Assembly: GCF_013201075.1 (NCBI RefSeq)
Contig: NZ_CP053708.1
Coordinates: 4,469,501 to 4,533,500 of the forward strand
Direction: 5' to 3'
DNA from: Lichenicola cladoniae
Lineage (GTDB): Bacteria; Pseudomonadota; Alphaproteobacteria; Acetobacterales; Acetobacteraceae
Length of the DNA: 64,000 bases
Shown: positions 1-64,000 of the stretch, piece after piece
How the letters are laid out: each line of letters begins with the position of its first letter
How positions within the stretch are numbered: the stretch's first letter is position 1
Made by a program: the position numbers and the translations under genes
Notes under the pieces: model-generated
What the model saw: only the letters and a program-made list of their open reading frames with translations
Databases searched by the model: none
What the model was told of the DNA's origin: nothing

Positions 1-2
1 AC

Positions 3-704
3 CGCGCCTGGTCGGTGAACCTGCACGGCACCCTGAACCTGGCACGGGTATTCCGGGACGAACGGCCGGATGCGCCGTTCCTGTTCGTCTCCAGTGCGGA
101 CGCGTACGGCGCCTCGTTCCAGCTTGGCCGCGCGCTCGACGAGGACCTGCCGCTCTCGCCGATGAACACCTACGGCGCCACCAAGGCCGCCGCCGACCTG
201 GCGCTGGGCGCCATGGCGGCCGAGGGTTTCCGCGCCATTCGGCTGCGTCCGTTCAATCATACCGGTCCAGGCCAGGCGCCGGATTTCGCCATTCCCGCCT
301 TCGCACGGCAGATCGCGCTGATCTGTGCCGGGCGGCAGGAACCGGTGCTGCGTACCGGCAACCTCGCCGCGTTCCGGGACTTCCTGGATGTGCGTGATGT
401 CTGCCGTGCCTACGCGCTTTGCCTGAAGCACGGCGACAGAATGGAACCCGGGATCATCCTGAACATCGCATCCGGTACAGCGCGCCGGATCGGCGATGTG
501 CTGCAAGGGTTGCTGGCGATCTCCGGTGTCGCGGTCACTGTCGAAGCCGAAGCGGCCCGTGCCCGCCAGACCGACATCCCGCTCGCCGTCGGTAACTCCA
601 GCCGCCTGCGCGACCTGCTTGGATGGACCCAGGAAATCGCCTGGGAGCAGACGTTGCGCGATGTTCTCGACGACTGGACAATCAGGGTTGCCGAACAGAG
701 CTGA
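3..704 (+). CDS. Nucleotide-sugar epimerase/reductase, C-terminal part (GDP-4-dehydro-6-deoxymannose reductase-like)
   Basis: This is an extended short-chain dehydrogenase that would reduce or epimerise a nucleotide-activated hexose in the cytoplasm for surface polysaccharide synthesis. The reading frame enters from the left edge, so the N-terminal NAD-binding glycine motif lies outside the window and about 233 codons are visible. Visible are an SSADAYG strand, the catalytic YGATK pair (Tyr and Lys roughly 55 residues in) and the substrate-loop motif RPFNHTGPGQ, which is typical of the GDP-mannose dehydratase/RMD branch. A DFLDVRDVCRAY segment follows, as in that family. The 104 bases after its stop hold the tetR promoter and no obvious terminator. 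Family assignment is firm. The exact substrate is inferred, and other GDP- or dTDP-sugar reductases are possible. Confidence 0.8.
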   Translation, partial: RAWSVNLHGTLNLARVFRDERPDAPFLFVSSADAYGASFQLGRALDEDLPLSPMNTYGATKAAADLALGAMAAEGFRAIRLRPFNHTGPGQAPDFAIPAFARQIALICAGRQEPVLRTGNLAAFRDFLDVRDVCRAYALCLKHGDRMEPGIILNIASGTARRIGDVLQGLLAISGVAVTVEAEAARARQTDIPLAVGNSSRLRDLLGWTQEIAWEQTLRDVLDDWTIRVAEQS

Positions 705-784
705 AGGCTTGATGCCGAGATCGTCATTCGCAGACGCTATGAATCGTTTCCCGGAACCATGACGAACCACTGGCGCTGATAGAG

Positions 785-804
785 TAATATGGACGAACAT
801 AGTA
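785..804. promoter_or_regulatory. Candidate TetR operator upstream of the regulator gene
   Basis: The imperfect palindrome taatatggacgaacatagta pairs at 7 of 10 positions and lies just before the regulator start at 809. Its left half, aatatggacg, reappears in the other orientation in the better palindrome at 1408-1427 in front of the downstream dehydrogenase. Two sites with one half-site in common beside a TetR gene suggest autoregulation. This is inference from symmetry only. Confidence 0.4.
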
Positions 805-808
805 ACTT

Positions 809-1402
809 ATGAGCAAGCCCTCTAACCGCCAGAAAATCCTTACCGAAGGCATGCGCGTGGTACACGAGCATGGTTTCGGCGGCTCCAGCGTACGCGACAT
901 CGTCCAGGCGGCCGGTGTTCCACAAGGCTCGTTCACGAACCATTTCGTATCGAAAGAAGCATTCGGCCTGGAGATCATCGATCTCTATTTTGCAGCAGCT
1001 CAGGCTGCGCTCGACGAGAGCCTGGGCCGCGAAGAGATATCGCCGCTGCAGCGCCTGCGCACCTATTTCCAATTGAACCGCGACAACCACAGTCGGAATG
1101 ATAGATGGAACGGCTGTCTGCTTGGTAATTTTAGCGCCGAAACGAGTGAGCGCAGCCCGGCGATCCGGGTCCGCATCGGCGAAATCTTCGCAGAGTTCGA
1201 AGGTGCTTTCGCAGCCTGCCTGCGTGCTGCAGTCACGGCAGGCGAGGTTCCGCCCGACCTCGACTGCGACCAGGTGGCCGGCTTCATCGTCGGCTCGCTA
1301 CAGGGCGCCATGCTGCTGGCAAAAGCGCAGCACAGTACATCCCCGTTCGACCGGTTCGAGGAAATCCTGTTCAGCCGGGTGCTTCGTCTTCCAGGACGTT
1401 GA
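809..1402 (+). CDS. TetR/AcrR family transcriptional regulator
   Basis: This 197-residue DNA-binding protein probably represses its own gene and the short-chain dehydrogenase behind it. The N-terminal helix-turn-helix spans about residues 8-52 (QKILTEGMRVVHEHGFGGSSVRDI, then AAGVPQGSFTNHFVSKEAF), with the TetR-typical aromatic-histidine-phenylalanine in the recognition helix. The C-terminal ligand and dimer domain contains NGCLLGNFSAETSE, as in the YxaF/TetR_C subgroup whose members often sense electrophilic or quinone-like compounds (family knowledge). Length is normal for TetR proteins. Candidate operators occur at 785-804 and 1408-1427. Its ligand cannot be read from the sequence. Confidence 0.9.
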   Translation: MSKPSNRQKILTEGMRVVHEHGFGGSSVRDIVQAAGVPQGSFTNHFVSKEAFGLEIIDLYFAAAQAALDESLGREEISPLQRLRTYFQLNRDNHSRNDRWNGCLLGNFSAETSERSPAIRVRIGEIFAEFEGAFAACLRAAVTAGEVPPDLDCDQVAGFIVGSLQGAMLLAKAQHSTSPFDRFEEILFSRVLRLPGR

Positions 1403-1407
1403 CACTT

Positions 1408-1427
1408 CAATACGGACGTCCATATTG
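1408..1427. promoter_or_regulatory. Candidate TetR operator in front of the SDR gene
   Basis: The sequence caatacggacgtccatattg is an inverted repeat with 9 of 10 complementary pairs. It sits between the tetR stop and the dehydrogenase start at 1479. The half-site aatatggacg matches the one upstream of tetR, which supports binding by the same regulator. No footprint evidence is available here. Confidence 0.55.
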
Positions 1428-1478
1428 GTTAAGGCGATACGGCGTGACTGCCGAAGCAATTCCTGAAGGATGTTCGCG

Positions 1479-2228
1479 ATGACCAAACAGACCGTTCTGA
1501 TCACCGGCGCACTGGCCGGGATCGGCCGCGCCACCGCGCTCGCCTTCGCACGTGACGGTGCACGTCTGGTGGTGTCCGGCCGCCGCGAAGAGGCCGGGCA
1601 CGCACTGGCGTCTGAACTTCGCGACCTCGGTGTCGAGGCAGAGTTCATCCGCGCCGACGTCCGTCACGAGGACGATGTGCGCAAGCTGGTCGACCAGACC
1701 GTTGCCCGCTTCGGTCGTCTCGACGTGGCGGTAAACAATGCCGGCACCGAAGGCGTGCCTGGTCCGGTGGTTGATCAGACCGCGGAAAGCTACCACGCAA
1801 CGTTCGACACCAATGTCCTGGGCGTGCTGCTCAGCATGAAGCACCAGTTGCGCATCATGCAGCCGCAGGGCAGCGGCAATATCGTCAACCTGTCCTCGGT
1901 CACCGGCAAGGCCGGCTTCGCGAACGCCTCGGTCTATACCGCAAGCAAGCACGCGGTCGAAGGCCTGACCAGGTCGGCGGCACTCGAGGCAGCCGCGTTC
2001 GGTGTGCGCGTCAATGCGGTCGCACCCGGTCCAGTCCAGACTGAAATGCTGGATCGCTTCACCGGGCACAGCGCCGATGCAAAAGCGGGTTTCGCGGCGA
2101 TGCTTCCTCTCAAACGGATCGGCACCGTCGAGGAGATCGCGCAAACGATCCTGTTCCTGGCTTCCGATAAGGCGGCCTTCATTACCGGCCAGTCCTTCGC
2201 TGTCGATGGCGGCATGCTCGCCGGCTGA
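1479..2228 (+). CDS. SDR family NAD(P)-dependent oxidoreductase
   Basis: This classical short-chain dehydrogenase of about 249 residues catalyses reversible oxidation of a hydroxyl group or reduction of a carbonyl in the cytoplasm. Visible are the TGALAGIGRA cofactor motif near the N-terminus, NNAG, a catalytic serine in NLSSVTG, the YTASK catalytic Tyr/Lys pair and the PGPVQTEM segment after it. The start at 1479 is preferred over the ATG at 1470, because GAAGGA (1465-1470) overlaps the earlier ATG but lies 8 nt from the later one. It is the only gene directly behind the TetR regulator and has a matching palindrome in its leader, so it is the likely target. A detoxifying carbonyl reductase would fit. 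The substrate is unknown. Confidence 0.9.
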   Translation: MTKQTVLITGALAGIGRATALAFARDGARLVVSGRREEAGHALASELRDLGVEAEFIRADVRHEDDVRKLVDQTVARFGRLDVAVNNAGTEGVPGPVVDQTAESYHATFDTNVLGVLLSMKHQLRIMQPQGSGNIVNLSSVTGKAGFANASVYTASKHAVEGLTRSAALEAAAFGVRVNAVAPGPVQTEMLDRFTGHSADAKAGFAAMLPLKRIGTVEEIAQTILFLASDKAAFITGQSFAVDGGMLAG

Positions 2229-2246
2229 CGACGTCCAGGATCCGTT

Positions 2247-2282
2247 CAGGCTGGCATCCGGTCACCGCGGGATGCCAGCCTG
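2247..2282. terminator. Bidirectional hairpin terminator between converging genes
   Basis: The arms caggctggcatcc (2247-2259) and ggatgccagcctg (2270-2282) form a perfect 13-bp stem with a 10-nt loop. It lies between the dehydrogenase stop and the convergent outer-membrane efflux gene. There is no clear T-run on either side, so strength is uncertain. Confidence 0.6.
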
Positions 2283-2318
2283 CAGGATGGCGAGGCGTTC
2301 CGTGGCAACGGAGCAGGA

Positions 2319-3878
2319 TTATTCCGGCTTCAGCCCGCCGCCCAAAACGCGATACAGCGTCACGAGGTTCTGCAACTGGGCTTCCCTCACGGTGATCAGC
2401 ATCTGCTGTGCTGCATACAGGGTACGCTCGGCATCCAGCGCCGTCAGGTAGGTATCGACGCCGGCCTGGAACCGCATGTTGGCAAGCCGGTAATAGTCGC
2501 TCGATTCATCGACCTGAGCCTGCTGCGCACGCGTCTGGTCGAGATAGGTCGCGCGGGCGACGAGTGCATCGGACACTTCACGGAACGCCGTCTGGATCGC
2601 CTGCTCATAGGCGACGACATCGAGGTCGCGTTCGATTTTCGCAAGGTCGAGGTTGGCGCGGTTCTGACCCCAGGTGAAGATCGGCACGGTGATCTGCGGC
2701 GCGAAGCTCCAGGTCGTGGCGCCCCCGGTAAACAGGTGGCTGAGCTTCAGGCTCTGCAACCCGTCCGACGCGGTCAGGGTAATCTGCGGGAAGAACGCAG
2801 CGCGTGCAGCACCGATATCGGCATAGGCACCCCGCAACGTGTGCTCGGCCTGCATGATGTCGGGACGTCGCGTCAGGAGGTCGGACGGCAGGCCGGCTGG
2901 AATATCGAGCGTCAGGGTCTGTGCGCCGAGCGGGTTCGGCGGCGGCAGGTCTGCCGGCAGCGGCTCACCGACCACCAGCACCAGGGCGTTCTCGTCCTGC
3001 GCGGCCTGACGCGTGTATTGCGCTAGGTTGGCCTGCGCCGTCGCCACCGATGTCTGCACCTGTCGCAAGGTCAGCAGCGTCGTGGCGCCGTGATCGAACT
3101 CGGCCTGGGTCAGCCGCTCGGTTTCCTGCTGCGTATGCAGAGTGTCGGCGGTCACCTTGAGCAGCGCCTGATCGGCCAGCAGGGCGATGTAGTCGGTGGC
3201 GACCTGCCCGACCACGGTCAACTGGACGGCGCGCCGGTTCTCCCGCTGCGCTAGGTAGTTCTCGAATGCCTGCCGGGTGAGCGAACGAAGCCGCCCGAAC
3301 AGGTCGACCTCGTAGGACGAGAAGCCGACGCCGGCACTAAAGTAGCGATAGGTGCCGCCGCCCTGGCCGGTCGAGGTCGCGCTGGTCGAGGTGCCGGTGG
3401 AGGCGGACGTGCTGGTGCCGGTGCCGGTGCCGGTGCCGGTGCCGGTGGATGACGTGGCCCCGGTGCTAGCGCTGCCCCCGGAACTGGTGCCGACAAGACC
3501 GCTGTTGCTGAGACCCTGATACTGGGCGGCCCCGGTCAGGCCGATGCTCGGGAAGAGGTCGGAACGCTGGACGCGATACTGCGCCTGCGACTGGGCGATA
3601 TCGAGCACCGCCGTACGAAGGTCGCGGTTGGAGCGCAGCGCGATCTCGATCAGGCGCCGCAGCCTCGGATCGATGAAGAAGTCGTGCCACCCCAACGCAT
3701 CGGCCGAAACGACGAGGGCCGGTTGCGGCGCCACGGTCTTTGGATGATAGGCGGCGTTCGCAGGAAAGGTCGGTGCCGTCGGCAGCGACGGCTCATGATA
3801 GGCCGGCGCCAGGGTGCAGCCCGCAAGCAGGAGCATGGTCGCGGTCGCGGCCGGGAAACGGGCTCCGGGGCGGATCAT
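2319..3878 (-). CDS. RND efflux outer-membrane lipoprotein, NodT family
   Basis: This 519-residue TolC-like channel forms the outer-membrane exit duct of a tripartite efflux pump. A lipoprotein signal ends in LLLAGC with the lipid-acceptor Cys at residue 21. The two repeated outer-membrane-efflux regions follow, with the characteristic YEVDLFGR in the first half and [27 protein letters not shown] in the second. Between roughly residues 135 and 175 there is a long Gly/Ser/Thr tract, encoded partly by five perfect gtgccg hexamers at 3415-3444. Its start codon overlaps the pump gene stop by 4 nt, so the two are translationally coupled. The substrate range cannot be deduced. Confidence 0.93.
3415..3444. 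repeat. Five perfect tandem gtgccg hexamers inside the NodT gene
   Basis: Five consecutive gtgccg units encode alternating Gly-Thr on the minus strand within a low-complexity segment of the outer-membrane factor. Because the unit is a multiple of three, slippage would change the length of the Gly-Thr run without a frameshift. Related imperfect units flank the perfect run. Confidence 0.9.
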
Positions 3879-6800
3879 CGTGCAGGCTCCGGGACCGTCG
3901 CAGGCTTCTCGTCGCGATCCTCGCCGGGCGTACCCGGCTTCACGCGGAACAGGCTCAGGATCAGCACGAAGAACAGCGGCACGAAAAAGATGGCGAGGAA
4001 GGTCGCCGACAGCATGCCGCTCACCACCGCGGTGCCGATCGCATTCTGCGAGCCCGAGCCGGCGCCGGTCGAGATCGCCAGCGGCAGCACGCCCAGGATG
4101 AAGGCGAGCGACGTCATCAGGATCGGCCGCAGACGCTGGCGCGCCGCATTGACCGCAGCGTCGAGCAGAGACTCCCCGCTATCGAAGTTGGCCTTGGCAA
4201 ATTCGACGATCAGGATCGCGTTCTTGGCAGCGAGCCCGATCGTGGTGAGCAGCCCGACCTGGAAATACACGTCGTTCGACAAGCCGCGCAGCGACGTGCC
4301 GATCACCACCCCGACGATACCCAGTGGCACGACCAAAATTACCGCTGTCGGGATCGACCAGCTTTCGTAGAGCGCTGCCAGGCACAGGAACACCACGACC
4401 AGCGATAACGCATACAGCTTGGTCGTCTGCGAGCCTGCCTTCTGCTCCTCAAAGGACAGGCCGGTCCATTCGTAACCGAACCCGGCCGGAAGCTTGGCGG
4501 CCAGTTTCTGCATCGTCGCCATGGCGGCGCCGCTGCTCTGGCCGGGAGCCGGGGAGCCGAGGATTTCCACCGACGATACCCCGTTATAGCGTTCGAGCTT
4601 CGGCGAGCCGTAGATCCACTCGCCCTTCGCGAAGCTCGAGAACGGCACCATCTGCTGCTGGCTGCCGAGCACCGTGCCGGACGCGGCACTCGTCGCCGCG
4701 GTGTTGCGGACATACCAATGGTCGAAGTCGCCGGGCAGCATCCGGGACGCGGCGGTGCCCTGGATATAGACCCGCTTGACCCGTCCCTCGTCGAGGAAGT
4801 CGTTGACGTAGGAGGAGCCCCAGGCGGAGCCGAGCGAGGCATTGATGTCCGCCAGCGTGATGCCAAGCGCCGCCGCCTTCTCTCGATCGATGGTGATGCG
4901 ATATTGCGGCTCGTCGTTCAGCCCGTTCGGCCGCACACCCATCAGCGTCTTGTCCTGCGCCGCCATGCCGAGCAGCTGGTTGCGCGCGGCGAGCAGCGCG
5001 TCATGGCCGAGATTGGCGTTGTCCTTCAGCTCGAAATCGAAGCCCGTTGCATTGCCGAGTTCCAGCACCGCCGGCGGCGTGAAGGCAAACACCTGCGCGT
5101 CACGAATTCCCGCAAAGTGCTGCATCGCCCGGGCGGCGACCGCCTGCACGGTGCCGGCCTTGGTCTTGCGGTCCCCGAACGGCTTGAGGTTCACGAAGGC
5201 GAGTGCCGAGGTCTGGCCGCGCCCGGCAAAGCCGAAGCCGTTGACCTCGAACACGCCGTTTACGTAGGCGCCCTCGTCCTTCAGCAGGTAGTTGGTGACA
5301 TCGTCGAGAACCTTCTGGGTCCGGTTCGCGGTCGCACCCGGCGGGGTGGTGATCTGCACGAACATGACGCCCTGGTCCTCTTCCGGCAGGAAGCCGCCAG
5401 GAATGCGCAGGAACAGCACGGCCATCAGGGCGACGATGCCTGCAAAGGCCAGCATGGAGATCCAGCGGAACCGCAGCATCCAGCCGACGGCACCGATATA
5501 GAAGCCCGTCATCCGGCTGAAGCCGCGGTTGAACCAGCCGAACACGCCCTTCTGCTTGGCATCCTTTTTCGGACGGCGCAGGATCGTGGCACACAAGGCC
5601 GGCGTGAGGATCAGCGCCGTCGCCACCGACAGGGTCATCGAAGAGACGATGGTGATCGAGAACTGCCGGTAGATCACACCTGTGGAGCCGCCGAAGAACG
5701 ACATCGGCAGGAACACCGCCGACAGAACCATGGCGATACCGACCAGCGCGCCGGTGATCTGGTCCATCGAGATGCGTGTCGCCTGCTTCGGCGTCAGGCT
5801 CTCGTCTTCCTCGAGCACGCGCTCGACATTCTCCACCACGACGATAGCGTCATCGACCAGCAGTCCGATCGCCAGGACCATGCCGAACATGGTCAGGCTG
5901 TTGATCGAGTAGCCGGCCAGGCCCAGCACGCCACAGGTTCCGAGCAGCACCACCGGTACCGCGATGGTCGGGATCAGCGTCGCGCGGAAGCTCTGCAGGA
6001 AGATGAACATGATGATGAAGACGAGGATGATCGCGATGAACAGCGTCTCGACCACGTCATGGATCGACAGCCGCACGAACGGCGAGGTGTCGTACGGATA
6101 GACCACGTCGAGCCCGTTCGGGAAGTTCGGGCGCAGCCGCTCGATCGTCTGCTTGACCGCGGTCACAGTGTCGAGCGCGTTCGCACCGCTCGCCAGTTTC
6201 ACCGCGATGCCGGAGGCCGGCTTGTTGTTGTAGAGCGTGCTGATGGAATACTGCTCGGCGCCGAACTCGACGCGTGCCACGTCGCTGACATGTACCTGCG
6301 CGCCGGAGGTCGTCACCTTCAGCAGGATCTTGCCGAACTGTTCGGGCGTGTTCAGGTAGGACGGCCCGATGATGGTGGCGTTGAGCTGTTGCGTATCGAG
6401 CGCCGGCAGACCGCCGAGCTCGCCGGCCGCCACCTGCACGTTCTGCCCCTGGATCGCCAGGGCGACGTCCGCCGGCGTCATCGCGTAGTTGTTGAGCTTG
6501 GCCGGATCGAGCCAGATCCGCATCGCGTATTCGGTGCCGAACAGCTGGAAGTCGCCGACCCCCGCGGTGCGGCTGATCGGATCCTGGATGTCGGAGGCGA
6601 TGTAGTTGGCGATGTCGGCCGAGTTCATGCTGCCGTCGGTCGAGACGAAGCCTGCGATCAGCAGGAAGTTCTTGGTCGCCTTGGCAACGCGGATACCTTG
6701 CTGCTGCACCACCGTCGGCAGGCGCGGCTGGGCCAGTTGCAGCTTGTTCTGCACCTGCACCTGGGCAATGTCCGGATTGGTGCCCTGATCGAAGGACAGG

Positions 6801-7072
6801 GTGATGGAGATCGAGCCGTCCTTGTCGCTCTCGGACGAGAAGTAGAGCAGATGGTCGATGCCGGAGAGCTGCTGCTCGATCACCTGCACCACCGTCGACT
6901 GTACCGTTTCCGCGGACGCGCCCGGGTAGGTGACGGAAATCGAGACCGCCGGCGGGGCGATCGACGGATACTGCGCGATCGGCAGGCTGGTGATCGAGAT
7001 GGCGCCGCCGATCATCATGATGATTGCCAGCACCCAGGCAAACACCGGGCGGTCGATGAAGAAGCGCGACAT
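3875..7072 (-). CDS. RND multidrug efflux pump, HAE1 (AcrB/MexB) family
   Basis: This 1065-residue inner-membrane, proton-driven transporter exports hydrophobic or amphiphilic compounds. It begins with the typical [20 protein letters not shown] membrane helix and carries two large periplasmic loops. The proton-relay pair of aspartates is seen in [16 protein letters not shown], and the C-terminal half has [15 protein letters not shown]. Length matches AcrB-type pumps. It sits between its adaptor (11 nt upstream in transcription order) and its outer-membrane partner (4-nt overlap), giving a complete adaptor-pump-channel operon. Transcription probably starts in the divergent region at 8289-8416 under the TetR regulator there. 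Family call is firm, substrates are unknown. Confidence 0.97.
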
Positions 7073-7082
7073 GCCGATGGTC

Positions 7083-8288
7083 CTAGTGGGCTTGCGGCGG
7101 AGTCTTGGCCGGCGCGCCAGGTTCGGGCTGCACCGGCTTCAGGTCGCTGCCGTCGACCGTCACCTGGCGCGTCTGCACGGCATCGCCGGGATGAATGTTC
7201 TGCAGCCCGTCGACGATCACATGGTCGCCGTCGGCGAGGCCTTTCGACACGAGCCAGTCGTTGCCGATCGCGCGGTCGGTGGTGACGCTGCGCTGCGCCA
7301 CCTTCCCGTCCTGGCCGACGACCATCGCGATCGCATCGCCATGCTGGTTGTGGGTGATACCGCGTTGCGGGACCAGCAGCCCGTTCTGGCGAACGCCCTC
7401 CTGGATCTGCTCGCGCACGAACATGCCCGGCAGCAGCAGCCCCTCGGCATTGGGGAACAAGGCCCGCAGCGTCACGGAGCCGGTGGTCGGGTCGACGCTC
7501 ACCTCGGAGAACAGCAGCCGGCCAGGATGTTCGTAGCGGCTGCCGTCATCGAAGATCAGGCTGACCTCGGCGGCGCCGTCCCCGGCACGCTTCAACTGGC
7601 CCGCCGCCAGTTCGCGTTTCAGCCGCAGCAACGTCGTGCTGTCCTGGGTCACATCGACATAGATCGGATCGAGCTCGGTGATGGTGACCAGCGAGTCCGT
7701 CTGGTTCTGCGTGACGAGCGCCCCCTCGGTTACGCTCGACCGCCCGGTACGCCCGGTGATGGGCGCATACATGCGGGTGTAGGCGAGGTTGATGGACGCG
7801 GTCTGGACCGACGCCTCGCCGCTACCGATATTGGCCTGGTCCTGTCCGAGCGTCGCCACCGCGTTGTCGAGGTCTTGCTTGCTGACGGCGAAGGCCCGGG
7901 CCAGCGGCTTATACCGATCGACGGTCATCTGCGCGGACACCACGGTCGCCTTGGCGCCGGCCAAGGTCGCCTTAGCACTCGCGAGGCTCGCCTGATAGGG
8001 CTTGGGATCGATCTGGTAGAGCTGCTGGCCGGCTTTGACCGTGTCGCCTTCGGTGAACATGCGCTTCAGCACCAGTCCATTCACCTGCGGCCGCACCTCC
8101 GCGATCCGGTGCGCCGCCAGTCGGCCGGGAAGCTCGGTGGTCAGCGTCACCGGCGCGGTGTGCAGGGTGACGACATCGACCGTGACCACCTGCTTGGCCT
8201 GCTTGGGCTTCTCGGCCTTGCCGCATCCTGCCATCGGCACCGCCACCAGAAGAGCAAGGCAGCATGCGGCACTACGGGTGACGGTCAT
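7083..8288 (-). CDS. RND efflux periplasmic adaptor lipoprotein (membrane fusion protein)
   Basis: This 401-residue adaptor links the pump to the outer-membrane channel. The signal peptide ends in VPMAGC with the acylated Cys at residue 22. It is followed by a barrel-sandwich half ([43 protein letters not shown]), an alpha-hairpin (about residues 100-150) and the returning lipoyl half with [19 protein letters not shown]. It is the first gene of the efflux operon and its start lies 128 nt from the divergent tetR gene. The perfect palindrome at 8343-8362 lies in its promoter region. Confidence 0.95.
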
Positions 8289-8342
8289 GGCGGTCTTTCA
8301 CGGTCCTTGCCCAGATCCATAAAACCGGAAACAGGCATAATT

Positions 8343-8362
8343 TAGAAACCGCGCGGTTTCTA
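8343..8362. promoter_or_regulatory. Perfect 20-bp palindromic operator between efflux operon and tetR
   Basis: The sequence tagaaaccgcgcggtttcta is a perfect inverted repeat centred in the divergent intergenic region. A weaker related palindrome (gaaaactaaccagtttcc, 6 of 9 pairs) lies at 8367-8384, and a further gaaac half-site occurs near 8330. This arrangement is typical for a TetR-family repressor controlling both its own gene and a pump operon. Confidence 0.7.
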
Positions 8363-8416
8363 TTTCGAAAACTAACCAGTTTCCGGATCATCGTCAACGG
8401 TTCTATATCCGGCTGC

Positions 8417-9175
8417 ATGGGCACACGGCATTCAAGAAACAACGGGATCATCGATCCGGCGGACGGCGTATCCGCGAACAGACTGGCCGCACCGCAGCGC
8501 GCCGGCCGCCCATCGCTCTCCGGCGAGGTGCGTCGAACCCGTCTTCTCGAAGCAGCTGCGCGCATCTTCCTGGAGAACGGCTATGTCGCCACGACCATGG
8601 CCGCGGTCGCCGAGGCAGCCGGGATGTCGAAGAAGACGCTCTACCAGGTGTTTCCGTCCAAGCTCATACTGTTCGATGCGTTGCTGGAGGCCCAGTTCTA
8701 CCAGCTGCCGATACCGCCAGACCTGGGTGGCGATACCCAGGAAGAGCAGCTGGCACGACTGATCGTCGCCATCGCGACGATGCTGATGCATCCCGACCGC
8801 GTGGCGCTGGTCCGCCTGATCATCATCGACGGCCAGATCCTGCCGGAATTGGCGACGGCGTTCGAGCGCCTGGAGCTCAGTCGCGACCTGAACGATCTGG
8901 AAGCCTGGATCGGCCAAGAGATGGCAGCCGGCAGGCTGTGGGTCGAGGATGTGTCCGAAGCCGCCAATCTGCTGTTCGGCATGACCGTGGCGGAGCCGAT
9001 GCTGGCCAAGCTCGTGAAGGCGCCGCGCCACGACACCATGGAACTGCTCGAGCGTCGCATCCGAAAGGCCGTCGCGGTATTCCTGCGCGGCATGAACGCC
9101 CTGGCTTATGAAAGGCCGGCGGACGATCCGGCAGGATCAGCGCGGCTCGACGCAGAGCCGGCCAAGCTCGCCTAA
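8417..9175 (+). CDS. TetR/AcrR family regulator of the adjacent efflux operon
   Basis: This 252-residue regulator has a disordered N-terminal extension of about 35 residues before the helix-turn-helix. The DNA-binding part is TRLLEAAARIFLENGYVATTMAAVAEAAGMSKKTLYQVFPSK (about residues 40-80). The C-terminal domain resembles the TetR_C group of AcrR-like proteins. It is divergent from the adaptor gene with a perfect palindrome between them, so it most likely represses the pump until a ligand binds. No strong ribosome binding site precedes 8417. A GTG at 8528 would give a protein starting just before the DNA-binding domain, so the true start is open. Confidence 0.9.
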   Translation: MGTRHSRNNGIIDPADGVSANRLAAPQRAGRPSLSGEVRRTRLLEAAARIFLENGYVATTMAAVAEAAGMSKKTLYQVFPSKLILFDALLEAQFYQLPIPPDLGGDTQEEQLARLIVAIATMLMHPDRVALVRLIIIDGQILPELATAFERLELSRDLNDLEAWIGQEMAAGRLWVEDVSEAANLLFGMTVAEPMLAKLVKAPRHDTMELLERRIRKAVAVFLRGMNALAYERPADDPAGSARLDAEPAKLA

Positions 9176-9511
9176 CTCGCTCTCGGTGAACACCCTGCTG
9201 CGGGTAAGAAACCGGACACCCTCCGGCGCCTCCAGCGAAAACCCGCCGCCCCGCCCCGCCACCAGGTCGATGATCAACTGGGTATGCGACCACAGCGCAT
9301 ACTGGGCTGCACCGATATAGACCTCGGCACCCTCGATCGCCCCGAGATGGACATCCTGCGCCCCGGTCCGAAACTCCCCGGCCGGGTAGCACATCGGCGA
9401 CGACCCATCGCAACACCCGCCCGACTGATGGAACATGAGCGCCCCGTGTTGCGCTGCAAGCTGCCGGATCATCCCGACCGCCTCCGCCGTCGCCACCACC
9501 CGCTCAACCAC
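9137..9511 (-). CDS. DUF779 domain protein, aldehyde-dehydrogenase partner
   Basis: This small 124-residue cytoplasmic protein has the DUF779 Cys cluster GGCCDGSSPMCYP around residues 31-43 and a conserved DVHLGAI/YIGAAQYALWSHTQ core. DUF779 genes commonly sit next to NAD-dependent acetaldehyde-type dehydrogenases, as here (family knowledge). The molecular role is not established, and the Cys cluster suggests metal binding or a redox function (inference). The GTG start at 9511 follows AAGGAA on the minus strand. Its 3-prime end overlaps the 3-prime end of the convergent tetR gene by 39 bp. Hairpin element A fills nearly all the space between it and the dehydrogenase gene. Confidence 0.85.
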   Translation of the reverse strand: MVERVVATAEAVGMIRQLAAQHGALMFHQSGGCCDGSSPMCYPAGEFRTGAQDVHLGAIEGAEVYIGAAQYALWSHTQLIIDLVAGRGGGFSLEAPEGVRFLTRSRVFTESELGELGRLCVEPR

Positions 9512-9535
9512 TGCTTACTTCCTTATTCGCGGCGA

Positions 9536-9691
9536 GATCGCGCGTGACGGTGGTGTGCCGAGCGAGAGCTCCCTCTTCGGGAGCGCCCGTCGTTACTGTC
9601 GAGAACCGGAGCGGAGCGGCCGTCGGGCCGTGAGCACCGGAAGCGCAGACAGTGGCGTCGGATCGCCGGCACAGCGCCGTCACGCGTGATC
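9536..9691 (+). repeat. Hairpin repeat element, copy A
   Basis: First of three related intergenic elements. The core (9554-9673, 120 bp) is bounded by tgtgccg and cggcaca. The flanking arms 9536-9560 and 9667-9691 are complementary at 22 of 25 positions. Inside are a small hairpin gctccc/gggagc (9568-9584), a 14-position stem 9587-9600 with 9648-9661, and an apical cggcc/ggccg hairpin at 9617-9630. It ends one base before the aldehyde dehydrogenase stop codon at 9692-9694. The core sequence is shared with copies at 43009 and 57144, but the outer arms are not. Confidence 0.85.
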
Positions 9692-11212
<1,521 letters not shown>

Positions 11213-11245
11213 GACGGTCTCCCTCGTTTTCAGCCAGATTGCGCC

Positions 11246-12178
11246 TTATGACCGGCGCTGTTCCAGGTTGAATTCATTAAATTCGGCACCGGTCGCGAAT
11301 GCCTTCTGGGTCCCGGCGCGGGTCACCGAATGGGCGGCGTATCGGACCGCCTGGTCCAGTGCGGCATGAAGGTCGTGGTGAACGACATAATGTGCCGCGA
11401 ACGCCCCGATGAACGCATCGCCGGCACCGCTGGTATCGCGCACCTGCACCCGGACCGGCAGGATGTGCCGGGTCTCGTCGCGTGTGACCAGCAATGCGCC
11501 TTCGGCACCGAGTGTCACGATGATGGTGCCCATGCCGCGCTGCAGCAGAAGACGGGCGGCGATCTCGGCCTGGTGGCGATCGTCGGCGGGCAGACCTGTC
11601 AGGATCGACAACTCGGTCTGGTTCGGCATGAAGAAATCGACGCCGGCAATACGGTCGAGCGACAGCGCGGTGGTGGCCGGCGCCGGGTTCAGCAGCACCC
11701 GCTTGCCGTTCGCCCGCGCCCAGTCGATCGCGTGATAGACGCTGTCGAGCGGGATCTCGAGCTGCAGCAGGATCAGGTCGCAGCCGAGCAGGTCGGCGGC
11801 GGCCTGGTCGATGTCGGCCGGCAGGAGATGGTCGTTGGCACCCTTGACGATCAGGATGCTGTTGTCGCCGCGTGCGTCGACAAAGATCGGCGCCACGCCG
11901 CTGGATACGCCCGGCACCGCACGCACGTGGGTGCTGTCGATGCCAAGTGCGTGGAAGTTGGCGATCGTGTTGCCGCCGAACAGATCGTCGCCAACACGGC
12001 TCACCATCAGCACGTCGGCACCTAGCTTGGCGGCGGCGGCTGCCTGGTTGGCGCCCTTGCCGCCGGCGCCCATCTCGAAATGCGGCGCCTCCAGCGTCTC
12101 GCCGATGCGCGGCATGCGGTCGATCGTAGTGACTAGGTCGACCATGTTGCTGCCGATGACGCCGATGCGTGCGCTCAT
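11246..12178 (-). CDS. PfkB-family sugar kinase, ribokinase/deoxyribokinase-like
   Basis: This kinase of about 310 residues phosphorylates a pentose with ATP. The N-terminal MGAGGKGANQAAAAAKLGA is the ribokinase substrate-binding signature, and DTSGAGDAFIGAF near the C-terminus holds the catalytic Asp and anion hole. An upstream extension of the frame is rejected. The ATG at 12178 overlaps the stop of the mutarotase-like gene by 4 nt, an arrangement typical of coupled genes. Because deoC lies in the same cluster, 2-deoxyribose to 2-deoxyribose 5-phosphate is the likely reaction (inference). Plain ribokinase activity is the main alternative. Confidence 0.9.
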   Translation of the reverse strand: MSARIGVIGSNMVDLVTTIDRMPRIGETLEAPHFEMGAGGKGANQAAAAAKLGADVLMVSRVGDDLFGGNTIANFHALGIDSTHVRAVPGVSSGVAPIFVDARGDNSILIVKGANDHLLPADIDQAAADLLGCDLILLQLEIPLDSVYHAIDWARANGKRVLLNPAPATTALSLDRIAGVDFFMPNQTELSILTGLPADDRHQAEIAARLLLQRGMGTIIVTLGAEGALLVTRDETRHILPVRVQVRDTSGAGDAFIGAFAAHYVVHHDLHAALDQAVRYAAHSVTRAGTQKAFATGAEFNEFNLEQRRS

Positions 12179-13284
12179 GAACCCTGTCCGCCTGGGGTGT
12201 TCAGCGCGGCGATACGCTGCGCCATGTGCCCGGCTTCGCCGCGGTCGAGATGGCCGAGGGTCAGCGAGAAGTGTGTCTGGCCACCCGGCGGCACCAGCCG
12301 GACGTTGCCCTTGCGTTTTTCCGCGGTGTAGCCCTCCGGCTCGCAGGTGGAGGGCAGGGCGAACGCGGCGACACCCTGGTCCGGATCGTCGAGGAGCCAG
12401 CGCACGCAATGCGGAAACTCGGCCGGGGCATAGGTGAGCGCGAAGGCGTCGCCATCCGGGCGCTGCAGCATCAGCGACGTGCAGCCCGCTTCGTCGGTGT
12501 TCAGGCCCTTGATGTAGAATACCTGCTCGGGATCGTAGCGGTCCGGCTCGTCCAGAACCTGCATGCGGTCCGGTGCCGAGGCCAGGGTGTCGATCAGGGC
12601 GCGATAGGCGTCGGTCGGCTGCACATGCCCCGGGATCGCGCGCCGCACGACGACCGCTTCGGGCGTGAACGGCACCGGCTGGACGATCCGGCCGCCCGGC
12701 ACGAAGGCGAAGTTGACGTGCGCCATGTACATCAGCTCCATCGGCCGGCCGGAGCGGTTGTCGACCGACAGCGCCAGATCGAACAGCGCCGAACCCTCGG
12801 CCAGGGTGATGCTGGGGCGCGCCCGGTAGTGCGGACCGAAGCCCATAACGTGGTCGCGCTCGCTGGTCAGCCGCAAAGACAGCCTCCCATCCTGTTCCAG
12901 CAGTTCGAGCCAGGCGCTGCGCATGCGGGCGCAGGGAAACTCGCCATGTGCCGCATGATCGTCGCCGGCCGCCGGAACGCCGTTGCGAAGCAGGCCGCTA
13001 TGGAAGGCGAAGCATCCATAGGTGCCGCCGATGGTGTCCGACGGCAGCGGCATGTCGAAGCCGCTGCGCATGGCGAGGTCGACGCCGTCGAACGTCGCGT
13101 CCCAGATCATCTGGCCGAACCAGGGCAGGACCACCAGCTCGCCGCGTTCGTTGCGCAGCCGCAGGGCCTCGATGCCGCTCTCGTAGCGGAACAGCGCGGC
13201 GGACAGGCCGCCCGCCTGGATCACCGGGCGGTCCATCGACGAGAGGCCGTCGCGATGCAGCGGGATGGTGGCGAGGATGCGCAT
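12175..13284 (-). CDS. DUF4432/aldose-1-epimerase-like sugar mutarotase
   Basis: This 369-residue protein has the galactose-mutarotase beta-sandwich fold of the DUF4432 branch. Visible are ALRLRNERGELVVLPWFGQMIWDATFDG near the N-terminus, YGCFAFHSGLLRNG, HGEFPCARMRSAWLEL and PMELMYMAHVNFAFV. It probably interconverts anomers of the imported sugar before phosphorylation. DUF4432 proteins accompany deoxyribose genes in enterobacteria (deoX), in line with this neighbourhood. A start at the Met about 16 residues further in is also possible. It lies 3 nt behind the second permease gene and overlaps the kinase by 4 nt. Confidence 0.82.
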   Translation of the reverse strand: MRILATIPLHRDGLSSMDRPVIQAGGLSAALFRYESGIEALRLRNERGELVVLPWFGQMIWDATFDGVDLAMRSGFDMPLPSDTIGGTYGCFAFHSGLLRNGVPAAGDDHAAHGEFPCARMRSAWLELLEQDGRLSLRLTSERDHVMGFGPHYRARPSITLAEGSALFDLALSVDNRSGRPMELMYMAHVNFAFVPGGRIVQPVPFTPEAVVVRRAIPGHVQPTDAYRALIDTLASAPDRMQVLDEPDRYDPEQVFYIKGLNTDEAGCTSLMLQRPDGDAFALTYAPAEFPHCVRWLLDDPDQGVAAFALPSTCEPEGYTAEKRKGNVRLVPPGGQTHFSLTLGHLDRGEAGHMAQRIAALNTPGGQGS

Positions 13285-13287
13285 GGA

Positions 13288-14277
13288 TCAGCGCCTCGTG
13301 CGCAAGGCGTTGAGGGCGATCGACAGCAGCAGGAACGCGCCCCAGATGAAGTCGACCAGGAAGTTGCTGAACCGCATCAGTTGCAGCCCGGATGACAGCA
13401 GCATCAGCGCTAGCAGTGCCAGGATGATGCCCGGCACCGATCCGCGACCGCCGGCCGGGTTAGTGCCGCCAAGCACGGCGATCAGCACCGCCTCGAGCAG
13501 GTAGGACACGCCGTAGTCGGACTTGGCGGCGTTGGTCCGGCCGGACAGGATAATGCCGGCGATGCTGGCGAGCACGCCGCTCAGCATATAGGAGAAGAAA
13601 ACCGTGCGGCTGGTGCGCAGGCCGGCAAAGGTCGCGGCGCGCATGTTCGTGCCGATCAGCTTCAGGGCAATGCCGAACGAGGTGCGGGTGAGCAACACCA
13701 TCACCAGGGCGGCCACCGCCAGGAACACCAGCAAGGGTGCCGCCACGCCGAACAGGCGCCCGTTGCCGATCGCGCCCCACGCGGCCGGAAACCCGACGAT
13801 CGCCGGACCGCCGGTCAGCACCAGGGCGATGCCGGTGAAGATCTGGCCGGACCCGATCGTCGCCAGGATCGGGGTGATCCGGGCCCGCGATACCAGGAGG
13901 CCATTGATCGCCCCGGCGACCAGTCCGACCCCGAGTGCCATGCCGATGCCGGCCAGCACCGGGCCGACGCCCATATGCATCAGCCCCGGCCCGTGCGCTC
14001 CGCCATAGGCGTGGAAGAACAGGCCGGCGACGATCCCGGACAGGTTGGCGATGCCGATGACCGAGAGGTCGATGCCGCCGGTCAGCATAGCCAGCATCAT
14101 CGCGATCGACAGCAGGCCGAGTTCCGGCGCGACGTAGGTGATCGATTCGAACACATACGGGCGCAGGAACTTCTGCGGATTGAGTACCGCCATGGCGCCG
14201 AAGATCACCACCGTCAGCGCCACGAGTTGCAGCAGGGCCGGGTCGAGGCCCCTGATGCGACGGGAAAGGCGGTTCAT
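13288..14277 (-). CDS. Sugar ABC transporter permease (RbsC/BPD_transp_2 family), second subunit
   Basis: This 329-residue inner-membrane protein has about eight to ten hydrophobic segments and the family signature EAVLIAVLGGTNPAGGRGSVPG in the C-terminal half. It begins MNRLSRRIRGLDPALLQLVALTVVIFGAMAVLNP and contains LTGGIDLSVIGIANLSGI, the conserved substrate-path motif of ribose-type permeases. It overlaps the other permease gene by 4 nt (TGA/ATG). Together the two would form a heterodimeric channel, in contrast to the single-permease system at 25829. Substrate is inferred from deoC and the kinase. Confidence 0.93.
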   Translation of the reverse strand: MNRLSRRIRGLDPALLQLVALTVVIFGAMAVLNPQKFLRPYVFESITYVAPELGLLSIAMMLAMLTGGIDLSVIGIANLSGIVAGLFFHAYGGAHGPGLMHMGVGPVLAGIGMALGVGLVAGAINGLLVSRARITPILATIGSGQIFTGIALVLTGGPAIVGFPAAWGAIGNGRLFGVAAPLLVFLAVAALVMVLLTRTSFGIALKLIGTNMRAATFAGLRTSRTVFFSYMLSGVLASIAGIILSGRTNAAKSDYGVSYLLEAVLIAVLGGTNPAGGRGSVPGIILALLALMLLSSGLQLMRFSNFLVDFIWGAFLLLSIALNALRTRR

Positions 14278-15293
14278 GCGCCGCGCCTCCGGTCGCGCCA
14301 GGACGTCGCACCGGCCGCGACGATCACCACGAGGCCCACGACGATGCGCTGCCAGGTGGTGTCGATATGCATGATGATCAGGCTGTTGGTGAGCATGACC
14401 AGGGTGAACACGCCGAGCATGGTACCGACCACGCTGCCACGGCCGCCGAAGATGCTCACGCCGCCCAGCACGACCGCGGCGATCACGTCGATCTCCATCC
14501 CGACCATGTCGTGCGGATTGGCGATCCAGATCATCGAGCCATGCAGCAGCCCGGCGAACCCGGCCAGCGCGCCGGCCAGGCCATAGATGAAGAAGGTGGT
14601 GCCGCGCACGCTGAAGCCGGCGCGCCGGGCCGCTTCCTCGCCGCCACCGAGCGCGTAGATGCTGCGGCCGATCAGCGTGTAGCGCAGCATCATGTGCACC
14701 CCGAAGGCCAGGGCGAGATACACCAGCACCATCGCCGACAGCCCGGCCGGCTGCCCGCCGGCCTGGCTCACATGCAGGATCTGGGTGCGGCCGAAGGCGA
14801 TCAGCGCGGGCGGCATCTGGTCGATGTTGATCTGGCTGGGACTGACCGCGCCGAGCAGGAAGCCGCGCACCGCGGTGCCGGTGCCGAGCGTCACGATCAG
14901 CGGGATCATGCGCAGCCCGTGCACGAACATCGCGTTCACCAGGCCCAGCGTCAGGCCGATCGCGGTCGCCGCGATGAAGGGCAGCAGCACCCCGTCATAG
15001 GGCAGCGCGATCATCGCCTTGATGGTCAGGTACATCGCGGCGATCGCGAAGGCCGGGAACGACACGTCGATCCCGCCGGACAGCATCACGATCATCACGC
15101 CGAGCGCCAGGATGCCGGTGATGACGTTGGCGCGCAGCAGGCTGAACAGGTTGGCCGCGTCCCAGAATGCCGGGTTGATCAGGCCGATGACCACCATCGA
15201 CACCAGTGCCAGCAGGGCGACCGCCATCTCGGGCCGGCGCAGCAGGAGGCGCAGGGTGCCGGTGCGCGCGGGTGTCGCGATGGTGGCGCTCAT
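14274..15293 (-). CDS. Sugar ABC transporter permease (RbsC/BPD_transp_2 family), first subunit
   Basis: This 339-residue membrane subunit has multiple hydrophobic helices, the motif LSGGIDVSFPAFAIAAMYLT after about residue 70, and VVLGGVSIFGGRGSVVG in the C-terminal part. It partners the permease at 13288. Its start overlaps the ATPase stop by 4 nt, and the next permease overlaps its own stop, so translation is likely coupled through ATPase, permease 1 and permease 2. The pattern of ATPase plus two permeases resembles the Lsr and rhamnose importers. Confidence 0.93.
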   Translation of the reverse strand: MSATIATPARTGTLRLLLRRPEMAVALLALVSMVVIGLINPAFWDAANLFSLLRANVITGILALGVMIVMLSGGIDVSFPAFAIAAMYLTIKAMIALPYDGVLLPFIAATAIGLTLGLVNAMFVHGLRMIPLIVTLGTGTAVRGFLLGAVSPSQINIDQMPPALIAFGRTQILHVSQAGGQPAGLSAMVLVYLALAFGVHMMLRYTLIGRSIYALGGGEEAARRAGFSVRGTTFFIYGLAGALAGFAGLLHGSMIWIANPHDMVGMEIDVIAAVVLGGVSIFGGRGSVVGTMLGVFTLVMLTNSLIIMHIDTTWQRIVVGLVVIVAAGATSWRDRRRGA

Positions 15294-16801
15294 GTCAAAG
15301 CCTTCAGGCGCTCGGAAAGCCGGCGCTCGCGCAGGCGCGGCGGCTCATGCCCGGCCAGCTCCTCGACCAGCCGGCCGCGATGCATGACCAGGATGCGGTT
15401 GCAGTTGCCGACCAGCTCGGGAAGGTCGTCGGAAATCATCAGCACGCCGAGACCGCGCTCGCGGGCCAGGGCACGGATGGTGCGGTGGATACCCGCCTTG
15501 GAACCGACATCGACGCCGACGGTGGGGCCGTTCAGGATCAGCAGACGGGGCTCCTGCAGCAGCCATCTACCGATCACCACACGCTGCTGGTTGCCGCCGG
15601 ACAGTTGCATCACCGGCCGGTCGCCGGTCGGCGTGGCGATGGTCATGTCCCTGATCGTGCGGGCGGCGGCGTCGCTGGCGGCCCGGGTGCGCATCAGGCC
15701 GAACCGGCTCAGCACGTCGAGGGAACTCGCGATGATGTTGCGGTCGATGGTCTCCGGCAGGAACAGGCCCTCGGTGAGGCGATCTTCCGGGACGTAGGCG
15801 ATGTGCTGATTGATCGCACTGCGCACGCTGTCGAGCCGGATCGGCCTTCCATCCAGGCTGATGGTCCCACGATAGCGAGGGCGCATGCCGAACAAGGCCA
15901 GCGCGAGCTCGGTACGGCCGGAACCGAGCAGGCCGGAGATGCCGACGATCTCGCCCGGCATCAGTCGCAGCGACACGTCCTGCAGTTCGCCGGGAACGGT
16001 TAACCCGTCGACTTCGAGCAGCGGGCTCACCTGCGAATCCGCCGGCGGTTCCCAGAGATACGGTTCCTCGGCGATGTCGGTGCCGGTCATGGCGCGGGTG
16101 ATCGCCACCTCGTCGAAATCGGCGATCGGGCCGTTGGCGACCACCCGCCCGGACCGCATCACGCTCAGGCGCTCGCTGATGTCGAGCATCTCGCGCATCT
16201 TGTGGCTGACGAACAGGATCGCGATGCCGCGCGCCTGGATGTCGCGAACCACGCCGAACAGGGTGGCGACCTCGCGGCCGGTCAGGGCCGTGGTCGGCTC
16301 GTCCATGATCAGCAGTCGCGGATCGGCCATCAGTGCGCGCGCGATGGCAACCAGCTGACGTCCCGACACCGGCAGGCTGTCGACGGTTGCGTCGAGATCA
16401 AGATGCACGCCGAGCCGCTGCACCGCCGCCTCGGCATGCTCGCGCATGCGGCGCCAGTTAACGATGCGCCGCCGGTTGCGCAACTCGGCGCCGATCGACA
16501 GGTTCTCGGCGACCGTCAGGTTCCCGAACAGCGAGAAATCCTGGTAGATCACCTGCACCCCGAGCGCGATCGCCTGGCGCGGCGTCATCGCGCCGACATC
16601 GGCGCCGTCGATCAGGATGGCACCCCGATCGACCGCGTTGATGCCCGAGATCACCTTGATCAACGTCGATTTTCCGGACCCGTTCTCGCCGGCCAGGCAA
16701 TGGATCTCGCCGGCGCCGATGCTGAGCGACACGCCGTCGAGCGCCTTCACACCAGCAAAGTGCTTGGCGACATCGCGCAGTTCGAGAAGCGGAACGGTCA
16801 T
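15290..16801 (-). CDS. Sugar ABC transporter ATP-binding protein (RbsA/XylG type, two nucleotide-binding domains)
   Basis: This 503-residue cytoplasmic ATPase carries two fused ABC domains. The first has GENGSGKSTLIKVISG (Walker A, near residue 40), LPVSGRQLVAIARALMADPRLLIMDEPTTAL (signature and Walker B). The second has the degenerate GLLGSGRTELALALFG P-loop and LSGGNQQRVVIGRWLLQEP, as usual for this family. In the second Walker B region the sequence reads LLILNGPTVGVDVG, where Asn-Gly replaces the expected Asp-Glu, which would weaken or abolish hydrolysis at that site. It lies 15 nt behind the binding-protein gene. Confidence 0.93.
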   Translation of the reverse strand: MTVPLLELRDVAKHFAGVKALDGVSLSIGAGEIHCLAGENGSGKSTLIKVISGINAVDRGAILIDGADVGAMTPRQAIALGVQVIYQDFSLFGNLTVAENLSIGAELRNRRRIVNWRRMREHAEAAVQRLGVHLDLDATVDSLPVSGRQLVAIARALMADPRLLIMDEPTTALTGREVATLFGVVRDIQARGIAILFVSHKMREMLDISERLSVMRSGRVVANGPIADFDEVAITRAMTGTDIAEEPYLWEPPADSQVSPLLEVDGLTVPGELQDVSLRLMPGEIVGISGLLGSGRTELALALFGMRPRYRGTISLDGRPIRLDSVRSAINQHIAYVPEDRLTEGLFLPETIDRNIIASSLDVLSRFGLMRTRAASDAAARTIRDMTIATPTGDRPVMQLSGGNQQRVVIGRWLLQEPRLLILNGPTVGVDVGSKAGIHRTIRALARERGLGVLMISDDLPELVGNCNRILVMHRGRLVEELAGHEPPRLRERRLSERLKALT

Positions 16802-16816
16802 GACCGGAACAACCAG

Positions 16817-17896
16817 TTAGAAGTTGTACTCGCCCATGTTGGCCTTGGTGACCCCGACCCAGCCCTGCCCGGCGAAAACGTTCGGCCGCTTGGGGTCGTT
16901 GTTCTTGATGTCTTCGTACCCCTTGAGGCCGAGATTGAGCCCTGCCTTGATCGGCTTCTTGGCCAGCGCCATCACCGCGAGGACATTCATCGCATAGCCG
17001 GCGATCGCCGGGTCCCAGAACTGGATGTAGTCGATGTCGCCATCCTTGAGATACTGGCCGGCGACCGACACCAGCCCGGTGCCGGAAAAGAACAGTTTCC
17101 CCTTCAGGCCGCGCTCGGCAATGAGCCGTCCGGCGCCGGCGGAGGTCGGCATCGGTGCGCCCAGGATGCCGCGCAGGTCCGGGTAGGTGGTCAGGATCTC
17201 TTTGAGCTTGTTGTAGTCGGTGGCGGCGTCGTCGTTGGTCTCGATGCGCTGCGTCGCCTGGCTCATCTTGGGGAAGTTCTTGACCTGATAGGCCACGGCG
17301 CCATCGATCCACTCGTTCTGCGACGTCGAGGTGAGGCTGCCGACGGTAGCGATATACTTGCCCTCGCCACCCATCTGCTGGCCGAGATTTTCCATCAGCT
17401 TGGCGCCGTAGGCGTGGTTGTCGAACGCCTCGATGTCGTAGTCTGTCGCTTGCAGGTTCGATGCCTCATGCGAGATAACGATGATGCCGCGGTCGCGCGC
17501 CTTCTGCAGTACCGGCTCGACCGCCTCGACCGAGAACGGAACGATGCAGATCGCATCGACGCCCTGGGCGATCAGGGTCTCGACGATACCGACCTGTGCG
17601 GCGGCATCGGCCTGGCTCGGGCCGACCATCCAGGTATCGTGGCCGTTATCGGCGCCGAACTGCTTCACGCCCACGCGCATGCGGTCGAACCAGGCGATGC
17701 CATCGAGCTTCACGACGGTGGCGATCGAGTATTTCTTGGTAGCCTTCGCGGTGATGTCCTTGGGCACCGCGGCCGCATCGACGGCGCTGGCGGCCGCGGC
17801 GGCGAAGCCCGGCTGCGCGAACCCGGCGCCGGCGACAAGTCCACCGATGCCGGCGGTGGCCATCAGAGAAAAGCTGCGGCGTGTAACCTTGATCAT
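16817..17896 (-). CDS. Sugar ABC transporter periplasmic substrate-binding protein (LsrB/RhaS-like)
   Basis: This periplasmic binding protein of about 359 residues delivers sugar to the adjacent importer. The start at 17896 is chosen because an AGGGACG ribosome binding site precedes it and MIKVTRRSFSLMATAGIGGL then gives a clean Tat-type signal with the twin-arginine RRSFS. The longer frame upstream lacks such features. The mature part has the type I periplasmic-binding fold (QVGIVETLIAQGVDAICIVPFSVEAVEPVLQKARDRGIIVISHE). Closest family look is the LsrB/RhaS group. The most likely ligand in this context is 2-deoxyribose or another pentose (inference). Confidence 0.9.
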   Translation of the reverse strand: MIKVTRRSFSLMATAGIGGLVAGAGFAQPGFAAAAASAVDAAAVPKDITAKATKKYSIATVVKLDGIAWFDRMRVGVKQFGADNGHDTWMVGPSQADAAAQVGIVETLIAQGVDAICIVPFSVEAVEPVLQKARDRGIIVISHEASNLQATDYDIEAFDNHAYGAKLMENLGQQMGGEGKYIATVGSLTSTSQNEWIDGAVAYQVKNFPKMSQATQRIETNDDAATDYNKLKEILTTYPDLRGILGAPMPTSAGAGRLIAERGLKGKLFFSGTGLVSVAGQYLKDGDIDYIQFWDPAIAGYAMNVLAVMALAKKPIKAGLNLGLKGYEDIKNNDPKRPNVFAGQGWVGVTKANMGEYNF

Positions 17897-17975
17897 GAGT
17901 TTCGTCCCTGTTGTCTGCCGGCGTTCAATGCGCTGTGCTTGACTGTTCTCGTATAGCCCGGCGTGTCCGGCCCCG

Positions 17976-18662
17976 TCAGTAGCTGCCGGCAACCGGCGCG
18001 GTCTGGGTCACCAAAGCGATACCCGAACTGGTGCCGATCCGGTTGGCGCCGGCGGCGATCATCGCATGGGCCGCCTCGAGCGTGCGCACGCCGCCGGATG
18101 CCTTCACCCCCAGCGACGGCCCGACCACCGAGCGCATCAGCGCGACGTCCTCGATCGTCGCCCCGCTGGTCGAGAAGCCGGTCGAGGTCTTCACGAAATC
18201 CGCGCCGGCCTGAACGGAAAGCTCGCAGGCGAGCCGCTTCTCGGCATCTGTCAGCAGGCAGGTCTCGATGATGACCTTGAGCACCTGGTTCTTGCAGGCG
18301 GCGCGCACGGCGACGATGTCGGCCAGCACTATTTCGCGCAGGCCTTCCTTCAGTGCACCGACCGGGATGACCATGTCGATTTCCTCAGCACCCGCGGCGA
18401 CCGCCTCGGTGGTCTCGATCGCCTTGACCGTGGATGGCATGGCGCCGAGCGGGAAGCCGACCACCGAGCACACGCGCACGGTGCTGCCGCGCAGCTGTTC
18501 GGCCACCAGCGGCACATGGATGGAATTGACGCAGACCGAGCGGAACCCGTGCGCCTTGGCCTCGTCGCAGAACTGGCGAACCTGCGCCTGGGTCGCGTCC
18601 GGCTTCAGGATGGTGTGGTCGATCAGCAGTGCGAGATCCGTAGCAGAAATCACATCGGTCAT
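17976..18662 (-). CDS. deoC: Deoxyribose-phosphate aldolase
   Basis: DeoC cleaves 2-deoxyribose 5-phosphate to glyceraldehyde 3-phosphate and acetaldehyde by Schiff-base chemistry. In the 228-residue product the catalytic Lys is in FVKTSTGFS, the proton-relay Lys is in VKASGGVRT, and the conserved Asp is in [15 protein letters not shown]. The start at 18662 ([21 protein letters not shown]) is supported by GAGGA 7 nt upstream on the minus strand. The much longer open frame upstream is rejected. It is the first gene of the minus-strand module and is divergent from the DeoR-family regulator. The acetaldehyde it makes is the natural substrate of the dehydrogenase at 9692. Confidence 0.95.
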
Positions 18663-18781
18663 GACGATATCCTCGTTACAACAGGCGTGACGCTGGCACC
18701 CGTTTGTTAAAACTCTCACATTTGGTAGTCTGCTCACATCGTCCATGTGCCAGTCAAGCCGACGGGTGTTCCGGAGACCCA
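18663..18781. promoter_or_regulatory. Divergent deoC/deoR-family promoter region with direct repeats
   Basis: The 119 bases between the two divergent start codons hold two copies of ctcacat (18715-18721 and 18733-18739) with starts 18 nt apart, about two helical turns. Direct repeats of this kind are plausible operator half-sites for a DeoR-type regulator (inference). I could not fix the -35 and -10 boxes with confidence. Confidence 0.35.
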
Positions 18782-19540
18782 ATGATCCAGCCGCCATCTT
18801 CGAACCCTGAGCCACCGATACCGGAGACCGGGGCCGCAGCCCGTCGTGCCGTACGACTGGAGCGCCTGCGGGCACTGGCCTCGGGGGACGGCGCACTTCG
18901 GCTGGGCGATGCGGCGCGGGCACTCGACGTATCGACGATGACGCTGCGCCGCGATCTCACCGAGGCCTCCAGCGGTCTCGAACTGCTCGGCGGCTATGTC
19001 GTGGTCCGGAACGGGTCGACCGCATCGAACTATACGCTGGATGCCGAGCAGGACGTCCATATCCAGGCAAAATCCGAGGCCGCACGGCGGGCGGCTGCTC
19101 TGGTCGAGACCGGCGATACGATCTTCGTCGACTGTGGCACGACCATGCCGCATTTGCTGGCGGCACTTCCCGCACATGCCGAGATCACGATCGTCTGCTA
19201 CGCGCTGAACGTTGCGAACGCAGCGTGTCGTCTTGCGCGGGCGCAGCTGTTCCTGCTGGGCGGGCTGTTCCATCCCGCATCGGTCACCTTCCTGTCGGAG
19301 GAGGCGCTACGCAGCCTGCAGCACCTGAACATCAACAAGGCATTCATCTCCGCGGGCGGACTGCACGAAGTGCGTGGCGCAAGCTGCTCGAATTTCACCG
19401 AGGTGCCGGTCAAGCGGGCGGTGCTCGAGCGCGCGATCCGATCGTTCCTGGTGATCGACAGCAGCAAGCTCGGCCAGGTGAAGCCGGCGCATTTCGCGTC
19501 CGTGCAATCGTTTGAGTCCGTCATTACGGAAATCGCTTAA
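18782..19540 (+). CDS. DeoR/GlpR family transcriptional regulator
   Basis: This regulator of about 252 residues has an N-terminal DeoR helix-turn-helix ([34 protein letters not shown], about residues 24-60) and a C-terminal sugar-phosphate sensor with the isomerase-like fold. Sensor motifs are visible in [17 protein letters not shown] and [15 protein letters not shown]. The start at 18782 follows GGAGA and leaves a normal divergent promoter region. An earlier ATG at 18704 would run through that region. By position it should control deoC and the transport module, responding to a sugar phosphate such as deoxyribose 5-phosphate (inference). It could also influence the polyol operon that starts 114 bases downstream. 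Confidence 0.9.
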
Positions 19541-19654
19541 CTCCCTGGTCTCATTCCGCACTGCACAATGCGCATTCAGCATTGACAGCGCTCGGCTAGC
19601 TACCTACCGCTAGTCCCATAAGAGCGAAAAATGCTCGAATGTGAGGAAATGAGT
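19541..19654 (+). promoter_or_regulatory. Probable promoter region of the polyol ABC operon
   Basis: The stretch contains a TTGACA box at 19582-19587. A fitting -10 box 17 nt downstream (taccgc) is poor. A 10-bp palindrome aatgcgcatt lies just upstream at 19567-19576 and could be a regulator site. The ribosome binding site GAGGAA is at 19643-19648. Confidence 0.35.
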
Positions 19655-20623
19655 ATGAGTGATTTCATGAAACGGCGCGCTCTCGGAACGGCCGGGCTCG
19701 GGCTTCTTGCTCTGGCCACCGGCCTCGGCGTCGCATCCACCGGCGCGCATGCGAAAGGCCTGTTGATCGGCTTCAGCCAGGCGACGTTGCAGTCGCCCTT
19801 CTATGTTCAGCTCAAGACCGGTGCGGAAGCCGCTGCCAAGGCCTCCGGCGACACGCTGATCGTGCTGGACGCGAACGGCGACGTGAACAAGCAGAACAAC
19901 GACATCCAGGACCTGATCACCAGGGGCGTGAAGGTGCTGATCATCAATCCGGTCAATCCGGATGCTGTGGCACCGGCCCTGTCGGCGGCATCGGACGCGC
20001 ATATCCCGGTGATGACCGTCGATCGTGCGATCCATGGCGACGTCGCGACCTATGTCGGCCGCGACAACGAGACGATGGGACGGATCGTGGGCGAAACGAT
20101 GGCCGCGCACCTGAAGCCCTTTCCGGGCGCCAAGATCATCGAGATCCAGGGCGATGCCGGTGGCACCGTGATGGCGGCCCGCCGCGACGGCTTCAACAAG
20201 GCGGTGCAGGCCGCAGGGTTCAAGGTCGTCCTGGGTCCATACGCGGAGTATGTGCGCGCCAACGCGGTGACCGCGATGCAGGATCTGCTGCAGTCCAATC
20301 CGGACGTGAAGGCGGTCTACGCGCATAACGACGACATGGCGCTCGGCGCCCTGCAGGTGTTGCGCGAGAATAATCGCAAGGATGTGCTGGTCGCCGGCGT
20401 GGACGGCCTGTCCGAGGCGGTCAAGGACATCGCCGACGGCAACCAGTATGTCGCAACCGCGTCGAACGATCCGATCCGGCTCGGCCAGGTCACGGTCGAG
20501 ACCGCGCAGAAGGTCGCCGCCGGACAGAAGGTCGCACCGTTCATCGATGCCGGCACGGTTCTGATCGACAAGCAGTCGGTCGGAAAGTTCGACACCAGCG
20601 GCCTGTTCGCCCACTCCAAATAA
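19655..20623 (+). CDS. Sugar/polyol ABC transporter periplasmic substrate-binding protein (RbsB-like)
   Basis: This periplasmic binding protein of about 322 residues has a signal peptide (MSDFMKRRALGTAGLGLLAL, cleaved after GAHA). The mature protein begins KGLLIGFSQATLQSPFYVQLKTGAEAAAK and continues with INPVNPDAVAPALSAASDAHIPVMTVDR, a classical ribose-binding-protein pattern. The start at 19655 lies 6 nt after GAGGAA, whereas the ATG at 19649 directly abuts it. It heads an operon with dehydrogenase, kinase, SorC regulator, ATPase and permease. The ligand is probably a sugar alcohol or pentose, judged from the neighbouring enzymes. Confidence 0.92.
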   Translation: MSDFMKRRALGTAGLGLLALATGLGVASTGAHAKGLLIGFSQATLQSPFYVQLKTGAEAAAKASGDTLIVLDANGDVNKQNNDIQDLITRGVKVLIINPVNPDAVAPALSAASDAHIPVMTVDRAIHGDVATYVGRDNETMGRIVGETMAAHLKPFPGAKIIEIQGDAGGTVMAARRDGFNKAVQAAGFKVVLGPYAEYVRANAVTAMQDLLQSNPDVKAVYAHNDDMALGALQVLRENNRKDVLVAGVDGLSEAVKDIADGNQYVATASNDPIRLGQVTVETAQKVAAGQKVAPFIDAGTVLIDKQSVGKFDTSGLFAHSK

Positions 20624-20646
20624 GTTCGCGGCCAACCGCCGCAACG

Positions 20647-20672
20647 CGTGGACGATCGCAGGATCGTCCACG
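20647..20672 (+). promoter_or_regulatory. Intercistronic RNA hairpin after the binding-protein gene
   Basis: The arms cgtggacgatc (20647-20657) and gatcgtccacg (20662-20672) form a perfect 11-bp stem with a 4-nt loop, without a T-run. Its position behind the binding-protein gene of an ABC operon fits a 3-prime stabiliser or attenuator that lets binding protein exceed the downstream products (inference). Confidence 0.6.
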
Positions 20673-20685
20673 TAAAAAGGAATGA

Positions 20686-21708
20686 ATGCAGATGCGCGCA
20701 GCAGTGATGTACGCTCCGGGGGATATTCGCGTCGAGGACGTGCCGATGCCCGTCGCCGGTCACGACGACGTCCTGGTGAAGGTAGCGGCCTGCGGCGTCT
20801 GCGGCTCGGATATTCCGCGCATGCTGACCAAGGGCGCGCACCGTATGCCGATCATCTGCGGGCACGAGTTCTCCGGCCATATCGTCGAGCTCGGCGGCAA
20901 CGTCGAGGACTATGCGGAAGGCGAGCTGGTCTCGGTGGCGCCGCTGATCCCCTGCCGTCGCTGCGACCAGTGCCTGACCGGGAATTTTTCGCGCTGCCGC
21001 GACTATGACTACTTCGGCAGCCGTCGTGACGGCGCCTATGCGGAATACGTGGCGGTCCCGCGCGGCAACCTGCTGAAGACGCCGGCCGGGATCGATCCGC
21101 GCGCGGCGGCGATGACCGACCCCGCGTCCATCGCGCTGCATGCGATCTGGAAGCATCCGATCACCATCGGCGATACCGGCGGCGTGGTCGGCTGCGGCCC
21201 GATCGGCCTGTTCGCGATCCAGTGGATGCGCCTGATGGGTGCGTCGCAGGTCGTCGCGGTCGACGTCTCGGAACAGAAGCTCGAGCAGGCACGCGAGGCC
21301 GGCGCCACCCATACGTTCCTGAGCCACGGCCCGAAGCCGGAGGTTCCGCCCTGCGACCTGATCATCGAGGCGGCCGGTCATCCCTCCACTGCCAACCTGG
21401 CGGTGCGCATGGCGGGCCCGGGCGGCCATGTCGTGTTCATCGGCATTCCGACCCAGGATGTCGGACTCGAGATCGCGACCTTCAACCATATGCTCCGTCA
21501 GGAGATTTCCCTGCATGGCTCATGGAACTCGTTCGGAGCGCCCTTCCCCGGCCCGCAATGGACAACGACGCTTGAGAAGCTCGGCAGCGGCGACCTGCGA
21601 TGGGAATTCATGATCACCCATGAGCCCGGTCTCGACGAGCTTCCCGGCATCATGAACAAGTTCAGGGAGCGGAACGAATTCATCTCCAAGGTGATGGTGA
21701 AGCCGTAA
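20686..21708 (+). CDS. Zinc-dependent polyol dehydrogenase (GatD/sorbitol dehydrogenase-like)
   Basis: This 340-residue medium-chain dehydrogenase oxidises a sugar alcohol, or its phosphate, to a ketose with NAD. Catalytic zinc ligands are visible in ACGVCGSDIPR and CGHEFSGH, and the structural zinc Cys cluster in CRRCDQCLTGNFSRC. The Rossmann motif is GVVGCGPIGLFAIQ. The pattern CGSDIPRMLTKGAH...GHEFSG...YDYFGSRRDGAYAEY closely resembles galactitol-1-phosphate dehydrogenase. The start at 20686 follows AAAAAGGA, and an ATG two codons later is also possible. Neighbouring kinase and importer suggest uptake, oxidation, then phosphorylation. The exact polyol is unknown. Confidence 0.9.
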   Translation: MQMRAAVMYAPGDIRVEDVPMPVAGHDDVLVKVAACGVCGSDIPRMLTKGAHRMPIICGHEFSGHIVELGGNVEDYAEGELVSVAPLIPCRRCDQCLTGNFSRCRDYDYFGSRRDGAYAEYVAVPRGNLLKTPAGIDPRAAAMTDPASIALHAIWKHPITIGDTGGVVGCGPIGLFAIQWMRLMGASQVVAVDVSEQKLEQAREAGATHTFLSHGPKPEVPPCDLIIEAAGHPSTANLAVRMAGPGGHVVFIGIPTQDVGLEIATFNHMLRQEISLHGSWNSFGAPFPGPQWTTTLEKLGSGDLRWEFMITHEPGLDELPGIMNKFRERNEFISKVMVKP

Positions 21709-21732
21709 GGCCGGGCCCGAGGGCATCGCGAC

Positions 21733-23274
21733 GTGAGCCTGCTCCTGGGACTGGATTTCGGTACCGGCGGCATTCGTGTGGGCCTGTTCGATCCGGACCG
21801 ACGCACGATCGTCGCCACCGCCGAGGAAACCTATGCCACCCGGCATCCGCAGCCGGGCTGGGCCGAGCAGTCGCCCGGCGAATGGTGGGACGCGCTCGGG
21901 CGCGCCTGCCGACGCGTGATGACACAGGCCAACACTCCCGAGATCGCCGGCATCGCGGTAGCGACCACCGCCTCCACCGTGGTGGTGTGCAGCCGCGACG
22001 GTACGCCGTTGCGACCGGCACTGCTCTGGATGGATTGCCGCGCCGGCATCGAGGCGCACCGGACCGGACAGAGCACGCATCCCGTAATGGCACAGAGCGG
22101 CGGCAGCGATGCGGCCGAATGGCTGGTGCCAAAGGCGATGTGGCTCGCAACGCATGAACCGAAGCTCTACGACGCCGCCGAAATCATCTGCGAATGCGTC
22201 GATTGGGTGAATTTCAGGCTGACCGGCCAGTGGGTCGGCAGCCGGATGAATGCCACCTGCAAATGGAACTATGACGGCGCGGCCGAGCAGTTCCATCCAG
22301 AGCTATACGAAAGCTTCGGGGCGCCGGGCCTCGTCGACCGGCTGCCGCAGCGGATCGTCCGGGTCGGCGATGCGATCGACCGTCTCTCGACCGCGGCGGC
22401 CCTGCATCTCGGGCTGGGCGACCAGCGCCCGGTTGTCGCCCAGGGCGGCATCGATGCCCATATCGGCATTCTCGGCGCCGACACTGTCGCACCTGGCAAG
22501 CTACTGCTGATCGGCGGCACGTCGGTCGTGCATCTGTTCCATCTGGCCGACGACCGGCCGGTTCCCGGCTTCTGGGGGCCCTATCCCGGCGCGCTGATCG
22601 ACGATCTGTGGCTGGTCGAAGGCGGCCAGGTATCAGCCGGCTCGGTGCTGTCCTGGCTGAGCGGCCAGATCTTCCAGCTCGACAATGACGGCACCCAGCG
22701 CCTGATCGAGGAAGCGTCGCGTCGCCCCGCGCAGGATAGCGGCCTGCTCACACTCGATTATTTCATGGGCAATCGCACACCCTATCGCGACCCGCATCTG
22801 CGTGGCGCGATTCTTGGATTGTCGCTGGGCCATGACCGGGCCTCGATGTATCGCTCTGCGGTCGAGGGCGTGGCGCTGGCGTCGGCCAACGTGGTGGCGC
22901 AGGCACAATTGGTCGGCGTACCGGTCGATCGCATCGTGAGTGCGGGCGGCTACTGCAAGAACGCGCTGTGGCTTCGCGCGACCGTCGACGCGATCGGCCT
23001 GCCGATCCAGCTTGCGGCCGAGGAGAACCTGACCATCGTCGGGACGGCGGCGGCGGCGGCGACCGGTGTCGGGCTGTTCCCGGATCTGCGGTCCGCGGCC
23101 GCCGCGGTCGCTCGCGACGGCAGGCTGATCGAGCCGGACATGGTGGCGCACCGTCGATACGTGGAGAGCCTAGAACGCTACCGGGATGCCACCACGATCC
23201 TGACCCCGATCCTGCACCGCCTGTCCGCCGGGCCGGACCGCCGGGAGGACCGGCCGGATGTCGCGTCGCGCTGA
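21733..23274 (+). CDS. FGGY-family carbohydrate kinase (ribulokinase-like)
   Basis: This 513-residue sugar kinase has the N-terminal FGGY signature LLLGLDFGTGGIRVGLFD with the phosphate-binding glycines. It also has LLWMDCRAGIEAH, GGIDAHIGILGAD around the catalytic Asp, and the C-terminal SAGGYCKNALWLRATVDAIGLP. The motif LIGGTSVVHLF...GFWGPYP...VEGGQVSAGSVLSWL points to the ribulokinase-like branch that phosphorylates ketopentoses. The start is GTG. It overlaps the regulator gene by 17 nt. Together with the preceding dehydrogenase, a route from pentitol to ketose to ketose phosphate is the simplest reading (inference). Confidence 0.9.
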   Translation: MSLLLGLDFGTGGIRVGLFDPDRRTIVATAEETYATRHPQPGWAEQSPGEWWDALGRACRRVMTQANTPEIAGIAVATTASTVVVCSRDGTPLRPALLWMDCRAGIEAHRTGQSTHPVMAQSGGSDAAEWLVPKAMWLATHEPKLYDAAEIICECVDWVNFRLTGQWVGSRMNATCKWNYDGAAEQFHPELYESFGAPGLVDRLPQRIVRVGDAIDRLSTAAALHLGLGDQRPVVAQGGIDAHIGILGADTVAPGKLLLIGGTSVVHLFHLADDRPVPGFWGPYPGALIDDLWLVEGGQVSAGSVLSWLSGQIFQLDNDGTQRLIEEASRRPAQDSGLLTLDYFMGNRTPYRDPHLRGAILGLSLGHDRASMYRSAVEGVALASANVVAQAQLVGVPVDRIVSAGGYCKNALWLRATVDAIGLPIQLAAEENLTIVGTAAAAATGVGLFPDLRSAAAAVARDGRLIEPDMVAHRRYVESLERYRDATTILTPILHRLSAGPDRREDRPDVASR

Positions 23275-24280
23275 CCAGGACACCGATGTCGACCTCCGCA
23301 ACCTCTCCACCGAGGGGCGCGAGATGCTGATGCTGCAGGCGGCCAAGGGCTATTACGACCTCGACCGGACCATGGCCGACATCGCCAAGCAGATCGGACT
23401 GACCCGCTGGCAGGTGGCGCGCCTGCTGAAGGAAGCCCGCGAAATCGGCGTGGTGCGGATCGAGATCGTGCCGCGTGCACAACGCCTGCCCGAGCTCGAG
23501 AGCCGCCTGCAGCGGAGCTACGGCCTGCGCGAGGCGATCGTGGTTCCCGCCATGGGAACCAATGCAGCGGACGCGGGCGAGGACGACAGCCTGGCAGTGG
23601 ACAGCGTGGCGCAGGCAGCCGGCCAGTTCCTGGCGGCACTGACGCCACGCCCATCGCTGGTCGGCGTGTCGTGGGGCCGTACGATGGCGGCCGTCGCGCA
23701 CTGGCTGCCGCGTCGCTGGAACGACGGCGTCGAGGTGGTGCTGCTGAACGGCGCGATGAACACGCGCGGCACCGTGAAGCACACCAACAACATCGCTGAA
23801 TTGTTCGCGCTGGCTGCCAACGGACGGGCGACGCTGCTGCCGGTGCCGGCGATCGTCGGGCTGGCCGAAACGCGCCAGGTGCTGGAGCGCGACCCGATCA
23901 TCGCGACCGTGCTGGCCCTCGGCCACGAGGCAAAGGTGGCATGCTTCGGCCTGGGCAGCATGACAAGCTCCTCGGTGCTGGTGCAGTCCGGCTACCTCGA
24001 TGCGAGCGAGATCGCCCGCCTCCGCAAGGCCGGCGCGATCGGCGACGTGCTCGGCCGGTTCATCGATGCCGACGGCCGCATCGTCGATCCCGTACTGGAC
24101 GCGAAAACCATCGGGCTGACACCGGACGCGCTGCGACAGAAGGCAATCTCGATCGGCGTGGCGGTTGGAACCCGGAAGCATGCGGTGGTGCTGGCGGCAT
24201 TGAGAGCCCGCCTGATCAACGTCCTCGTCACCGACGAACTGACGGCGCTCGCCGCCCTGGAGGCCGCCAATGCAGCCTGA
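23258..24280 (+). CDS. SorC/DeoR-type sugar-binding transcriptional regulator
   Basis: This 340-residue regulator carries an N-terminal helix-turn-helix (AAKGYYDLDRTMADIAKQIGLTRWQVARLLKEA) and a C-terminal SorC sugar-phosphate sensor with SLVGVSWGRTMAAVAHWLP and a late IGVAVGTRKHAVVLAALRARLINVLVTDELTA. It is encoded inside the operon, overlapping the kinase by 17 nt and the ATPase by 11 nt, so it is co-expressed with the pathway. Operon-internal SorC regulators of polyol pathways include EryD of erythritol catabolism (family knowledge). It likely senses the phosphorylated intermediate. Confidence 0.92.
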   Translation: MSRRADQDTDVDLRNLSTEGREMLMLQAAKGYYDLDRTMADIAKQIGLTRWQVARLLKEAREIGVVRIEIVPRAQRLPELESRLQRSYGLREAIVVPAMGTNAADAGEDDSLAVDSVAQAAGQFLAALTPRPSLVGVSWGRTMAAVAHWLPRRWNDGVEVVLLNGAMNTRGTVKHTNNIAELFALAANGRATLLPVPAIVGLAETRQVLERDPIIATVLALGHEAKVACFGLGSMTSSSVLVQSGYLDASEIARLRKAGAIGDVLGRFIDADGRIVDPVLDAKTIGLTPDALRQKAISIGVAVGTRKHAVVLAALRARLINVLVTDELTALAALEAANAA

Positions 24281-25832
24281 CACGATTTCAGTATCCCCGC
24301 CGAGGATCGTTCTCGACGTCGATCGCGCGGCAAAGATTTTCCCCGGCAATATCGTTGCGGTCGAGGATGCATCGCTGTCGATCCGGGCGGGCGAGGTGCA
24401 TTGCCTGCTCGGTGCCAACGGCGCCGGCAAGAGCACCCTGCTGAAGATCATCGCCGGCGCGCATTCCCTTACCCGCGGCACCATGACGCTGGACGGCGTG
24501 GCCTGTCGTTTCCGCACGCCGCACGAGGCCGCAGCCGCCGGCATCTCGATGATCTACCAGGAACTCGACCTGGTTCCGCAGCTCACGGTCGCGCAGAACA
24601 TGCTGCTGGGACGCGTGCCGGGGCGCTGGGGCCTGATCGATCGTGCCCGTCGTACCCGGATCGCCGAGGAGGCGCTGGCGAAAATCGGGGCCGGCTTCAG
24701 CGCGAACGCCACGGTCGGGTCGCTGTCGATCGCCAACCAGCAGCTCACCGCGATCGCACGCTCGCTGACGATGGACGCCAAGATCATCATCATGGACGAG
24801 CCGTCGGCGGCGCTGAACGAGACCGAACTTGCGCGCGTGTTCGAGGTGATCCGCGACATCACCGCCCAGGGCGTGGCGATCCTGTATGTCAGCCACCGCC
24901 TCGGCGAGATCCGCGCGATCGGGGACCGGGTGACGGTCCTGCGCAACGGCAGCACCGTCGACACCTTCGACGTTGCCAGCACGACCGAACAAACACTGAT
25001 CGAAGCCGTGCTCGGCCGCAACCAGGCCTTGCTGGAACGTAGTGCGCGAGCACCGGCCCGCGAGGCGGTGGCCCTCGATGTGAAGCGGCTGCGTGGCCCG
25101 CACGGGCTGGATATACGCGACCTTCGTGTCCATGAAGGCGAGATCATCGGCCTGTCCGGGCTGAACGGGTCCGGCCGGACCAGCTTCCTGCATGCGCTGT
25201 TCGGCGACCTGCGGTTCCAGGGCGAGATCCAGCTCGGCGGCGCGCCCTACAGCCCGCGGCGCCCGGCTGATGCGATCAGGCGGCGCGTGGCGCTGGTGCC
25301 GGAAGACCGGAAGACCCAGGGCCTGATGCTGGACCATGCGATCTATCGGAACGCGATGCTGCCCTCGCTGCGCCGGCGCCGGCTGATCACCCACGAGCGG
25401 ATGCGCACAGCCGCCCGGCCGGTGCTGTCGGATCTGTCCACCCGCTACAGTTCGCTGGACCAACCGGTGCGCCAGCTTTCCGGTGGCAACCAGCAGAAGG
25501 TGGTGTTCACCAAATGGGTGGTCGAGGGCAGCCGCATCCTGCTGCTGGACGAACCGAGCCGCGGCCTGGATGTAGGCGCCAAGGCCGAGCTTTATGCGCT
25601 GATCCGCGGACTGGCCGAGGATGGCGCCGCGATCATCGTGGCCAGCAGCGAACTCGACGAGATCTACGTGAATTGCGACCGGATCTGGGTGTTCCATGAG
25701 GGACGCAACATTCACTGCTTCGATCCGACGCTCGCCTCGCGAGACGACATCCTGAAGGCCGGACTGGTCGGTACCGCCCCTGTCGATACCGGCTCCGGCG
25801 GGCCCGGCCATTCTGCGGAGACGCACTCATGA
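24270..25832 (+). CDS. Sugar ABC transporter ATP-binding protein (RbsA type)
   Basis: This 520-residue protein has two ABC domains. The first has GANGAGKSTLLKIIAG, a signature region LSIANQQLTAIARSLTM and IIIMDEPSAALNETE. The second has LSGLNGSGRTSFLHALFG, LSGGNQQKVVFTKWVVEG and ILLLDEPSRGLDVGAKAE. The first signature lacks the usual LSGGQ glycines, which is normal for RbsA-like proteins. Unlike the ATPase at 15290, the second Walker B here is intact. The 11-nt overlap with the regulator and 4-nt overlap with the permease indicate a tightly coupled operon. Confidence 0.94.
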   Translation: MQPDTISVSPPRIVLDVDRAAKIFPGNIVAVEDASLSIRAGEVHCLLGANGAGKSTLLKIIAGAHSLTRGTMTLDGVACRFRTPHEAAAAGISMIYQELDLVPQLTVAQNMLLGRVPGRWGLIDRARRTRIAEEALAKIGAGFSANATVGSLSIANQQLTAIARSLTMDAKIIIMDEPSAALNETELARVFEVIRDITAQGVAILYVSHRLGEIRAIGDRVTVLRNGSTVDTFDVASTTEQTLIEAVLGRNQALLERSARAPAREAVALDVKRLRGPHGLDIRDLRVHEGEIIGLSGLNGSGRTSFLHALFGDLRFQGEIQLGGAPYSPRRPADAIRRRVALVPEDRKTQGLMLDHAIYRNAMLPSLRRRRLITHERMRTAARPVLSDLSTRYSSLDQPVRQLSGGNQQKVVFTKWVVEGSRILLLDEPSRGLDVGAKAELYALIRGLAEDGAAIIVASSELDEIYVNCDRIWVFHEGRNIHCFDPTLASRDDILKAGLVGTAPVDTGSGGPGHSAETHS

Positions 25833-26839
25833 ATACGCTGACCGACACCATGCCGAAGCGCGCCGCCGGGTCGCTGTCCGGCCGGCGCATCGTCGAACTG
25901 ATGCTGCGCTATAATTTTATCGTGATCTTCTTCGCGGTGGTGGTGATCGCGACGTTGCTGTCGGATAACTTCCTCACCTTCCGCAACATCTCGAACCTGT
26001 TCCAGCAGGCGAGCATCGTCGGCATCGTCGCGGTCGGCATGACCTTCGTGATCCTGACCGCCAACATCGACCTGTCGGTGGGCAGCGTGGTCGCCTGCGG
26101 CGGCATGGTCGCGTCGCTGCTGATGGCCGCGGGTACGCCGCCGCTGCTGGCGGTTGCGGCGGCGATCGGCGTCGGTGCCGCTCTCGGCGGGGTGATGGGT
26201 GCCATTTCCGCCTATGCCGCGGTCCCGAGCTTTATCGTTACGCTGGCGGGTCTGGTCACGGTACGGGGCGTGACCTACCTGATGTCGAACGGCGTGCCGA
26301 TCGGCGGCCTGCCGGCGGGTTTCGGCCAGTTCGGGTCGCTGGAGGTACCGATTTTCCCGGGCGTGCATTTCCCGGTACTGGCCTTGATGTTCCTCGGCGT
26401 ATGCGTCGTGGCGGCCCTGGTGCTGCGCTACACGGTGTTCGGCGAGTACGTGTTCGCAACGGGCGGCAATGCCGAAGCGGCCCGGCTGTCCGGCCTTCCG
26501 GTCAAGCTGATCGTTACCATTGTGTTCGCGATTTCCGGCTCGCTTGCCGCCTTGTCGGGCGTGCTGCTGACGGCGCGGCTGCGAATCGGCCAGCCGACGG
26601 CGGCACAGGGTCTGGAGCTCGACGCAATCGCAGCGGTCGTTCTGGGAGGAACCAGCCTGTTCGGTGGTCGCGGGAGCGTGATCGGAACGATCTTTGCGGT
26701 GATGCTGCTTCAGGTTTTACGCAATATATTCAATCTTTTGGGTCTGGGATCGTTCTACCAGATGACCATGACCGGCTTGATCATCATCGCCGCGATCCTC
26801 CTGAACCGGGCAATCGATAGCCGGCAGGGCCGCCGCTGA
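25829..26839 (+). CDS. Sugar ABC transporter permease (RbsC-like)
   Basis: This 336-residue inner-membrane permease has the family motifs TANIDLSVGSVVACGGMVASLLMA and IAAVVLGGTSLFGGRGSVIGTIFAV. Eight to ten hydrophobic stretches are visible. It is the only permease gene of this operon, so it probably works as a homodimer like RbsC. The next gene is an outer-membrane porin whose start is 158 nt away, so the transporter operon may end here or read through to it. Confidence 0.94.
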   Translation: MNTLTDTMPKRAAGSLSGRRIVELMLRYNFIVIFFAVVVIATLLSDNFLTFRNISNLFQQASIVGIVAVGMTFVILTANIDLSVGSVVACGGMVASLLMAAGTPPLLAVAAAIGVGAALGGVMGAISAYAAVPSFIVTLAGLVTVRGVTYLMSNGVPIGGLPAGFGQFGSLEVPIFPGVHFPVLALMFLGVCVVAALVLRYTVFGEYVFATGGNAEAARLSGLPVKLIVTIVFAISGSLAALSGVLLTARLRIGQPTAAQGLELDAIAAVVLGGTSLFGGRGSVIGTIFAVMLLQVLRNIFNLLGLGSFYQMTMTGLIIIAAILLNRAIDSRQGRR

Positions 26840-26890
26840 AAGCGGCATTTGTTGGACAAGTGTGCTTTCTGTACATGCACAGCCGGTTGA

Positions 26891-26937
26891 TTGACAACAT
26901 CCTCTAGCGCGGCGGCGAGAGGATGGTAATCTGTCAA
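26891..26937 (+). promoter_or_regulatory. Nested inverted repeat upstream of the porin gene
   Basis: Outer arms ttgaca/tgtcaa (26891-26896 and 26932-26937) enclose inner arms catcctct/agaggatg (26898-26905 and 26918-26925). The structure lies about 60 nt before the porin start and could be a regulator site or a leader hairpin. No good -10 box follows the TTGACA at a normal distance. Confidence 0.4.
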
Positions 26938-26997
26938 GGCTCGGGCATCCGAACGGCGTAGCCCAAAGGCTATGCTGGAAAAAAAGTGGGGAAACAA

Positions 26998-28467
26998 ATG
27001 AACACAACACGGAAGTGCGCCGCGCGTGGCGTCGCAGGAAAGATCTGGGTCGGCAGCCTCGCCATGGCGCTTGCGAGCACCGCCCTCGGCTCGGCCGTCG
27101 CGCAGACGTCGCTGAACCCGAGCTCGCGTGTTGCAACACCGCTTCCGATCAACGGCGGCCCGATCAACGAGGGCAGCATGGTTCCGCCGCTGCCCGCTCC
27201 CGAGGCCCTGTTCCCCGGTATCTTCGGGGTCGGCACCTACCTGCGGGATAAGGGCATCGCGGTCCTGCTCGACAACGTCGACGAATTCGACGGTATCGTA
27301 AAAGGCCAGCATCACGGTTCCGCCAACGCTGGCCAGTATGGCCTCGAGACGGACATCGACTGGGAGCGGCTCGCTGGCATCACCGGCTTCTCGACCCATA
27401 CCGTCATGGTCGGTCGCTACGGTATTCCGGCCAGCCGGATTTTCGGTGACAACCTGAACCCCAGCCAAGAAATCTATGGCGCCGGCGGTAACGTGGCGGT
27501 CCATCTGGTCTATGCCTACGGCGAAGAGACTGTCGCCAACGGCCGCCTCGACGTTGCTTTCGGCCGCATGCCGGTGCTGAACGACTTCGCGTCGTCGCCG
27601 CTGTACTGCAACTTCATGAACAACTCCTTCTGCGGAAATCCGAAGGCCTCTTCGGATAACGGAGCAGTATCCTCTTATCCTGACGCCGGCTGGGCCTTCC
27701 GCGTTCGCGTTCGCCCGACCCAGGCAACCTACATCCAGAGCGGTATCTTCTTCTCGGAAGCCAACATCTACAGCGCGACCAACGGATACCGCTCGGGCTT
27801 CCGCTTCAACTCATCGCAGATCAGGGGCGAGACGTTCCCGGTCCAGGTCGGCTACGAGCCAGCCTTCGGCCCCGATCATCTGCCCGGCCATTACAGCGTC
27901 GGTTTCATCTATGACAACGTCAATCATGCAGATGACTACTTCGATGCCAACGGCAGCGCATTCGCGCAGTCCGGCTTGCCCCAGCGAGTCCGCAAAGGCC
28001 AGACCGCCGAATATGCGTTGGTCGACCAGATGGTTCTCCGTCACGGCCCGGGCGCCAATAACGGCCTGATCGCCTTCGGCGCCGTCTACCATAACGACAA
28101 CAGCACCTCGATCCGCACCAGCGAACTCAACGTTGGCCTGATCGATCACGGGTTCTGGAAGGCACGTCCGGCGGACGGCATTTCTGCCGGCTTCAGCTAC
28201 CTGGAAGTGTCGGACAAGCTGGGCAAAACCGAAGCCCTCCAGCAGGAGCTCGGCCTGCCGATCACCGGCGCGAATGGTCCCTTCTACAACGGGCAGACGA
28301 CCGGCGTGCAGAGCCACACATACGTGTTCGAAGCCAACTACCAGATCCACGTTTTCCGCGGCGTAACCTTCGCACCGGACTTCCAGTACTTCATCCGTCC
28401 GAACGCACAGGCCAATCTGCCGAATGCAGCCGTCATCGGCTTCAAGAGCCACATCGAACTGTTCTAA
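26998..28467 (+). CDS. Carbohydrate-selective porin, OprB family
   Basis: This outer-membrane beta-barrel of about 489 residues admits sugars. A signal peptide (GKIWVGSLAMALASTALGSAVAQ, cleaved near AVAQ) is followed by a proline-rich linker. The OprB domain then begins around GIAVLLDNVDEFDGIVKG and ends with the outer-membrane C-terminal aromatic residue in HIELF. The start at 26998 follows a GGGGA site. The GTG four codons earlier overlaps that site and is rejected. The motif HTVMVGRYGIPASRIFGDNL is typical of OprB from acetic acid bacteria and pseudomonads. Its position behind a polyol importer suggests it supplies that substrate across the outer membrane. It is followed by a strong terminator. 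Confidence 0.93.
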   Translation: MNTTRKCAARGVAGKIWVGSLAMALASTALGSAVAQTSLNPSSRVATPLPINGGPINEGSMVPPLPAPEALFPGIFGVGTYLRDKGIAVLLDNVDEFDGIVKGQHHGSANAGQYGLETDIDWERLAGITGFSTHTVMVGRYGIPASRIFGDNLNPSQEIYGAGGNVAVHLVYAYGEETVANGRLDVAFGRMPVLNDFASSPLYCNFMNNSFCGNPKASSDNGAVSSYPDAGWAFRVRVRPTQATYIQSGIFFSEANIYSATNGYRSGFRFNSSQIRGETFPVQVGYEPAFGPDHLPGHYSVGFIYDNVNHADDYFDANGSAFAQSGLPQRVRKGQTAEYALVDQMVLRHGPGANNGLIAFGAVYHNDNSTSIRTSELNVGLIDHGFWKARPADGISAGFSYLEVSDKLGKTEALQQELGLPITGANGPFYNGQTTGVQSHTYVFEANYQIHVFRGVTFAPDFQYFIRPNAQANLPNAAVIGFKSHIELF

Positions 28468-28492
28468 ATCCACTCCATCGGATCGAACATGG

Positions 28493-28527
28493 CGGCCGTG
28501 CGGGATACCCCGCACGGCCGTTTTTTT
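28493..28527 (+). terminator. Strong intrinsic terminator after the porin gene
   Basis: A perfect 12-bp stem cggccgtgcggg (28493-28504) with cccgcacggccg (28509-28520) and a 4-nt loop is followed by seven T residues (28521-28527). It ends plus-strand transcription 26 nt after the porin stop and could also stop the convergent gene. Confidence 0.93.
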
Positions 28528-28548
28528 GTTTCGGACCCGGCCGGACCG

Positions 28549-29361
28549 CTACGCCAGCCGCGGATAGCCAGCGTTCCTCGCATCGTCTTCCAGACGTTGC
28601 ACCGCGTCGTAGGCGTCGCGGTCCAGTTCGACGAACCCCTCGATCAATAGCGCCCGGCAAGTTTCACGGTGCGCCGGATCGGTGGCGATTTCAGTCAGCG
28701 CGCGCCTGAGCGCGAGCCGCGTCGCTTCGCCCTGCGCGGTCACGAGCGGCAATCCGGGTGAGGCGACGGTCCAGTCAAGCAGACGAACCCGATCGACCAG
28801 CGCCGGACGGTAGCGCCGCAGCAGCGCGAACGTGACGCAATCGATCGCCGCCAGGTCCGCCGTGCCACGCCCGACCGCATCGATGCTGGCTGCATGGCTG
28901 CCGGTGACGATGAGGTCGCCGAAGAACGCATTTTTGCCGGCGAGGGGGGCCACCGTAACGCGGAGCAGGTTCATTCCCGAATTGCTGTCGATCGAGTTGA
29001 TCGCACAGACACGCCCGCGCATCGCCGACAGCGACCCGGCCTCCGCATCGCGATGCACGATGATGGCGCTTCGGTAGCGCGGCCCCTCGCAGCCGGGCGC
29101 TTCGTAGACCGGGGTCGCAACCACCCGCACATGATCCGGCAGCGAAAGCAGCGGATAGCCACAGGTCTGGGACAGCAGCACGGCCGGATCGCGCCAGTGG
29201 GCCGCGAGATCGTCCGGCTGCCCCAGCACCGCCGGCGCCGCAATGCCCGCCCGCCCGATCACGCCGGCGATTGCCTGCCAGAGCGCCTGGGTGTGCGGCC
29301 GCAGTTCGGGAAGATCGTACATCGGCAATGCAGCGATAAGCGCCACGGAATCGTAGTTCAT
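28549..29361 (-). CDS. PhnD-like phosphate/phosphonate-binding-fold protein without signal peptide
   Basis: This 270-residue protein has the type II periplasmic-binding fold of the PhnD group (LLSQTCGYPLLSL, YRSAIIVHRDAEAGSLSAMRGRVCAINSIDSNSGMNLLRV, GTADLAAIDCVTFALL). No export signal is visible at the N-terminus (MNYDSVALIAALPMYDLPEL) and no transporter genes lie next to it. It may therefore be a cytoplasmic sensor or an orphan binding protein (inference). It is convergent with the porin and divergent from a fatty-acid desaturase gene, with 72 nt between the start codons. Its ligand is unknown. Confidence 0.75.
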   Translation of the reverse strand: MNYDSVALIAALPMYDLPELRPHTQALWQAIAGVIGRAGIAAPAVLGQPDDLAAHWRDPAVLLSQTCGYPLLSLPDHVRVVATPVYEAPGCEGPRYRSAIIVHRDAEAGSLSAMRGRVCAINSIDSNSGMNLLRVTVAPLAGKNAFFGDLIVTGSHAASIDAVGRGTADLAAIDCVTFALLRRYRPALVDRVRLLDWTVASPGLPLVTAQGEATRLALRRALTEIATDPAHRETCRALLIEGFVELDRDAYDAVQRLEDDARNAGYPRLA

Positions 29362-29433
29362 ATTAATTACCGTTGCGGTTCGTTGATATCGTGATAATCT
29401 TGGTCAACCACTAGAGGACGACGTTTCAATACC

Positions 29434-30375
29434 ATGCAAGCTGCACCCGTCGCCGCCGACCGGCCCGCCAAGACCGAGTGGCCGACGCTGGTGTTGGCCG
29501 CGTGCATCTATGGCGGCTGGATGGCCCTCACCTTCTATGCCGGCCGGATAGCCTGGTGGCTCCTGCCCCTGCCGGGCGCATGGTTGATCGCCTGGCACAT
29601 GTCGTTGCAGCACGAATTGATCCACGGCCATCCGAGCCGCTTTGAATGGCTCAACGACTTGATCGGCAGCGTACCCCTGGGCTTGTGGTTGCCCTACGAG
29701 CGGTACAAGGCGAGTCATCTCGGCCATCATCGCGGTGATAACCTGACCGATCCGATCGAGGATCCCGAAAGCCATTACGTGACGGCCGAGCGATACCGGC
29801 AGATCGGGCCGGGCGGACGCTGGCTGCTTCGAGCCGGCAATACCCTGCTCGGCAGGATGATCATCGGTCCGGCTCGCGCGATCGCGACGTTCCTCGAGCA
29901 TGATGCGCGGGCACTCCTGACCGGTGATGCCGACGTTCGCCGCGCCTGGCTGCTGCATCTGCCAGGCGTCGTGCTCGTGCTGGCCTGGCTGCTGCTGGTC
30001 TGCAACCTGTCGCTGGTGCGTTACGCCACCCTGTTCGTCTATCCCGGCCTCTCGCTGGTCCTGATCCGTTCGTTCGCCGAGCATCGGGCCGCGGACGAAC
30101 CAGGGCACCGGACCGCTATCGTCGAGCATGCCCCGGTGCTGGGCCTGCTGTTCCTGTTCAACAATCTGCATGTCGTGCACCATTTGCGGCCGGGGCTCGC
30201 CTGGTATCGCATCCCGGCCGCATACCGGATGAACCGGCCGGCGCTGCTGCGGGACAATGGCGGGCTGGTGTATCGCGGCTATCTCGACGTCGCCCGGCGC
30301 TACCTGGTGAGACAGCATGATTTGCCGGTGCACCGCACCCACGGTTGGACACAGGGGCATAACCCCATGCGATGA
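29434..30375 (+). CDS. Fatty acid desaturase family membrane protein
   Basis: This 313-residue integral membrane di-iron enzyme would introduce a double bond or hydroxyl group into a lipid acyl chain. All three histidine boxes are visible: HELIHGH (about residue 65), HLGHHR (about residue 95) and HVVHH (about residue 248). Hydrophobic pairs of helices flank the boxes. It shares little with the second desaturase at 33010, so the two probably act on different substrates or positions. It is 27 nt upstream of pepT on the same strand and may be co-transcribed with it. Confidence 0.88.
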   Translation: MQAAPVAADRPAKTEWPTLVLAACIYGGWMALTFYAGRIAWWLLPLPGAWLIAWHMSLQHELIHGHPSRFEWLNDLIGSVPLGLWLPYERYKASHLGHHRGDNLTDPIEDPESHYVTAERYRQIGPGGRWLLRAGNTLLGRMIIGPARAIATFLEHDARALLTGDADVRRAWLLHLPGVVLVLAWLLLVCNLSLVRYATLFVYPGLSLVLIRSFAEHRAADEPGHRTAIVEHAPVLGLLFLFNNLHVVHHLRPGLAWYRIPAAYRMNRPALLRDNGGLVYRGYLDVARRYLVRQHDLPVHRTHGWTQGHNPMR

Positions 30376-30402
30376 TGGCGGCCTCCGTCGACAGGACCCT
30401 TC

Positions 30403-31638
30403 ATGATGCCCACCCTGGAAGACCAGCTGGTCACCCGCCTGTTCCGCTATCTCGCCGTCACCAGCCAAAGCGATGCCAAGGCCACCACCCTGCCGAGCAC
30501 GCCGGGCCAGTGGGACATGGTCAGGCTCCTGGCGGGCGAACTCGAGGCGCTCGGCCTCGCCGACATCCATACCGACGAGAATGCGGTGCTCACCGCGCGG
30601 CTGCCGGCAACGGTCCCGGGCCGGCCGCGGATCGGCTTCTGCGCGCATGTCGATACCGTCGATGTCGGGTTGTCACCCCATATCAGGCCGAGCCTGGTGC
30701 GGTTCGGCGGCGACGATCTCTGCCTCAACCCCGGGCGCGACATCTGGCTGCGCACCGCCGAACATCCCGAGATCCTGCCCTATGCCGGACAGGATGTGGT
30801 CGTCGGCGACGGCACCAGCGTGCTCGGTGCCGACAACAAGGCGGCGGTGGCGGTGGTGATGACGCTGCTGGACCGGCTCGTGCGCGACCGGCCACCGCAT
30901 GGCGATATCGTCGTCGCCTTCGTGCCGGACGAGGAGATCGGCCTGCGCGGCGCCCGGGCCATGGCGCTGGAGCGGTTCCCGGTGGATTTCGCCTACACCA
31001 TCGATAGCTGCGCACTGGGCGAGTTCGTGATCGAGACCTTCAATGCCGCCCAGGCGACGATCACCATCGAGGGCGTCACCGCGCACCCGATGTCGGCCAA
31101 GGGCGTGCTGGTCAATCCGATCCTGGTCGCCGCCGACCTGATCGGCCGGTTCGATCCGCTGGACACGCCGGAACATACCGAAGGCCGCGAAGGCTATTGC
31201 TGGATCAACGGCATGACCGCCAATGCTGCGACGGCAACGCTCAGCCTGTCGATCCGCGACTTCGACGACGCCATGTTTGCCGGACGCCAGCAGCGTGTGC
31301 GGGATGCCGTCGCGGAGACGGCCGAGGCGAATCCCGCCGCGACGATCGCCTGCCGGATCGAGGAGGTCTATCGCAACATCGCCTCCAGCCTCGGTGACGA
31401 CCGGCGCAGCGTCGAGCTGATGGCGCAGGCCTATGCCGAGCTGAATATTCCAGCCAACATCATCGCGATGCGTGGTGGCACCGACGGCTCGGCCCTGTCG
31501 GCGCGCGGCATCCCGACCCCCAACATGTTCACCGGCGCGCATAATTTCCACTCGCCGTTCGAGTTCCTGCCGGTCCCGTCGTTCGTGCGCTCGTTCGAGG
31601 TGGCCGAGCGGATCGTGGCACTCGCCGCGGCCGCATGA
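30403..31638 (+). CDS. pepT: Peptidase T (tripeptide aminopeptidase)
   Basis: This M20-family metallopeptidase of 411 residues releases N-terminal residues from tripeptides in the cytoplasm. Metal-binding regions are seen in FCAHVDTVDVG, VLGADNKAAVAVVM (bridging Asp) and VPDEEIGLRGARAMALERF. The C-terminal GGTDGSALSARGIPTPNMFTGAHNFHSPFEFLPVPS holds the last zinc-ligand His. Length is that of standard PepT (about 410 residues). The gene overlaps the next one by 4 nt, which links peptide and purine salvage in one transcript. Confidence 0.94.
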   Translation: MMPTLEDQLVTRLFRYLAVTSQSDAKATTLPSTPGQWDMVRLLAGELEALGLADIHTDENAVLTARLPATVPGRPRIGFCAHVDTVDVGLSPHIRPSLVRFGGDDLCLNPGRDIWLRTAEHPEILPYAGQDVVVGDGTSVLGADNKAAVAVVMTLLDRLVRDRPPHGDIVVAFVPDEEIGLRGARAMALERFPVDFAYTIDSCALGEFVIETFNAAQATITIEGVTAHPMSAKGVLVNPILVAADLIGRFDPLDTPEHTEGREGYCWINGMTANAATATLSLSIRDFDDAMFAGRQQRVRDAVAETAEANPAATIACRIEEVYRNIASSLGDDRRSVELMAQAYAELNIPANIIAMRGGTDGSALSARGIPTPNMFTGAHNFHSPFEFLPVPSFVRSFEVAERIVALAAAA

Positions 31639-33008
31639 CCCGCACGCTGCTGCTCCGGAATGCGACGGTCCTCGTCACCATGGACGCCGAACGCCGCGAG
31701 ATCGCCGGCGGCGGAGTGTTCATCGAGGGCAACCGCATCCTGGCGGTGGGCACGACGGAGCGGCTCCCGGCGACCGCGGACCGGGTGATCGATCTCGCTG
31801 GCCATGTGCTGATGCCGGGCCTGGTCAACACGCATCACCACATGTTCCAGACCCTGACGCGGGCGGTGCCGGCGGCCCAGGATGCCTCCTTGTTCGACTG
31901 GCTGCGGGCGCTCTATCCGATCTGGGCGCGGCTGACCCCCGAGATGATCCGCGTCTCCACGCAGACCGCGATGGCCGAGCTCATCCTGTCCGGCTGCACC
32001 ACCTCCAGCGACCATCTCTACCTGTTCCCGAACGGCAGCCGGCTCGACGACCAGCTCGAAGCCGCGGAGACCACCGGCCTGCGCTTCCATGCGGCCCGTG
32101 GCGCCATGAGCGTCGGCGAGAGCCAGGGCGGGTTGCCGCCGGACAGCCTGGTCGAGGCCGAGCCTTCCATCCTGCACGACACCAGGCGGCTGATCGAATG
32201 CTTCCATGATCCGTCCCGGTTCTCGATGCGCCGGATCGTGGTGGCGCCCTGTTCGCCGTTCTCGGTAAGCCGGGGGCTGATGCAGGATGCAGCGTCGCTG
32301 GCGCGTGCGACCTCGACCATGCTGCACACCCACCTGGCCGAAAACGACACCGACGTCGCCTATAGCCGCGAGGCTTTCGGCATGAGCCCGGCCGACTATG
32401 CGGACTCGCTCGGCTGGGTTGGACCGGACGTGTGGCACGCCCACTGCGTCAAGCTCGATGAACCGGGCCTTGCCACCTTCGGCCGTACCGGGACCGGCGT
32501 GGCACATTGCCCGTGCTCGAACATGCGGCTGGCGTCCGGGATCGCGCCGATCCGGAGGATGCGGGCGCATGGCATCCCGGTCGGGCTTGGCGTCGATGGT
32601 TCGGCATCCAATGATGGCAGCCACATGCTCGGCGAGGCCAGGCAGGCGATGTTGCTCTCGCGGGTGCTGCACGATCCCGATGGCCCGGACCGTCCTCGCA
32701 TGATGGGTGCCCGCGAGGCGCTCGAACTGGCGACGATCGGGGGGGCGCGCGTGCTGGGGCGGGACGATATCGGCCATCTGGCGCCAGATATGGCGGCAGA
32801 CCTCGTGGCCTTCGATCTCCGGCATCCTGCCTATGCCGGAGCGCTGCACGATCCGGTGGCGGCGCTGCTGTTCTGTGCGCCGCAGACTGTGTCATTGAGC
32901 ATGATCGACGGGCGCGTCGTGGTGCAGGACGGGAACCTGCTTACGCTGGATGCACCGGTGCTGGCCGAACGCCAAAACGCGTTGGCCGGCCGGCTGGTGA
33001 ACGGATAG
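31635..33008 (+). CDS. 8-oxoguanine deaminase-like amidohydrolase
   Basis: This 457-residue zinc hydrolase of the amidohydrolase superfamily deaminates a purine-like ring. Visible are the HxH metal motif in LVNTHHHMFQTLTRAVP, the VAPCSPFSVS strand, HTHLAEND with a metal-binding His, HAHCVKLD, and LGVDGSASNDGSHM with the catalytic Asp. The Cys-Ser pair in VAPCSPFS and the overall pattern match the 8-oxoguanine deaminase group of the ATZ/TRZ branch. A guanine deaminase or S-adenosylhomocysteine deaminase relative is the alternative. It is coupled to pepT by a 4-nt overlap. Confidence 0.86.
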   Translation: MTRTLLLRNATVLVTMDAERREIAGGGVFIEGNRILAVGTTERLPATADRVIDLAGHVLMPGLVNTHHHMFQTLTRAVPAAQDASLFDWLRALYPIWARLTPEMIRVSTQTAMAELILSGCTTSSDHLYLFPNGSRLDDQLEAAETTGLRFHAARGAMSVGESQGGLPPDSLVEAEPSILHDTRRLIECFHDPSRFSMRRIVVAPCSPFSVSRGLMQDAASLARATSTMLHTHLAENDTDVAYSREAFGMSPADYADSLGWVGPDVWHAHCVKLDEPGLATFGRTGTGVAHCPCSNMRLASGIAPIRRMRAHGIPVGLGVDGSASNDGSHMLGEARQAMLLSRVLHDPDGPDRPRMMGAREALELATIGGARVLGRDDIGHLAPDMAADLVAFDLRHPAYAGALHDPVAALLFCAPQTVSLSMIDGRVVVQDGNLLTLDAPVLAERQNALAGRLVNG

Positions 33009-33009
33009 T

Positions 33010-34032
33010 CTACGATCCGGACGCTTTTCGGGCGTTGCGGAACGGGATCAGCTTGCTCTGCTTGGCATCCCACAGTGCGAGGCGTGCGCATTTCAGACTG
33101 CCGAACAGGGTCAGATGCGGCACCTCCTGCAGGGCCGGGTTCTCCTCGTGGCACGCCCGCAGCCGGTAGTTCGGGATCCTCGAGGACAGGTGATGGATAT
33201 GGTGGAAGCCGATATTCCCGGTAAGCCAGTGCAGCGGACGCGGCAGATCATAGAACGATGAGCCCTGCAGTGCCGAAGCCTTGAAGTCCCAGTTGGGCTT
33301 CAGCTCCCAGTAGGCATCTTCGAACTGGTGCTGGATGTAGAACAGCCAGATCCCGATCGTCGCCGCCAGCACCATGACCGGTAGCCAGCCGAGCAACAGT
33401 GGCAACGGTCCCAGGATAAGCACCAGGATCGTGAGTCCACCCAGGAGGGCGACATTCGTTCCCAGCACGCTGGCCCAGCTCTGCCAGCTTCGAATCGGAT
33501 GGCCTCTCGGAATGCGCTGGTTGATCAGGAACTGCCAGGCAGGTCCGACACCGAACAGCACCAGTGGATGGCGATACAGCCGATAGGCCAGCCGGCCACG
33601 CCGGGGCAGAGCGGTATATTCATCGAGCGTCAGGGTCGTCACGTCACCGATGCCGCGCCGGTCCAGATTGCCGGTCCCGGCGTGATGCAGCGCATGGTCG
33701 CCGCGCCACGCCTTGTAGGGCGTGAGAGTGAACACGCCGAGCACGGAGCCCAGCAGATCATTGGCCCAACGTGCCGGGAAGAAGGATCCGTGGCCGCAAT
33801 CATGCTGAAACATGAACAGCCTAATCAGCAGGAAGGCGGCGAAAGGGATCAGCAGCAACGCCTCCCAGTAGCCGTAGCCGACTCCCACCATGATTGCAGC
33901 CATCACGCCGATGAAGAGCACCCCGGTATTGGAGAGCTGGATCAGCGCACGCCGCCAATCCGGCTTCAAATAGGGCGCGACCATTGCACGCCAGGTCGAG
34001 GACGAAACGGGCATCGAGTCAGGATTGGACAT
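33010..34032 (-). CDS. Fatty acid desaturase (DesA/delta-12-like)
   Basis: This 340-residue membrane di-iron desaturase has histidine boxes HDCGH (about residue 94), HALHH (about residue 131) and HHIHH (about residue 285). Four hydrophobic helices are visible around NTGVLFIGVMAAIMVGVG and TNVALLGGLTILVLILG. The pattern matches acyl-lipid desaturases that adjust membrane fluidity. The gene ends 1 nt from the stop of the convergent deaminase gene, with no space for a terminator. The AT-rich stretch near 34092-34105 upstream may hold its promoter. Confidence 0.92.
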   Translation of the reverse strand: MSNPDSMPVSSSTWRAMVAPYLKPDWRRALIQLSNTGVLFIGVMAAIMVGVGYGYWEALLLIPFAAFLLIRLFMFQHDCGHGSFFPARWANDLLGSVLGVFTLTPYKAWRGDHALHHAGTGNLDRRGIGDVTTLTLDEYTALPRRGRLAYRLYRHPLVLFGVGPAWQFLINQRIPRGHPIRSWQSWASVLGTNVALLGGLTILVLILGPLPLLLGWLPVMVLAATIGIWLFYIQHQFEDAYWELKPNWDFKASALQGSSFYDLPRPLHWLTGNIGFHHIHHLSSRIPNYRLRACHEENPALQEVPHLTLFGSLKCARLALWDAKQSKLIPFRNARKASGS

Positions 34033-34229
34033 TCAGCTCTGGCAGGTCTGTTCGGGGAGTTGAAAGCAATTCCGCGGCTACGGTTCGCCTCTAACCTTTA
34101 TATTAGGACAAATCCGAGGGCCTGTCCCGCGAAGTCTTGCCAGGACCGGATGAAGGTTCGGTTAAGTCACGATGGCCGCCCCGATGAACCGCGGACACCG
34201 GCAAGCGATCTCCTCAAGGGGATCGAGGA

Positions 34230-35072
34230 ATGCAACCGCCATGGATCAGACCAGACAGGCGCCGGTTCGGTGCTACAGCCCGCTTGCTCACCGCATTCCT
34301 ATCGCGATCGCTGATTGGACTGGCGATTGCGATGCCGATGCTGTCGGGTTGCAAGGATAAAACCCAGGTTTCGGGGCAGCCCGACGGTGCAACGGCGGTC
34401 CGGGCTCGCGACGCCGGCGAGCGAAACATCCGGTCGAGCGTATCGTCCCGGGACGCCCGCTTCCGCGGGGTCCAGGTGTATGCCCAGGCGCTTCCGGCGC
34501 ACTGGGCCGTCTGCGGCCAGGTGTCGCCATTCGCGGAGGATGCCAATATTTTCGTGCCGTTCGTCTCTGTGGTCACGCTGGCAACGGAGAAGGGGCATGC
34601 GGTCGAGCGGTTCGAGCAGTCCATCGGGACCACGACCGCGGAAGCCAACCGGGTCTATATCGCGCTGGTCGCCGACTGCTACGACAAGGGCGGTCCTACC
34701 TCCGGCCCGTTCCAGAGCATCTCCCCGCTGCCGCCCCTGCCGGACACGGTCACAGCACCGGAACACCCTGTCGTGTCGGCCGGCCAGGCCCCCACCCGGA
34801 CCGCGACCGGGCAGACCAGGATGTCCGCCGCCCCACCAGCCGCGGCCCGCACGGAACAGGCTCTACCGCCTTCGGCCGAAACTCCCGCGTCGGGGCGGGT
34901 CGCCATGCGGCAAAACGCGAACCTGCACGCGGCGCCGCATGGTCCGCCGGTCCGGGTTGTGCCGCAGGGCACGGAAATGCACGTCTTTGCCCAGGCGCCG
35001 GGCGGCTGGTACGAAGTAGGCGACACCGCACCATGGGGCTGGGTGCACGAAAGCATGCTCGAACGGCATTGA
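34230..35072 (+). CDS. Putative lipoprotein with C-terminal SH3-like domain
   Basis: This 280-residue exported protein has a long n-region, a hydrophobic stretch and a lipobox LSGC with Cys about residue 41. A central segment of unknown function (about residues 75-155) contains a Cys pair (HWAVCGQVSPF, IALVADCYDKGG). A disordered Pro/Ala/Thr linker follows. The last 55 residues look like a bacterial SH3 domain (GRVAMRQNANLHAAPHGPPVRVVPQGTEMHVF, then WYEVGDTAPWGWVHESML). Such domains often bind cell-wall peptides (family knowledge). It is divergent from the desaturase gene. I do not recognise a named family. Confidence 0.72.
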   Translation: MQPPWIRPDRRRFGATARLLTAFLSRSLIGLAIAMPMLSGCKDKTQVSGQPDGATAVRARDAGERNIRSSVSSRDARFRGVQVYAQALPAHWAVCGQVSPFAEDANIFVPFVSVVTLATEKGHAVERFEQSIGTTTAEANRVYIALVADCYDKGGPTSGPFQSISPLPPLPDTVTAPEHPVVSAGQAPTRTATGQTRMSAAPPAAARTEQALPPSAETPASGRVAMRQNANLHAAPHGPPVRVVPQGTEMHVFAQAPGGWYEVGDTAPWGWVHESMLERH

Positions 35073-35404
35073 GAGCGGCTGAGCCACTGCAAAAAAGTCT
35101 TTGGTTTCGTGAGTTGGGGGTCGTCCCCAACCGACGGGAGCCCTGCAGGCCGACCTGAAGATCGGCCACAGCGACATCAAGGCAACGTCATCGCAATCGG
35201 TATTGGCCAACGCAGTCGCCAACAAACTACCGCTCCGGTTTGCCAGGGATCCGGCGGAGTATCGACCCGGCGAGCTTTAAACCGACGCCACGCCGTTGCG
35301 GTAGATACGCGATGCAGGCCCGCAGCATCTGTAACGGCCGCAGCAGGCGAGGCGCACCTCGACGTCTGCGCAGTTGCTTTGCCTAGCCGCCGGATACGAT
35401 CCGG
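35073..35404. other. Gene-poor stretch between SH3 lipoprotein and iolA
   Basis: No convincing gene lies here. A gttgggg/ccccaac hairpin is near 35112-35130. A short plus-strand frame of about 55 codons ends at 35280 (last residues RFARDPAEYRPGEL) with no start or ribosome binding site, possibly a decayed gene end. A 6-bp hairpin ccggat/atccgg at 35390-35404 directly behind iolA may be its weak terminator. Confidence 0.4.
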
Positions 35405-36898
35405 TCAGCCGAGCGTCGGCATCACGAACTCGGCGCCGGCTCGGATGCCGGTGGGCCAGCGCGAGGTCACGGTCTTCAGCTTGGTGAAGAACCGCAAGCC
35501 TTCCGGACCGTGCATGTGGTGGTCGCCGAACAGCGACGATTTCCAGCCACCGAACGAATGGAACGCCATCGGCACCGGGATCGGCACGTTCACGCCGACC
35601 ATGCCGGCCTGGACGCCGTGCACGAACGCACGCGCGGTATCGCCATCGCGGGTGAAGATCGCGGTGCCATTGCCGAATTCATGGTCGTTGACCAGCTTGA
35701 GCGCGGTGTCGAAATCGGGCGCGCGAACCACGGCCAGCACCGGGCCGAAGATCTCTTCCTTGTAGATCCGCATGTCCGCCGTCACGTCGTCGAACAGCGT
35801 GCCGCCGATGAAGAAGCCGCCCTCGTAGCCCTGCAGCTTCAGGCCGCGACCATCAACCACCAGCTTGGCACCCTCCGCGATACCGATATCGACGTAGCCG
35901 CTCACCTTCTCCAGATGAACCCCGGTGACCAGCGGGCCCATCTCGCTCTCGGGATCGGTGCCACTACCGATCCTGAGTGCACGCACGCGCGGCGCCAGCG
36001 TCTCGACCAGCCGGTCGGCCACGCTGCCGACCGCGACCGCAACCGAGATCGCCATGCAACGCTCACCGGCCGAGCCGTAGGCCGCCCCCATCAGCGCGTC
36101 CACGGTCTTGTCGAGGTCGCAATCGGGCATGATGACCGCGTGGTTCTTGGCGCCGCCGAGCGCCTGCACCCGCTTGCCCTGGCCGATCCCGGTCTGCTGG
36201 ATATAGCGGGCGATCGGCGTCGAGCCGACGAAGCTCACCGCCTGCACGTCGGGATGATGCAGGATCGCGTCGACCACTTCCTTGTCGCCGTGCACAACCT
36301 GGAACACGCCGTCCGGCAGCCCGGCCTGCTTCAGCAGGTCGGCCAGCATCATCGACGCGGACGGATCCCGCTCCGACGGCTTCAGGATGAAGCAGTTGCC
36401 GGCGACCAGCGCCATCGGCGCCATCCACAGCGGCACCATCACCGGAAAATTGAACGGGGTGATGCCGGCGACCACGCCGAGCGGCTGGCGCATCGAATAG
36501 GCATCGATATTGCGTCCGGCCTGCTCGGTGAAATCGCCCTTGAGCATCTCCGGCGCACCGGTCGCATATTCCACGACCTCCATGCCACGGGTAACCTCGC
36601 CCGCCGCGTCGGACAGCACCTTGCCGTGTTCGGAGGTGATGATCGACGCGAGATCGTTGGTGTGCTGCTCGATGAGGTCGCGGAACCGGAACATCACCCG
36701 GGCGCGGGCCAGCGGGGTGGTCGCGGCCCAGCCCGGGAATGCCGCCTTGGCAACCTTCACCGCACTGTCGAGATCGGCCACCGTTCCCAGGATCACCTGC
36801 CGGGCAACCGCGCCGGTCGTCGGATCGAAGATGTCGGCGCGGCGTGTGCCGCCACCATCGTGACGCGACCCGCCGATGAAATGCTGAACGATGTCCAT
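35405..36898 (-). CDS. iolA: Methylmalonate-semialdehyde dehydrogenase (CoA-acylating)
   Basis: This 497-residue enzyme converts malonate semialdehyde to acetyl-CoA, or methylmalonate semialdehyde to propionyl-CoA, using NAD and CoA. Family marks are [10 protein letters not shown] at the N-terminus, [38 protein letters not shown] in place of the general-base ELGGK motif of other aldehyde dehydrogenases, and the nucleophile in [15 protein letters not shown]. It ends with [13 protein letters not shown], typical of MmsA/IolA. It is the last gene of the inositol cluster. IolA is favoured over valine-pathway MmsA because of the neighbours, although one enzyme can serve both. Confidence 0.94.
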
Positions 36899-36926
36899 GG
36901 TAACTCCTGCGGGTGCGTAGGCCGGA

Positions 36927-37724
36927 TCAGTAAGGAAGGTGAGCCTGGTCCGGGTCCATGCTGAATTTCCACTGGCGGACCGGACCGGCCATCACGTTCA
37001 GATAATAGAGGTCGAAGCCATGCGGCGCACCGACCGGATGATAGCCCTTCGGGACCAGGACGACATCGCGATCTGCGATCGCCATCGTCTCGTCGAGCGA
37101 TCCGTCCTTGGTATAGACACGTTGAACCGCGAACCCGGAACCGCGCCGGAGCCGGTGGTAATAGGTTTCCTCGAGGTAGGTCTCGTTCGGCGCGTCGTCG
37201 GTATCGTGCTTGTGCGGCGGGTAGCTCGACCAGTGCCCACCGGGCGTCACCACCTCGACCACCAGAAGTGTCCCGGCGGCCGCGGTGTCGGGAAGGATGT
37301 TGCGCACATACCGCAGGTTGGTGCCGGTGCCACGCTCGATCTGCCCGACATCGGCCGGCGTGATCAGGCGGGACGGCAGCCCGCCCTTAGCCGGCGAGGC
37401 GCAGATCGCCAGCTCCAGCTTGCCTTCCGCACGAACCGTGAACGGCATATGCGGCGGCAGGTAGACCGCATAGGGGCTGGCGTCGAACGGGCTCGAGCGC
37501 TCGCCGAGCAGGCCATAGTCGGTCTCGCCGGCGGTGATGCGCGCACGGCCGGCGACCAGCACCAGGCACAGCTCGTTATCGTCGCCCGGCCGCGACAGCA
37601 CTGCACCGGGCGATAGGTCGATCGCCTCGAAACCAACGTAACCCCAGCCGGCGGTTTCCGGGGTGACGCGCTGCACGACGCCGCCGACATCGTCCAGGCG
37701 CGGGTGGATCAGCAGCTTCGACAT
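36927..37724 (-). CDS. iolB: 5-deoxy-glucuronate isomerase
   Basis: This 265-residue cupin isomerase converts 5-deoxyglucuronate to 5-dehydro-2-deoxygluconate in myo-inositol breakdown. The metal-binding cupin stretch [12 protein letters not shown], continuing to [11 protein letters not shown], is clear, as is the second half [24 protein letters not shown]. Length is standard for IolB. It lies 25 nt after iolD and 28 nt before iolA on the same strand. Confidence 0.95.
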
Positions 37725-37749
37725 GAGAACTCTCCCGTTCCGATCACGG

Positions 37750-39624
37750 TCAGTCGCCGACGCGCTGGTTCAGGCGTGCGGTGACCTGCTGCGCGTGCGC
37801 ATCGTTCACCGGGGGCCGGATCGACACTTCCGGCACCGCCACGTCCCACCAGGCGCCACCGGCATCGGTGGTGGCGACCGGGTCGGTATCGATCACCACG
37901 ACGTAGCTGCGGTCGCTGGCGCGAGCCCGCTGCATTGCTTCGGCAAGCCCAGGCAGGTTGGCCACCTTCTCGGAGGTGGCTCCCATGGACCGCGCATGCG
38001 CCGCGAAGTCGATCGCCGGGAACTCGCGCATCTCCTGGCTGTCGCACCAGAGATTATTGAACGGCGCGCCGCCGCGTTCCTGCTGCAGCCGGTTGATGCA
38101 GCCGAACCCGTGATTGTCGAGCAGCACGACGACGAGCTTGTGCCCGAGCATGACTGAGGTCTGCAGCTCGGCATTCAGCATCATGTAGGAACCGTCACCG
38201 ACCATCACGATGACCTCGCGGTCGGGACAGGCCATCTTCACGCCCAGCGCACCGGCGATCTCATAGCCCATGCAGGAGAAACCGTATTCCATGTGGTAGC
38301 CGCCGGCACGCTCGGGCTGCCAGTGCTTCTGCAGCTCGGCCGGCAACCCGCCGGCGGCGCACACCACCACGTCGCTCGCCAGGGCACCGCGTTGCACCGC
38401 GCCGATCACCTGCGCATCCGACGGCAGCGCCTGCTGGTTCGGCGCGGGCAGACCGGTGTAGCGCGACGCTGTTTCGAGCCACGCGCCGCGCGCAGCCTCG
38501 GCCAAGCCGGTCCAGCCGGACTCCGCGCGCCAGTCGCCGAGTGCGGCCGAGAGCGCCGCGAGTCCCGCCTTTGCGTCGGCGACCAGCGGCTGAGCCCGAT
38601 GCTTGGCCGCATCGAAAACCTGCGTGTTGAGGCCGATGATCTTCAGGTCCGGATTGCGGAACAACGCCCATGAGCCGGTGGTGAAATCCTGCAGGCGGGT
38701 GCCGATGGCGAGGATAAGGTCCGCGTCCGCCGCCATCTCGTTCGACGCGCTGGTGCCGCTGACGCCGATGCCGCCCATGTTCATCGCGTGCGAGGTCGGC
38801 AGCGAGGACTTGCCCCCCTGCGTCTCGCCCGCCGGAATACCGCGCTTGGACAGGAAGGCGGCGAGATCGGTGTCGGCGCCGGAGTAAAGCACTCCGCCGC
38901 CGGCAATCACCATCGGCCGCTTCGCTGCACGCAGCAGTGCCACCGCCTGGTCGAGCTCATAGTCGTCCGGGCGCGACCGACGGGGGCGATGGATGCGCTC
39001 GGCGAAAAAACTCTCGGGATAGTCGAACGCTTCCGCCTGCACGTCCTGGCACAGTGCCAGCGTGACCGGCCCGCATTCGGCCGGGTCGGTCAGCAGCGTC
39101 ATCGCACGCAGGAAGGCCGGGATGATCTGCTCCGGCCGGGTTATGCGGTCGAAATAGCGCGACACCGGGCGGAACGCGTCGCAGGCGGTGCTGGTGCCGT
39201 CGCCGAAATCCTCGAGCTGCTGCAGCACCGGGTCCGGCATGCGGTTGGCGAAGGTGTCGCTCGGCAGCAGCAACAGCGGCACCCGGTTGACGTGCGCGAC
39301 CGCGGCGCCGGTCACCATGTTGAGCGCGCCCGGCCCGATCGAACTGGTGCAGGCCATCGCCCGGCGGCCGCGCGACGCCTTCGCGAAGCCGGTGGCGGCA
39401 TGCACCATGCCCTGCTCGTTGTGGGCGCGCAGCGTGGTGATGTCGGAGCGTGCGCCATGCAGCGCCTCGCCCATGGCAGCCACATTGCCATGGCCGAAGA
39501 TCGCCCAGACACCGGCGAAGTACGGCACCACGACGCCGTCGATCTCGACCTTCTGCGCGACCATCGCCCGGACCAGGGCCTGCGCCATGGTGAGTTTCAC
39601 GGTCTTGCTTGATGGTGACTGCAT
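37750..39624 (-). CDS. iolD: 3D-(3,5/4)-trihydroxycyclohexane-1,2-dione hydrolase
   Basis: This thiamine-diphosphate enzyme of about 624 residues opens the ring of the diketo-inositol intermediate. The N-terminal RAHNEQGMVHAATGFAKA holds the activating Glu, and GDGSYMMLNAELQTSVMLGH is the ThDP/metal motif. The C-terminal half includes EYGFSCMGYEIAGALGVKMA. The start at 39624 is preferred because GAAGGA lies 9 nt upstream. The ATG at 39633 abuts that site and remains an alternative. A longer upstream frame overlaps iolC and is rejected. The iolC stop is 13 nt away, so the genes are co-transcribed. Confidence 0.94.
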   Translation of the reverse strand: MQSPSSKTVKLTMAQALVRAMVAQKVEIDGVVVPYFAGVWAIFGHGNVAAMGEALHGARSDITTLRAHNEQGMVHAATGFAKASRGRRAMACTSSIGPGALNMVTGAAVAHVNRVPLLLLPSDTFANRMPDPVLQQLEDFGDGTSTACDAFRPVSRYFDRITRPEQIIPAFLRAMTLLTDPAECGPVTLALCQDVQAEAFDYPESFFAERIHRPRRSRPDDYELDQAVALLRAAKRPMVIAGGGVLYSGADTDLAAFLSKRGIPAGETQGGKSSLPTSHAMNMGGIGVSGTSASNEMAADADLILAIGTRLQDFTTGSWALFRNPDLKIIGLNTQVFDAAKHRAQPLVADAKAGLAALSAALGDWRAESGWTGLAEAARGAWLETASRYTGLPAPNQQALPSDAQVIGAVQRGALASDVVVCAAGGLPAELQKHWQPERAGGYHMEYGFSCMGYEIAGALGVKMACPDREVIVMVGDGSYMMLNAELQTSVMLGHKLVVVLLDNHGFGCINRLQQERGGAPFNNLWCDSQEMREFPAIDFAAHARSMGATSEKVANLPGLAEAMQRARASDRSYVVVIDTDPVATTDAGGAWWDVAVPEVSIRPPVNDAHAQQVTARLNQRVGD

Positions 39625-39637
39625 CGTCGTCATTCCT

Positions 39638-41569
39638 TCAGGCGCCGGCCTGGTATGAGCGCGCACCCCAGGCTTGGACCAGGGCCTCGAATCGTTCGGC
39701 CATCGTGTCGACCGCCTCGGCATCCTCGATGCGGCCCGCGAGCCAGGCTCGGGCCGGATCGATGAAGATCGTACGGCCGATGGCGAAGCCCTTGACCCAC
39801 GGCGTTGCCGCGGACGCCGAAAAGGCGGCGATCAGATCGTCGGCCGGCGCGTCCAGCCCGAGCATCACGACACCGCGGCACAGCGGATCGCCGGCCTCGA
39901 TCACCTGCCCGGCCGCACGCCAGGATGCGCCGGAACGCAGCGGTTCGAGCTTCCACCAGTCCGGCTTCAGGCCGATCGAATACAGCCGCTCCAGGATGCG
40001 CGGCACGGTATCGTCGGTCAGCGGACCATGCTTGCCGGCGATGATCTCGATCAGCAGGTCGCGGTTCTGGCGGCGGCAGGCATCCTGGATGCGGGCCAGT
40101 TCGCGCTCCTGGCGCAGGCGCAGCGCCTCGTCATCGTCGGGATGATAGAAGCACAGGCATTTCACCACCTGCTCGGTCGGCCATTCGACCAGCTGCGCGC
40201 CGATGCTCCCGAAGCCGTTGCGCGCATCGCGCTCGAACTCGACCGGGCGCGAACCGGTCTGTTCCACCGGACGGGCCACCCAAAGGCCGGCATGCGATGC
40301 ATCGAACAGCGCCTCCTGCCCGTAGCGTCCGTCGAGAAACATCCCGAAGCCGGGCCGGCCCTTGGCCACCCGCGCGGCGGCCTGCACGGCGAGCCGCTTG
40401 AAGGCGCCGATGCGGTCGAAAGAGGCACCGACCTCGGTGGCCACCGCTTCGAGCTGGATCCGATGATCGCAGGCGAATGCCAGGATCGGCGTCGGCTGCA
40501 CCCGGCGCGTGGTTGCCCAGTGCAGGTGGTTGATGTCGGCATCGTGCCGGAGGCTGCGCGTCGGCGAGCCGTGCTGCAGGAAATACTGCAGCTCGACGAA
40601 GGTCGGGATCTCGGGCGAACACAGCAGCCGCGAGACCGCGAGCGCTCCGCAGGCATTGGCATAGGCGCAGCAGGTCTCGATCGGTTCGTCGCGCAGCCAG
40701 CCGCGCAGGAAGCCGGACATGAAGGCATCGCCGGCGCCGAGCGTGTTGTAGACTTCGACCGGAAAGCCCGGACCCTTGATGCCGTCATCGAGACTGTCCG
40801 GGATCGCATCGTCGAACACCACGCACCCCATCGGGCCGCGCTTGCAGACGATGACCGCACCGGGTGACAGGCGGCGGACGATGCGGATCGCCTCGAGCGT
40901 GTCCTCGCTGCCGGCAGCGATGTGCAGCTCTTCCTCGGTGCCGACGATCAGGTCGCACTCGGGCAGGATCTCCCGCAGCAGGGCGCTGACGCCCTCGGAC
41001 CGTACGTAGCGGGACTCGCCCTCGTCATGGCCGGCGACACCCCACAGGTTCGGCCGGTAATCCACGTCGAACAGCACCTTGCCGCCGGCCTCATGCACCA
41101 GGCGCATCGCCTTGCGCTGCGCCGCGGCACTGTGCGGGCGGGAGAAATGCGTGCCGCTGACCAGCACCGAGCGGGTGCGCGCAATGAGCGCCGGATCGAT
41201 GTCGGTCTCGTCCAGGGCGGCATCGGCGCAATCGGTGCGGTAGAAGATCAGCGGGAAGGTGTGGCTGTCGCGGACGCCGACGAAGGCAAGCGCGGTCAGG
41301 CGGTTCGGGTCGGTGTGCACGCCTTCGGTGGCGACGCCCTCGCGTCCCAGTTGCTCGCGGATGAAGCGGCCGAACGGCTCGTTGCCGACGCGGGTGATCA
41401 GGCCGGAGCGCAGGCCGAGGCGCGAGGTGCCGATCGCGATGTTGGTGGGACAGCCGCCCACCGCCTTGCTGAAGCTGGCCATGTCCTCGAGACGGGTGCC
41501 GATCTGCTGGCCGTACACATCGATGGAGGATCGTCCGATCGTCACGATCTCGAGCTCAGGTTCGCTCAT
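39638..41569 (-). CDS. iolC: Bifunctional 5-dehydro-2-deoxygluconokinase with C-terminal DUF2090 domain
   Basis: This fusion protein of about 643 residues has an N-terminal PfkB kinase (residues 1-325; GGCPTNIAIGTSRLGLRSGLITRVG and YNTLGAGDAFMSGFLRGWL). The kinase phosphorylates 5-dehydro-2-deoxygluconate. The C-terminal DUF2090 domain (about residues 335-640; PILAFACDHRIQLEAVA, WWKLEPL) has an aldolase-like TIM-barrel character. It may perform the following IolJ-type cleavage step, though this is not established here. The start at 41569 lies 5 nt after GGAGGG. Another ATG one codon earlier is too close. It is the first gene of the iol set, 58 nt behind a GGAA-N6-TTCC site. iolE and iolG are not in the window. 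Confidence 0.93.
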   Translation of the reverse strand: MSEPELEIVTIGRSSIDVYGQQIGTRLEDMASFSKAVGGCPTNIAIGTSRLGLRSGLITRVGNEPFGRFIREQLGREGVATEGVHTDPNRLTALAFVGVRDSHTFPLIFYRTDCADAALDETDIDPALIARTRSVLVSGTHFSRPHSAAAQRKAMRLVHEAGGKVLFDVDYRPNLWGVAGHDEGESRYVRSEGVSALLREILPECDLIVGTEEELHIAAGSEDTLEAIRIVRRLSPGAVIVCKRGPMGCVVFDDAIPDSLDDGIKGPGFPVEVYNTLGAGDAFMSGFLRGWLRDEPIETCCAYANACGALAVSRLLCSPEIPTFVELQYFLQHGSPTRSLRHDADINHLHWATTRRVQPTPILAFACDHRIQLEAVATEVGASFDRIGAFKRLAVQAAARVAKGRPGFGMFLDGRYGQEALFDASHAGLWVARPVEQTGSRPVEFERDARNGFGSIGAQLVEWPTEQVVKCLCFYHPDDDEALRLRQERELARIQDACRRQNRDLLIEIIAGKHGPLTDDTVPRILERLYSIGLKPDWWKLEPLRSGASWRAAGQVIEAGDPLCRGVVMLGLDAPADDLIAAFSASAATPWVKGFAIGRTIFIDPARAWLAGRIEDAEAVDTMAERFEALVQAWGARSYQAGA

Positions 41570-41626
41570 CATGTCCCTCCCGCGCGAGGACCGAATAATC
41601 GGAGCATTCCATACAGCCGTCAATAC

Positions 41627-41640
41627 GGAACGGATGTTCC
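41627..41640. promoter_or_regulatory. Candidate IolR operator upstream of iolC
   Basis: The sequence ggaacggatgttcc fits GGAA-N6-TTCC, the motif reported for the RpiR-type repressor IolR of Sinorhizobium inositol genes (established knowledge). It is also a perfect ggaac/gttcc inverted repeat. It lies 58 nt upstream of the iolC start. An IolR gene is not in the window. Confidence 0.6.
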
Positions 41641-41687
41641 ACGCCGTGCGGGCGATCTAGTGTGCAGGCACGGCAGGCATGCCCGGC

Positions 41688-41705
41688 CTGGAACCCTCGT
41701 TCCAG
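41688..41705. terminator. Hairpin behind gspF
   Basis: The arms ctggaac and gttccag form a perfect 7-bp stem with a 4-nt loop 24 nt past the gspF stop in its direction of transcription. No T-run follows, so it is only a possible terminator separating the secretion genes from iol. Confidence 0.4.
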
Positions 41706-41728
41706 AACACGTCACCATACCGAATGAG

Positions 41729-42955
41729 CTACTGCGCCAGGTCGTTCAGGCTCAGCATCGCCAGCAGCAGCGACGACACGATGCCTGCAATGGCGGCACC
41801 CATGATGACCGTGATGATCGGGACCAGCAGCGCCACCAGCCGCCCAACGCGCACGCGCACCTGCTCCTCATGGATTTCGGCCGCGCGCAACGCCATGGTG
41901 CCGAGCTGGGCGGTTTCCTCGCCGAGGCGAAGCAGATGAATCGCGCGAGCGGGAAAGATCCCGGCCTTGTCGAGCGTGCGGGACAGCCCGGCTCCGCCCT
42001 TGGCGCTTTCGGTCGCGTGGTCGATCGCACCCAGCACCGCGAGGTTCCCGATCACCTCTCGCACGATCCCCATCGCGGCAATCAGCGGAACACCGTTTCC
42101 CAGCAACGTTCCGAGAGTGCGGGTGAAACGCGCCGCCAGCACTTCGCGCATCAGCAGCCCGATGATCGGCAGGCGCAGCATGGCCCGGTCGGCGACCAGC
42201 CTGGTTCGTTCCTGCCGCAGCATCTGACGCGCCAGGACCGCGAGCAGCACCAGGCCCAGCAACAGGAACAGCCCGTAGCTGCTCAGGATGTTGCCGGCTG
42301 TGATCAGGAACTGCGTCGATTTCGGCAGGGCGGCGCCGTTCTGCTCGAACAGCGGCACGAACTGCGGCAGCACCTTGGTCAGCAGCAGGACGATCGAGCC
42401 GATCGCGGCCAGCGACAGCATTGCCGGATAGATCATCGCCGATTGCAGCGTGGTGACCAGCGCACGCTCGCGTTCCATCAGCGTCGCCAGCCGTTCCAGC
42501 GTCGAGGACAGGTCGCCACCCGCCTCGGCAGCACGGATCAGGCCGATATAGAGGCGCGGAAAACTGTCCGGATAGCGCATCAGCGCCGCATTGAGGGTCG
42601 AACCGTCCCGCACCGCCGCACGCAGCCCGTCCAGCACCCGGCCGACGCGCGGGTTCGGCGCGGTTTCGACCAGGAAGCGCATCGCCCGGTCCAGGTCCTG
42701 GCCGGCGCCGAGCATGACCGACAGCTCGCGGGTGAGGTTGGTGACTTCCTGCCGGCGCAACGAACTCCGGCTCAGGCGTCCAACCTCGAAGCGTAGGCCC
42801 GCCTCGAGCAGCCCGCCGCCGGACGGCTCGGCCCGCATCGGGATGTTGCCCTGCCGCCTGATCCAGGCGACTGCCTCGGCCTCGGTCGCGGCCACGGTGG
42901 TGCCCCGCACCGTCTCGCCGGTCGGGGTGATGGCAGTAAAGCGGTAACTAGCCAC
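41729..42955 (-). CDS. gspF: Type II secretion system inner-membrane platform protein F
   Basis: GspF (408 residues) is the polytopic inner-membrane platform that couples the GspE ATPase to pseudopilus assembly. It has the duplicated T2SSF domain: LTRELSVMLGAGQDLDRAM in the first half and FTRTLGTLLGNGVPLIAAMGIVREVIGN in the second. Three hydrophobic helices follow each repeat. The start is GTG. The gene is separated from gspE by 179 bp that is mostly hairpin element B, unusual spacing for an E-F pair. No DNA-uptake genes lie nearby, which makes a secretion role more likely than type IV pili. Confidence 0.94.
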   Translation of the reverse strand: MASYRFTAITPTGETVRGTTVAATEAEAVAWIRRQGNIPMRAEPSGGGLLEAGLRFEVGRLSRSSLRRQEVTNLTRELSVMLGAGQDLDRAMRFLVETAPNPRVGRVLDGLRAAVRDGSTLNAALMRYPDSFPRLYIGLIRAAEAGGDLSSTLERLATLMERERALVTTLQSAMIYPAMLSLAAIGSIVLLLTKVLPQFVPLFEQNGAALPKSTQFLITAGNILSSYGLFLLLGLVLLAVLARQMLRQERTRLVADRAMLRLPIIGLLMREVLAARFTRTLGTLLGNGVPLIAAMGIVREVIGNLAVLGAIDHATESAKGGAGLSRTLDKAGIFPARAIHLLRLGEETAQLGTMALRAAEIHEEQVRVRVGRLVALLVPIITVIMGAAIAGIVSSLLLAMLSLNDLAQ

Positions 42956-42988
42956 CCGCCTCAGCCCCCCGACGCTTCGCCGAGATCA

Positions 42989-43138
42989 GTGAGCGTTCGA
43001 GAGTGTGGTGTGCCGAGTGAGAGCGAAGCGCCCGTCGTGGCTGTCGAGAACCGGAGCGGAGCGGCCTCCTGGCCGTGAGCACCGGAAGCACAGACAGCCG
43101 CGTCGGATCGTCGGCACAGCGCGCTCTCGAATGCTCAC
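42989..43138 (+). repeat. Hairpin repeat element, copy B
   Basis: The core spans 43009-43118 (110 bp). Arms 42989-43016 and 43111-43138 are complementary at 24 of 28 positions, but their outer parts (gtgagcgttcgagag, ctctcgaatgctcac) bear no likeness to those of copy A. The internal 14-position stem is 43032-43045 with 43093-43106. The small gctccc/gggagc hairpin of copies A and C is missing here, which accounts for the 10-bp shorter core. The right arm covers the gspE stop codon (43135-43137). Confidence 0.85.
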
Positions 43139-44880
43139 CCATCCTGGTTCTCGGAGCGGATGCTCCTTGCCACTTCCTCGATCGTTGTCGTACCGGCCAG
43201 TGCCGCATCGATGCCGGCATCGAACATGGTGATCATGCCGCCGGCGATGGCGGCGCGCTCGATCGCGCTGTGGTCGGTGCGGGCGAAGATCAGCCGCTCG
43301 ATCTCGGCATCGGGGGCGAGGAACTCGGCGATCGCCTGGCGTCCGCGATAGCCGGTACCCCGGCAGTTCGGGCAGCCGACCGGGTGGAACAGGGTGAGCG
43401 GCCGGCGCTCGGTGCGTGTGTCGAGGCGGAACCGCTTGATCAGCTCGGCCGGCGCCGGCTGCTCGGTCTTGCACAGGTCGCAGAGCCGGCGGACCAGCCG
43501 CTGGCCCATCACGCCCCGCAGCACGGCGGTCAGCAGATAGTCCTCGACGCCCATGTCGCGCAGCCGGGTGATGGCGGCGGCGGCGGAATTGGTATGCAGC
43601 GTGGACAGCACCAGATGGCCGGTCAGGGCCGCCTGCACCGCGATCTGCGCCGTCTCCAGGTCGCGGATCTCGCCGACCATGATCACGTCCGGGTCCTGGC
43701 GCAGGATCGACCGCAGCAGGGTCGCGAACGACAGGCCGATCTGCGGCTTGATCTGGATCTGGTTGATGCCGCTGAGCTGGTACTCGATCGGGTCCTCGAC
43801 CGTCACCACCTTGCGGGTCACGGCGTTCAGGGTCAGCAGGCCGGTGTAGAGCGTTGTGGTCTTGCCCGAGCCGGTCGGGCCGGTGACCAGCACGATGCCG
43901 TTCGGCAGCGCCAGCATCTCGTCGAGCCGATGCACAACCTGCGGAGCCAGCCCCAGCTTCTCGTAGTCGAAGGTCACCGCATTGCGGTCGAGCACGCGCA
44001 GAACCACGGTCTCGCCGTGCAGCGACGGGATGGTCGAGACGCGGAAATCGATCTCCTGCCCGCGCACCGCGAGCTTGATCCGGCCGTCCTGCGGCAGCCG
44101 GCGCTCGGCGATATCGAGCCTGGCCATGATCTTGATGCGAGACGTGATCGCCGGGATCAGGCGTGGGCTGGGACTCTCCATCTCGTGCAGCACGCCGTCA
44201 TAGCGGTAGCGCACGCGCAAGCGATCCTCGAACGGCTCGATATGGATGTCCGATGCGCGGGTCTCGACGGCACGGAAGATGATCTGGTTGACCAGCCGGA
44301 TGACCGGCGCCTCGGACGCGAGATCCTTGAGGCGCTCGGCATCCTCCTCGAGCGGGACCGCCTCGTCATCCGGATTGGTGTGGGTTTCGCCCTCGCGCGG
44401 ATAGAGCCGGTCGAACGCCGCCTCCAGCTCGATCGGCACGGCGATCTCGGTCCGTACCGGATAGCCGGTCGCGGATGCGATGGCGGCAGGGGCGAACAGG
44501 TCGAGAGGGTCGACCACCGCCACGACCAGTTCACCGGCCTCGAGGGCGATCGGCAGGGCCCTCACGTCGCGCAGGAAGCGGGGCGTCAGCTTCTCGGGCA
44601 GCAACGGTTCCTCGGGCGGATAGCGGTCGGTGGAGACCACCGGCATCCCAAGCAGTTCGGCATAGCCGTCGGCCAGGCCGCGCTCGGACACCAGCCCGAG
44701 CTGCAGCAGGATCACGTCGAGGCGACCGCCGCTTTCGTCCGCGGCGCGGTTGGCGCGGTCTAGGCTGCGGGCATCGCAGCGGCCGGTTTCCACCAGCAGC
44801 CGGCCGAGCCGGGCAATCGGCGGTTCGTCGGTCCCGACGGGTTCGTCGCTGATGGCAGGCACGTTCGGAATGAAGTTCAT
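43135..44880 (-). CDS. gspE: Type II secretion system ATPase E
   Basis: This cytoplasmic ATPase of about 581 residues powers pseudopilus assembly. It has an N-terminal MshEN-like region (LLPEKLTPRFLRDVRALPIAL), Walker A GPTGSGKTTTLYTGLLTL, the Asp box VVTVEDPIEYQL, and Walker B QDPDVIMVGEIRDLETAQIAV. The zinc-binding four-Cys cluster is CDLCKTEQ and GCPNCRGTGYRGR. The start at 44880 (MNFIPNVPAISDEP) is selected over a longer upstream frame that would overlap the prepilin peptidase gene end. It lies 29 nt behind that gene. Confidence 0.95.
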   Translation of the reverse strand: MNFIPNVPAISDEPVGTDEPPIARLGRLLVETGRCDARSLDRANRAADESGGRLDVILLQLGLVSERGLADGYAELLGMPVVSTDRYPPEEPLLPEKLTPRFLRDVRALPIALEAGELVVAVVDPLDLFAPAAIASATGYPVRTEIAVPIELEAAFDRLYPREGETHTNPDDEAVPLEEDAERLKDLASEAPVIRLVNQIIFRAVETRASDIHIEPFEDRLRVRYRYDGVLHEMESPSPRLIPAITSRIKIMARLDIAERRLPQDGRIKLAVRGQEIDFRVSTIPSLHGETVVLRVLDRNAVTFDYEKLGLAPQVVHRLDEMLALPNGIVLVTGPTGSGKTTTLYTGLLTLNAVTRKVVTVEDPIEYQLSGINQIQIKPQIGLSFATLLRSILRQDPDVIMVGEIRDLETAQIAVQAALTGHLVLSTLHTNSAAAAITRLRDMGVEDYLLTAVLRGVMGQRLVRRLCDLCKTEQPAPAELIKRFRLDTRTERRPLTLFHPVGCPNCRGTGYRGRQAIAEFLAPDAEIERLIFARTDHSAIERAAIAGGMITMFDAGIDAALAGTTTIEEVARSIRSENQDG

Positions 44881-44909
44881 GGTCTGCCTCCGAGGCACTG
44901 CTGCATCGT

Positions 44910-45668
44910 TCAGGTGGCGCCGATCATAGACACGGCCGGAGCATACAGCCACACCGTGAACAGCGAGAAGGCGAGGCCGGGTCCGAACGGGATCGCGATT
45001 TCGGGCCGCGCTCGCCGGCCCGGCCAGGCCGCGACCAGGGTGACCAGTGCGGCCACCAGCACCAGCACCGGCAGCGCCGCGAGGCCGACCCAGGCGCCGG
45101 ATGCCGCCAGCAGCTTGGCATCCCCGGGACCGAGCCCGTCGCGGCCGCGCAGCCGGCGATAGGACCAGGCCAGGCCGGCGAAAGCGACATATCCGACCAG
45201 GGCGGCGGCGGCATGTTCAGGCAGCGCGTTCCGGTCGAGCATCCAGCAGGACAGCAGGCCAAGCATGAGCAGCGGCAGGGTCAGCACGTCCGGGAGACGA
45301 AGGCAGCGCCAATCGATCCAGGCCAGCGCGAGTGCCGTCCAGCCCAGGACGCAGCCGGACCAGAGCCAGGCGACCGAGGCGCTGTGGAGCCACCAACCCA
45401 CCACGACCAGGCCGGCAACCAGCATCGCGGCGAGCTCGATCGCCGGGTGGAAGCGCCCGATCGGCGCCCGGCAATGGCGGCACCGGCCGCCCAGGACGAG
45501 GTAGCTGAGCAGCGGGACAAGGTCGGGCGCGGCGAGGGTGGTGCCGCAACTCGAACAGGCCGAGCGGGCCATGGCGACCGGCTGGTTCAGCGGCAGGCGC
45601 ACGACCAGCACGCCCAGGAAGCTGCCGACGATCGGCGAGACCAGGAGCGGCAACAGCCAGTCCGGCAT
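44910..45668 (-). CDS. gspO: Prepilin peptidase
   Basis: This inner-membrane aspartyl protease of about 252 residues cleaves and N-methylates pseudopilins such as GspG. The zinc-binding Cys pairs CSSCG and CRHC are in the first cytoplasmic loop. The catalytic Asp residues are in AWIDWRCLRLPDVLTLPL and GLGPGDAKLLAASGAW. Eight hydrophobic segments are visible. The ATG at 45668 lies 1 nt past the gspG stop, so it is translated from the same message. A longer frame would overlap gspG and is rejected. Confidence 0.93.
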   Translation of the reverse strand: MPDWLLPLLVSPIVGSFLGVLVVRLPLNQPVAMARSACSSCGTTLAAPDLVPLLSYLVLGGRCRHCRAPIGRFHPAIELAAMLVAGLVVVGWWLHSASVAWLWSGCVLGWTALALAWIDWRCLRLPDVLTLPLLMLGLLSCWMLDRNALPEHAAAALVGYVAFAGLAWSYRRLRGRDGLGPGDAKLLAASGAWVGLAALPVLVLVAALVTLVAAWPGRRARPEIAIPFGPGLAFSLFTVWLYAPAVSMIGAT

Positions 45669-45669
45669 G

Positions 45670-46095
45670 CTACTTGTTGCAAATCTCGGCGGACGTATCG
45701 TTGGCACGGCCGCCGGGGCCGGTGGAGCACAGATCGTAATCGTGCCCGTCGCGGTTGGACGGGTTGCGATAGATGTAGGCATGATTCCAGGGGTCGAGTG
45801 GGGTCTGGTTGCTCTTCACGTAGGGGCCGTTCCAGTTCTCGGCGCTGGAAGGCTTGCTGACTAGGGCCTGCAGTCCCTCATCGGTGCCGGGGTAGTTGCC
45901 GACATCGAGCTTGTAGAGGTCCAGGATCTGCCCGATGCGCTCGATCGACTGCTTGGCGATGGACAACTTGGCGCCGCTGAGCTGCCGCAATACGGCCGGT
46001 GCCACCAGGGCGATCAGCAATCCCAGGATGGCGATTACCACCAGCAGTTCGATCAGCGTAAAGCCACTATCGCGGGCTGGGCGGCGATCGGTCAT
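45670..46095 (-). CDS. gspG: Type II secretion system major pseudopilin G
   Basis: GspG (141 residues) is the major subunit of the periplasmic pseudopilus. A short positively charged leader ends in Gly11, followed by mature FTLIELLVVIAILGLLIALVAP with the invariant Glu5 needed for assembly. The C-terminal part has the usual GspG pattern YPGTDEGLQALV, WNGPYVK, PLDPWNHAYIYRNPSNRDGHDYDLCSTGPGG, and ends with a second Cys that may pair with the first. It is the first gene of the G-O-E-F transcription unit. Confidence 0.96.
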   Translation of the reverse strand: MTDRRPARDSGFTLIELLVVIAILGLLIALVAPAVLRQLSGAKLSIAKQSIERIGQILDLYKLDVGNYPGTDEGLQALVSKPSSAENWNGPYVKSNQTPLDPWNHAYIYRNPSNRDGHDYDLCSTGPGGRANDTSAEICNK

Positions 46096-46215
46096 GGTCG
46101 AAAACCCTCGAGGTGCTGGAAGACTGGCGTTGTACCCCTGCCCGTATAATCACTGTATGAGCAGCGTCGAGGTAAGATAGAATAGGTAGATGATCATCGC
46201 GCTGTCTGCTGGCTG

Positions 46216-46707
46216 ATGCCTGTCCCATATCTGACCTGTATGGCTCTGGTGGCCTCAATATACCATTTGCCTCCGCGCGTCCTGCCGTCGGTCCAGGGGG
46301 TCGAAGGCGGGTGGGTGGGCAGCACGCACCGGAATACCAACAATACCGAGGATCTGGGTGTGATGCAGGTCAACACGACCTGGCTGTCGCCGCTGGCACA
46401 CTATACGCATACTCCCGTTGCCACGGTCTACACGCGACTGCGCGATGATGCGTGCTACAATATCGCTGCCGCCGGTGCTATCATGAGAACTTATCTCGAC
46501 GAGACCGGTGGCAATCTGATGCAGGCGGTCGGCAATTACCATTCGCATACGGCGACGCTGAATGTAGCCTATCAGGCACTGGTGATCAGATCTGCAAAGC
46601 GGCTGTTTTTGCCGAATGGAGTGAGTAGTTCCATTCAGCGCAGTCCGGCAGAGCGTATTGCGCTGCAAAAACGCCTCGTTCGCATCGCTAAACGCGAACG
46701 AGGCTGA
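46216..46707 (+). CDS. Lytic transglycosylase domain protein (VirB1/IagB-like)
   Basis: This 163-residue protein has a goose-lysozyme-type SLT fold that cuts peptidoglycan glycan strands. The catalytic Glu is residue 30 in SVQGVEGGWVG, followed by NTNNTEDLGVMQVNTTWLSPLA and YNIAAAGAIMRTYLDETGGNLMQAVGNYHS. Specialised enzymes of this type open the wall for secretion or conjugation machines. It is divergent from gspG, so a role in placing the type II apparatus is plausible (inference). No clear signal peptide is seen at the chosen start, though the first 16 residues are hydrophobic. A TATAAT box lies at 46145-46150. Its last codons form a terminator stem. Confidence 0.85.
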   Translation: MPVPYLTCMALVASIYHLPPRVLPSVQGVEGGWVGSTHRNTNNTEDLGVMQVNTTWLSPLAHYTHTPVATVYTRLRDDACYNIAAAGAIMRTYLDETGGNLMQAVGNYHSHTATLNVAYQALVIRSAKRLFLPNGVSSSIQRSPAERIALQKRLVRIAKRERG

Positions 46708-46711
46708 TTTT
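46673..46711 (+). terminator. Intrinsic terminator overlapping the transglycosylase stop codon
   Basis: The arms gcctcgttcgc (46673-46683) and gcgaacgaggc (46694-46704) form a perfect 11-bp stem with a 10-nt loop, followed by tgatttt. The stem is encoded by the last codons of the gene, and the T-run begins at the stop codon, so the terminator is built into the coding end. Confidence 0.85.
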
Positions 46712-46716
46712 ATGGA

Positions 46717-47655
46717 TTAAGCGATCGCACCGTTCAGCTTGTTCGGGAAGAACAGATAACCGGACGCCGCACCACCACCGTAGACGATGTTCAGCACCTG
46801 AGCCGTCGTGCGACGGAAAGCCAGACCGTTGCTGTCGTTGGCGACGAAATTATAGTCATTTCCCGGGATCAGCATGCGCTGCTCTGCCTCTCCACCCGGG
46901 ACGATCTGTGCGGACAGAGCGCCACGCAGGTCGGAAATCGCGTCAAATGCGACGCCTGCACCGATGTCGGCAAGCAGAGTACGGATCGAACCTGAATGGT
47001 ACGCTTCGACCGCAAGAATGCCGGCAGCAGCCTCGAGGTAATCGGGATTGGTAATGTAGCGGGCCGCACCCGCATAAGCGGTGACCCCGACATCTTCGAA
47101 TATCGACGCACCCAGCAGGAAGCTGATCTCGTCGGCGAACGGGTTGAAAGTCTGACCGGACGTGATCAGGCCGGCAGCCTGGGCAAGCACGGTAAAGCTG
47201 GTCGACAGGTTGATCGTCGGCTCTGCAACTGCACCGGTACCGAGAACAGTGCGAATGAAACGGACATGTGACAGTTCGTCGACCGCGATGCGCTGTGCAT
47301 ACTGCTGGATCGCCGCCGACTGGAACGGAACCGCCGAACCGCCGGTTACAGTTCCCTGGGTGCCGGTGCCGGTAACAAGCATGTTTCCGGCGAGCGTCTG
47401 ACCAATAGCGCGAAGATAGAATTCGGCTTCCAGGTATTCAAGGTTAAGCGCGAAGTTGAAGATATCGCCATCAATGTCGGGGGTTGTGATGGTGGCGGCG
47501 CTTGCAGACTGGCTGCCGAGCATCATTCCGCCAGTGCTGAGCGCACTCATGGCCGCAACACCGGCCAGCCCGGCACCGGCGCGCTGGAACAGACGGCGAC
47601 GGTTCAGCTCGGCAACGGTCGGAAGAAGCGCTTGGGCCTCTAGATTGTCACTCAT
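46717..47655 (-). CDS. Exported ferritin-like domain protein
   Basis: This protein of about 312 residues has a Tat-like leader (ELNRRRLFQRAGAGLAGVAAMSAL, cleaved near SASA) and a four-helix ferritin-like domain. Iron-ligand-type residues are seen in NLEYLEAEFYLRA, AVDELSHVRFIRTVLG, ASIFEDVGVTAYAGAA and ILAVEAYHSGSIRTLL. It belongs to the Ferritin_2 group that includes desiccation-related proteins. The start at 47655 gives the best leader. An earlier frame start is rejected. It would act in the periplasm or at the surface, perhaps binding metal or protecting during drying (inference). It is convergent with the transglycosylase gene. Confidence 0.88.
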   Translation of the reverse strand: MSDNLEAQALLPTVAELNRRRLFQRAGAGLAGVAAMSALSTGGMMLGSQSASAATITTPDIDGDIFNFALNLEYLEAEFYLRAIGQTLAGNMLVTGTGTQGTVTGGSAVPFQSAAIQQYAQRIAVDELSHVRFIRTVLGTGAVAEPTINLSTSFTVLAQAAGLITSGQTFNPFADEISFLLGASIFEDVGVTAYAGAARYITNPDYLEAAAGILAVEAYHSGSIRTLLADIGAGVAFDAISDLRGALSAQIVPGGEAEQRMLIPGNDYNFVANDSNGLAFRRTTAQVLNIVYGGGAASGYLFFPNKLNGAIA

Positions 47656-47790
47656 TGGGACGTCCTCTCGATCGGATTGATGACGCCGCCAAAATGGAGC
47701 TCCAGCGTCCGACCAACTGTTACGCACCAGCCACCCGTTACGGATGCATGCTCTTCGGCTTATTTCTCGACGTCCCCAATAACGTTTTCG

Positions 47791-48963
47791 TTACCTGAAA
47801 CAGGCCTTCGCAAGGGTCCGGCCGATCGAGATAGAGGGTCGCTCGACGAGCCTGTGCAAGATGATCGCGAGGGCCAGCAAGCTTATCAGCGCGGTGATCA
47901 GGCAACTCAGTGGCGACCATCCGAAGCGCAACAGCAACAGTTTCATAATCGACGCGCCGACGATCATGTGAACGACATAAATCGGGTAGCTGATGTCCGC
48001 AAGACGGTCGAGCAGCCACGCCCGCCTGATCCGCTTTCGAAACAGAAAACTCGCTGAAAACAACATCAGCGCGTAGCCGTAGTTGAAAAGGACAATCGGA
48101 TATTGCTCAGCCTGTGGTCCGATGCGCCAGCAAAAGACGAACAGAACAAGCAACACCATGATGGAGCCGAGAAGCCCGGCGACCGTCAGGCCTCCGTTTG
48201 CTACCGATCGCAGCCTCAGCGTGAAGAGCATGCCGATCAGCATGAAGACGAGATAGACGCTCTCCATCCGGAGCGTCTGCCGAACAGTGTCGAACGAGGA
48301 AGCAACGACGCCCGATCCCGGTGAGGGCAGTCGTAGCAACAAGGCAATCACGGTCAGCACACTGCCGATCGCAACCGGAAGCCAGAGCTTCCGACGTCGC
48401 AAGGCCGGCGCAACCAAGGCGGCAATCATATAGAATTTGAGTTCAATGCTGAGCGACCAGTTCACCAGGTCGATGCTCGGCGATCCGGACACTGTATGAA
48501 CCAGCAACAGATTGGCCAGGATAGTCCCGGTCGAATACGGGAACTGCTTGTTCCAGAACCAGCCGTTCAGGTGCAGGACCAGAATCTCAATCAATAGGGC
48601 AGCGATGTAGGTCGGATAAATGCGCAGGATCCGGGCCAGCAGGAAGCCGCGCGTGCTCAGCCGGTCGAGCGAAAACGGAATGACCAGCCCGCTGATCAGA
48701 AAGAACAAGGCTACCCCGAACGGGCCTGCCATGAACCATGGACTCGCGACAATCGCGGTAAAACCGGGGCGCGTTCCCTGCTGCACGGGCGTACTGGTTG
48801 CAAGCGCGATAAAATCGCGAGACCACCAGAATACCCCTACGAGATGGCTGACGACGACCGCGAGAGCAGCAATACCGCGAAGCTGGTTTGCGAATACCAG
48901 GCGCGGCGTACCACCCATTTCATCCGGCTCAAGCACACCCAGACGCGCCGTCTCCGACCGCAT
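47791..48963 (-). CDS. Acyltransferase family 3 membrane protein
   Basis: This polytopic membrane protein of about 390 residues and about ten helices transfers acyl groups, often acetyl, to extracellular glycans. It starts with the typical NQLRGIAALAVVVSHLVGVFWW, has FGVALFFLISGLVIPFSLDRLSTRGFLLARILRIYPTY, and ends with RLADISYPIYVVHMIVGASIM and HRLVERPS. The start at 48963 lies 38 nt past the glycosyltransferase stop. It follows the large glycan-synthesis gene on the same strand, so it likely decorates that polymer. Confidence 0.9.
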   Translation of the reverse strand: MRSETARLGVLEPDEMGGTPRLVFANQLRGIAALAVVVSHLVGVFWWSRDFIALATSTPVQQGTRPGFTAIVASPWFMAGPFGVALFFLISGLVIPFSLDRLSTRGFLLARILRIYPTYIAALLIEILVLHLNGWFWNKQFPYSTGTILANLLLVHTVSGSPSIDLVNWSLSIELKFYMIAALVAPALRRRKLWLPVAIGSVLTVIALLLRLPSPGSGVVASSFDTVRQTLRMESVYLVFMLIGMLFTLRLRSVANGGLTVAGLLGSIMVLLVLFVFCWRIGPQAEQYPIVLFNYGYALMLFSASFLFRKRIRRAWLLDRLADISYPIYVVHMIVGASIMKLLLLRFGWSPLSCLITALISLLALAIILHRLVERPSISIGRTLAKACFR

Positions 48964-49001
48964 CGTCGACAACCGGCGCGACGCTGCTGCCGTTTCGGCT
49001 A

Positions 49002-52000
49002 TCACCGGTTCAATGCGCCTGTCCGAACCAGCCCGGTCATCATGCCCTGGAGAAGGTGCGCGATATCGCCCCACTGCCGATCGGCAATCCAGGTCTGCGC
49101 GGACGCCTGTAGCTGCTCGCGCAGATCGGCATCCGAGATCAGCCGGTCCAGCCCAGTTGCGACCGACGATGCATCGATGCCGGCGAAGCGGAACACCGCA
49201 TCACCGGCCTCGGCGAACAGTTCGATCGGCGTCACGGCCACGGGCACGCCGGCGGTCATGGCGGTTCGGAGGGCCGCGCTCGACGCCTCCTTCGACGGCA
49301 GATAGGGCAGCGCCAGCACGTCGCACATCGCCAGCAATTCGAGCGACATGTCGTTCGGCATGAACCCGGTGCGAAACGTCACCACCTCGTCCAGCCCAAG
49401 GCTGCTGGCCAGGTCAAGGCAGCGGGCGATCTCCTCGCGCGAGATGTCCGCATCGTACTCGGCATTCACCAGCAGCAGCCGCGCACCCGGCCAGCGCTGG
49501 CGCAGCTCCGCCATCGCCTGGATCAGGGTGTCGATGCCTTTGCCGGGCAGGAAGAAACCGTAGCAGCCGATCAACGGCGGTCGGCGGGTTATCTCGTACT
49601 GCCACTGCTCGACCGCATGCTCGAACCGGTGAACCGGCGCCGGCGGTAGCGACACCGCCGCGCCGTGCGGCAACAGGGTGAGGTTCGACAAAATTCCCAG
49701 GCCCTGCAGCCGCCGCAGGTCCGCAACGGTATGGACCAGCACCCGGTCCAGCCTGGCCAGCGCGGCGAGCACATGCGCGAGTTCTGCCGGCACCAGCTCA
49801 TCCAACAGGCGCGTGTTGTGGAGTGTCGCCAGCAGGACCCGCCCGGCGAGGGCCGGATGGGCTATCAGCTCGGCCAGCGTCATGAACGACAGCAACCCCG
49901 GCTGGTGCTGAAGCATGACCGCATCCGCATCGTCCGCGGCGATCGCTGCAGCCAGCGGATGCAGCGATCGTGGGTCGCCCATCTGCCAGCATGGCCAGAA
50001 CCGGTCGGCTTCCGCAGGCACGGAAGGTGTACGCGTGTCGCACAGCACTCGGACCCGGAAACTGCCCTCGCCGGGCGCACCGGCGAGCCCGGCCAGGAGC
50101 TGGCGGGAATATTCGGCGACACCGCAGCGCTGGCTCCAGCTCGATACCCAACTGACACGCACCGGCATCCGGGGCGGCGCCAGCAGCAGATCGATTGCCA
50201 GCGCCGCGTAGGCCCCGGCCAGAGCTTCGGCATCCGGCAATACGGGTGGCTGGACCTCGACGGACCGTGGGGATAGCGCCTCGTGCAGGGCGACGACCAG
50301 GTCGTCCTCGTCCGGTTCGAGCCAGAGCGAGTGCGGCGTCGCCAGATGAGTTTGCGACGGCTCGGACCGGCAGCGCAGCAGGCGTACCCCCGGATGCGGC
50401 GCGTCGCCGTCCGCGCAGAACTGCGTGTGCCCGCCACGACCGGTGACGATTAGATGGAGGCCGGCCGAGAGCGCTTCCGCCGCCGGCAGGTTGAACCCCT
50501 CGCCGCGGGTCGGCAGCACCATGGTGTCGGCATCGCGATATAGCCCGACCAGCTCGGCCGGCTCGAGGTCGCGATCGACAAGTTCTATCGGCGCCAGTTC
50601 CGGATCGGCGTGCCGCAGTGCCGCCAGCATTGCGGCGACCTCGTTATGCGGATTGGGAAAGCCCTTGATCAACAGCCGGACCGGATCGCCCGCCCGGAAT
50701 GCCCGAGCCCACGCCCGCAACAGCACGTCCACGCCCTTGCGCGGAAAACACGACGACACATGCAGGAACCGATGCGTGGCGCCCACCGGCTCGACGGCGC
50801 GGATCTCGCGCAACGCTGCGAATTGGCCCAGCGCGACCGCGGGCGGAATCACCCGGACCGGAATACCCAGGCCGCTCTCGATGAGCGCATCGCGCACGAA
50901 GCCGGTCGGCGCCACGACGGCGCGGAAATTCGCGGCCAGCAGATCGATCGTCCGGGCGGGAAGCAACGACTCTTCCCAGAACAGCGTCGCCACCGACACG
51001 TCGCCCGGCCGCGGCGGGACATGCACCGGATAGTGCTGGCTGATGACCAGTTCGGGTCCGGTCGCGTGCGGCTGCCGATGCACCAGTGCGGCGATCGCGT
51101 CGGCCTGCTCCGACGGCACGCCGGACAGGTCGAGCGTCGTCGTGCCTTCGACGGGAAGCAGCCTGACCCGGCCGGGGCGAGCCGCCTCGAGATCGAGAGC
51201 GAGGTCGCGATTGATCGCGGCCAGGCTGTAGCTGCCATTGACGTGGCCGGTCACCGAGAAACGTAGGTTGGCGCCCAGCATCGACGCCGTCGTCCGGTTC
51301 AGCGGGAGCGCAGCACCGGCGCGCAGCAGCGCCTGCTGCAGCACCACGCATTGTCGGTCCAGCCCCAACCCATCGAGCCGTGCGGCCTGCCGCGCGCGCT
51401 GCGACATGCGTTCGCTTTCGTCCGAGGCCAGGTCCAGCATCGCCGTCGCGACCGTCTCGGGCGCGGTGTCGTCGAGCAGGCGTCCGGCGCCGGCGAGTGT
51501 GTAGGGCACCGCACCGCCGGGCCAGGCCAGCACCGGCACGCCGTGCGCCATCGCCTCGACCAGCGGCACGCCGAACCCTTCGTGCCGGCTCAGCGACACA
51601 TACAGGTCGGCCGCGCCGTACCAGGCATCGAGCTCGTCGTCGGTCACCCCGCCGGTGAGCAGGACACTCGACTCCAGGCCGAGCGTTGCGATCCGCTCGC
51701 GAAGCAGCCTGGCATAGAGATCGTCGACGCCGCCATCGCGGCCGACCAGCACCAGTCGGGCGGGAGCCTGGTAGCGGGTCCGGAACACCGCGAACGCCTC
51801 GACCAGGGCGAGCTGGCCCTTGGCATCGTTGATGCGGCCGACGAACAGGATGGTGAACCACGCGCCGTGCCCGGACCCGGCGTCGCGCAGAACCAGCGCC
51901 GCCGGGACGGCCGCCGCGGCGCGGGCACGGAGGGCGTCGACATCGAAAAGCAGCGTGCAGACCCGCACCGGCGCGATGTCGAGGCGGTGCAGCTCGATCG

Positions 52001-53822
52001 CGTTGAAGTCGCTGTCGGCCAGGCTGACCGACACCTGGTTCTTGAAGGCGCCGAGTTGGCTCCGGCCGAGCCGGGCGTAGTGGGCGAGGTGCGGGTGCCG
52101 GACCAGCAGCTCCGGCGGAGTTATGTTGTGATAGAACAGGATCTTCGGCGCCGGCAGGTCGAGCACCTGAGCAAACCGGTCGTAACCCATCGAGTGCCTG
52201 ACGATCAAAACGTAGCCGTCATGGCGGGGCAGTTCCTCGAATGGCCGCAGCTCGTGCGCCAGCGCCTTGGGCGGATGCTCGGTATAGATCTCGCTGCGAT
52301 AGCCCATCGAGCGAAGCAGGCTGCGGGTCAGCAGCATCGCATTGGTGATCGCATCGCCGACCGCAGAGCCCGAATGGAACTGGTGCACCGCCAGCAGCCC
52401 GCCCGACATCGCCTGCCCGGGCTCGAGCCGCGTCGAGCCGGGCGGCGGCAGAATCGGCAGCGCGGGCTGTGCCGGGGGCTGCGACGCCGGATCGTCCAGC
52501 TCCGGCTCCGGAAGCGGGTCGGGCGTCTCGGCCTGCACCTCTTCCGGGGCTGCGACCGGTGGCGGCCGGTCCGCTGGGGGCTGCTCCGGCACGTCCTGAA
52601 CCGGGTACGGTTCGAGCAGCGCCGGCGCCACGACGGGCACCTGCGGGTCCGGGTCGCCGGTCCGGCGGGTGATCGACACCAGGCGACGCAGCGGTTCGGT
52701 CAGGCGCCAGGACGTGCTGTGACGCAGCGCATGCAGGGTGTCCCGGAGGGTCGCGGCATCCAGCTCCACCGCCTGGATCTGCAGATGCGCCTGCTGTAGC
52801 CGCATATGCGTCTGTTGCAGCTGCAGCTGCGCCTGTTCCCGCTGCAACAGGGCCTTCTGCAGCCGCAGATGGGTCTGCTGCAGCTCGTGACGGCTTGCAT
52901 GCAGGGTGTGGCCCATATCCGTGATGATGCGATCGGCGTCAGCCTTCGCTGTCAGCACCTCGGCATCGCGGTCCGCGACCGCCTGGCGAAGCTGGGCGAT
53001 CTCATGCCCGGTTCGTGCAACCAAGCGCTGCGTCAGCAAGGCCTGCTCATGCAGGGCGGCATCGGCAGCCTGCAGGCGTACCTGCAGTGCCTCGCGTTCA
53101 GCCTCGGCGGTTCCGAGCCGGCCGATCAGGCTGCTGTCGTTGGCGCGCAGGAAATCGTCGAACACGTTCGGCGGCGTGCGGAAGCATGGTCCCAGCGCAT
53201 CGAGCCGTTCGCGCGCGACGTAGTAGCGGTTGAGCCCGTCGAACCAAACGAACACGTAGTCGACCGCGGTGAGCAACGGCTCCCACACCGCATGCGTCTC
53301 GCGCGTTGAGAGCGGCGCCGTCGCCTCCGCCAGAATGATCCACGGCCGGAACGAGACCAGGTCGGCACCTTCGAGCACCGCCCGCTCCGCACCCTCGACG
53401 TCGACCTTGAGAAAATGGATGTCGGGCGGGGCATACAGCCTGCAGATCTCGGCCAGCGTGAGGACCGGGATCGTCGTCTCGCGAACCTTATGCGCGGTGC
53501 CCGCATACGTCGCCGCGACCGCGCCATCCAGAGTCGAGAGGCCGGTTCCGTCGACGACGTGGAACGGCGCTTCCCCGGCCTGCGCACCGAGGGCGATCTG
53601 CAGCGTGATGTCGCGCGGCCGTGCCGCCTGTAGCCGGGACGCCTGTTCCACCACCGGCTCGATGTTCACCCCACTCCAGCCGCGATCGTAGAAGGCGCGG
53701 GTGACGCTGTCGGTGTCCGGATGCTGCGCACCCACGTCGATGTAGAAACCACCCGCGACATGGCCGAGGGCACGCCACAACAGCACGTCCTCACAATTCT
53801 GCGCGTAGGAAATGAACGTCAT
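49002..53822 (-). CDS. Giant fusion: FkbM methyltransferase, coiled coil and three glycosyltransferase domains
   Basis: This 1606-residue protein probably builds and methylates a surface glycan on the cytoplasmic face of the membrane. Residues 1-225 are an FkbM methyltransferase (FYIDVGAQHPDTDSVTRAFY, FLKVDVEGAERAVLEGADL). Residues 240-375 form a coiled coil rich in LQQTHLRLQ-like repeats. Residues 380-460 are proline-rich. Three GT-B glycosyltransferase domains follow at about 474-827 (SRHEGFGVPLVEAMAHGVPVL), 854-1207 (FLHVSSCFPRKGVDVLL, TRGEGFNLPAAEALSAG) and 1221-1600 (GFFLPGKGIDTLIQAM, ASSAALRTAMTAGVPVAV). The frame is open throughout with no break. The next glycosyltransferase gene lies 85 nt upstream. 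A coiled coil between methyltransferase and transferases resembles chain-length-controlling glycan enzymes (inference). Confidence 0.9.
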   Translation of the reverse strand: MTFISYAQNCEDVLLWRALGHVAGGFYIDVGAQHPDTDSVTRAFYDRGWSGVNIEPVVEQASRLQAARPRDITLQIALGAQAGEAPFHVVDGTGLSTLDGAVAATYAGTAHKVRETTIPVLTLAEICRLYAPPDIHFLKVDVEGAERAVLEGADLVSFRPWIILAEATAPLSTRETHAVWEPLLTAVDYVFVWFDGLNRYYVARERLDALGPCFRTPPNVFDDFLRANDSSLIGRLGTAEAEREALQVRLQAADAALHEQALLTQRLVARTGHEIAQLRQAVADRDAEVLTAKADADRIITDMGHTLHASRHELQQTHLRLQKALLQREQAQLQLQQTHMRLQQAHLQIQAVELDAATLRDTLHALRHSTSWRLTEPLRRLVSITRRTGDPDPQVPVVAPALLEPYPVQDVPEQPPADRPPPVAAPEEVQAETPDPLPEPELDDPASQPPAQPALPILPPPGSTRLEPGQAMSGGLLAVHQFHSGSAVGDAITNAMLLTRSLLRSMGYRSEIYTEHPPKALAHELRPFEELPRHDGYVLIVRHSMGYDRFAQVLDLPAPKILFYHNITPPELLVRHPHLAHYARLGRSQLGAFKNQVSVSLADSDFNAIELHRLDIAPVRVCTLLFDVDALRARAAAAVPAALVLRDAGSGHGAWFTILFVGRINDAKGQLALVEAFAVFRTRYQAPARLVLVGRDGGVDDLYARLLRERIATLGLESSVLLTGGVTDDELDAWYGAADLYVSLSRHEGFGVPLVEAMAHGVPVLAWPGGAVPYTLAGAGRLLDDTAPETVATAMLDLASDESERMSQRARQAARLDGLGLDRQCVVLQQALLRAGAALPLNRTTASMLGANLRFSVTGHVNGSYSLAAINRDLALDLEAARPGRVRLLPVEGTTTLDLSGVPSEQADAIAALVHRQPHATGPELVISQHYPVHVPPRPGDVSVATLFWEESLLPARTIDLLAANFRAVVAPTGFVRDALIESGLGIPVRVIPPAVALGQFAALREIRAVEPVGATHRFLHVSSCFPRKGVDVLLRAWARAFRAGDPVRLLIKGFPNPHNEVAAMLAALRHADPELAPIELVDRDLEPAELVGLYRDADTMVLPTRGEGFNLPAAEALSAGLHLIVTGRGGHTQFCADGDAPHPGVRLLRCRSEPSQTHLATPHSLWLEPDEDDLVVALHEALSPRSVEVQPPVLPDAEALAGAYAALAIDLLLAPPRMPVRVSWVSSWSQRCGVAEYSRQLLAGLAGAPGEGSFRVRVLCDTRTPSVPAEADRFWPCWQMGDPRSLHPLAAAIAADDADAVMLQHQPGLLSFMTLAELIAHPALAGRVLLATLHNTRLLDELVPAELAHVLAALARLDRVLVHTVADLRRLQGLGILSNLTLLPHGAAVSLPPAPVHRFEHAVEQWQYEITRRPPLIGCYGFFLPGKGIDTLIQAMAELRQRWPGARLLLVNAEYDADISREEIARCLDLASSLGLDEVVTFRTGFMPNDMSLELLAMCDVLALPYLPSKEASSAALRTAMTAGVPVAVTPIELFAEAGDAVFRFAGIDASSVATGLDRLISDADLREQLQASAQTWIADRQWGDIAHLLQGMMTGLVRTGALNR

Positions 53823-53907
53823 GGACGGTTCGATCGCATGGCTTGCTCTACGTGCGGGGCGGCAGGACGATCATGATCGGGCGCCTGTCGGGAATTATGC
53901 GCGTCCG

Positions 53908-55425
53908 CTACGCCGTGGCAACGCCTTCGGCGAAGGCGTCGGCCACGGGCAGGCGGTTCCGGCCGTGGTCGATCGCCCTCAGGATGGCGCGTGCGGATTC
54001 GTCCCAGCTGACCGGCCGGAACTCCGATGCAACCCGCTTGCTCCAGGCCTCGGTACCGTCCGGGTCCTCGATCGCTTGCCGGATGACGCGGCAGGCTTCG
54101 GTGCCGTTCTCGGGGTCGAAGTAGCGTGCCAGCGGGCCGCCGGCTTCGGGCAGGGCGCTCGCATTGGAGATGATGCAGGGACGTCCGAAGCTGAAGCTCT
54201 CGGTGACCGGCAGGCCCCAGCCCTCGTAGAAAGACGGGAACACGGTGAACAGGCAACCGTCATAAAGCCGCTCCAGCTCGCCATCCTCCGGATTCTCCAC
54301 TAGCAGGATCTTGCCGTCGAGATACCGTGCATTCGTCAGCTGCTGCATGAGGTCGGCGACCAGCCAGCCGACCCTGCCGGCGAACACCAGCGTCGGCACC
54401 CGGTCTGCCGGCATCTCGTCGAGCAGCCGGCGCCAGACCCTGAATAGCAGCGCATGGTTCTTGCGCGCCTCGATCGTCGACACCATCAGCACGTAGCTGC
54501 GCGCCGGCGGCAACCGGTCGGTGCGCACGACCGGCACGGCGTGGTCGGAATGACCGACCGGCCGACTGAAGCCGGTGCCGATCGGAATCACCGACGGTGT
54601 TGCGCGCAGCGGCAGTTTCCGCCGGTCCGCGACCGCGAGAATGTCATGGGCACTCGCCTGGCTGATGGTCAGCAGCGTGTCCGCCAGCGACAGCATCCCA
54701 CAGGCCCAGATCTCGAACCGGTCGACGAGGTTGCGATCGCACCATTCGGGCCGCAGCAGCGGGATGATGTCGTAGATGAGCAGGGCGATCCGCATCTGCC
54801 ATTTGTCGCGCACCCGCGTGATCATCTGGTTGTAGAACGGGTGGAACCAGGGCGAGCCCAGGATGAGCAGCACGTCGCCGGGCCCGGCACTGGCGTCGAA
54901 CGTGGCAACGGTGAGCCCGTCGGCAGCCGGCACCGTGGCCCGGCCGCGCGCGACGGTGGTGCGTAACTTGGAGACACGGCCGGCCGCGGCACCGGTCAGC
55001 TTGCCGGCAGCCCGCACGCTCTCGCGCTGGGCCTTGAACAATCCGACCATGGGCGTGCGCAGATCGAGCGGAATGCGGTAGGCGACCCGCCGGGCCAGGC
55101 TGCCGAGCACTTTCGACCCGGTGGCGACGACTGCCGACCCGGGCGTCGCCGGGGCAGCATCCGAACCATGCGCCGACGGCGGCATGCTGGCGTCCGCGGA
55201 CGCAGTCATCCGGGCATGGAGCGCGTCGATCTCGGCGAACGGGATGGTCTGGAAGCTGTCCTGCGCCGAGGCATGACGGATGAAGCCGACCCGGTCGCGG
55301 GTTTCCGGCATCAGAGCCAGCGAACGGCACAGCTCGAACTGGATCCGCTGAATACCGCTCGGCCGGGCATTGAAGGCCGAGTACTGGAACAGATCCTCGA
55401 CGTCGACCCAGATCCTGTTGGGCAA
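53908..55425 (-). CDS. Glycosyltransferase family 4 protein
   Basis: This 505-residue GT-B glycosyltransferase adds a sugar from a nucleotide donor to a growing glycan. It begins RIWVDVEDLFQYSAFNARPSGIQRIQFELCRSL, an N-terminal pattern common in mannosyl- and rhamnosyltransferases of surface polysaccharides. The C-terminal donor domain has YVLMVSTIEARKNHALLFRVWRRLL and VFPSFYEGWGLPVTESFSFGRPCIISNASALPE with the conserved Glu residues. A stretch of about 60 residues (about 85-145) is Ala/Arg-rich and poorly conserved. It is the first gene of the minus-strand glycan unit and divergent from the FkbM gene. Confidence 0.92.
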   Translation of the reverse strand: MPNRIWVDVEDLFQYSAFNARPSGIQRIQFELCRSLALMPETRDRVGFIRHASAQDSFQTIPFAEIDALHARMTASADASMPPSAHGSDAAPATPGSAVVATGSKVLGSLARRVAYRIPLDLRTPMVGLFKAQRESVRAAGKLTGAAAGRVSKLRTTVARGRATVPAADGLTVATFDASAGPGDVLLILGSPWFHPFYNQMITRVRDKWQMRIALLIYDIIPLLRPEWCDRNLVDRFEIWACGMLSLADTLLTISQASAHDILAVADRRKLPLRATPSVIPIGTGFSRPVGHSDHAVPVVRTDRLPPARSYVLMVSTIEARKNHALLFRVWRRLLDEMPADRVPTLVFAGRVGWLVADLMQQLTNARYLDGKILLVENPEDGELERLYDGCLFTVFPSFYEGWGLPVTESFSFGRPCIISNASALPEAGGPLARYFDPENGTEACRVIRQAIEDPDGTEAWSKRVASEFRPVSWDESARAILRAIDHGRNRLPVADAFAEGVATA

Positions 55426-55600
55426 GCTTGTCTCCCGCCTGTGATCCTGTTCAGCGCGGGAGTGCGCCGAGAAATTCGTAAGTGTCGCGTCACGAGGTTG
55501 CGACCGAAGTCATCATACCCGAAGCCACGGACGGCGCTTTGCGCTCGACGAAAACCGCTGCCAGTATTCGTCGCATCACACCCTGCCAACCCTGGCGGGG

Positions 55601-56734
55601 GTGCGCCAATCGGAGCAGCCCGTCAACGTGGCCCTGTTGCAGACAGAGACCGGCAAGCGACTGGCAGAGCCCTCGCCCCCGGCACCAATGCATGAACCCT
55701 GGACCGGCGGGTTTTCGCCTCGTGCGACCGAAGCGGACATCTACCATTGTTTCCGGCTGCTGTTGGGACGTCTGCCAAATCGCGAGGAGTGGCCCGGGCA
55801 CACGGCGCGTATCGGCGAGCCGCTCGATCAGGTGGTGGCGAGCTATGCCGGCTCCCTGGAATTCTCCCGGCGCGGACTGCATCGATCGGTGGCACTGGGC
55901 GAGGTGCAGCTGGCCGAGTTGGCGCGGTTCCGCATCTACACCCAGGACGACGATGCCTCGGTCGGCCACCATGTCCGCGAGGATAATTACGAGACCGACG
56001 TGAGCGCGGTGTTTCGGCACGTGCTGCGGCCCGGTTCCAACGTGCTCGATCTCGGTGCGAACATCGGCTACTTCACGATGTTGTCAGCAGAACTGGTCGG
56101 GCCGACCGGATCGGTCATCGCGGTGGAGCCGAACCCGACCAATGCACGCCTGATCGAGGCGAGCCGGCGTGCCAACGGCTTCAGCCAGGTGACCATCATC
56201 CAGGTCGCGGCTGGTCCGGCCCCGGGTCTGCTGGTGTTGCACCGGGCGCACTCGAACGGCACCACGTCGGTGCCGCCCGACGATGTCGCGGCGCTGCTCG
56301 ACTCCGAAACCGTCGGCTGCGTACGGGCCGATACGCTGGTGCCGGAAGGCAGGCGCATCGATCTCATCAAGGTCGATGTCGAGGGTGCCGAATATTTCGC
56401 GCTGAGCGGCTGCACCGGCATCATCGAGCGCGACCGTCCGGCGATCGTAACCGAGTTCAGCCCGTCGCTGATGCCGGGAATTTCCGGGATCAGTGGTCGT
56501 GCCTATCTCGACTGGCTGATCGGGCATGGCTACCGGCTACGGATCGTGATGCCGGACGGCAGCCTGCGCACCGCCGAGCCGAATGCGATCATGGCCGAAC
56601 ATGCAGCCCGCGGCACCGATCATCTGGACCTGCTGGCCGAACCCCTGCCCATGCCGCCGAAGCCGGCAGCCCCAAGACGGGTCGGCCTCCTCACCCGGAT
56701 GCTGCAGCAGCGCAACCCCGGTGCCCCGACATGA
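55601..56734 (+). CDS. FkbM family methyltransferase
   Basis: This 377-residue SAM-dependent methyltransferase probably O-methylates a sugar or glycan end. The SAM-binding motif NVLDLGANIGYFTMLSAELVGPTGSVIAVEPNPTNARLIE starts near residue 145, and RIDLIKVDVEGAEYFALSG is the FkbM signature. The first 100 residues (DIYHCFRLLLGRLPNREEWPGH, SLEFSRRGLH) resemble the small repeat domain often fused to glycan enzymes. The start is GTG at 55601, and another GTG at 55628 is possible. Its stop overlaps the next gene by 4 nt. Confidence 0.9.
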   Translation: MRQSEQPVNVALLQTETGKRLAEPSPPAPMHEPWTGGFSPRATEADIYHCFRLLLGRLPNREEWPGHTARIGEPLDQVVASYAGSLEFSRRGLHRSVALGEVQLAELARFRIYTQDDDASVGHHVREDNYETDVSAVFRHVLRPGSNVLDLGANIGYFTMLSAELVGPTGSVIAVEPNPTNARLIEASRRANGFSQVTIIQVAAGPAPGLLVLHRAHSNGTTSVPPDDVAALLDSETVGCVRADTLVPEGRRIDLIKVDVEGAEYFALSGCTGIIERDRPAIVTEFSPSLMPGISGISGRAYLDWLIGHGYRLRIVMPDGSLRTAEPNAIMAEHAARGTDHLDLLAEPLPMPPKPAAPRRVGLLTRMLQQRNPGAPT

Positions 56735-57075
56735 ACCGCCGCCACCCGACGACCCTGCCCAGGATTCTGCTCGCCGCCGCGACCGTGGCAACCCTGTCCG
56801 GCTGCGCCACCCGCGGCTGCGACAACCCGTATGTCCTAGACTATATCGACAACGCCGACAGGAGCAGCGACCTCGCCTATCTCGGCCTGGTACGCGACGC
56901 CGTGCGAACCGACCCTGGCCCAAAGCCGAACACCGCCTATTGCTCGGTCTGGCAGCGCATCAAGAACCCCGCCTACGGCAGCACCCCGACCCAGCCCGAG
57001 TCCCTGCTACGCCCCCAACATTACACGATCACCCAGTTCGACCACGGCTGGCGCATCGTCCCCACGATCCCCTGA
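56731..57075 (+). CDS. Small putative lipoprotein of unknown function
   Basis: This 114-residue protein has a signal peptide and lipobox TLSGC with the acylated Cys at residue 25. The mature part contains three more Cys residues (ATRGCDNPYV, AYCSVWQRIKNPAYG) and ends HYTITQFDHGWRIVP. I do not recognise the family. It is translationally coupled to the FkbM gene (TGA/ATG overlap), which suggests a link to envelope glycan assembly. It ends 62 nt before hairpin element C. Confidence 0.75.
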   Translation: MNRRHPTTLPRILLAAATVATLSGCATRGCDNPYVLDYIDNADRSSDLAYLGLVRDAVRTDPGPKPNTAYCSVWQRIKNPAYGSTPTQPESLLRPQHYTITQFDHGWRIVPTIP

Positions 57076-57136
57076 CACAGCCAGGGGATCGAGCGAGGAC
57101 TACCTCCCCGGCACCCTTCCGGCACCGAGTTCGCCC

Positions 57137-57271
57137 AATGCGCTGTGCCGAGTGAGAGCTCCCCTTGGGGGAGCGCCCGTCGTGGCTATCGAGAACCGGA
57201 GCGGAGCGGCCTCCCGGCCGTGAGCACCGGAAGCGCAGAGAGCCGCGTCGGATCGCCGGCACAGTAGCATT
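57137..57271 (+). repeat. Hairpin repeat element, copy C
   Basis: The core spans 57144-57263 (120 bp) with tgtgccg and cggcaca ends. Outer arms are short here: 57137-57150 pairs with 57257-57271 over about 13 positions around one small internal loop. The internal stem 57177-57190 with 57238-57251 has one mismatch in addition to those seen in the other copies. The side hairpin gctcccc/ggggagc (57158-57174) has a longer stem than in copy A. The right end overlaps the last base of the stop codon of the convergent flavin reductase gene. Confidence 0.83.
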
Positions 57272-57756
57272 CAAACGTGGGAAAGGCCGTGGTAGGCGCG
57301 GGCGAAGTAGACCAGCGCCGCTGCCGGGTCGCCGAGACGGATGTCCTGCACGTGGCAGAAGATGACGCTGTGCGTGCCGACCTCGACAACGCTTGAGACC
57401 AGGCAATCGAACGAGACCAGCGACTGCTCGAGCACCGGGGCGCCGGTGACCAGCGTGGTCCAGACGCCTTCGGTAAAGCGTTCCTCCATGTCCAGCTTGC
57501 CGGCAAACGCGACCGATATGTCGCGCTGGGCGTGGGCGAGGGTGTTCACGCAGATCGGACCACCCTCGATGAAGGCGGCCCGCGAGCGAGAACTGCGATT
57601 GATGCAGACGAGCAGGGTCGGCGGGTCGTCGGTCACGGAGCAGACCGCCGACGCGGTCAGCCCATGACGGCTGACTCCATCGCCTGTGGTGATGACGTTG
57701 ACCGCTGCGCCAAGCCGCGACATTGCCTCGCGATAGATCGTTGTATCGACGCCCAT
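57271..57756 (-). CDS. Flavin reductase-like FMN-binding protein
   Basis: This protein of about 161 residues has the split-barrel flavin reductase fold that supplies reduced FMN to a partner monooxygenase. Visible are FREAMSRLGA-like start residues (YREAMSRLGAAVNVITT), HGLTASAVCSVTDDPPTLLVCINRSS, FCVNTL-like ICVNTLAHAQRDISVAFAG, and HSVIFCHVQDIRLGDPAAALVYFARAYHGL. The start at 57756 follows GGGAGAG. A start 12 codons earlier is unlikely. No monooxygenase gene is adjacent. HpaC- or RutF-like function is therefore only a family-level call. Confidence 0.85.
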   Translation of the reverse strand: MGVDTTIYREAMSRLGAAVNVITTGDGVSRHGLTASAVCSVTDDPPTLLVCINRSSRSRAAFIEGGPICVNTLAHAQRDISVAFAGKLDMEERFTEGVWTTLVTGAPVLEQSLVSFDCLVSSVVEVGTHSVIFCHVQDIRLGDPAAALVYFARAYHGLSHV

Positions 57757-57928
57757 CGTGCTTCTCTCCCTGCTGCCAGACGTGGCGCCCATGCTCGACG
57801 TGCTTCATGTTCGAAGCGCGTGACGTTATCAACCATCCTTCGCACAGGGCGGGCTCACGGTTATTGGCGCCGCTGTGATTCACATATATACGCGCATCCC
57901 GACGTAGATCACGAAGGCGGCTCTCCGC

Positions 57929-58723
57929 ATGCATCGACGCACCCTCCTCGGACTTGCAGCCGGCCTGGCCATGCCGGCGCTGCACGCGCGTGCCGACAGC
58001 GCGCCGCTGTCCTTGCGGGTCGGGATCATGTCCGGACCGGAAGAGGACATCGCCGAAGCTGCGCGCGGGATCGCGGCAGCGCATGGTTTGACGCTCAAGC
58101 TGGTGACCTTCGAGGATTACACGCTGCCGAACGAGGCTCTGGCGAGTGGCGATATCGATGCCAATGCATTCGAGCACAAGCCGTTCCTCGACTCCCAGAT
58201 TCAGGCGCGCGGCTACCATATCGTCCCGCTCGGGCTGACCTATGTCGAGCCGATGGGGATCTATTCGAAGAAGCTCCATAGGCTCGACGCGCTGGCGGAT
58301 GGCGCACGGATCGCGGTGCAGAACGACCCCAGCAACCAGGGGCGGGCACTGAACCTGCTGGCAGCGCATGGGCTGATCGCGCTGGCGCCGGGGCGCGGCC
58401 TGCTGCCGTCGCTGGCCGATGTCACCGGGTCGGCCAAACATCTGCGGCTGATCGAGCTCGATGCCGCGCAGTTGCCGCGGGCACTCGACGACGTGGCGAT
58501 GGCGTCGATCAACACCAACTACGCGGTCAGCGCCGGCCTCGATCCGGCCGCAGCCCTGATCCGCGAGCCGCGCGAGAACAATCCCTATGCCAACATGATC
58601 GCGGTACGTGCCGGCGACACCAACCGGGCCGGCATGAAGACGCTGCTGGCCTCGTATCAATCGCCCGAGATGGCCGCTTTCCTGGCGTCGCATTTCAAGG
58701 GCGCCATCCTGCCATCGTTCTGA
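57929..58723 (+). CDS. metQ: Methionine ABC transporter substrate-binding protein, MetQ/NlpA family
   Basis: This 264-residue binding protein delivers methionine to MetNI. The mature domain has LRVGIMSGPEEDIAE, LVTFEDYTLPNEALASGDIDANAFEHKPFLDSQIQARGY and IAVQNDPSNQGRALNLL, all typical of NlpA/MetQ. Unlike most members it lacks a lipobox Cys. The leader MHRRTLLGLAAGLAMPALHARA looks like a signal peptidase I or Tat-type export signal, so the protein is probably soluble in the periplasm. It is 9 nt upstream of metN. No S-adenosylmethionine riboswitch pattern was seen in the 172-bp leader region. Confidence 0.92.
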   Translation: MHRRTLLGLAAGLAMPALHARADSAPLSLRVGIMSGPEEDIAEAARGIAAAHGLTLKLVTFEDYTLPNEALASGDIDANAFEHKPFLDSQIQARGYHIVPLGLTYVEPMGIYSKKLHRLDALADGARIAVQNDPSNQGRALNLLAAHGLIALAPGRGLLPSLADVTGSAKHLRLIELDAAQLPRALDDVAMASINTNYAVSAGLDPAAALIREPRENNPYANMIAVRAGDTNRAGMKTLLASYQSPEMAAFLASHFKGAILPSF

Positions 58724-58732
58724 AGCGCCTCC

Positions 58733-59800
58733 ATGGATGAAGCGCCTGCCCTGATCCGCTTCGAGCGGGTGACACGGCGCTTCGGCGGCCATCCGGCGAT
58801 CGCGGACATATCGTTCTCGGTCGGGCATGGCGAGATCGTCGGGGTCATCGGCCGGTCCGGCGCCGGCAAGTCGACGCTGCTGCGCTGCCTGGCCGGGCTG
58901 GAACGGCCGGACGAAGGCAGGATCGTGCTCGATGGGCAGGACCTGGCGCAGCTCGGCGAACCGGCGCTCCGGGCGCGGCGGCGTCGCATCGGGCTGGTGT
59001 TCCAGCACTTCAACCTACTGTCGTCACGGACCGCGGCGCAGAACATCGCGTTGCCGCTCAAGATCGCCGGCTGGACACGGGCCGATCGCGCGCGCCGCAC
59101 CACGGAGTTGCTGGAGCTGGTCGGGTTGCCGGACCGGGCCGGGCATTATCCGGCGCAACTGTCCGGCGGTCAGAAGCAGCGTGTCGGCATTGCGCGCGCT
59201 CTGGCCGCGAGCCCGGCGCTGCTGCTGTGCGACGAGGCGACCTCGGCGCTCGATCCGGAAACCACGCATTCGATCCTGGCGCTGCTGCGCGACATCAACG
59301 CGCGGCTCGGCCTGACCATCATGCTGATCACCCACGAGATGAGCGTGGTCAGGGCGGTGGCGGACCGCGTGCTGGTGCTCGAGGCTGGTCGCCTGGTCGA
59401 GGATGTTCCGGCGGCGCGCTTGTTCGCCCATGTCGAGGCCGGCAGCATGAACGAGGCTACCCGGAGCCTGCTGCGTGACCAGCGCCCGTCCCTCCCCGGC
59501 TTCCTGGTCGATCGGCTGACGCCGGAGCCGGCCGCCGGCAGCCACGCGGTGCTGGAACTGGGGGTCGGCGGCGACGCGGCGCATTTGCCGATGATTGCCC
59601 GGCTGGCCACCGAAACCGGGATCGAGGCGACGTTGCTGGAAGGCGGCGTCACCCATATCGGACAGGAGCCGATCGGTGCGTTGTTCCTCGCCGTGCCCTC
59701 GGACCGGGCCGACGAGGCCGAGGCGGCCTTGCGCCGGTTCGGCGCCGACACGACGGAAACCTCGTTGCGGAGGCTTGGCCATGTCGTCCTACCTGATTGA
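58733..59800 (+). CDS. metN: Methionine ABC transporter ATP-binding protein
   Basis: This 355-residue ATPase has Walker A GRSGAGKSTLLRCLAGLERP, Q-loop region FQHFNLLSSRTAAQNIALPL, signature LSGGQKQRVGIARALAASPALLLCDEATSALDPE and the switch His in LITHEM. A C-terminal NIL-type regulatory domain (about residues 270-350) is present, where methionine is known to inhibit transport in the MetNI family. The gene overlaps metI by 20 nt. Confidence 0.95.
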   Translation: MDEAPALIRFERVTRRFGGHPAIADISFSVGHGEIVGVIGRSGAGKSTLLRCLAGLERPDEGRIVLDGQDLAQLGEPALRARRRRIGLVFQHFNLLSSRTAAQNIALPLKIAGWTRADRARRTTELLELVGLPDRAGHYPAQLSGGQKQRVGIARALAASPALLLCDEATSALDPETTHSILALLRDINARLGLTIMLITHEMSVVRAVADRVLVLEAGRLVEDVPAARLFAHVEAGSMNEATRSLLRDQRPSLPGFLVDRLTPEPAAGSHAVLELGVGGDAAHLPMIARLATETGIEATLLEGGVTHIGQEPIGALFLAVPSDRADEAEAALRRFGADTTETSLRRLGHVVLPD

Positions 59801-60437
59801 CCAGATCGCGCTGGCACTCTGGCAGACGGTGGAAATGACCCTGGCGTCCGGGGTGATTTCGCTGCTGCTCGGCCTGCCGCTGGCGATCCTGCTGGTGGTG
59901 ACTGCGTCCGATGGCCTGAAGCCGATGCGGCTGGTCAACCGGGTGCTGGGCGGACTGGTCAATGCGGTCCGGTCGCTGCCGTTCATCGTGCTGCTGGTGG
60001 CGTTGATCCCGCTCACACGGCTGATTGCCGGCACATCGATCGGCACCGAGGCGGCGATCGTGCCGCTATCGCTCGCGGCGACACCGTATTTCGCCCGTGT
60101 GGCCGAGGTTTCGCTACGGGAGGTGGACCAGGGCCTGGTCGAGGCGGTGCAGGCGATGGGCGGGAGCAGGCTCTCGATCATCCGCGAGGTGCTGCTGCCG
60201 GAGGCGTTGCCCGGGCTGATCGCCGGCTTCACGCTGACGCTGGTGACGCTGGTCGGCGCTTCGGCGATGGCGGGCGCGATCGGCGCGGGCGGGCTCGGCG
60301 ACCTGGCCATCCGCTACGGCTACCAGCGGTTCGAGACCAACGTGATGATCGCCGTGGTGGCAATCCTGATCGTCCTGGTCTCGGCGCTGCAGTGGGCCGG
60401 CGACCGGGCGGCGCGCCACGTCGACAGACGTGCCTGA
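59781..60437 (+). CDS. metI: Methionine ABC transporter permease
   Basis: This inner-membrane permease of about 218 residues has five hydrophobic helices and the EAA loop VEAVQAMGGSRLSIIREVLLPEALPGLIAGFTLTLV that docks on MetN. The start at 59781 (MSSYLIDQIALALWQTVEMTLASG) gives the usual length. A longer frame upstream is a shadow within metN. It ends the metQNI operon. Its last codons lie in a 25-bp tandem repeat that leads into a terminator-like structure. Confidence 0.94.
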   Translation: MSSYLIDQIALALWQTVEMTLASGVISLLLGLPLAILLVVTASDGLKPMRLVNRVLGGLVNAVRSLPFIVLLVALIPLTRLIAGTSIGTEAAIVPLSLAATPYFARVAEVSLREVDQGLVEAVQAMGGSRLSIIREVLLPEALPGLIAGFTLTLVTLVGASAMAGAIGAGGLGDLAIRYGYQRFETNVMIAVVAILIVLVSALQWAGDRAARHVDRRA

Positions 60438-60502
60438 TACCGGCGTCGACAGACGGGCCTGATACCGGCGTCGACAGGCTCCTGTCGTTCGATCGTATCA
60501 GG
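60419..60502. repeat. 25-bp tandem repeat and inverted-repeat terminator region after metI
   Basis: Two 25-bp units (60419-60443 and 60444-60468, one base different) and the start of a third (cgtcgacag) run from the end of metI into the intergenic space. Nested inverted repeats follow: cctgatac/gtatcagg (60458-60465, 60495-60502) and, inside, cgacag/ctgtcg. They probably terminate both metI and the convergent acyltransferase gene. Confidence 0.7.
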
Positions 60503-61595
60503 TCGATACCGCCATCCGGGTCGTACGGGTTTTGACCGGCGGCGCGAGACCGAACATCGCCAGAAGATGCAGCCGCTTCATCACCAGGTGAATGCCGACC
60601 GGGATCATGACCCCGGCACTGGTGCCGACTACCAGGTAAAGCCACGGGTCCGCCACGACATGCAGCTTGAGCATGATTACCCGCGCACCCGATCCGGCGA
60701 TGACGTGCAACACGTAGATCGTCATCGACATGACGCCCACGCCTGCCAGCCAGCGATGCCCACGCTGATCCAGCACCTTGCAGACCAGCACGATGCCGGC
60801 AATTCCCGTGATGCATGCTGGCAGCGAGAGGAGGCTTACCGGGTCTCGACCGGAGAGCGTCCCGCCGGCCCAGACCATCAGCGCGAAGGCGAACCAGACC
60901 AGCGCCGCAACGGTCCAGCCGCGGATACGATCGGGCTGCCAGCGCGCGAGCATCGCTGGTCCGTAGAGGCCCGCAACATAGAAAGGAAGATCGTAGAGCG
61001 TCATCGACAACTGTGTCGGTATCGGAACGGCCTGGTAGATTGCGAAACCAGCAAACGCGATACCGATCAGGGTCAGCCGCGACGGCAGCAGCACGACGAG
61101 GACATGGCAGATCATGATGGCATACAGGAACCAGAACTGCCCGATCGGCTGATACCAGATCTTGGCAAGGTCGGTGAACGTCATCGGGGTGTTGACGTCA
61201 TGCGCCAGCATGATGATGACGCAGCCCTGCAAGACGGACCAGAGAAAGTAGGGATAGGCGATCGTCCAGACTTTGTTGACGAGAAAGGCCTGGTTTCCTC
61301 GTCGGAGACTGTGCTGGACATTGAGACCGGCCAGGAAAAAGAACAGCGGCATATGGAAAGCATACACCGTGTAGTCCATCCATCCTGCCAGCGTCAGGTT
61401 GGAAAATACTCCGCTTTTGACGATCCCACGCAGGGAGTGGCCGAACACGACGAGTATAACGCCGATCCCACGTGCGTAATCGATCCAGACCTGGCGTTCG
61501 GACGGAGTTGATGCAGTTGCGGTAACAGAACGACTAATCTCTCGATCCAAAAGCACAGCCGCGTCTCTTTCAAATTGCAGGGTCTCGGCGATCAT
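60498..61595 (-). CDS. Acyltransferase family 3 membrane protein
   Basis: This 365-residue polytopic membrane acyltransferase has ten or so helices. Family marks are RQVWIDYARGIGVILVVFGHSLRG near the N-terminus, VYAFHMPLFFFLAGLNVQHSLRRGNQAFLVNKVWTIAYPYFLW, QFWFLYAIMICHVLVVLL and the late GVGVMSMTIYVLHVIAGSGARV. It probably acetylates or succinylates a surface glycan. Its start overlaps the stop of a small 83-codon frame by 4 nt. The 5-prime part and upstream region are clearly more AT-rich than the rest of the window, which may mark recent acquisition. Confidence 0.88.
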   Translation of the reverse strand: MIAETLQFERDAAVLLDREISRSVTATASTPSERQVWIDYARGIGVILVVFGHSLRGIVKSGVFSNLTLAGWMDYTVYAFHMPLFFFLAGLNVQHSLRRGNQAFLVNKVWTIAYPYFLWSVLQGCVIIMLAHDVNTPMTFTDLAKIWYQPIGQFWFLYAIMICHVLVVLLPSRLTLIGIAFAGFAIYQAVPIPTQLSMTLYDLPFYVAGLYGPAMLARWQPDRIRGWTVAALVWFAFALMVWAGGTLSGRDPVSLLSLPACITGIAGIVLVCKVLDQRGHRWLAGVGVMSMTIYVLHVIAGSGARVIMLKLHVVADPWLYLVVGTSAGVMIPVGIHLVMKRLHLLAMFGLAPPVKTRTTRMAVST

Positions 61596-61843
61596 TCGAC
61601 ACGGCGCTCTATTATTTGCGACAGCCCGTCGATATCAGCCGTCGACCTTACGATGAGTTCCCGGAACGATCTCATTGTTATAATACGTTCTCGACCGTAA
61701 AGAACCACCTCATTAGGAGTAGTCAGCTTTTGCTTGTCTGATGTTAATATAATGATCTTTCGTACAACGCAGACGGTTTCCACGGCGGTATAAGTTTTGC
61801 GACCGTTGTTCCGATATTGGCGATCGGGCCGCCCTTGTTCCAA
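61592..61843 (-). CDS. Small hypothetical protein upstream of the acyltransferase
   Basis: This 83-codon frame ends with a TGA that overlaps the acyltransferase ATG by 4 nt, an arrangement typical of coupled genes. The predicted product has no recognisable domain (VRKIIILTSDKQKLTTPNEVVLYGRERIITMRSFRELIVR in the middle). Its AT-rich codon use differs from the surroundings. It could be a real small protein, a leader peptide or a gene remnant. The start codon is uncertain. Confidence 0.35.
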   Translation of the reverse strand: MEQGRPDRQYRNNGRKTYTAVETVCVVRKIIILTSDKQKLTTPNEVVLYGRERIITMRSFRELIVRSTADIDGLSQIIERRVE

Positions 61844-62262
61844 ACGGCGAAACAGTCGTGGGGGTTTACTCGCGATCCGTGCGCGCTAAAGCAGGCATCA
61901 ACACTATCGATCGGTCACATCAGCCGCAGATGTCGGCCCAGATTAATAAATGTTGCCCTGCCTCAAGAACTCGCCACGGATCACGAGAGCCTGCTTTGCT
62001 GGTCGCAGTCGTGATGGTCAGGGGGCGATCTGATTCCCGGTCTGCCGGTCGGTTTCAGCATGTCCATCCCTAAGACCTGCCGATCAGCTCGGTGGGCGCT
62101 GGGCGAGGCATTGCCGTCAGCCCGCGGCCAGGCGGCACCGGGAGGTTTGTCACCTCCCAGGCCGCCGTCCCGGCCTCCGGCAAGCCAAATCGTCGATCGA
62201 CTTTGCGCCGATACTGCGGAAGCGCCCTTAGAGCCTCAGGCCAGGGTCTCGGAGAACAGCTC
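61844..62262. other. Intergenic stretch without a recognisable gene
   Basis: I see no convincing coding region here. A perfect 7-bp hairpin gggaggt/acctccc with a 5-nt loop lies at 62140-62158. The last 27 bases before 62263 are the former C-terminal codons of the dienelactone hydrolase gene, now behind an amber stop. The left part is AT-richer than usual for the window. Possible decayed-gene residue cannot be excluded. Confidence 0.4.
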
Positions 62263-62955
62263 CTACATGGCCGCCCAGGACCGCGCATCGGACTCCGGGC
62301 TGTAGCGGATCGCGTCCGGCATGCCGCGCTTGGCGGCCTCCTGATTGGTGAAGCTGTGCACGGTCTTGCCGTACACATGCATCTGCCAGTCGATACCGGC
62401 GTCACGCATCTCGGCCTCGAACTCGGCCCGCTGCTCGGCCGGGATCATCGGGTCGTCGGCGCCGATGCAGACCAGGATGCGGGCCCGGATCGCCTTGGCA
62501 TCGGATTTCGGCGCCTTTGTCCCGAGGCCGCTATGGAAGCCGACCACCGCCTTGATGTCGGCGCCCGACCGCGCGAGCTCGAGCGACATGGTGCCGCCGA
62601 AGCAGAAGCCGATCGAGGCCACGCGGCTGGCATCGACCTCGGTGCGCCCGGTCAGCGCGGCTAGGCCGGCGCCGGCCCGGGCACGGGTGCGGGACGGATC
62701 GGCGAACAGCGGCTGCAGCAGGCCGATCGCCTCCTGGAGATCATCGACCATCCGACCCTCGCCGTGCAGGTCGCAGGCCAGCGCTACGAAGCCCATTTCG
62801 GACAGGCGCTTGGCTCGCCCGATCGCATGTTCGCTCAGGCCGAACGCCTCGGGAAACACCAGAATGCCCGGACGGGGCGATTCGCTGGGCTCGAAAAACA
62901 ACTGGCTGCGCATCGTCAGCCCATCGGCTTCATAGGTCAGGATCTCGTGGGCCAT
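62263..62955 (-). CDS. Dienelactone hydrolase family protein with premature amber stop
   Basis: This alpha/beta hydrolase of about 230 residues has the nucleophile Cys in IGFCFGGTMSLELARSGADI, an Asp in CIGADDPMIPAEQ and the catalytic His in GKTVHSFTNQEA. It starts MAHEILTYEADGLTMRSQLF, with GAGGAA 7 nt upstream of the ATG at 62955. The frame ends at TAG (62263-62265) directly after SWAAM, but the same frame continues past it with ELFSETLA and then a TGA at 62236-62238. A CAG-to-TAG change would explain this. The loss is only about nine residues after the catalytic core, so the enzyme may still work. Confidence 0.87.
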   Translation of the reverse strand: MAHEILTYEADGLTMRSQLFFEPSESPRPGILVFPEAFGLSEHAIGRAKRLSEMGFVALACDLHGEGRMVDDLQEAIGLLQPLFADPSRTRARAGAGLAALTGRTEVDASRVASIGFCFGGTMSLELARSGADIKAVVGFHSGLGTKAPKSDAKAIRARILVCIGADDPMIPAEQRAEFEAEMRDAGIDWQMHVYGKTVHSFTNQEAAKRGMPDAIRYSPESDARSWAAM

Positions 62956-63305
62956 CATCTCGTTCCTCGAGCAGAACCAGCCCGGATCGAGCCGATCTAT
63001 CAGCCTACGTGACTGATAAAAATAGGGTTTTCAAGCACTGGAACCGCCTCCTGACTTCATCGTCGCGTGATGGCCGGGTGAAGATGATGGTCGGTGCGTC
63101 GGTACCGTGACTCGAATTTGCCTGATTACAGCCATGGTCGGCGTGCTTCTGAAGCAGATGCTGACGCTTAAGGAGGCAGCGGGTGTTGTCTTTTTCGGCG
63201 CTGGGGCTGACTCTCAACCCCCTCGGCATGGCTTATCGACGCTTCGGCATCGAAACCTTACGCACGCCGGACGTTGCTGCTCATCACATACCCGGAGGAA
63301 ATCTC
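62956..63305. promoter_or_regulatory. Divergent region between dienelactone hydrolase and HU genes
   Basis: This 350-bp stretch holds the promoters of the two divergent genes. The part near 63011-63032 (gataaaaatagggttttcaa) is AT-rich. A frame continuous with the HU gene extends upstream to about 63183, but it lacks a good start and its encoded residues do not look like HU. No regulatory RNA was recognised. Confidence 0.4.
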
Positions 63306-63665
63306 GTGAATCACGCCGATCTCGTGGCCAAGGTTGCCTCGAACGCCGACCTGTCCAAGGAAAGCGCTTCGCAGGCGGTGGAAGCCGTTGCAAAGGCCAT
63401 CAGCGAGTCATTGAACGCAGGCGAAGAGGTCCGCTACTCGGGCCTCGGCATCTTCGACATCTCGGCTCGTGCTGCCCGTCAGGGACGCAACCCGCAGACC
63501 GGCGAGGCCATCGCCATCGCCGCCAGCAAGGTTGCCCGCTTCCGTGCCGCCAAGTCGCTGAAGGACACCCTGAACGCCGGTGGCGACGACAAGAAGGCCG
63601 CAAAGCCGGCAGCCGCCAAGGCCGCGCCGAAAGCCGCAGCCAAGCCGGCCCCCAAGAAGAAGTAG
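63306..63665 (+). CDS. HU family DNA-binding protein with Ala/Lys/Pro-rich tail
   Basis: This nucleoid protein of about 119 residues bends and compacts DNA. The HU fold starts at VNHADLVAKVASNADLSKESASQAVEAVAKAISESL (GTG start read as Met). The arm region is FDISARAARQGRNPQTGEAIAIAASKVARFRAAKSLKDTL. A tail of about 28 residues (GGDDKKAAKPAAAKAAPKAA and on) is rich in Ala, Lys and Pro, like the histone-H1-type tails of some HU proteins. GGAGG at 63294-63298 fixes the GTG at 63306. Its stop abuts the stop of the convergent aminotransferase gene with no base between. Confidence 0.93.
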   Translation: MNHADLVAKVASNADLSKESASQAVEAVAKAISESLNAGEEVRYSGLGIFDISARAARQGRNPQTGEAIAIAASKVARFRAAKSLKDTLNAGGDDKKAAKPAAAKAAPKAAAKPAPKKK

Positions 63666-64000
63666 TCAGGCCGACGCGTATCGGGCGAGTGCTGCATCCA
63701 CAGCCTCGCCCGATGGCACCCTGACCCCTTCGCCACGCAGGACTGCCTCGAGCGCTGCCAACGTGGCCATCACGGTATCCTGCCTGCAGTTGTAGCCCAT
63801 CGTGCCGATGCGCCAGATCCGCCCCGCCAGCGGGCCGAACGAACTGCCGATCTCGATCCCGAACTGCACCCGCATCCTGAGGCGCACCCGCTCGCCATCG
63901 ACCCCGTCCGGGATCTCGATGCCGGTGACGTTGTGCATGGCGTACGCCTGGTCGCCGAACAGGGTCAGCCCCATGGCCTGCAGGCCGGCCCTCATCGCCT
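63666..64000 (-). CDS. Alanine-glyoxylate aminotransferase family protein, C-terminal part (PucG-like)
   Basis: Only the C-terminal 110 or so residues of this fold-type I PLP enzyme are inside the window. The frame continues past the right edge. Visible are LRAGLQAMGLTLFGDQ-like MRAGLQAMGLTLFGDQAYAMHNVTGIEIPDGVDGERVR and FGIEIGSSFGPLAGRIWRIGTMGYNCRQDTVMATLAALEAVL. This small-domain pattern fits (S)-ureidoglycine--glyoxylate or alanine-glyoxylate transaminases. Together with the deaminase at 31635 it hints at purine use, but the two are far apart. Confidence 0.82.
   Translation of the reverse strand, partial: AMRAGLQAMGLTLFGDQAYAMHNVTGIEIPDGVDGERVRLRMRVQFGIEIGSSFGPLAGRIWRIGTMGYNCRQDTVMATLAALEAVLRGEGVRVPSGEAVDAALARYASA

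Follow-up and report, generated by a model that had tools for sequence, protein, structure and literature searches.

Genes at the locus and reality of the reading frame

The 64-kb stretch of Lichenicola cladoniae DNA analyzed here (the window) carries an ATG-initiated frame of 1606 residues with zero internal stops, in which an FkbM-family methyltransferase domain is followed by a long helix, a candidate basic helix, a proline-rich linker, and three glycosyltransferase modules, GT1 to GT3 (Table 1). A single frame of this length and this domain order had been claimed in an earlier note made from the sequence; the coordinates, strand, and length proved exact, and the order was borne out by the Pfam domains and by AlphaFold models, in which the methyltransferase, the long helix, the linker, and the glycosyltransferase part were all seen. 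Two AlphaFold runs were made on single chains, each with an alignment consisting of the window and locus sequences only. The chain is accompanied by genes for a stand-alone glycosyltransferase, a second FkbM methyltransferase, a membrane acyltransferase, a ferritin-like protein, and components of a type II secretion system (T2SS).

Table 1. Features of the chain and its surroundings in the window
Feature	Residues	Position	Strand	Basis or remark
Whole frame: FkbM, helix, basic helix, linker, GT1, GT2, GT3	1-1606	49002..53822	-	1606 aa
FkbM-family methyltransferase domain	1-215	53178..53822	-	Pfam, NCBIfam, AlphaFold, fold comparison
Unbroken 138-residue helix	230-367	52722..53135	-	AlphaFold, heptad score
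Basic segment with S-x-S-W-R-x-T-x-P-x-R motif	369-387	52662..52718	-	Candidate membrane-binding helix
Proline-rich disordered linker	388-475	52398..52661	-	AlphaFold
GT1, GT4-type module	476-855	51258..52397	-	EX7E and R..K intact
GT2, GT4-type module	856-1215	50178..51257	-	EX7E and RKG intact
GT3, GT-B module	1216-1606	49005..50177	-	First Glu and GKG lysine kept, second Glu of EX7E missing
Stand-alone GT4 glycosyltransferase		53908..55425	-	85 bases upstream of the chain
Second FkbM methyltransferase		55601..56734	+	Divergently oriented
Membrane acyltransferase (Acyl_transf_3)		47791..48963	-	Inferred start about 38 bases past the chain's stop codon
Ferritin-like (Ferritin_2) protein		46717..47655	-	Twin-arginine-type leader seen by eye
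Type II secretion genes		41729..46095	-	GspG and GspE by family models; GspF and prepilin peptidase by eye
rmd, 3' part (GDP-6-deoxy-D-mannose reductase)		1..704	+	Window starts inside rmd

In GC-rich DNA, where long shadow frames are common, the length of a frame is by itself no proof of a gene. In relatives, the homologous loci are overlain by shadow frames of 1200-1500 codons, and open reading frame length was therefore dropped as evidence for a single gene. We accept a single gene because 12 chains in 11 genomes, recovered by the search for proteins of the same order that the earlier note had proposed, keep the full order together with intact methyltransferase motifs. The same note had raised the prospect of a frame error fusing separate genes. 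Such a frame error, or an assembly artefact of the same effect, is highly improbable. Two relatives (designated here, like the others, by locus labels), L026 and L087, carry the methyltransferase-helix part and the glycosyltransferase part in two overlapping frames, an arrangement that may be a real split or a sequencing error; against this, one continuous frame recurs in the 12 chains, five of them from named isolates, and this conservation led us to reject an artefact for the window.

The methyltransferase is constrained and the helix drifts

Residues 29-190 matched the Pfam FkbM model (Methyltransf_21, PF05050) at 89.2 bits (cut-off 22.7), and the NCBIfam model TIGR01444 was matched at 61.7 bits (cut-off 37.7). 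AlphaFold modeled the domain confidently, and a fold comparison placed it among class I methyltransferases, the joint best match being an FkbM crystal structure, 2py6 (Z 13.2, rmsd 2.4, 155 residues). The residues D29/G31, E55-P56, and K139-D141-E143-G144-E146, putative SAM-site motifs of the FkbM family, are intact in the window protein and invariant in 14 aligned sequences, the degenerate L033 excluded. A profile built from the methyltransferase and helix found no PDB sequence at E 0.01, 2py6, found by fold, being likewise missed. WbdD and WbbB were absent among the fold matches listed, an absence that is uninformative. Across the eight fused, intact homologs in the alignment, identity to the window protein was 56-75% in the methyltransferase, about the same as in the glycosyltransferases (GT1, 49-72%; GT2, 52-71%; GT3, 39-60%), compared with 27-42% in the helix region, indicating that, wherever it is retained, the methyltransferase is constrained, whereas the helix drifts.

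The helix would extend for about 20 nm if straight, and its block pLDDT in the AlphaFold model was 83-92 over residues 241-350, falling to 69 at the start and to 73 and 58 at the end. The earlier note had called this region a coiled coil. When heptads were scored (the heptad score and the hydrophobicity scale used below are simple in-house versions), the score of the window helix was matched by 4 of 2000 shuffles, which supports a coiled coil in the window protein. Among nine other homologs, no more than 15 of 1000 shuffles matched the score in four, 32 did so in one, and 111-554 in four; heptads are thus not evident in four of the nine, and the description does not extend to the chains in general. 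The spacing between the DDF motif and the tryptophan motif ranges from 83 to 182 residues in the 12 sequences with both motifs and amounts to 147 in the window protein.

Within the basic segment that follows, a helix at residues 372-387 was predicted with low confidence (pLDDT about 46-54), and 18-residue stretches starting at residues 370-372 had a hydrophobic moment of 0.40-0.41 and a net charge of +4. The segment at residues 369-387 may bind the membrane. The pLDDT of the adjoining linker was mostly below 50.

Three glycosyltransferase modules of unequal motif content

Pfam recognized three stretches each of Glyco_trans_1_4 (PF13692) and Glycos_transf_1 (PF00534), the strongest group-1 glycosyltransferase stretch being residues 657-801, and the NCBIfam glycosyltransferase matches fell below their cut-offs. 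The AlphaFold model of the C-terminal 1137 residues had a mean pLDDT of 89.1 and a pTM of 0.83. Among the matches listed in the fold comparison, GT1 and GT3 resembled retaining GT-B enzymes (Z 26.6-31.9); for GT3, PimB' with GDP-Man (Z 31.8, rmsd 3.0, 344 residues) was tied with other glycosyltransferases among the matches listed. GT2 was barely covered by the fold comparison, and its assignment comes from Pfam and the model; invariant columns of the alignment concentrate in this module.

Inactive glycosyltransferase domains had been named in the earlier note as grounds for abandoning its reading, and the modules differ in this respect: GT1 and GT2 carry full catalytic motifs, and GT3 is without the second Glu of EX7E. 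This residue is replaced in every one of the 18 aligned sequences spanning the site, and the first Glu and the nucleotide-site lysine are kept, so that GT3, judged by its motifs, would be non-canonical rather than clearly dead. GT1 is absent in L036 and L092 and degenerate in L037 and L054, the GT2 and GT3 motifs being kept in all four; in L032 and L034, the first Glu of GT1 is changed to Asp. Three active glycosyltransferases are thus not established, because GT1 is degenerate in two chains and GT3 is without the second Glu throughout.

Relatives form a natural series of variants

Scanning a genome collection brought up 16 related loci, some of which hold less than a whole chain, and of 120 family genomes searched with a profile, 15 contained the glycosyltransferase core. 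Pooled with a first search for relatives and freed of duplicates, the results comprise 27 chains, spread over 23 genomes, in which a GT2-GT3 core is present; because a GT2 match was what qualified a chain for the count, the constancy of the core results partly from selection. By kinship, 18 of the 23 chain-bearing genomes belong to the window's family, in which the genomes of L027, L029, L030, L032, and L034 are presumably also to be placed.

The 12 chains with a fused, intact methyltransferase are the window protein, L025, L027, L029, L030, L031 (from Lichenicoccus roseus), L032, L034, L038 (truncated within GT3 by the end of its contig), L086, L089, and L088. The methyltransferase is fused and degenerate in 2/27 chains, namely L055, which gave no FkbM match and is the gene also labeled L010, and L033 (a 57-residue remnant). 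It occupies its own overlapping frame in 2/27 (L026 and L087) and is absent from 5/27 (L054, L056, L084, L091, and the TPR-bearing L092). In the other 6/27 (L028, L035, L057, L083, L085, and L090), a contig end truncates the N-terminus, or its state is not established. Outside the family, the Afipia protein (L036) consists of GT2-GT3 preceded by a short N-terminal stretch and bears an S-x-S-W-K motif like that of the window protein. Together, the chains form a natural series with longer or shorter helices, a degenerate, separate, or missing methyltransferase, and a missing or degenerate GT1, which could be used to test the roles of the helix and the methyltransferase.

Two further observations concern more distant loci. 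Weak relatives of GT2 and GT3 (26-27% identity) adjoin genes named Wzt-like and manC-like by eye in Sulfurovum (L040), and a Wzy_C match was found on L052.

The chain is tied to type II secretion and ferritin-like genes

Homologs of the upstream GT4 glycosyltransferase adjoin the chain in L025, L084, and L054 and lie within the chain's own frame in L092. In L087, GT1-GT2-GT3 continue at their C-terminus into a homolog of the second FkbM methyltransferase; because of this fusion, the second FkbM very likely acts on the product of the chain.

A tblastn search of the window genes against the loci placed ferritin-like genes beside at least 13/27 chains and T2SS genes beside at least 10/27, both being lower bounds because several loci are short. 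The order of chain, ferritin-like gene or genes, lytic-transglycosylase-like gene, and gspG recurs in nine loci; the lytic-transglycosylase-like gene was named by eye, its sole NCBIfam match being TrbN, below cut-off. Among the 120 family genomes, T2SSG was present in 14/15 carriers of the glycosyltransferase core versus 36/105 non-carriers (p 1.4e-5), with a Fisher test that, like the others reported here, treats genomes as independent and, given shared ancestry, overstates significance. Within rmd-positive genomes, the figures were 13/14 carriers versus 11/34 non-carriers. Because the genomes are not independent, a connection with type II secretion is argued more strongly by the genes lying side by side in different genera. 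This tie of the chain to T2SS and ferritin-like genes is unexpected; among the title and abstract matches listed from the open-licence literature, none linked a T2SS to ferritin-like Tat proteins in Acetobacteraceae.

Donor sugar supply and export capacity

The genome's own gmd-rmd pair lies about 48 kb from the chain; gmd sits just upstream of the window, before rmd, and the pair follows T2SS genes, named gspD and gspK by eye, that also lie just outside the window. The closest solved relatives of the rmd product are the GDP-6-deoxy-D-mannose reductases 6x3b and 2pk3. Elsewhere, gmd and rmd adjoin 3/27 chains (L038/L093, L056, and L091), only one of which has a methyltransferase, and in Afipia (L036), a gmd gene lies next to that for the GT2-GT3 protein. 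Across the 120 family genomes, rmd was found in 14/15 carriers of the glycosyltransferase core versus 34/105 non-carriers (Fisher p 8e-6, overstated as above). In one carrier, G090, which has two chains with intact methyltransferases, no rmd was found, and this counts against GDP-D-rhamnose as the donor as a rule. The supply of GDP-D-rhamnose expected for a D-rhamnan synthase is present in the window's own genome and, as judged by rmd, in nearly all carriers. On the basis of this gene content, GDP-D-rhamnose is our best guess for the donor, and GDP-6-deoxy-talose or GDP-mannose would be possible.

Inspection by eye of the genes called in the window revealed neither a polysaccharide exporter nor an initiating enzyme or polymerase. 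Elsewhere in the genome, a Wzm/Wzt-like pair at 2.22 Mb, 2.3 Mb from the chain, came closest to galactan exporter models, below their cut-offs, and its ATPase consists of the ABC domain only. A second Wzm-like gene lies at 0.44 Mb, KpsM-/KpsT-like genes with a Capsule_synth gene lie at 1.94-1.95 Mb, and a further ABC pair, judged by eye to resemble a drug exporter, is located at 2.84 Mb; the Wzm, Wzt, and KpsM matches were all below model cut-offs. None of these is linked to the chain. Genes resembling paralogs of the chain's two neighbors adjoin the KpsM/KpsT-like genes at 1.94 Mb. A Wzm homolog was present in 15/15 carriers (Fisher p 0.04), yet 98/120 family genomes have one, so that this co-occurrence speaks for capacity and not for linkage. 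The carbohydrate-binding domain of Wzt (PF14524, Wzt_C) was found in 0/16 carrier genomes, for seven of which completeness is known, leaving a WbdD-type cap read by this domain unsupported.

Comparison with characterized assembly systems

The earlier note had likened the chain to WbdA/WbdD-type O-antigen systems and named the union of all parts in one chain as the difference. That feature is not new: as reported, K. pneumoniae O7 ORF6 and Klebsiella O12 WbbB (PMC11231755) and Geobacillus stearothermophilus WsaE (PMC2943079) already combine such activities in one chain. O7 ORF6 is described as an N-terminal methyltransferase-kinase, a coiled coil, and two glycosyltransferase modules, with the kinase and a predicted carbohydrate-binding module (CBM) located between methyltransferase and coil; its glycosyltransferases depend on TDP-Rha, wzm/wzt lie in its gene cluster, and its orthologs found by tBLASTn include alphaproteobacteria, some with C-terminal glycosyltransferase modules (PMC11231755). 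In light of this description, the window protein resembles O7 ORF6 in uniting an N-terminal methyltransferase, a coiled coil, and C-terminal glycosyltransferases, and differs in its FkbM type, in having three glycosyltransferases, and in that no kinase was recognized in it and no exporter in the window.

In the same accounts, the terminator of the one-chain WbbB is a Kdo transferase (PMC11231755), and in E. coli O9a, the methyltransferase-kinase WbdD and WbdA are separate proteins served by an exporter with a cap-reading CBM (PMC3482155, PMC11231755). In both layouts, a coiled-coil ruler carries the terminator at its distal tip and the glycosyltransferases, or a site for their recruitment, at the opposite one, and the order of parts in the window protein resembles this; the terminators there, however, are a Kdo transferase or a methyltransferase-kinase, whereas the window protein has an FkbM domain for which termination is only hypothetical. 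The C-terminal carbohydrate-binding domain of Wzt is given as a feature of O9a that is absent in O1/O2a, and in Klebsiella O2a, where the transporter is without a CBM, chain length follows the stoichiometry of exporter to synthase (PMC11231755).

WsaE is reported to be trifunctional, with an N-terminal methyltransferase, to which a 2-O-methyl cap is assigned, and two rhamnosyltransferase modules (PMC2943079). Compared by description, it is like the window protein in carrying an N-terminal methyltransferase on a glycosyltransferase chain and unlike it in having two glycosyltransferases, which transfer L-rhamnose from dTDP-Rha, and in that the available part of the source mentions no long coil. 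In terms of function, WsaE is the closest precedent for a methyltransferase carried by a glycosyltransferase chain. The A-band enzymes WbpX, WbpY, and WbpZ of P. aeruginosa, three D-rhamnosyltransferases that are described as making a D-Rha trisaccharide repeat from the precursor GDP-Rha (PMC9415975), are likewise compared by description and are separate transferases, unlike the single chain of the window. An FkbM-helix-triple-glycosyltransferase protein was not encountered among the title and abstract matches listed from the open-licence literature. What appears to be new here is the FkbM type, the three glycosyltransferase modules, the variant series, and the T2SS and ferritin-like neighborhood. 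The chain thereby extends the small set of one-chain methyltransferase-helix-transferase assemblers to an FkbM type with three glycosyltransferases that occurs in many genera of one family.

Proposed function and its alternatives

Our best explanation, which we favor with moderate confidence, is that the chain works in the cytoplasm, probably bound to the membrane, as the enzyme that assembles a surface polysaccharide which contains D-rhamnose and is O-methylated by the FkbM domain. Gmd and Rmd would supply GDP-D-rhamnose, and the glycosyltransferase modules, with the neighboring GT4 enzyme, would add sugars successively to a lipid-linked acceptor at the face of the membrane, where the basic segment would sit. 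At a distance of about 20 nm, at the other end of the helix, the FkbM domain would O-methylate hydroxyls of such chains as extend to it, most probably close to the growing end, and the neighboring acyltransferase and second FkbM methyltransferase may decorate the product further.

This explanation includes two overlapping special cases. Methylation of the non-reducing end by FkbM might stop growth, the helix setting a minimum chain length as proposed for WbdD and O7 ORF6, a possibility that we regard as rather doubtful. The order of FkbM, helix 230-367, low-confidence helix 372-387, and GT1-3 fits such a ruler-terminator layout, and in the accounts available, characterized terminators show the same succession of enzyme, long helix, putative membrane helix, and glycosyltransferases (PMC11231755). 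The cap assigned to WsaE points in the same direction, but methylation by WsaE in vitro is independent of chain length (PMC2943079). Also set against a capping role are the lack of the Wzt carbohydrate-binding domain in the 16 carrier genomes, the heptads not evident in four of nine homologs, and the chains in which the methyltransferase is degenerate (2/27), separate (2/27), or absent (5/27). The variable extent of the helix region in 12 sequences argues likewise, although rulers may differ between strains, and it is therefore no refutation alone. Because helix length varies, loss of the methyltransferase is tolerated, and no cap-reading exporter was found in the carriers, termination is not to be taken as established; the analogy with WbdA/WbdD-type systems stands for the layout, and capping by the methyltransferase and measurement by the helix are hypothetical. 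As a tentative possibility, FkbM may instead methylate along the chain, with the helix as a tether and chain length governed by other factors, such as the exporter-to-synthase ratio. The CBM-free O2a transporter offers a precedent (PMC11231755), and the galactan-type-like Wzm/Wzt pair of the genome (below cut-offs) with its ABC-only ATPase, the Wzm homolog in every carrier, and the tolerated loss of the methyltransferase in several chains are consistent with it. The near-ubiquity of Wzm and the distance of that pair from the chain, however, leave no specific link, and the terminator-like order of modules would have to be a coincidence.

Departing further from a surface polymer, each glycosyltransferase might act once to give a short lipid- or protein-linked glycan of fixed size. 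The differing motifs of the modules, full in GT1 and GT2 and altered in GT3, would suit one linkage each, and so would the finding that no polymerase or exporter gene was recognized nearby by eye; nonetheless, Klebsiella O3, O5, O7, and O12 are described as polymerizing with two or three glycosyltransferase modules in one chain, joined in O7 by one stand-alone glycosyltransferase (PMC11231755), and we consider a fixed oligosaccharide unlikely. Returning to the assembly enzyme as the preferred reading, the gene neighborhood allows a more specific proposal, which we regard as quite improbable: the chain might be part of a type II secretion module, its D-rhamnose-containing, methylated, and acylated glycan docking, or being attached to, Tat-exported ferritin-like proteins that leave via the adjacent T2SS. 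If functional, the tie to the T2SS would link protein secretion to the synthesis of a surface glycan.

Fusions and rearrangements

In the protein of L087 (L-numbers denote relatives of the chain in other genomes, or regions of the own genome), a homolog of the second FkbM protein of the window (55601-56734) is joined to the C-terminus of GT1-GT2-GT3, and this joining constitutes a Rosetta-stone fusion. The open frame of L092, in which a GT resembles the neighboring GT of the window at 53908, is a further rearrangement of parts that are also found at the chain locus. A GT similar to that same neighbor also occurs in region L050, together with gmd, which is apparently truncated.

Coordinates of features at the chain locus and elsewhere
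Feature	Location	Strand	Remark
GT1-GT2-GT3 and second-FkbM homolog in one protein	L087 7129-11766	-	
S-x-S-W-R-x-T-x-P-x-R motif	chain residues 369-387, window 52662-52718	-	
Same motif, besides window and homologs	L015		
Same motif	L036		
Same motif	L087 5443-6726	-	
2061-codon open frame: TPR-like repeats, GT, GT2-GT3	L092 about 3859-8067	-	repeats by eye
L050	own genome C1:1936000-1954000		KpsM/KpsT-like genes, Capsule_synth gene, FkbM gene

Motif after the helix

The motif follows the helix in most chain homologs; outside them, further FkbM-type proteins carry it at their ends, and in the Afipia protein (L036) it precedes the GTs. It is a candidate for a general membrane or docking motif.

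Genomic neighborhood

Type II secretion genes adjoin the chain repeatedly (window 41729-47655, L025, L027, L028, L029, L035, L055, L057, L083, and L087), with ferritin-like and, as judged by eye, lytic-transglycosylase-like genes lying between them and the chain in all of these loci except L087. Among the 120 family genomes, T2SSG co-occurred with the GT core in 14 of the 15 carriers, versus 36 of the 105 others. The presence of FRCSRPGGRSAPVLDSHDGR in non-genic minus-strand frames at two places in the window (42986-43474 and 57029-59008) suggests a short, dispersed DNA repeat.
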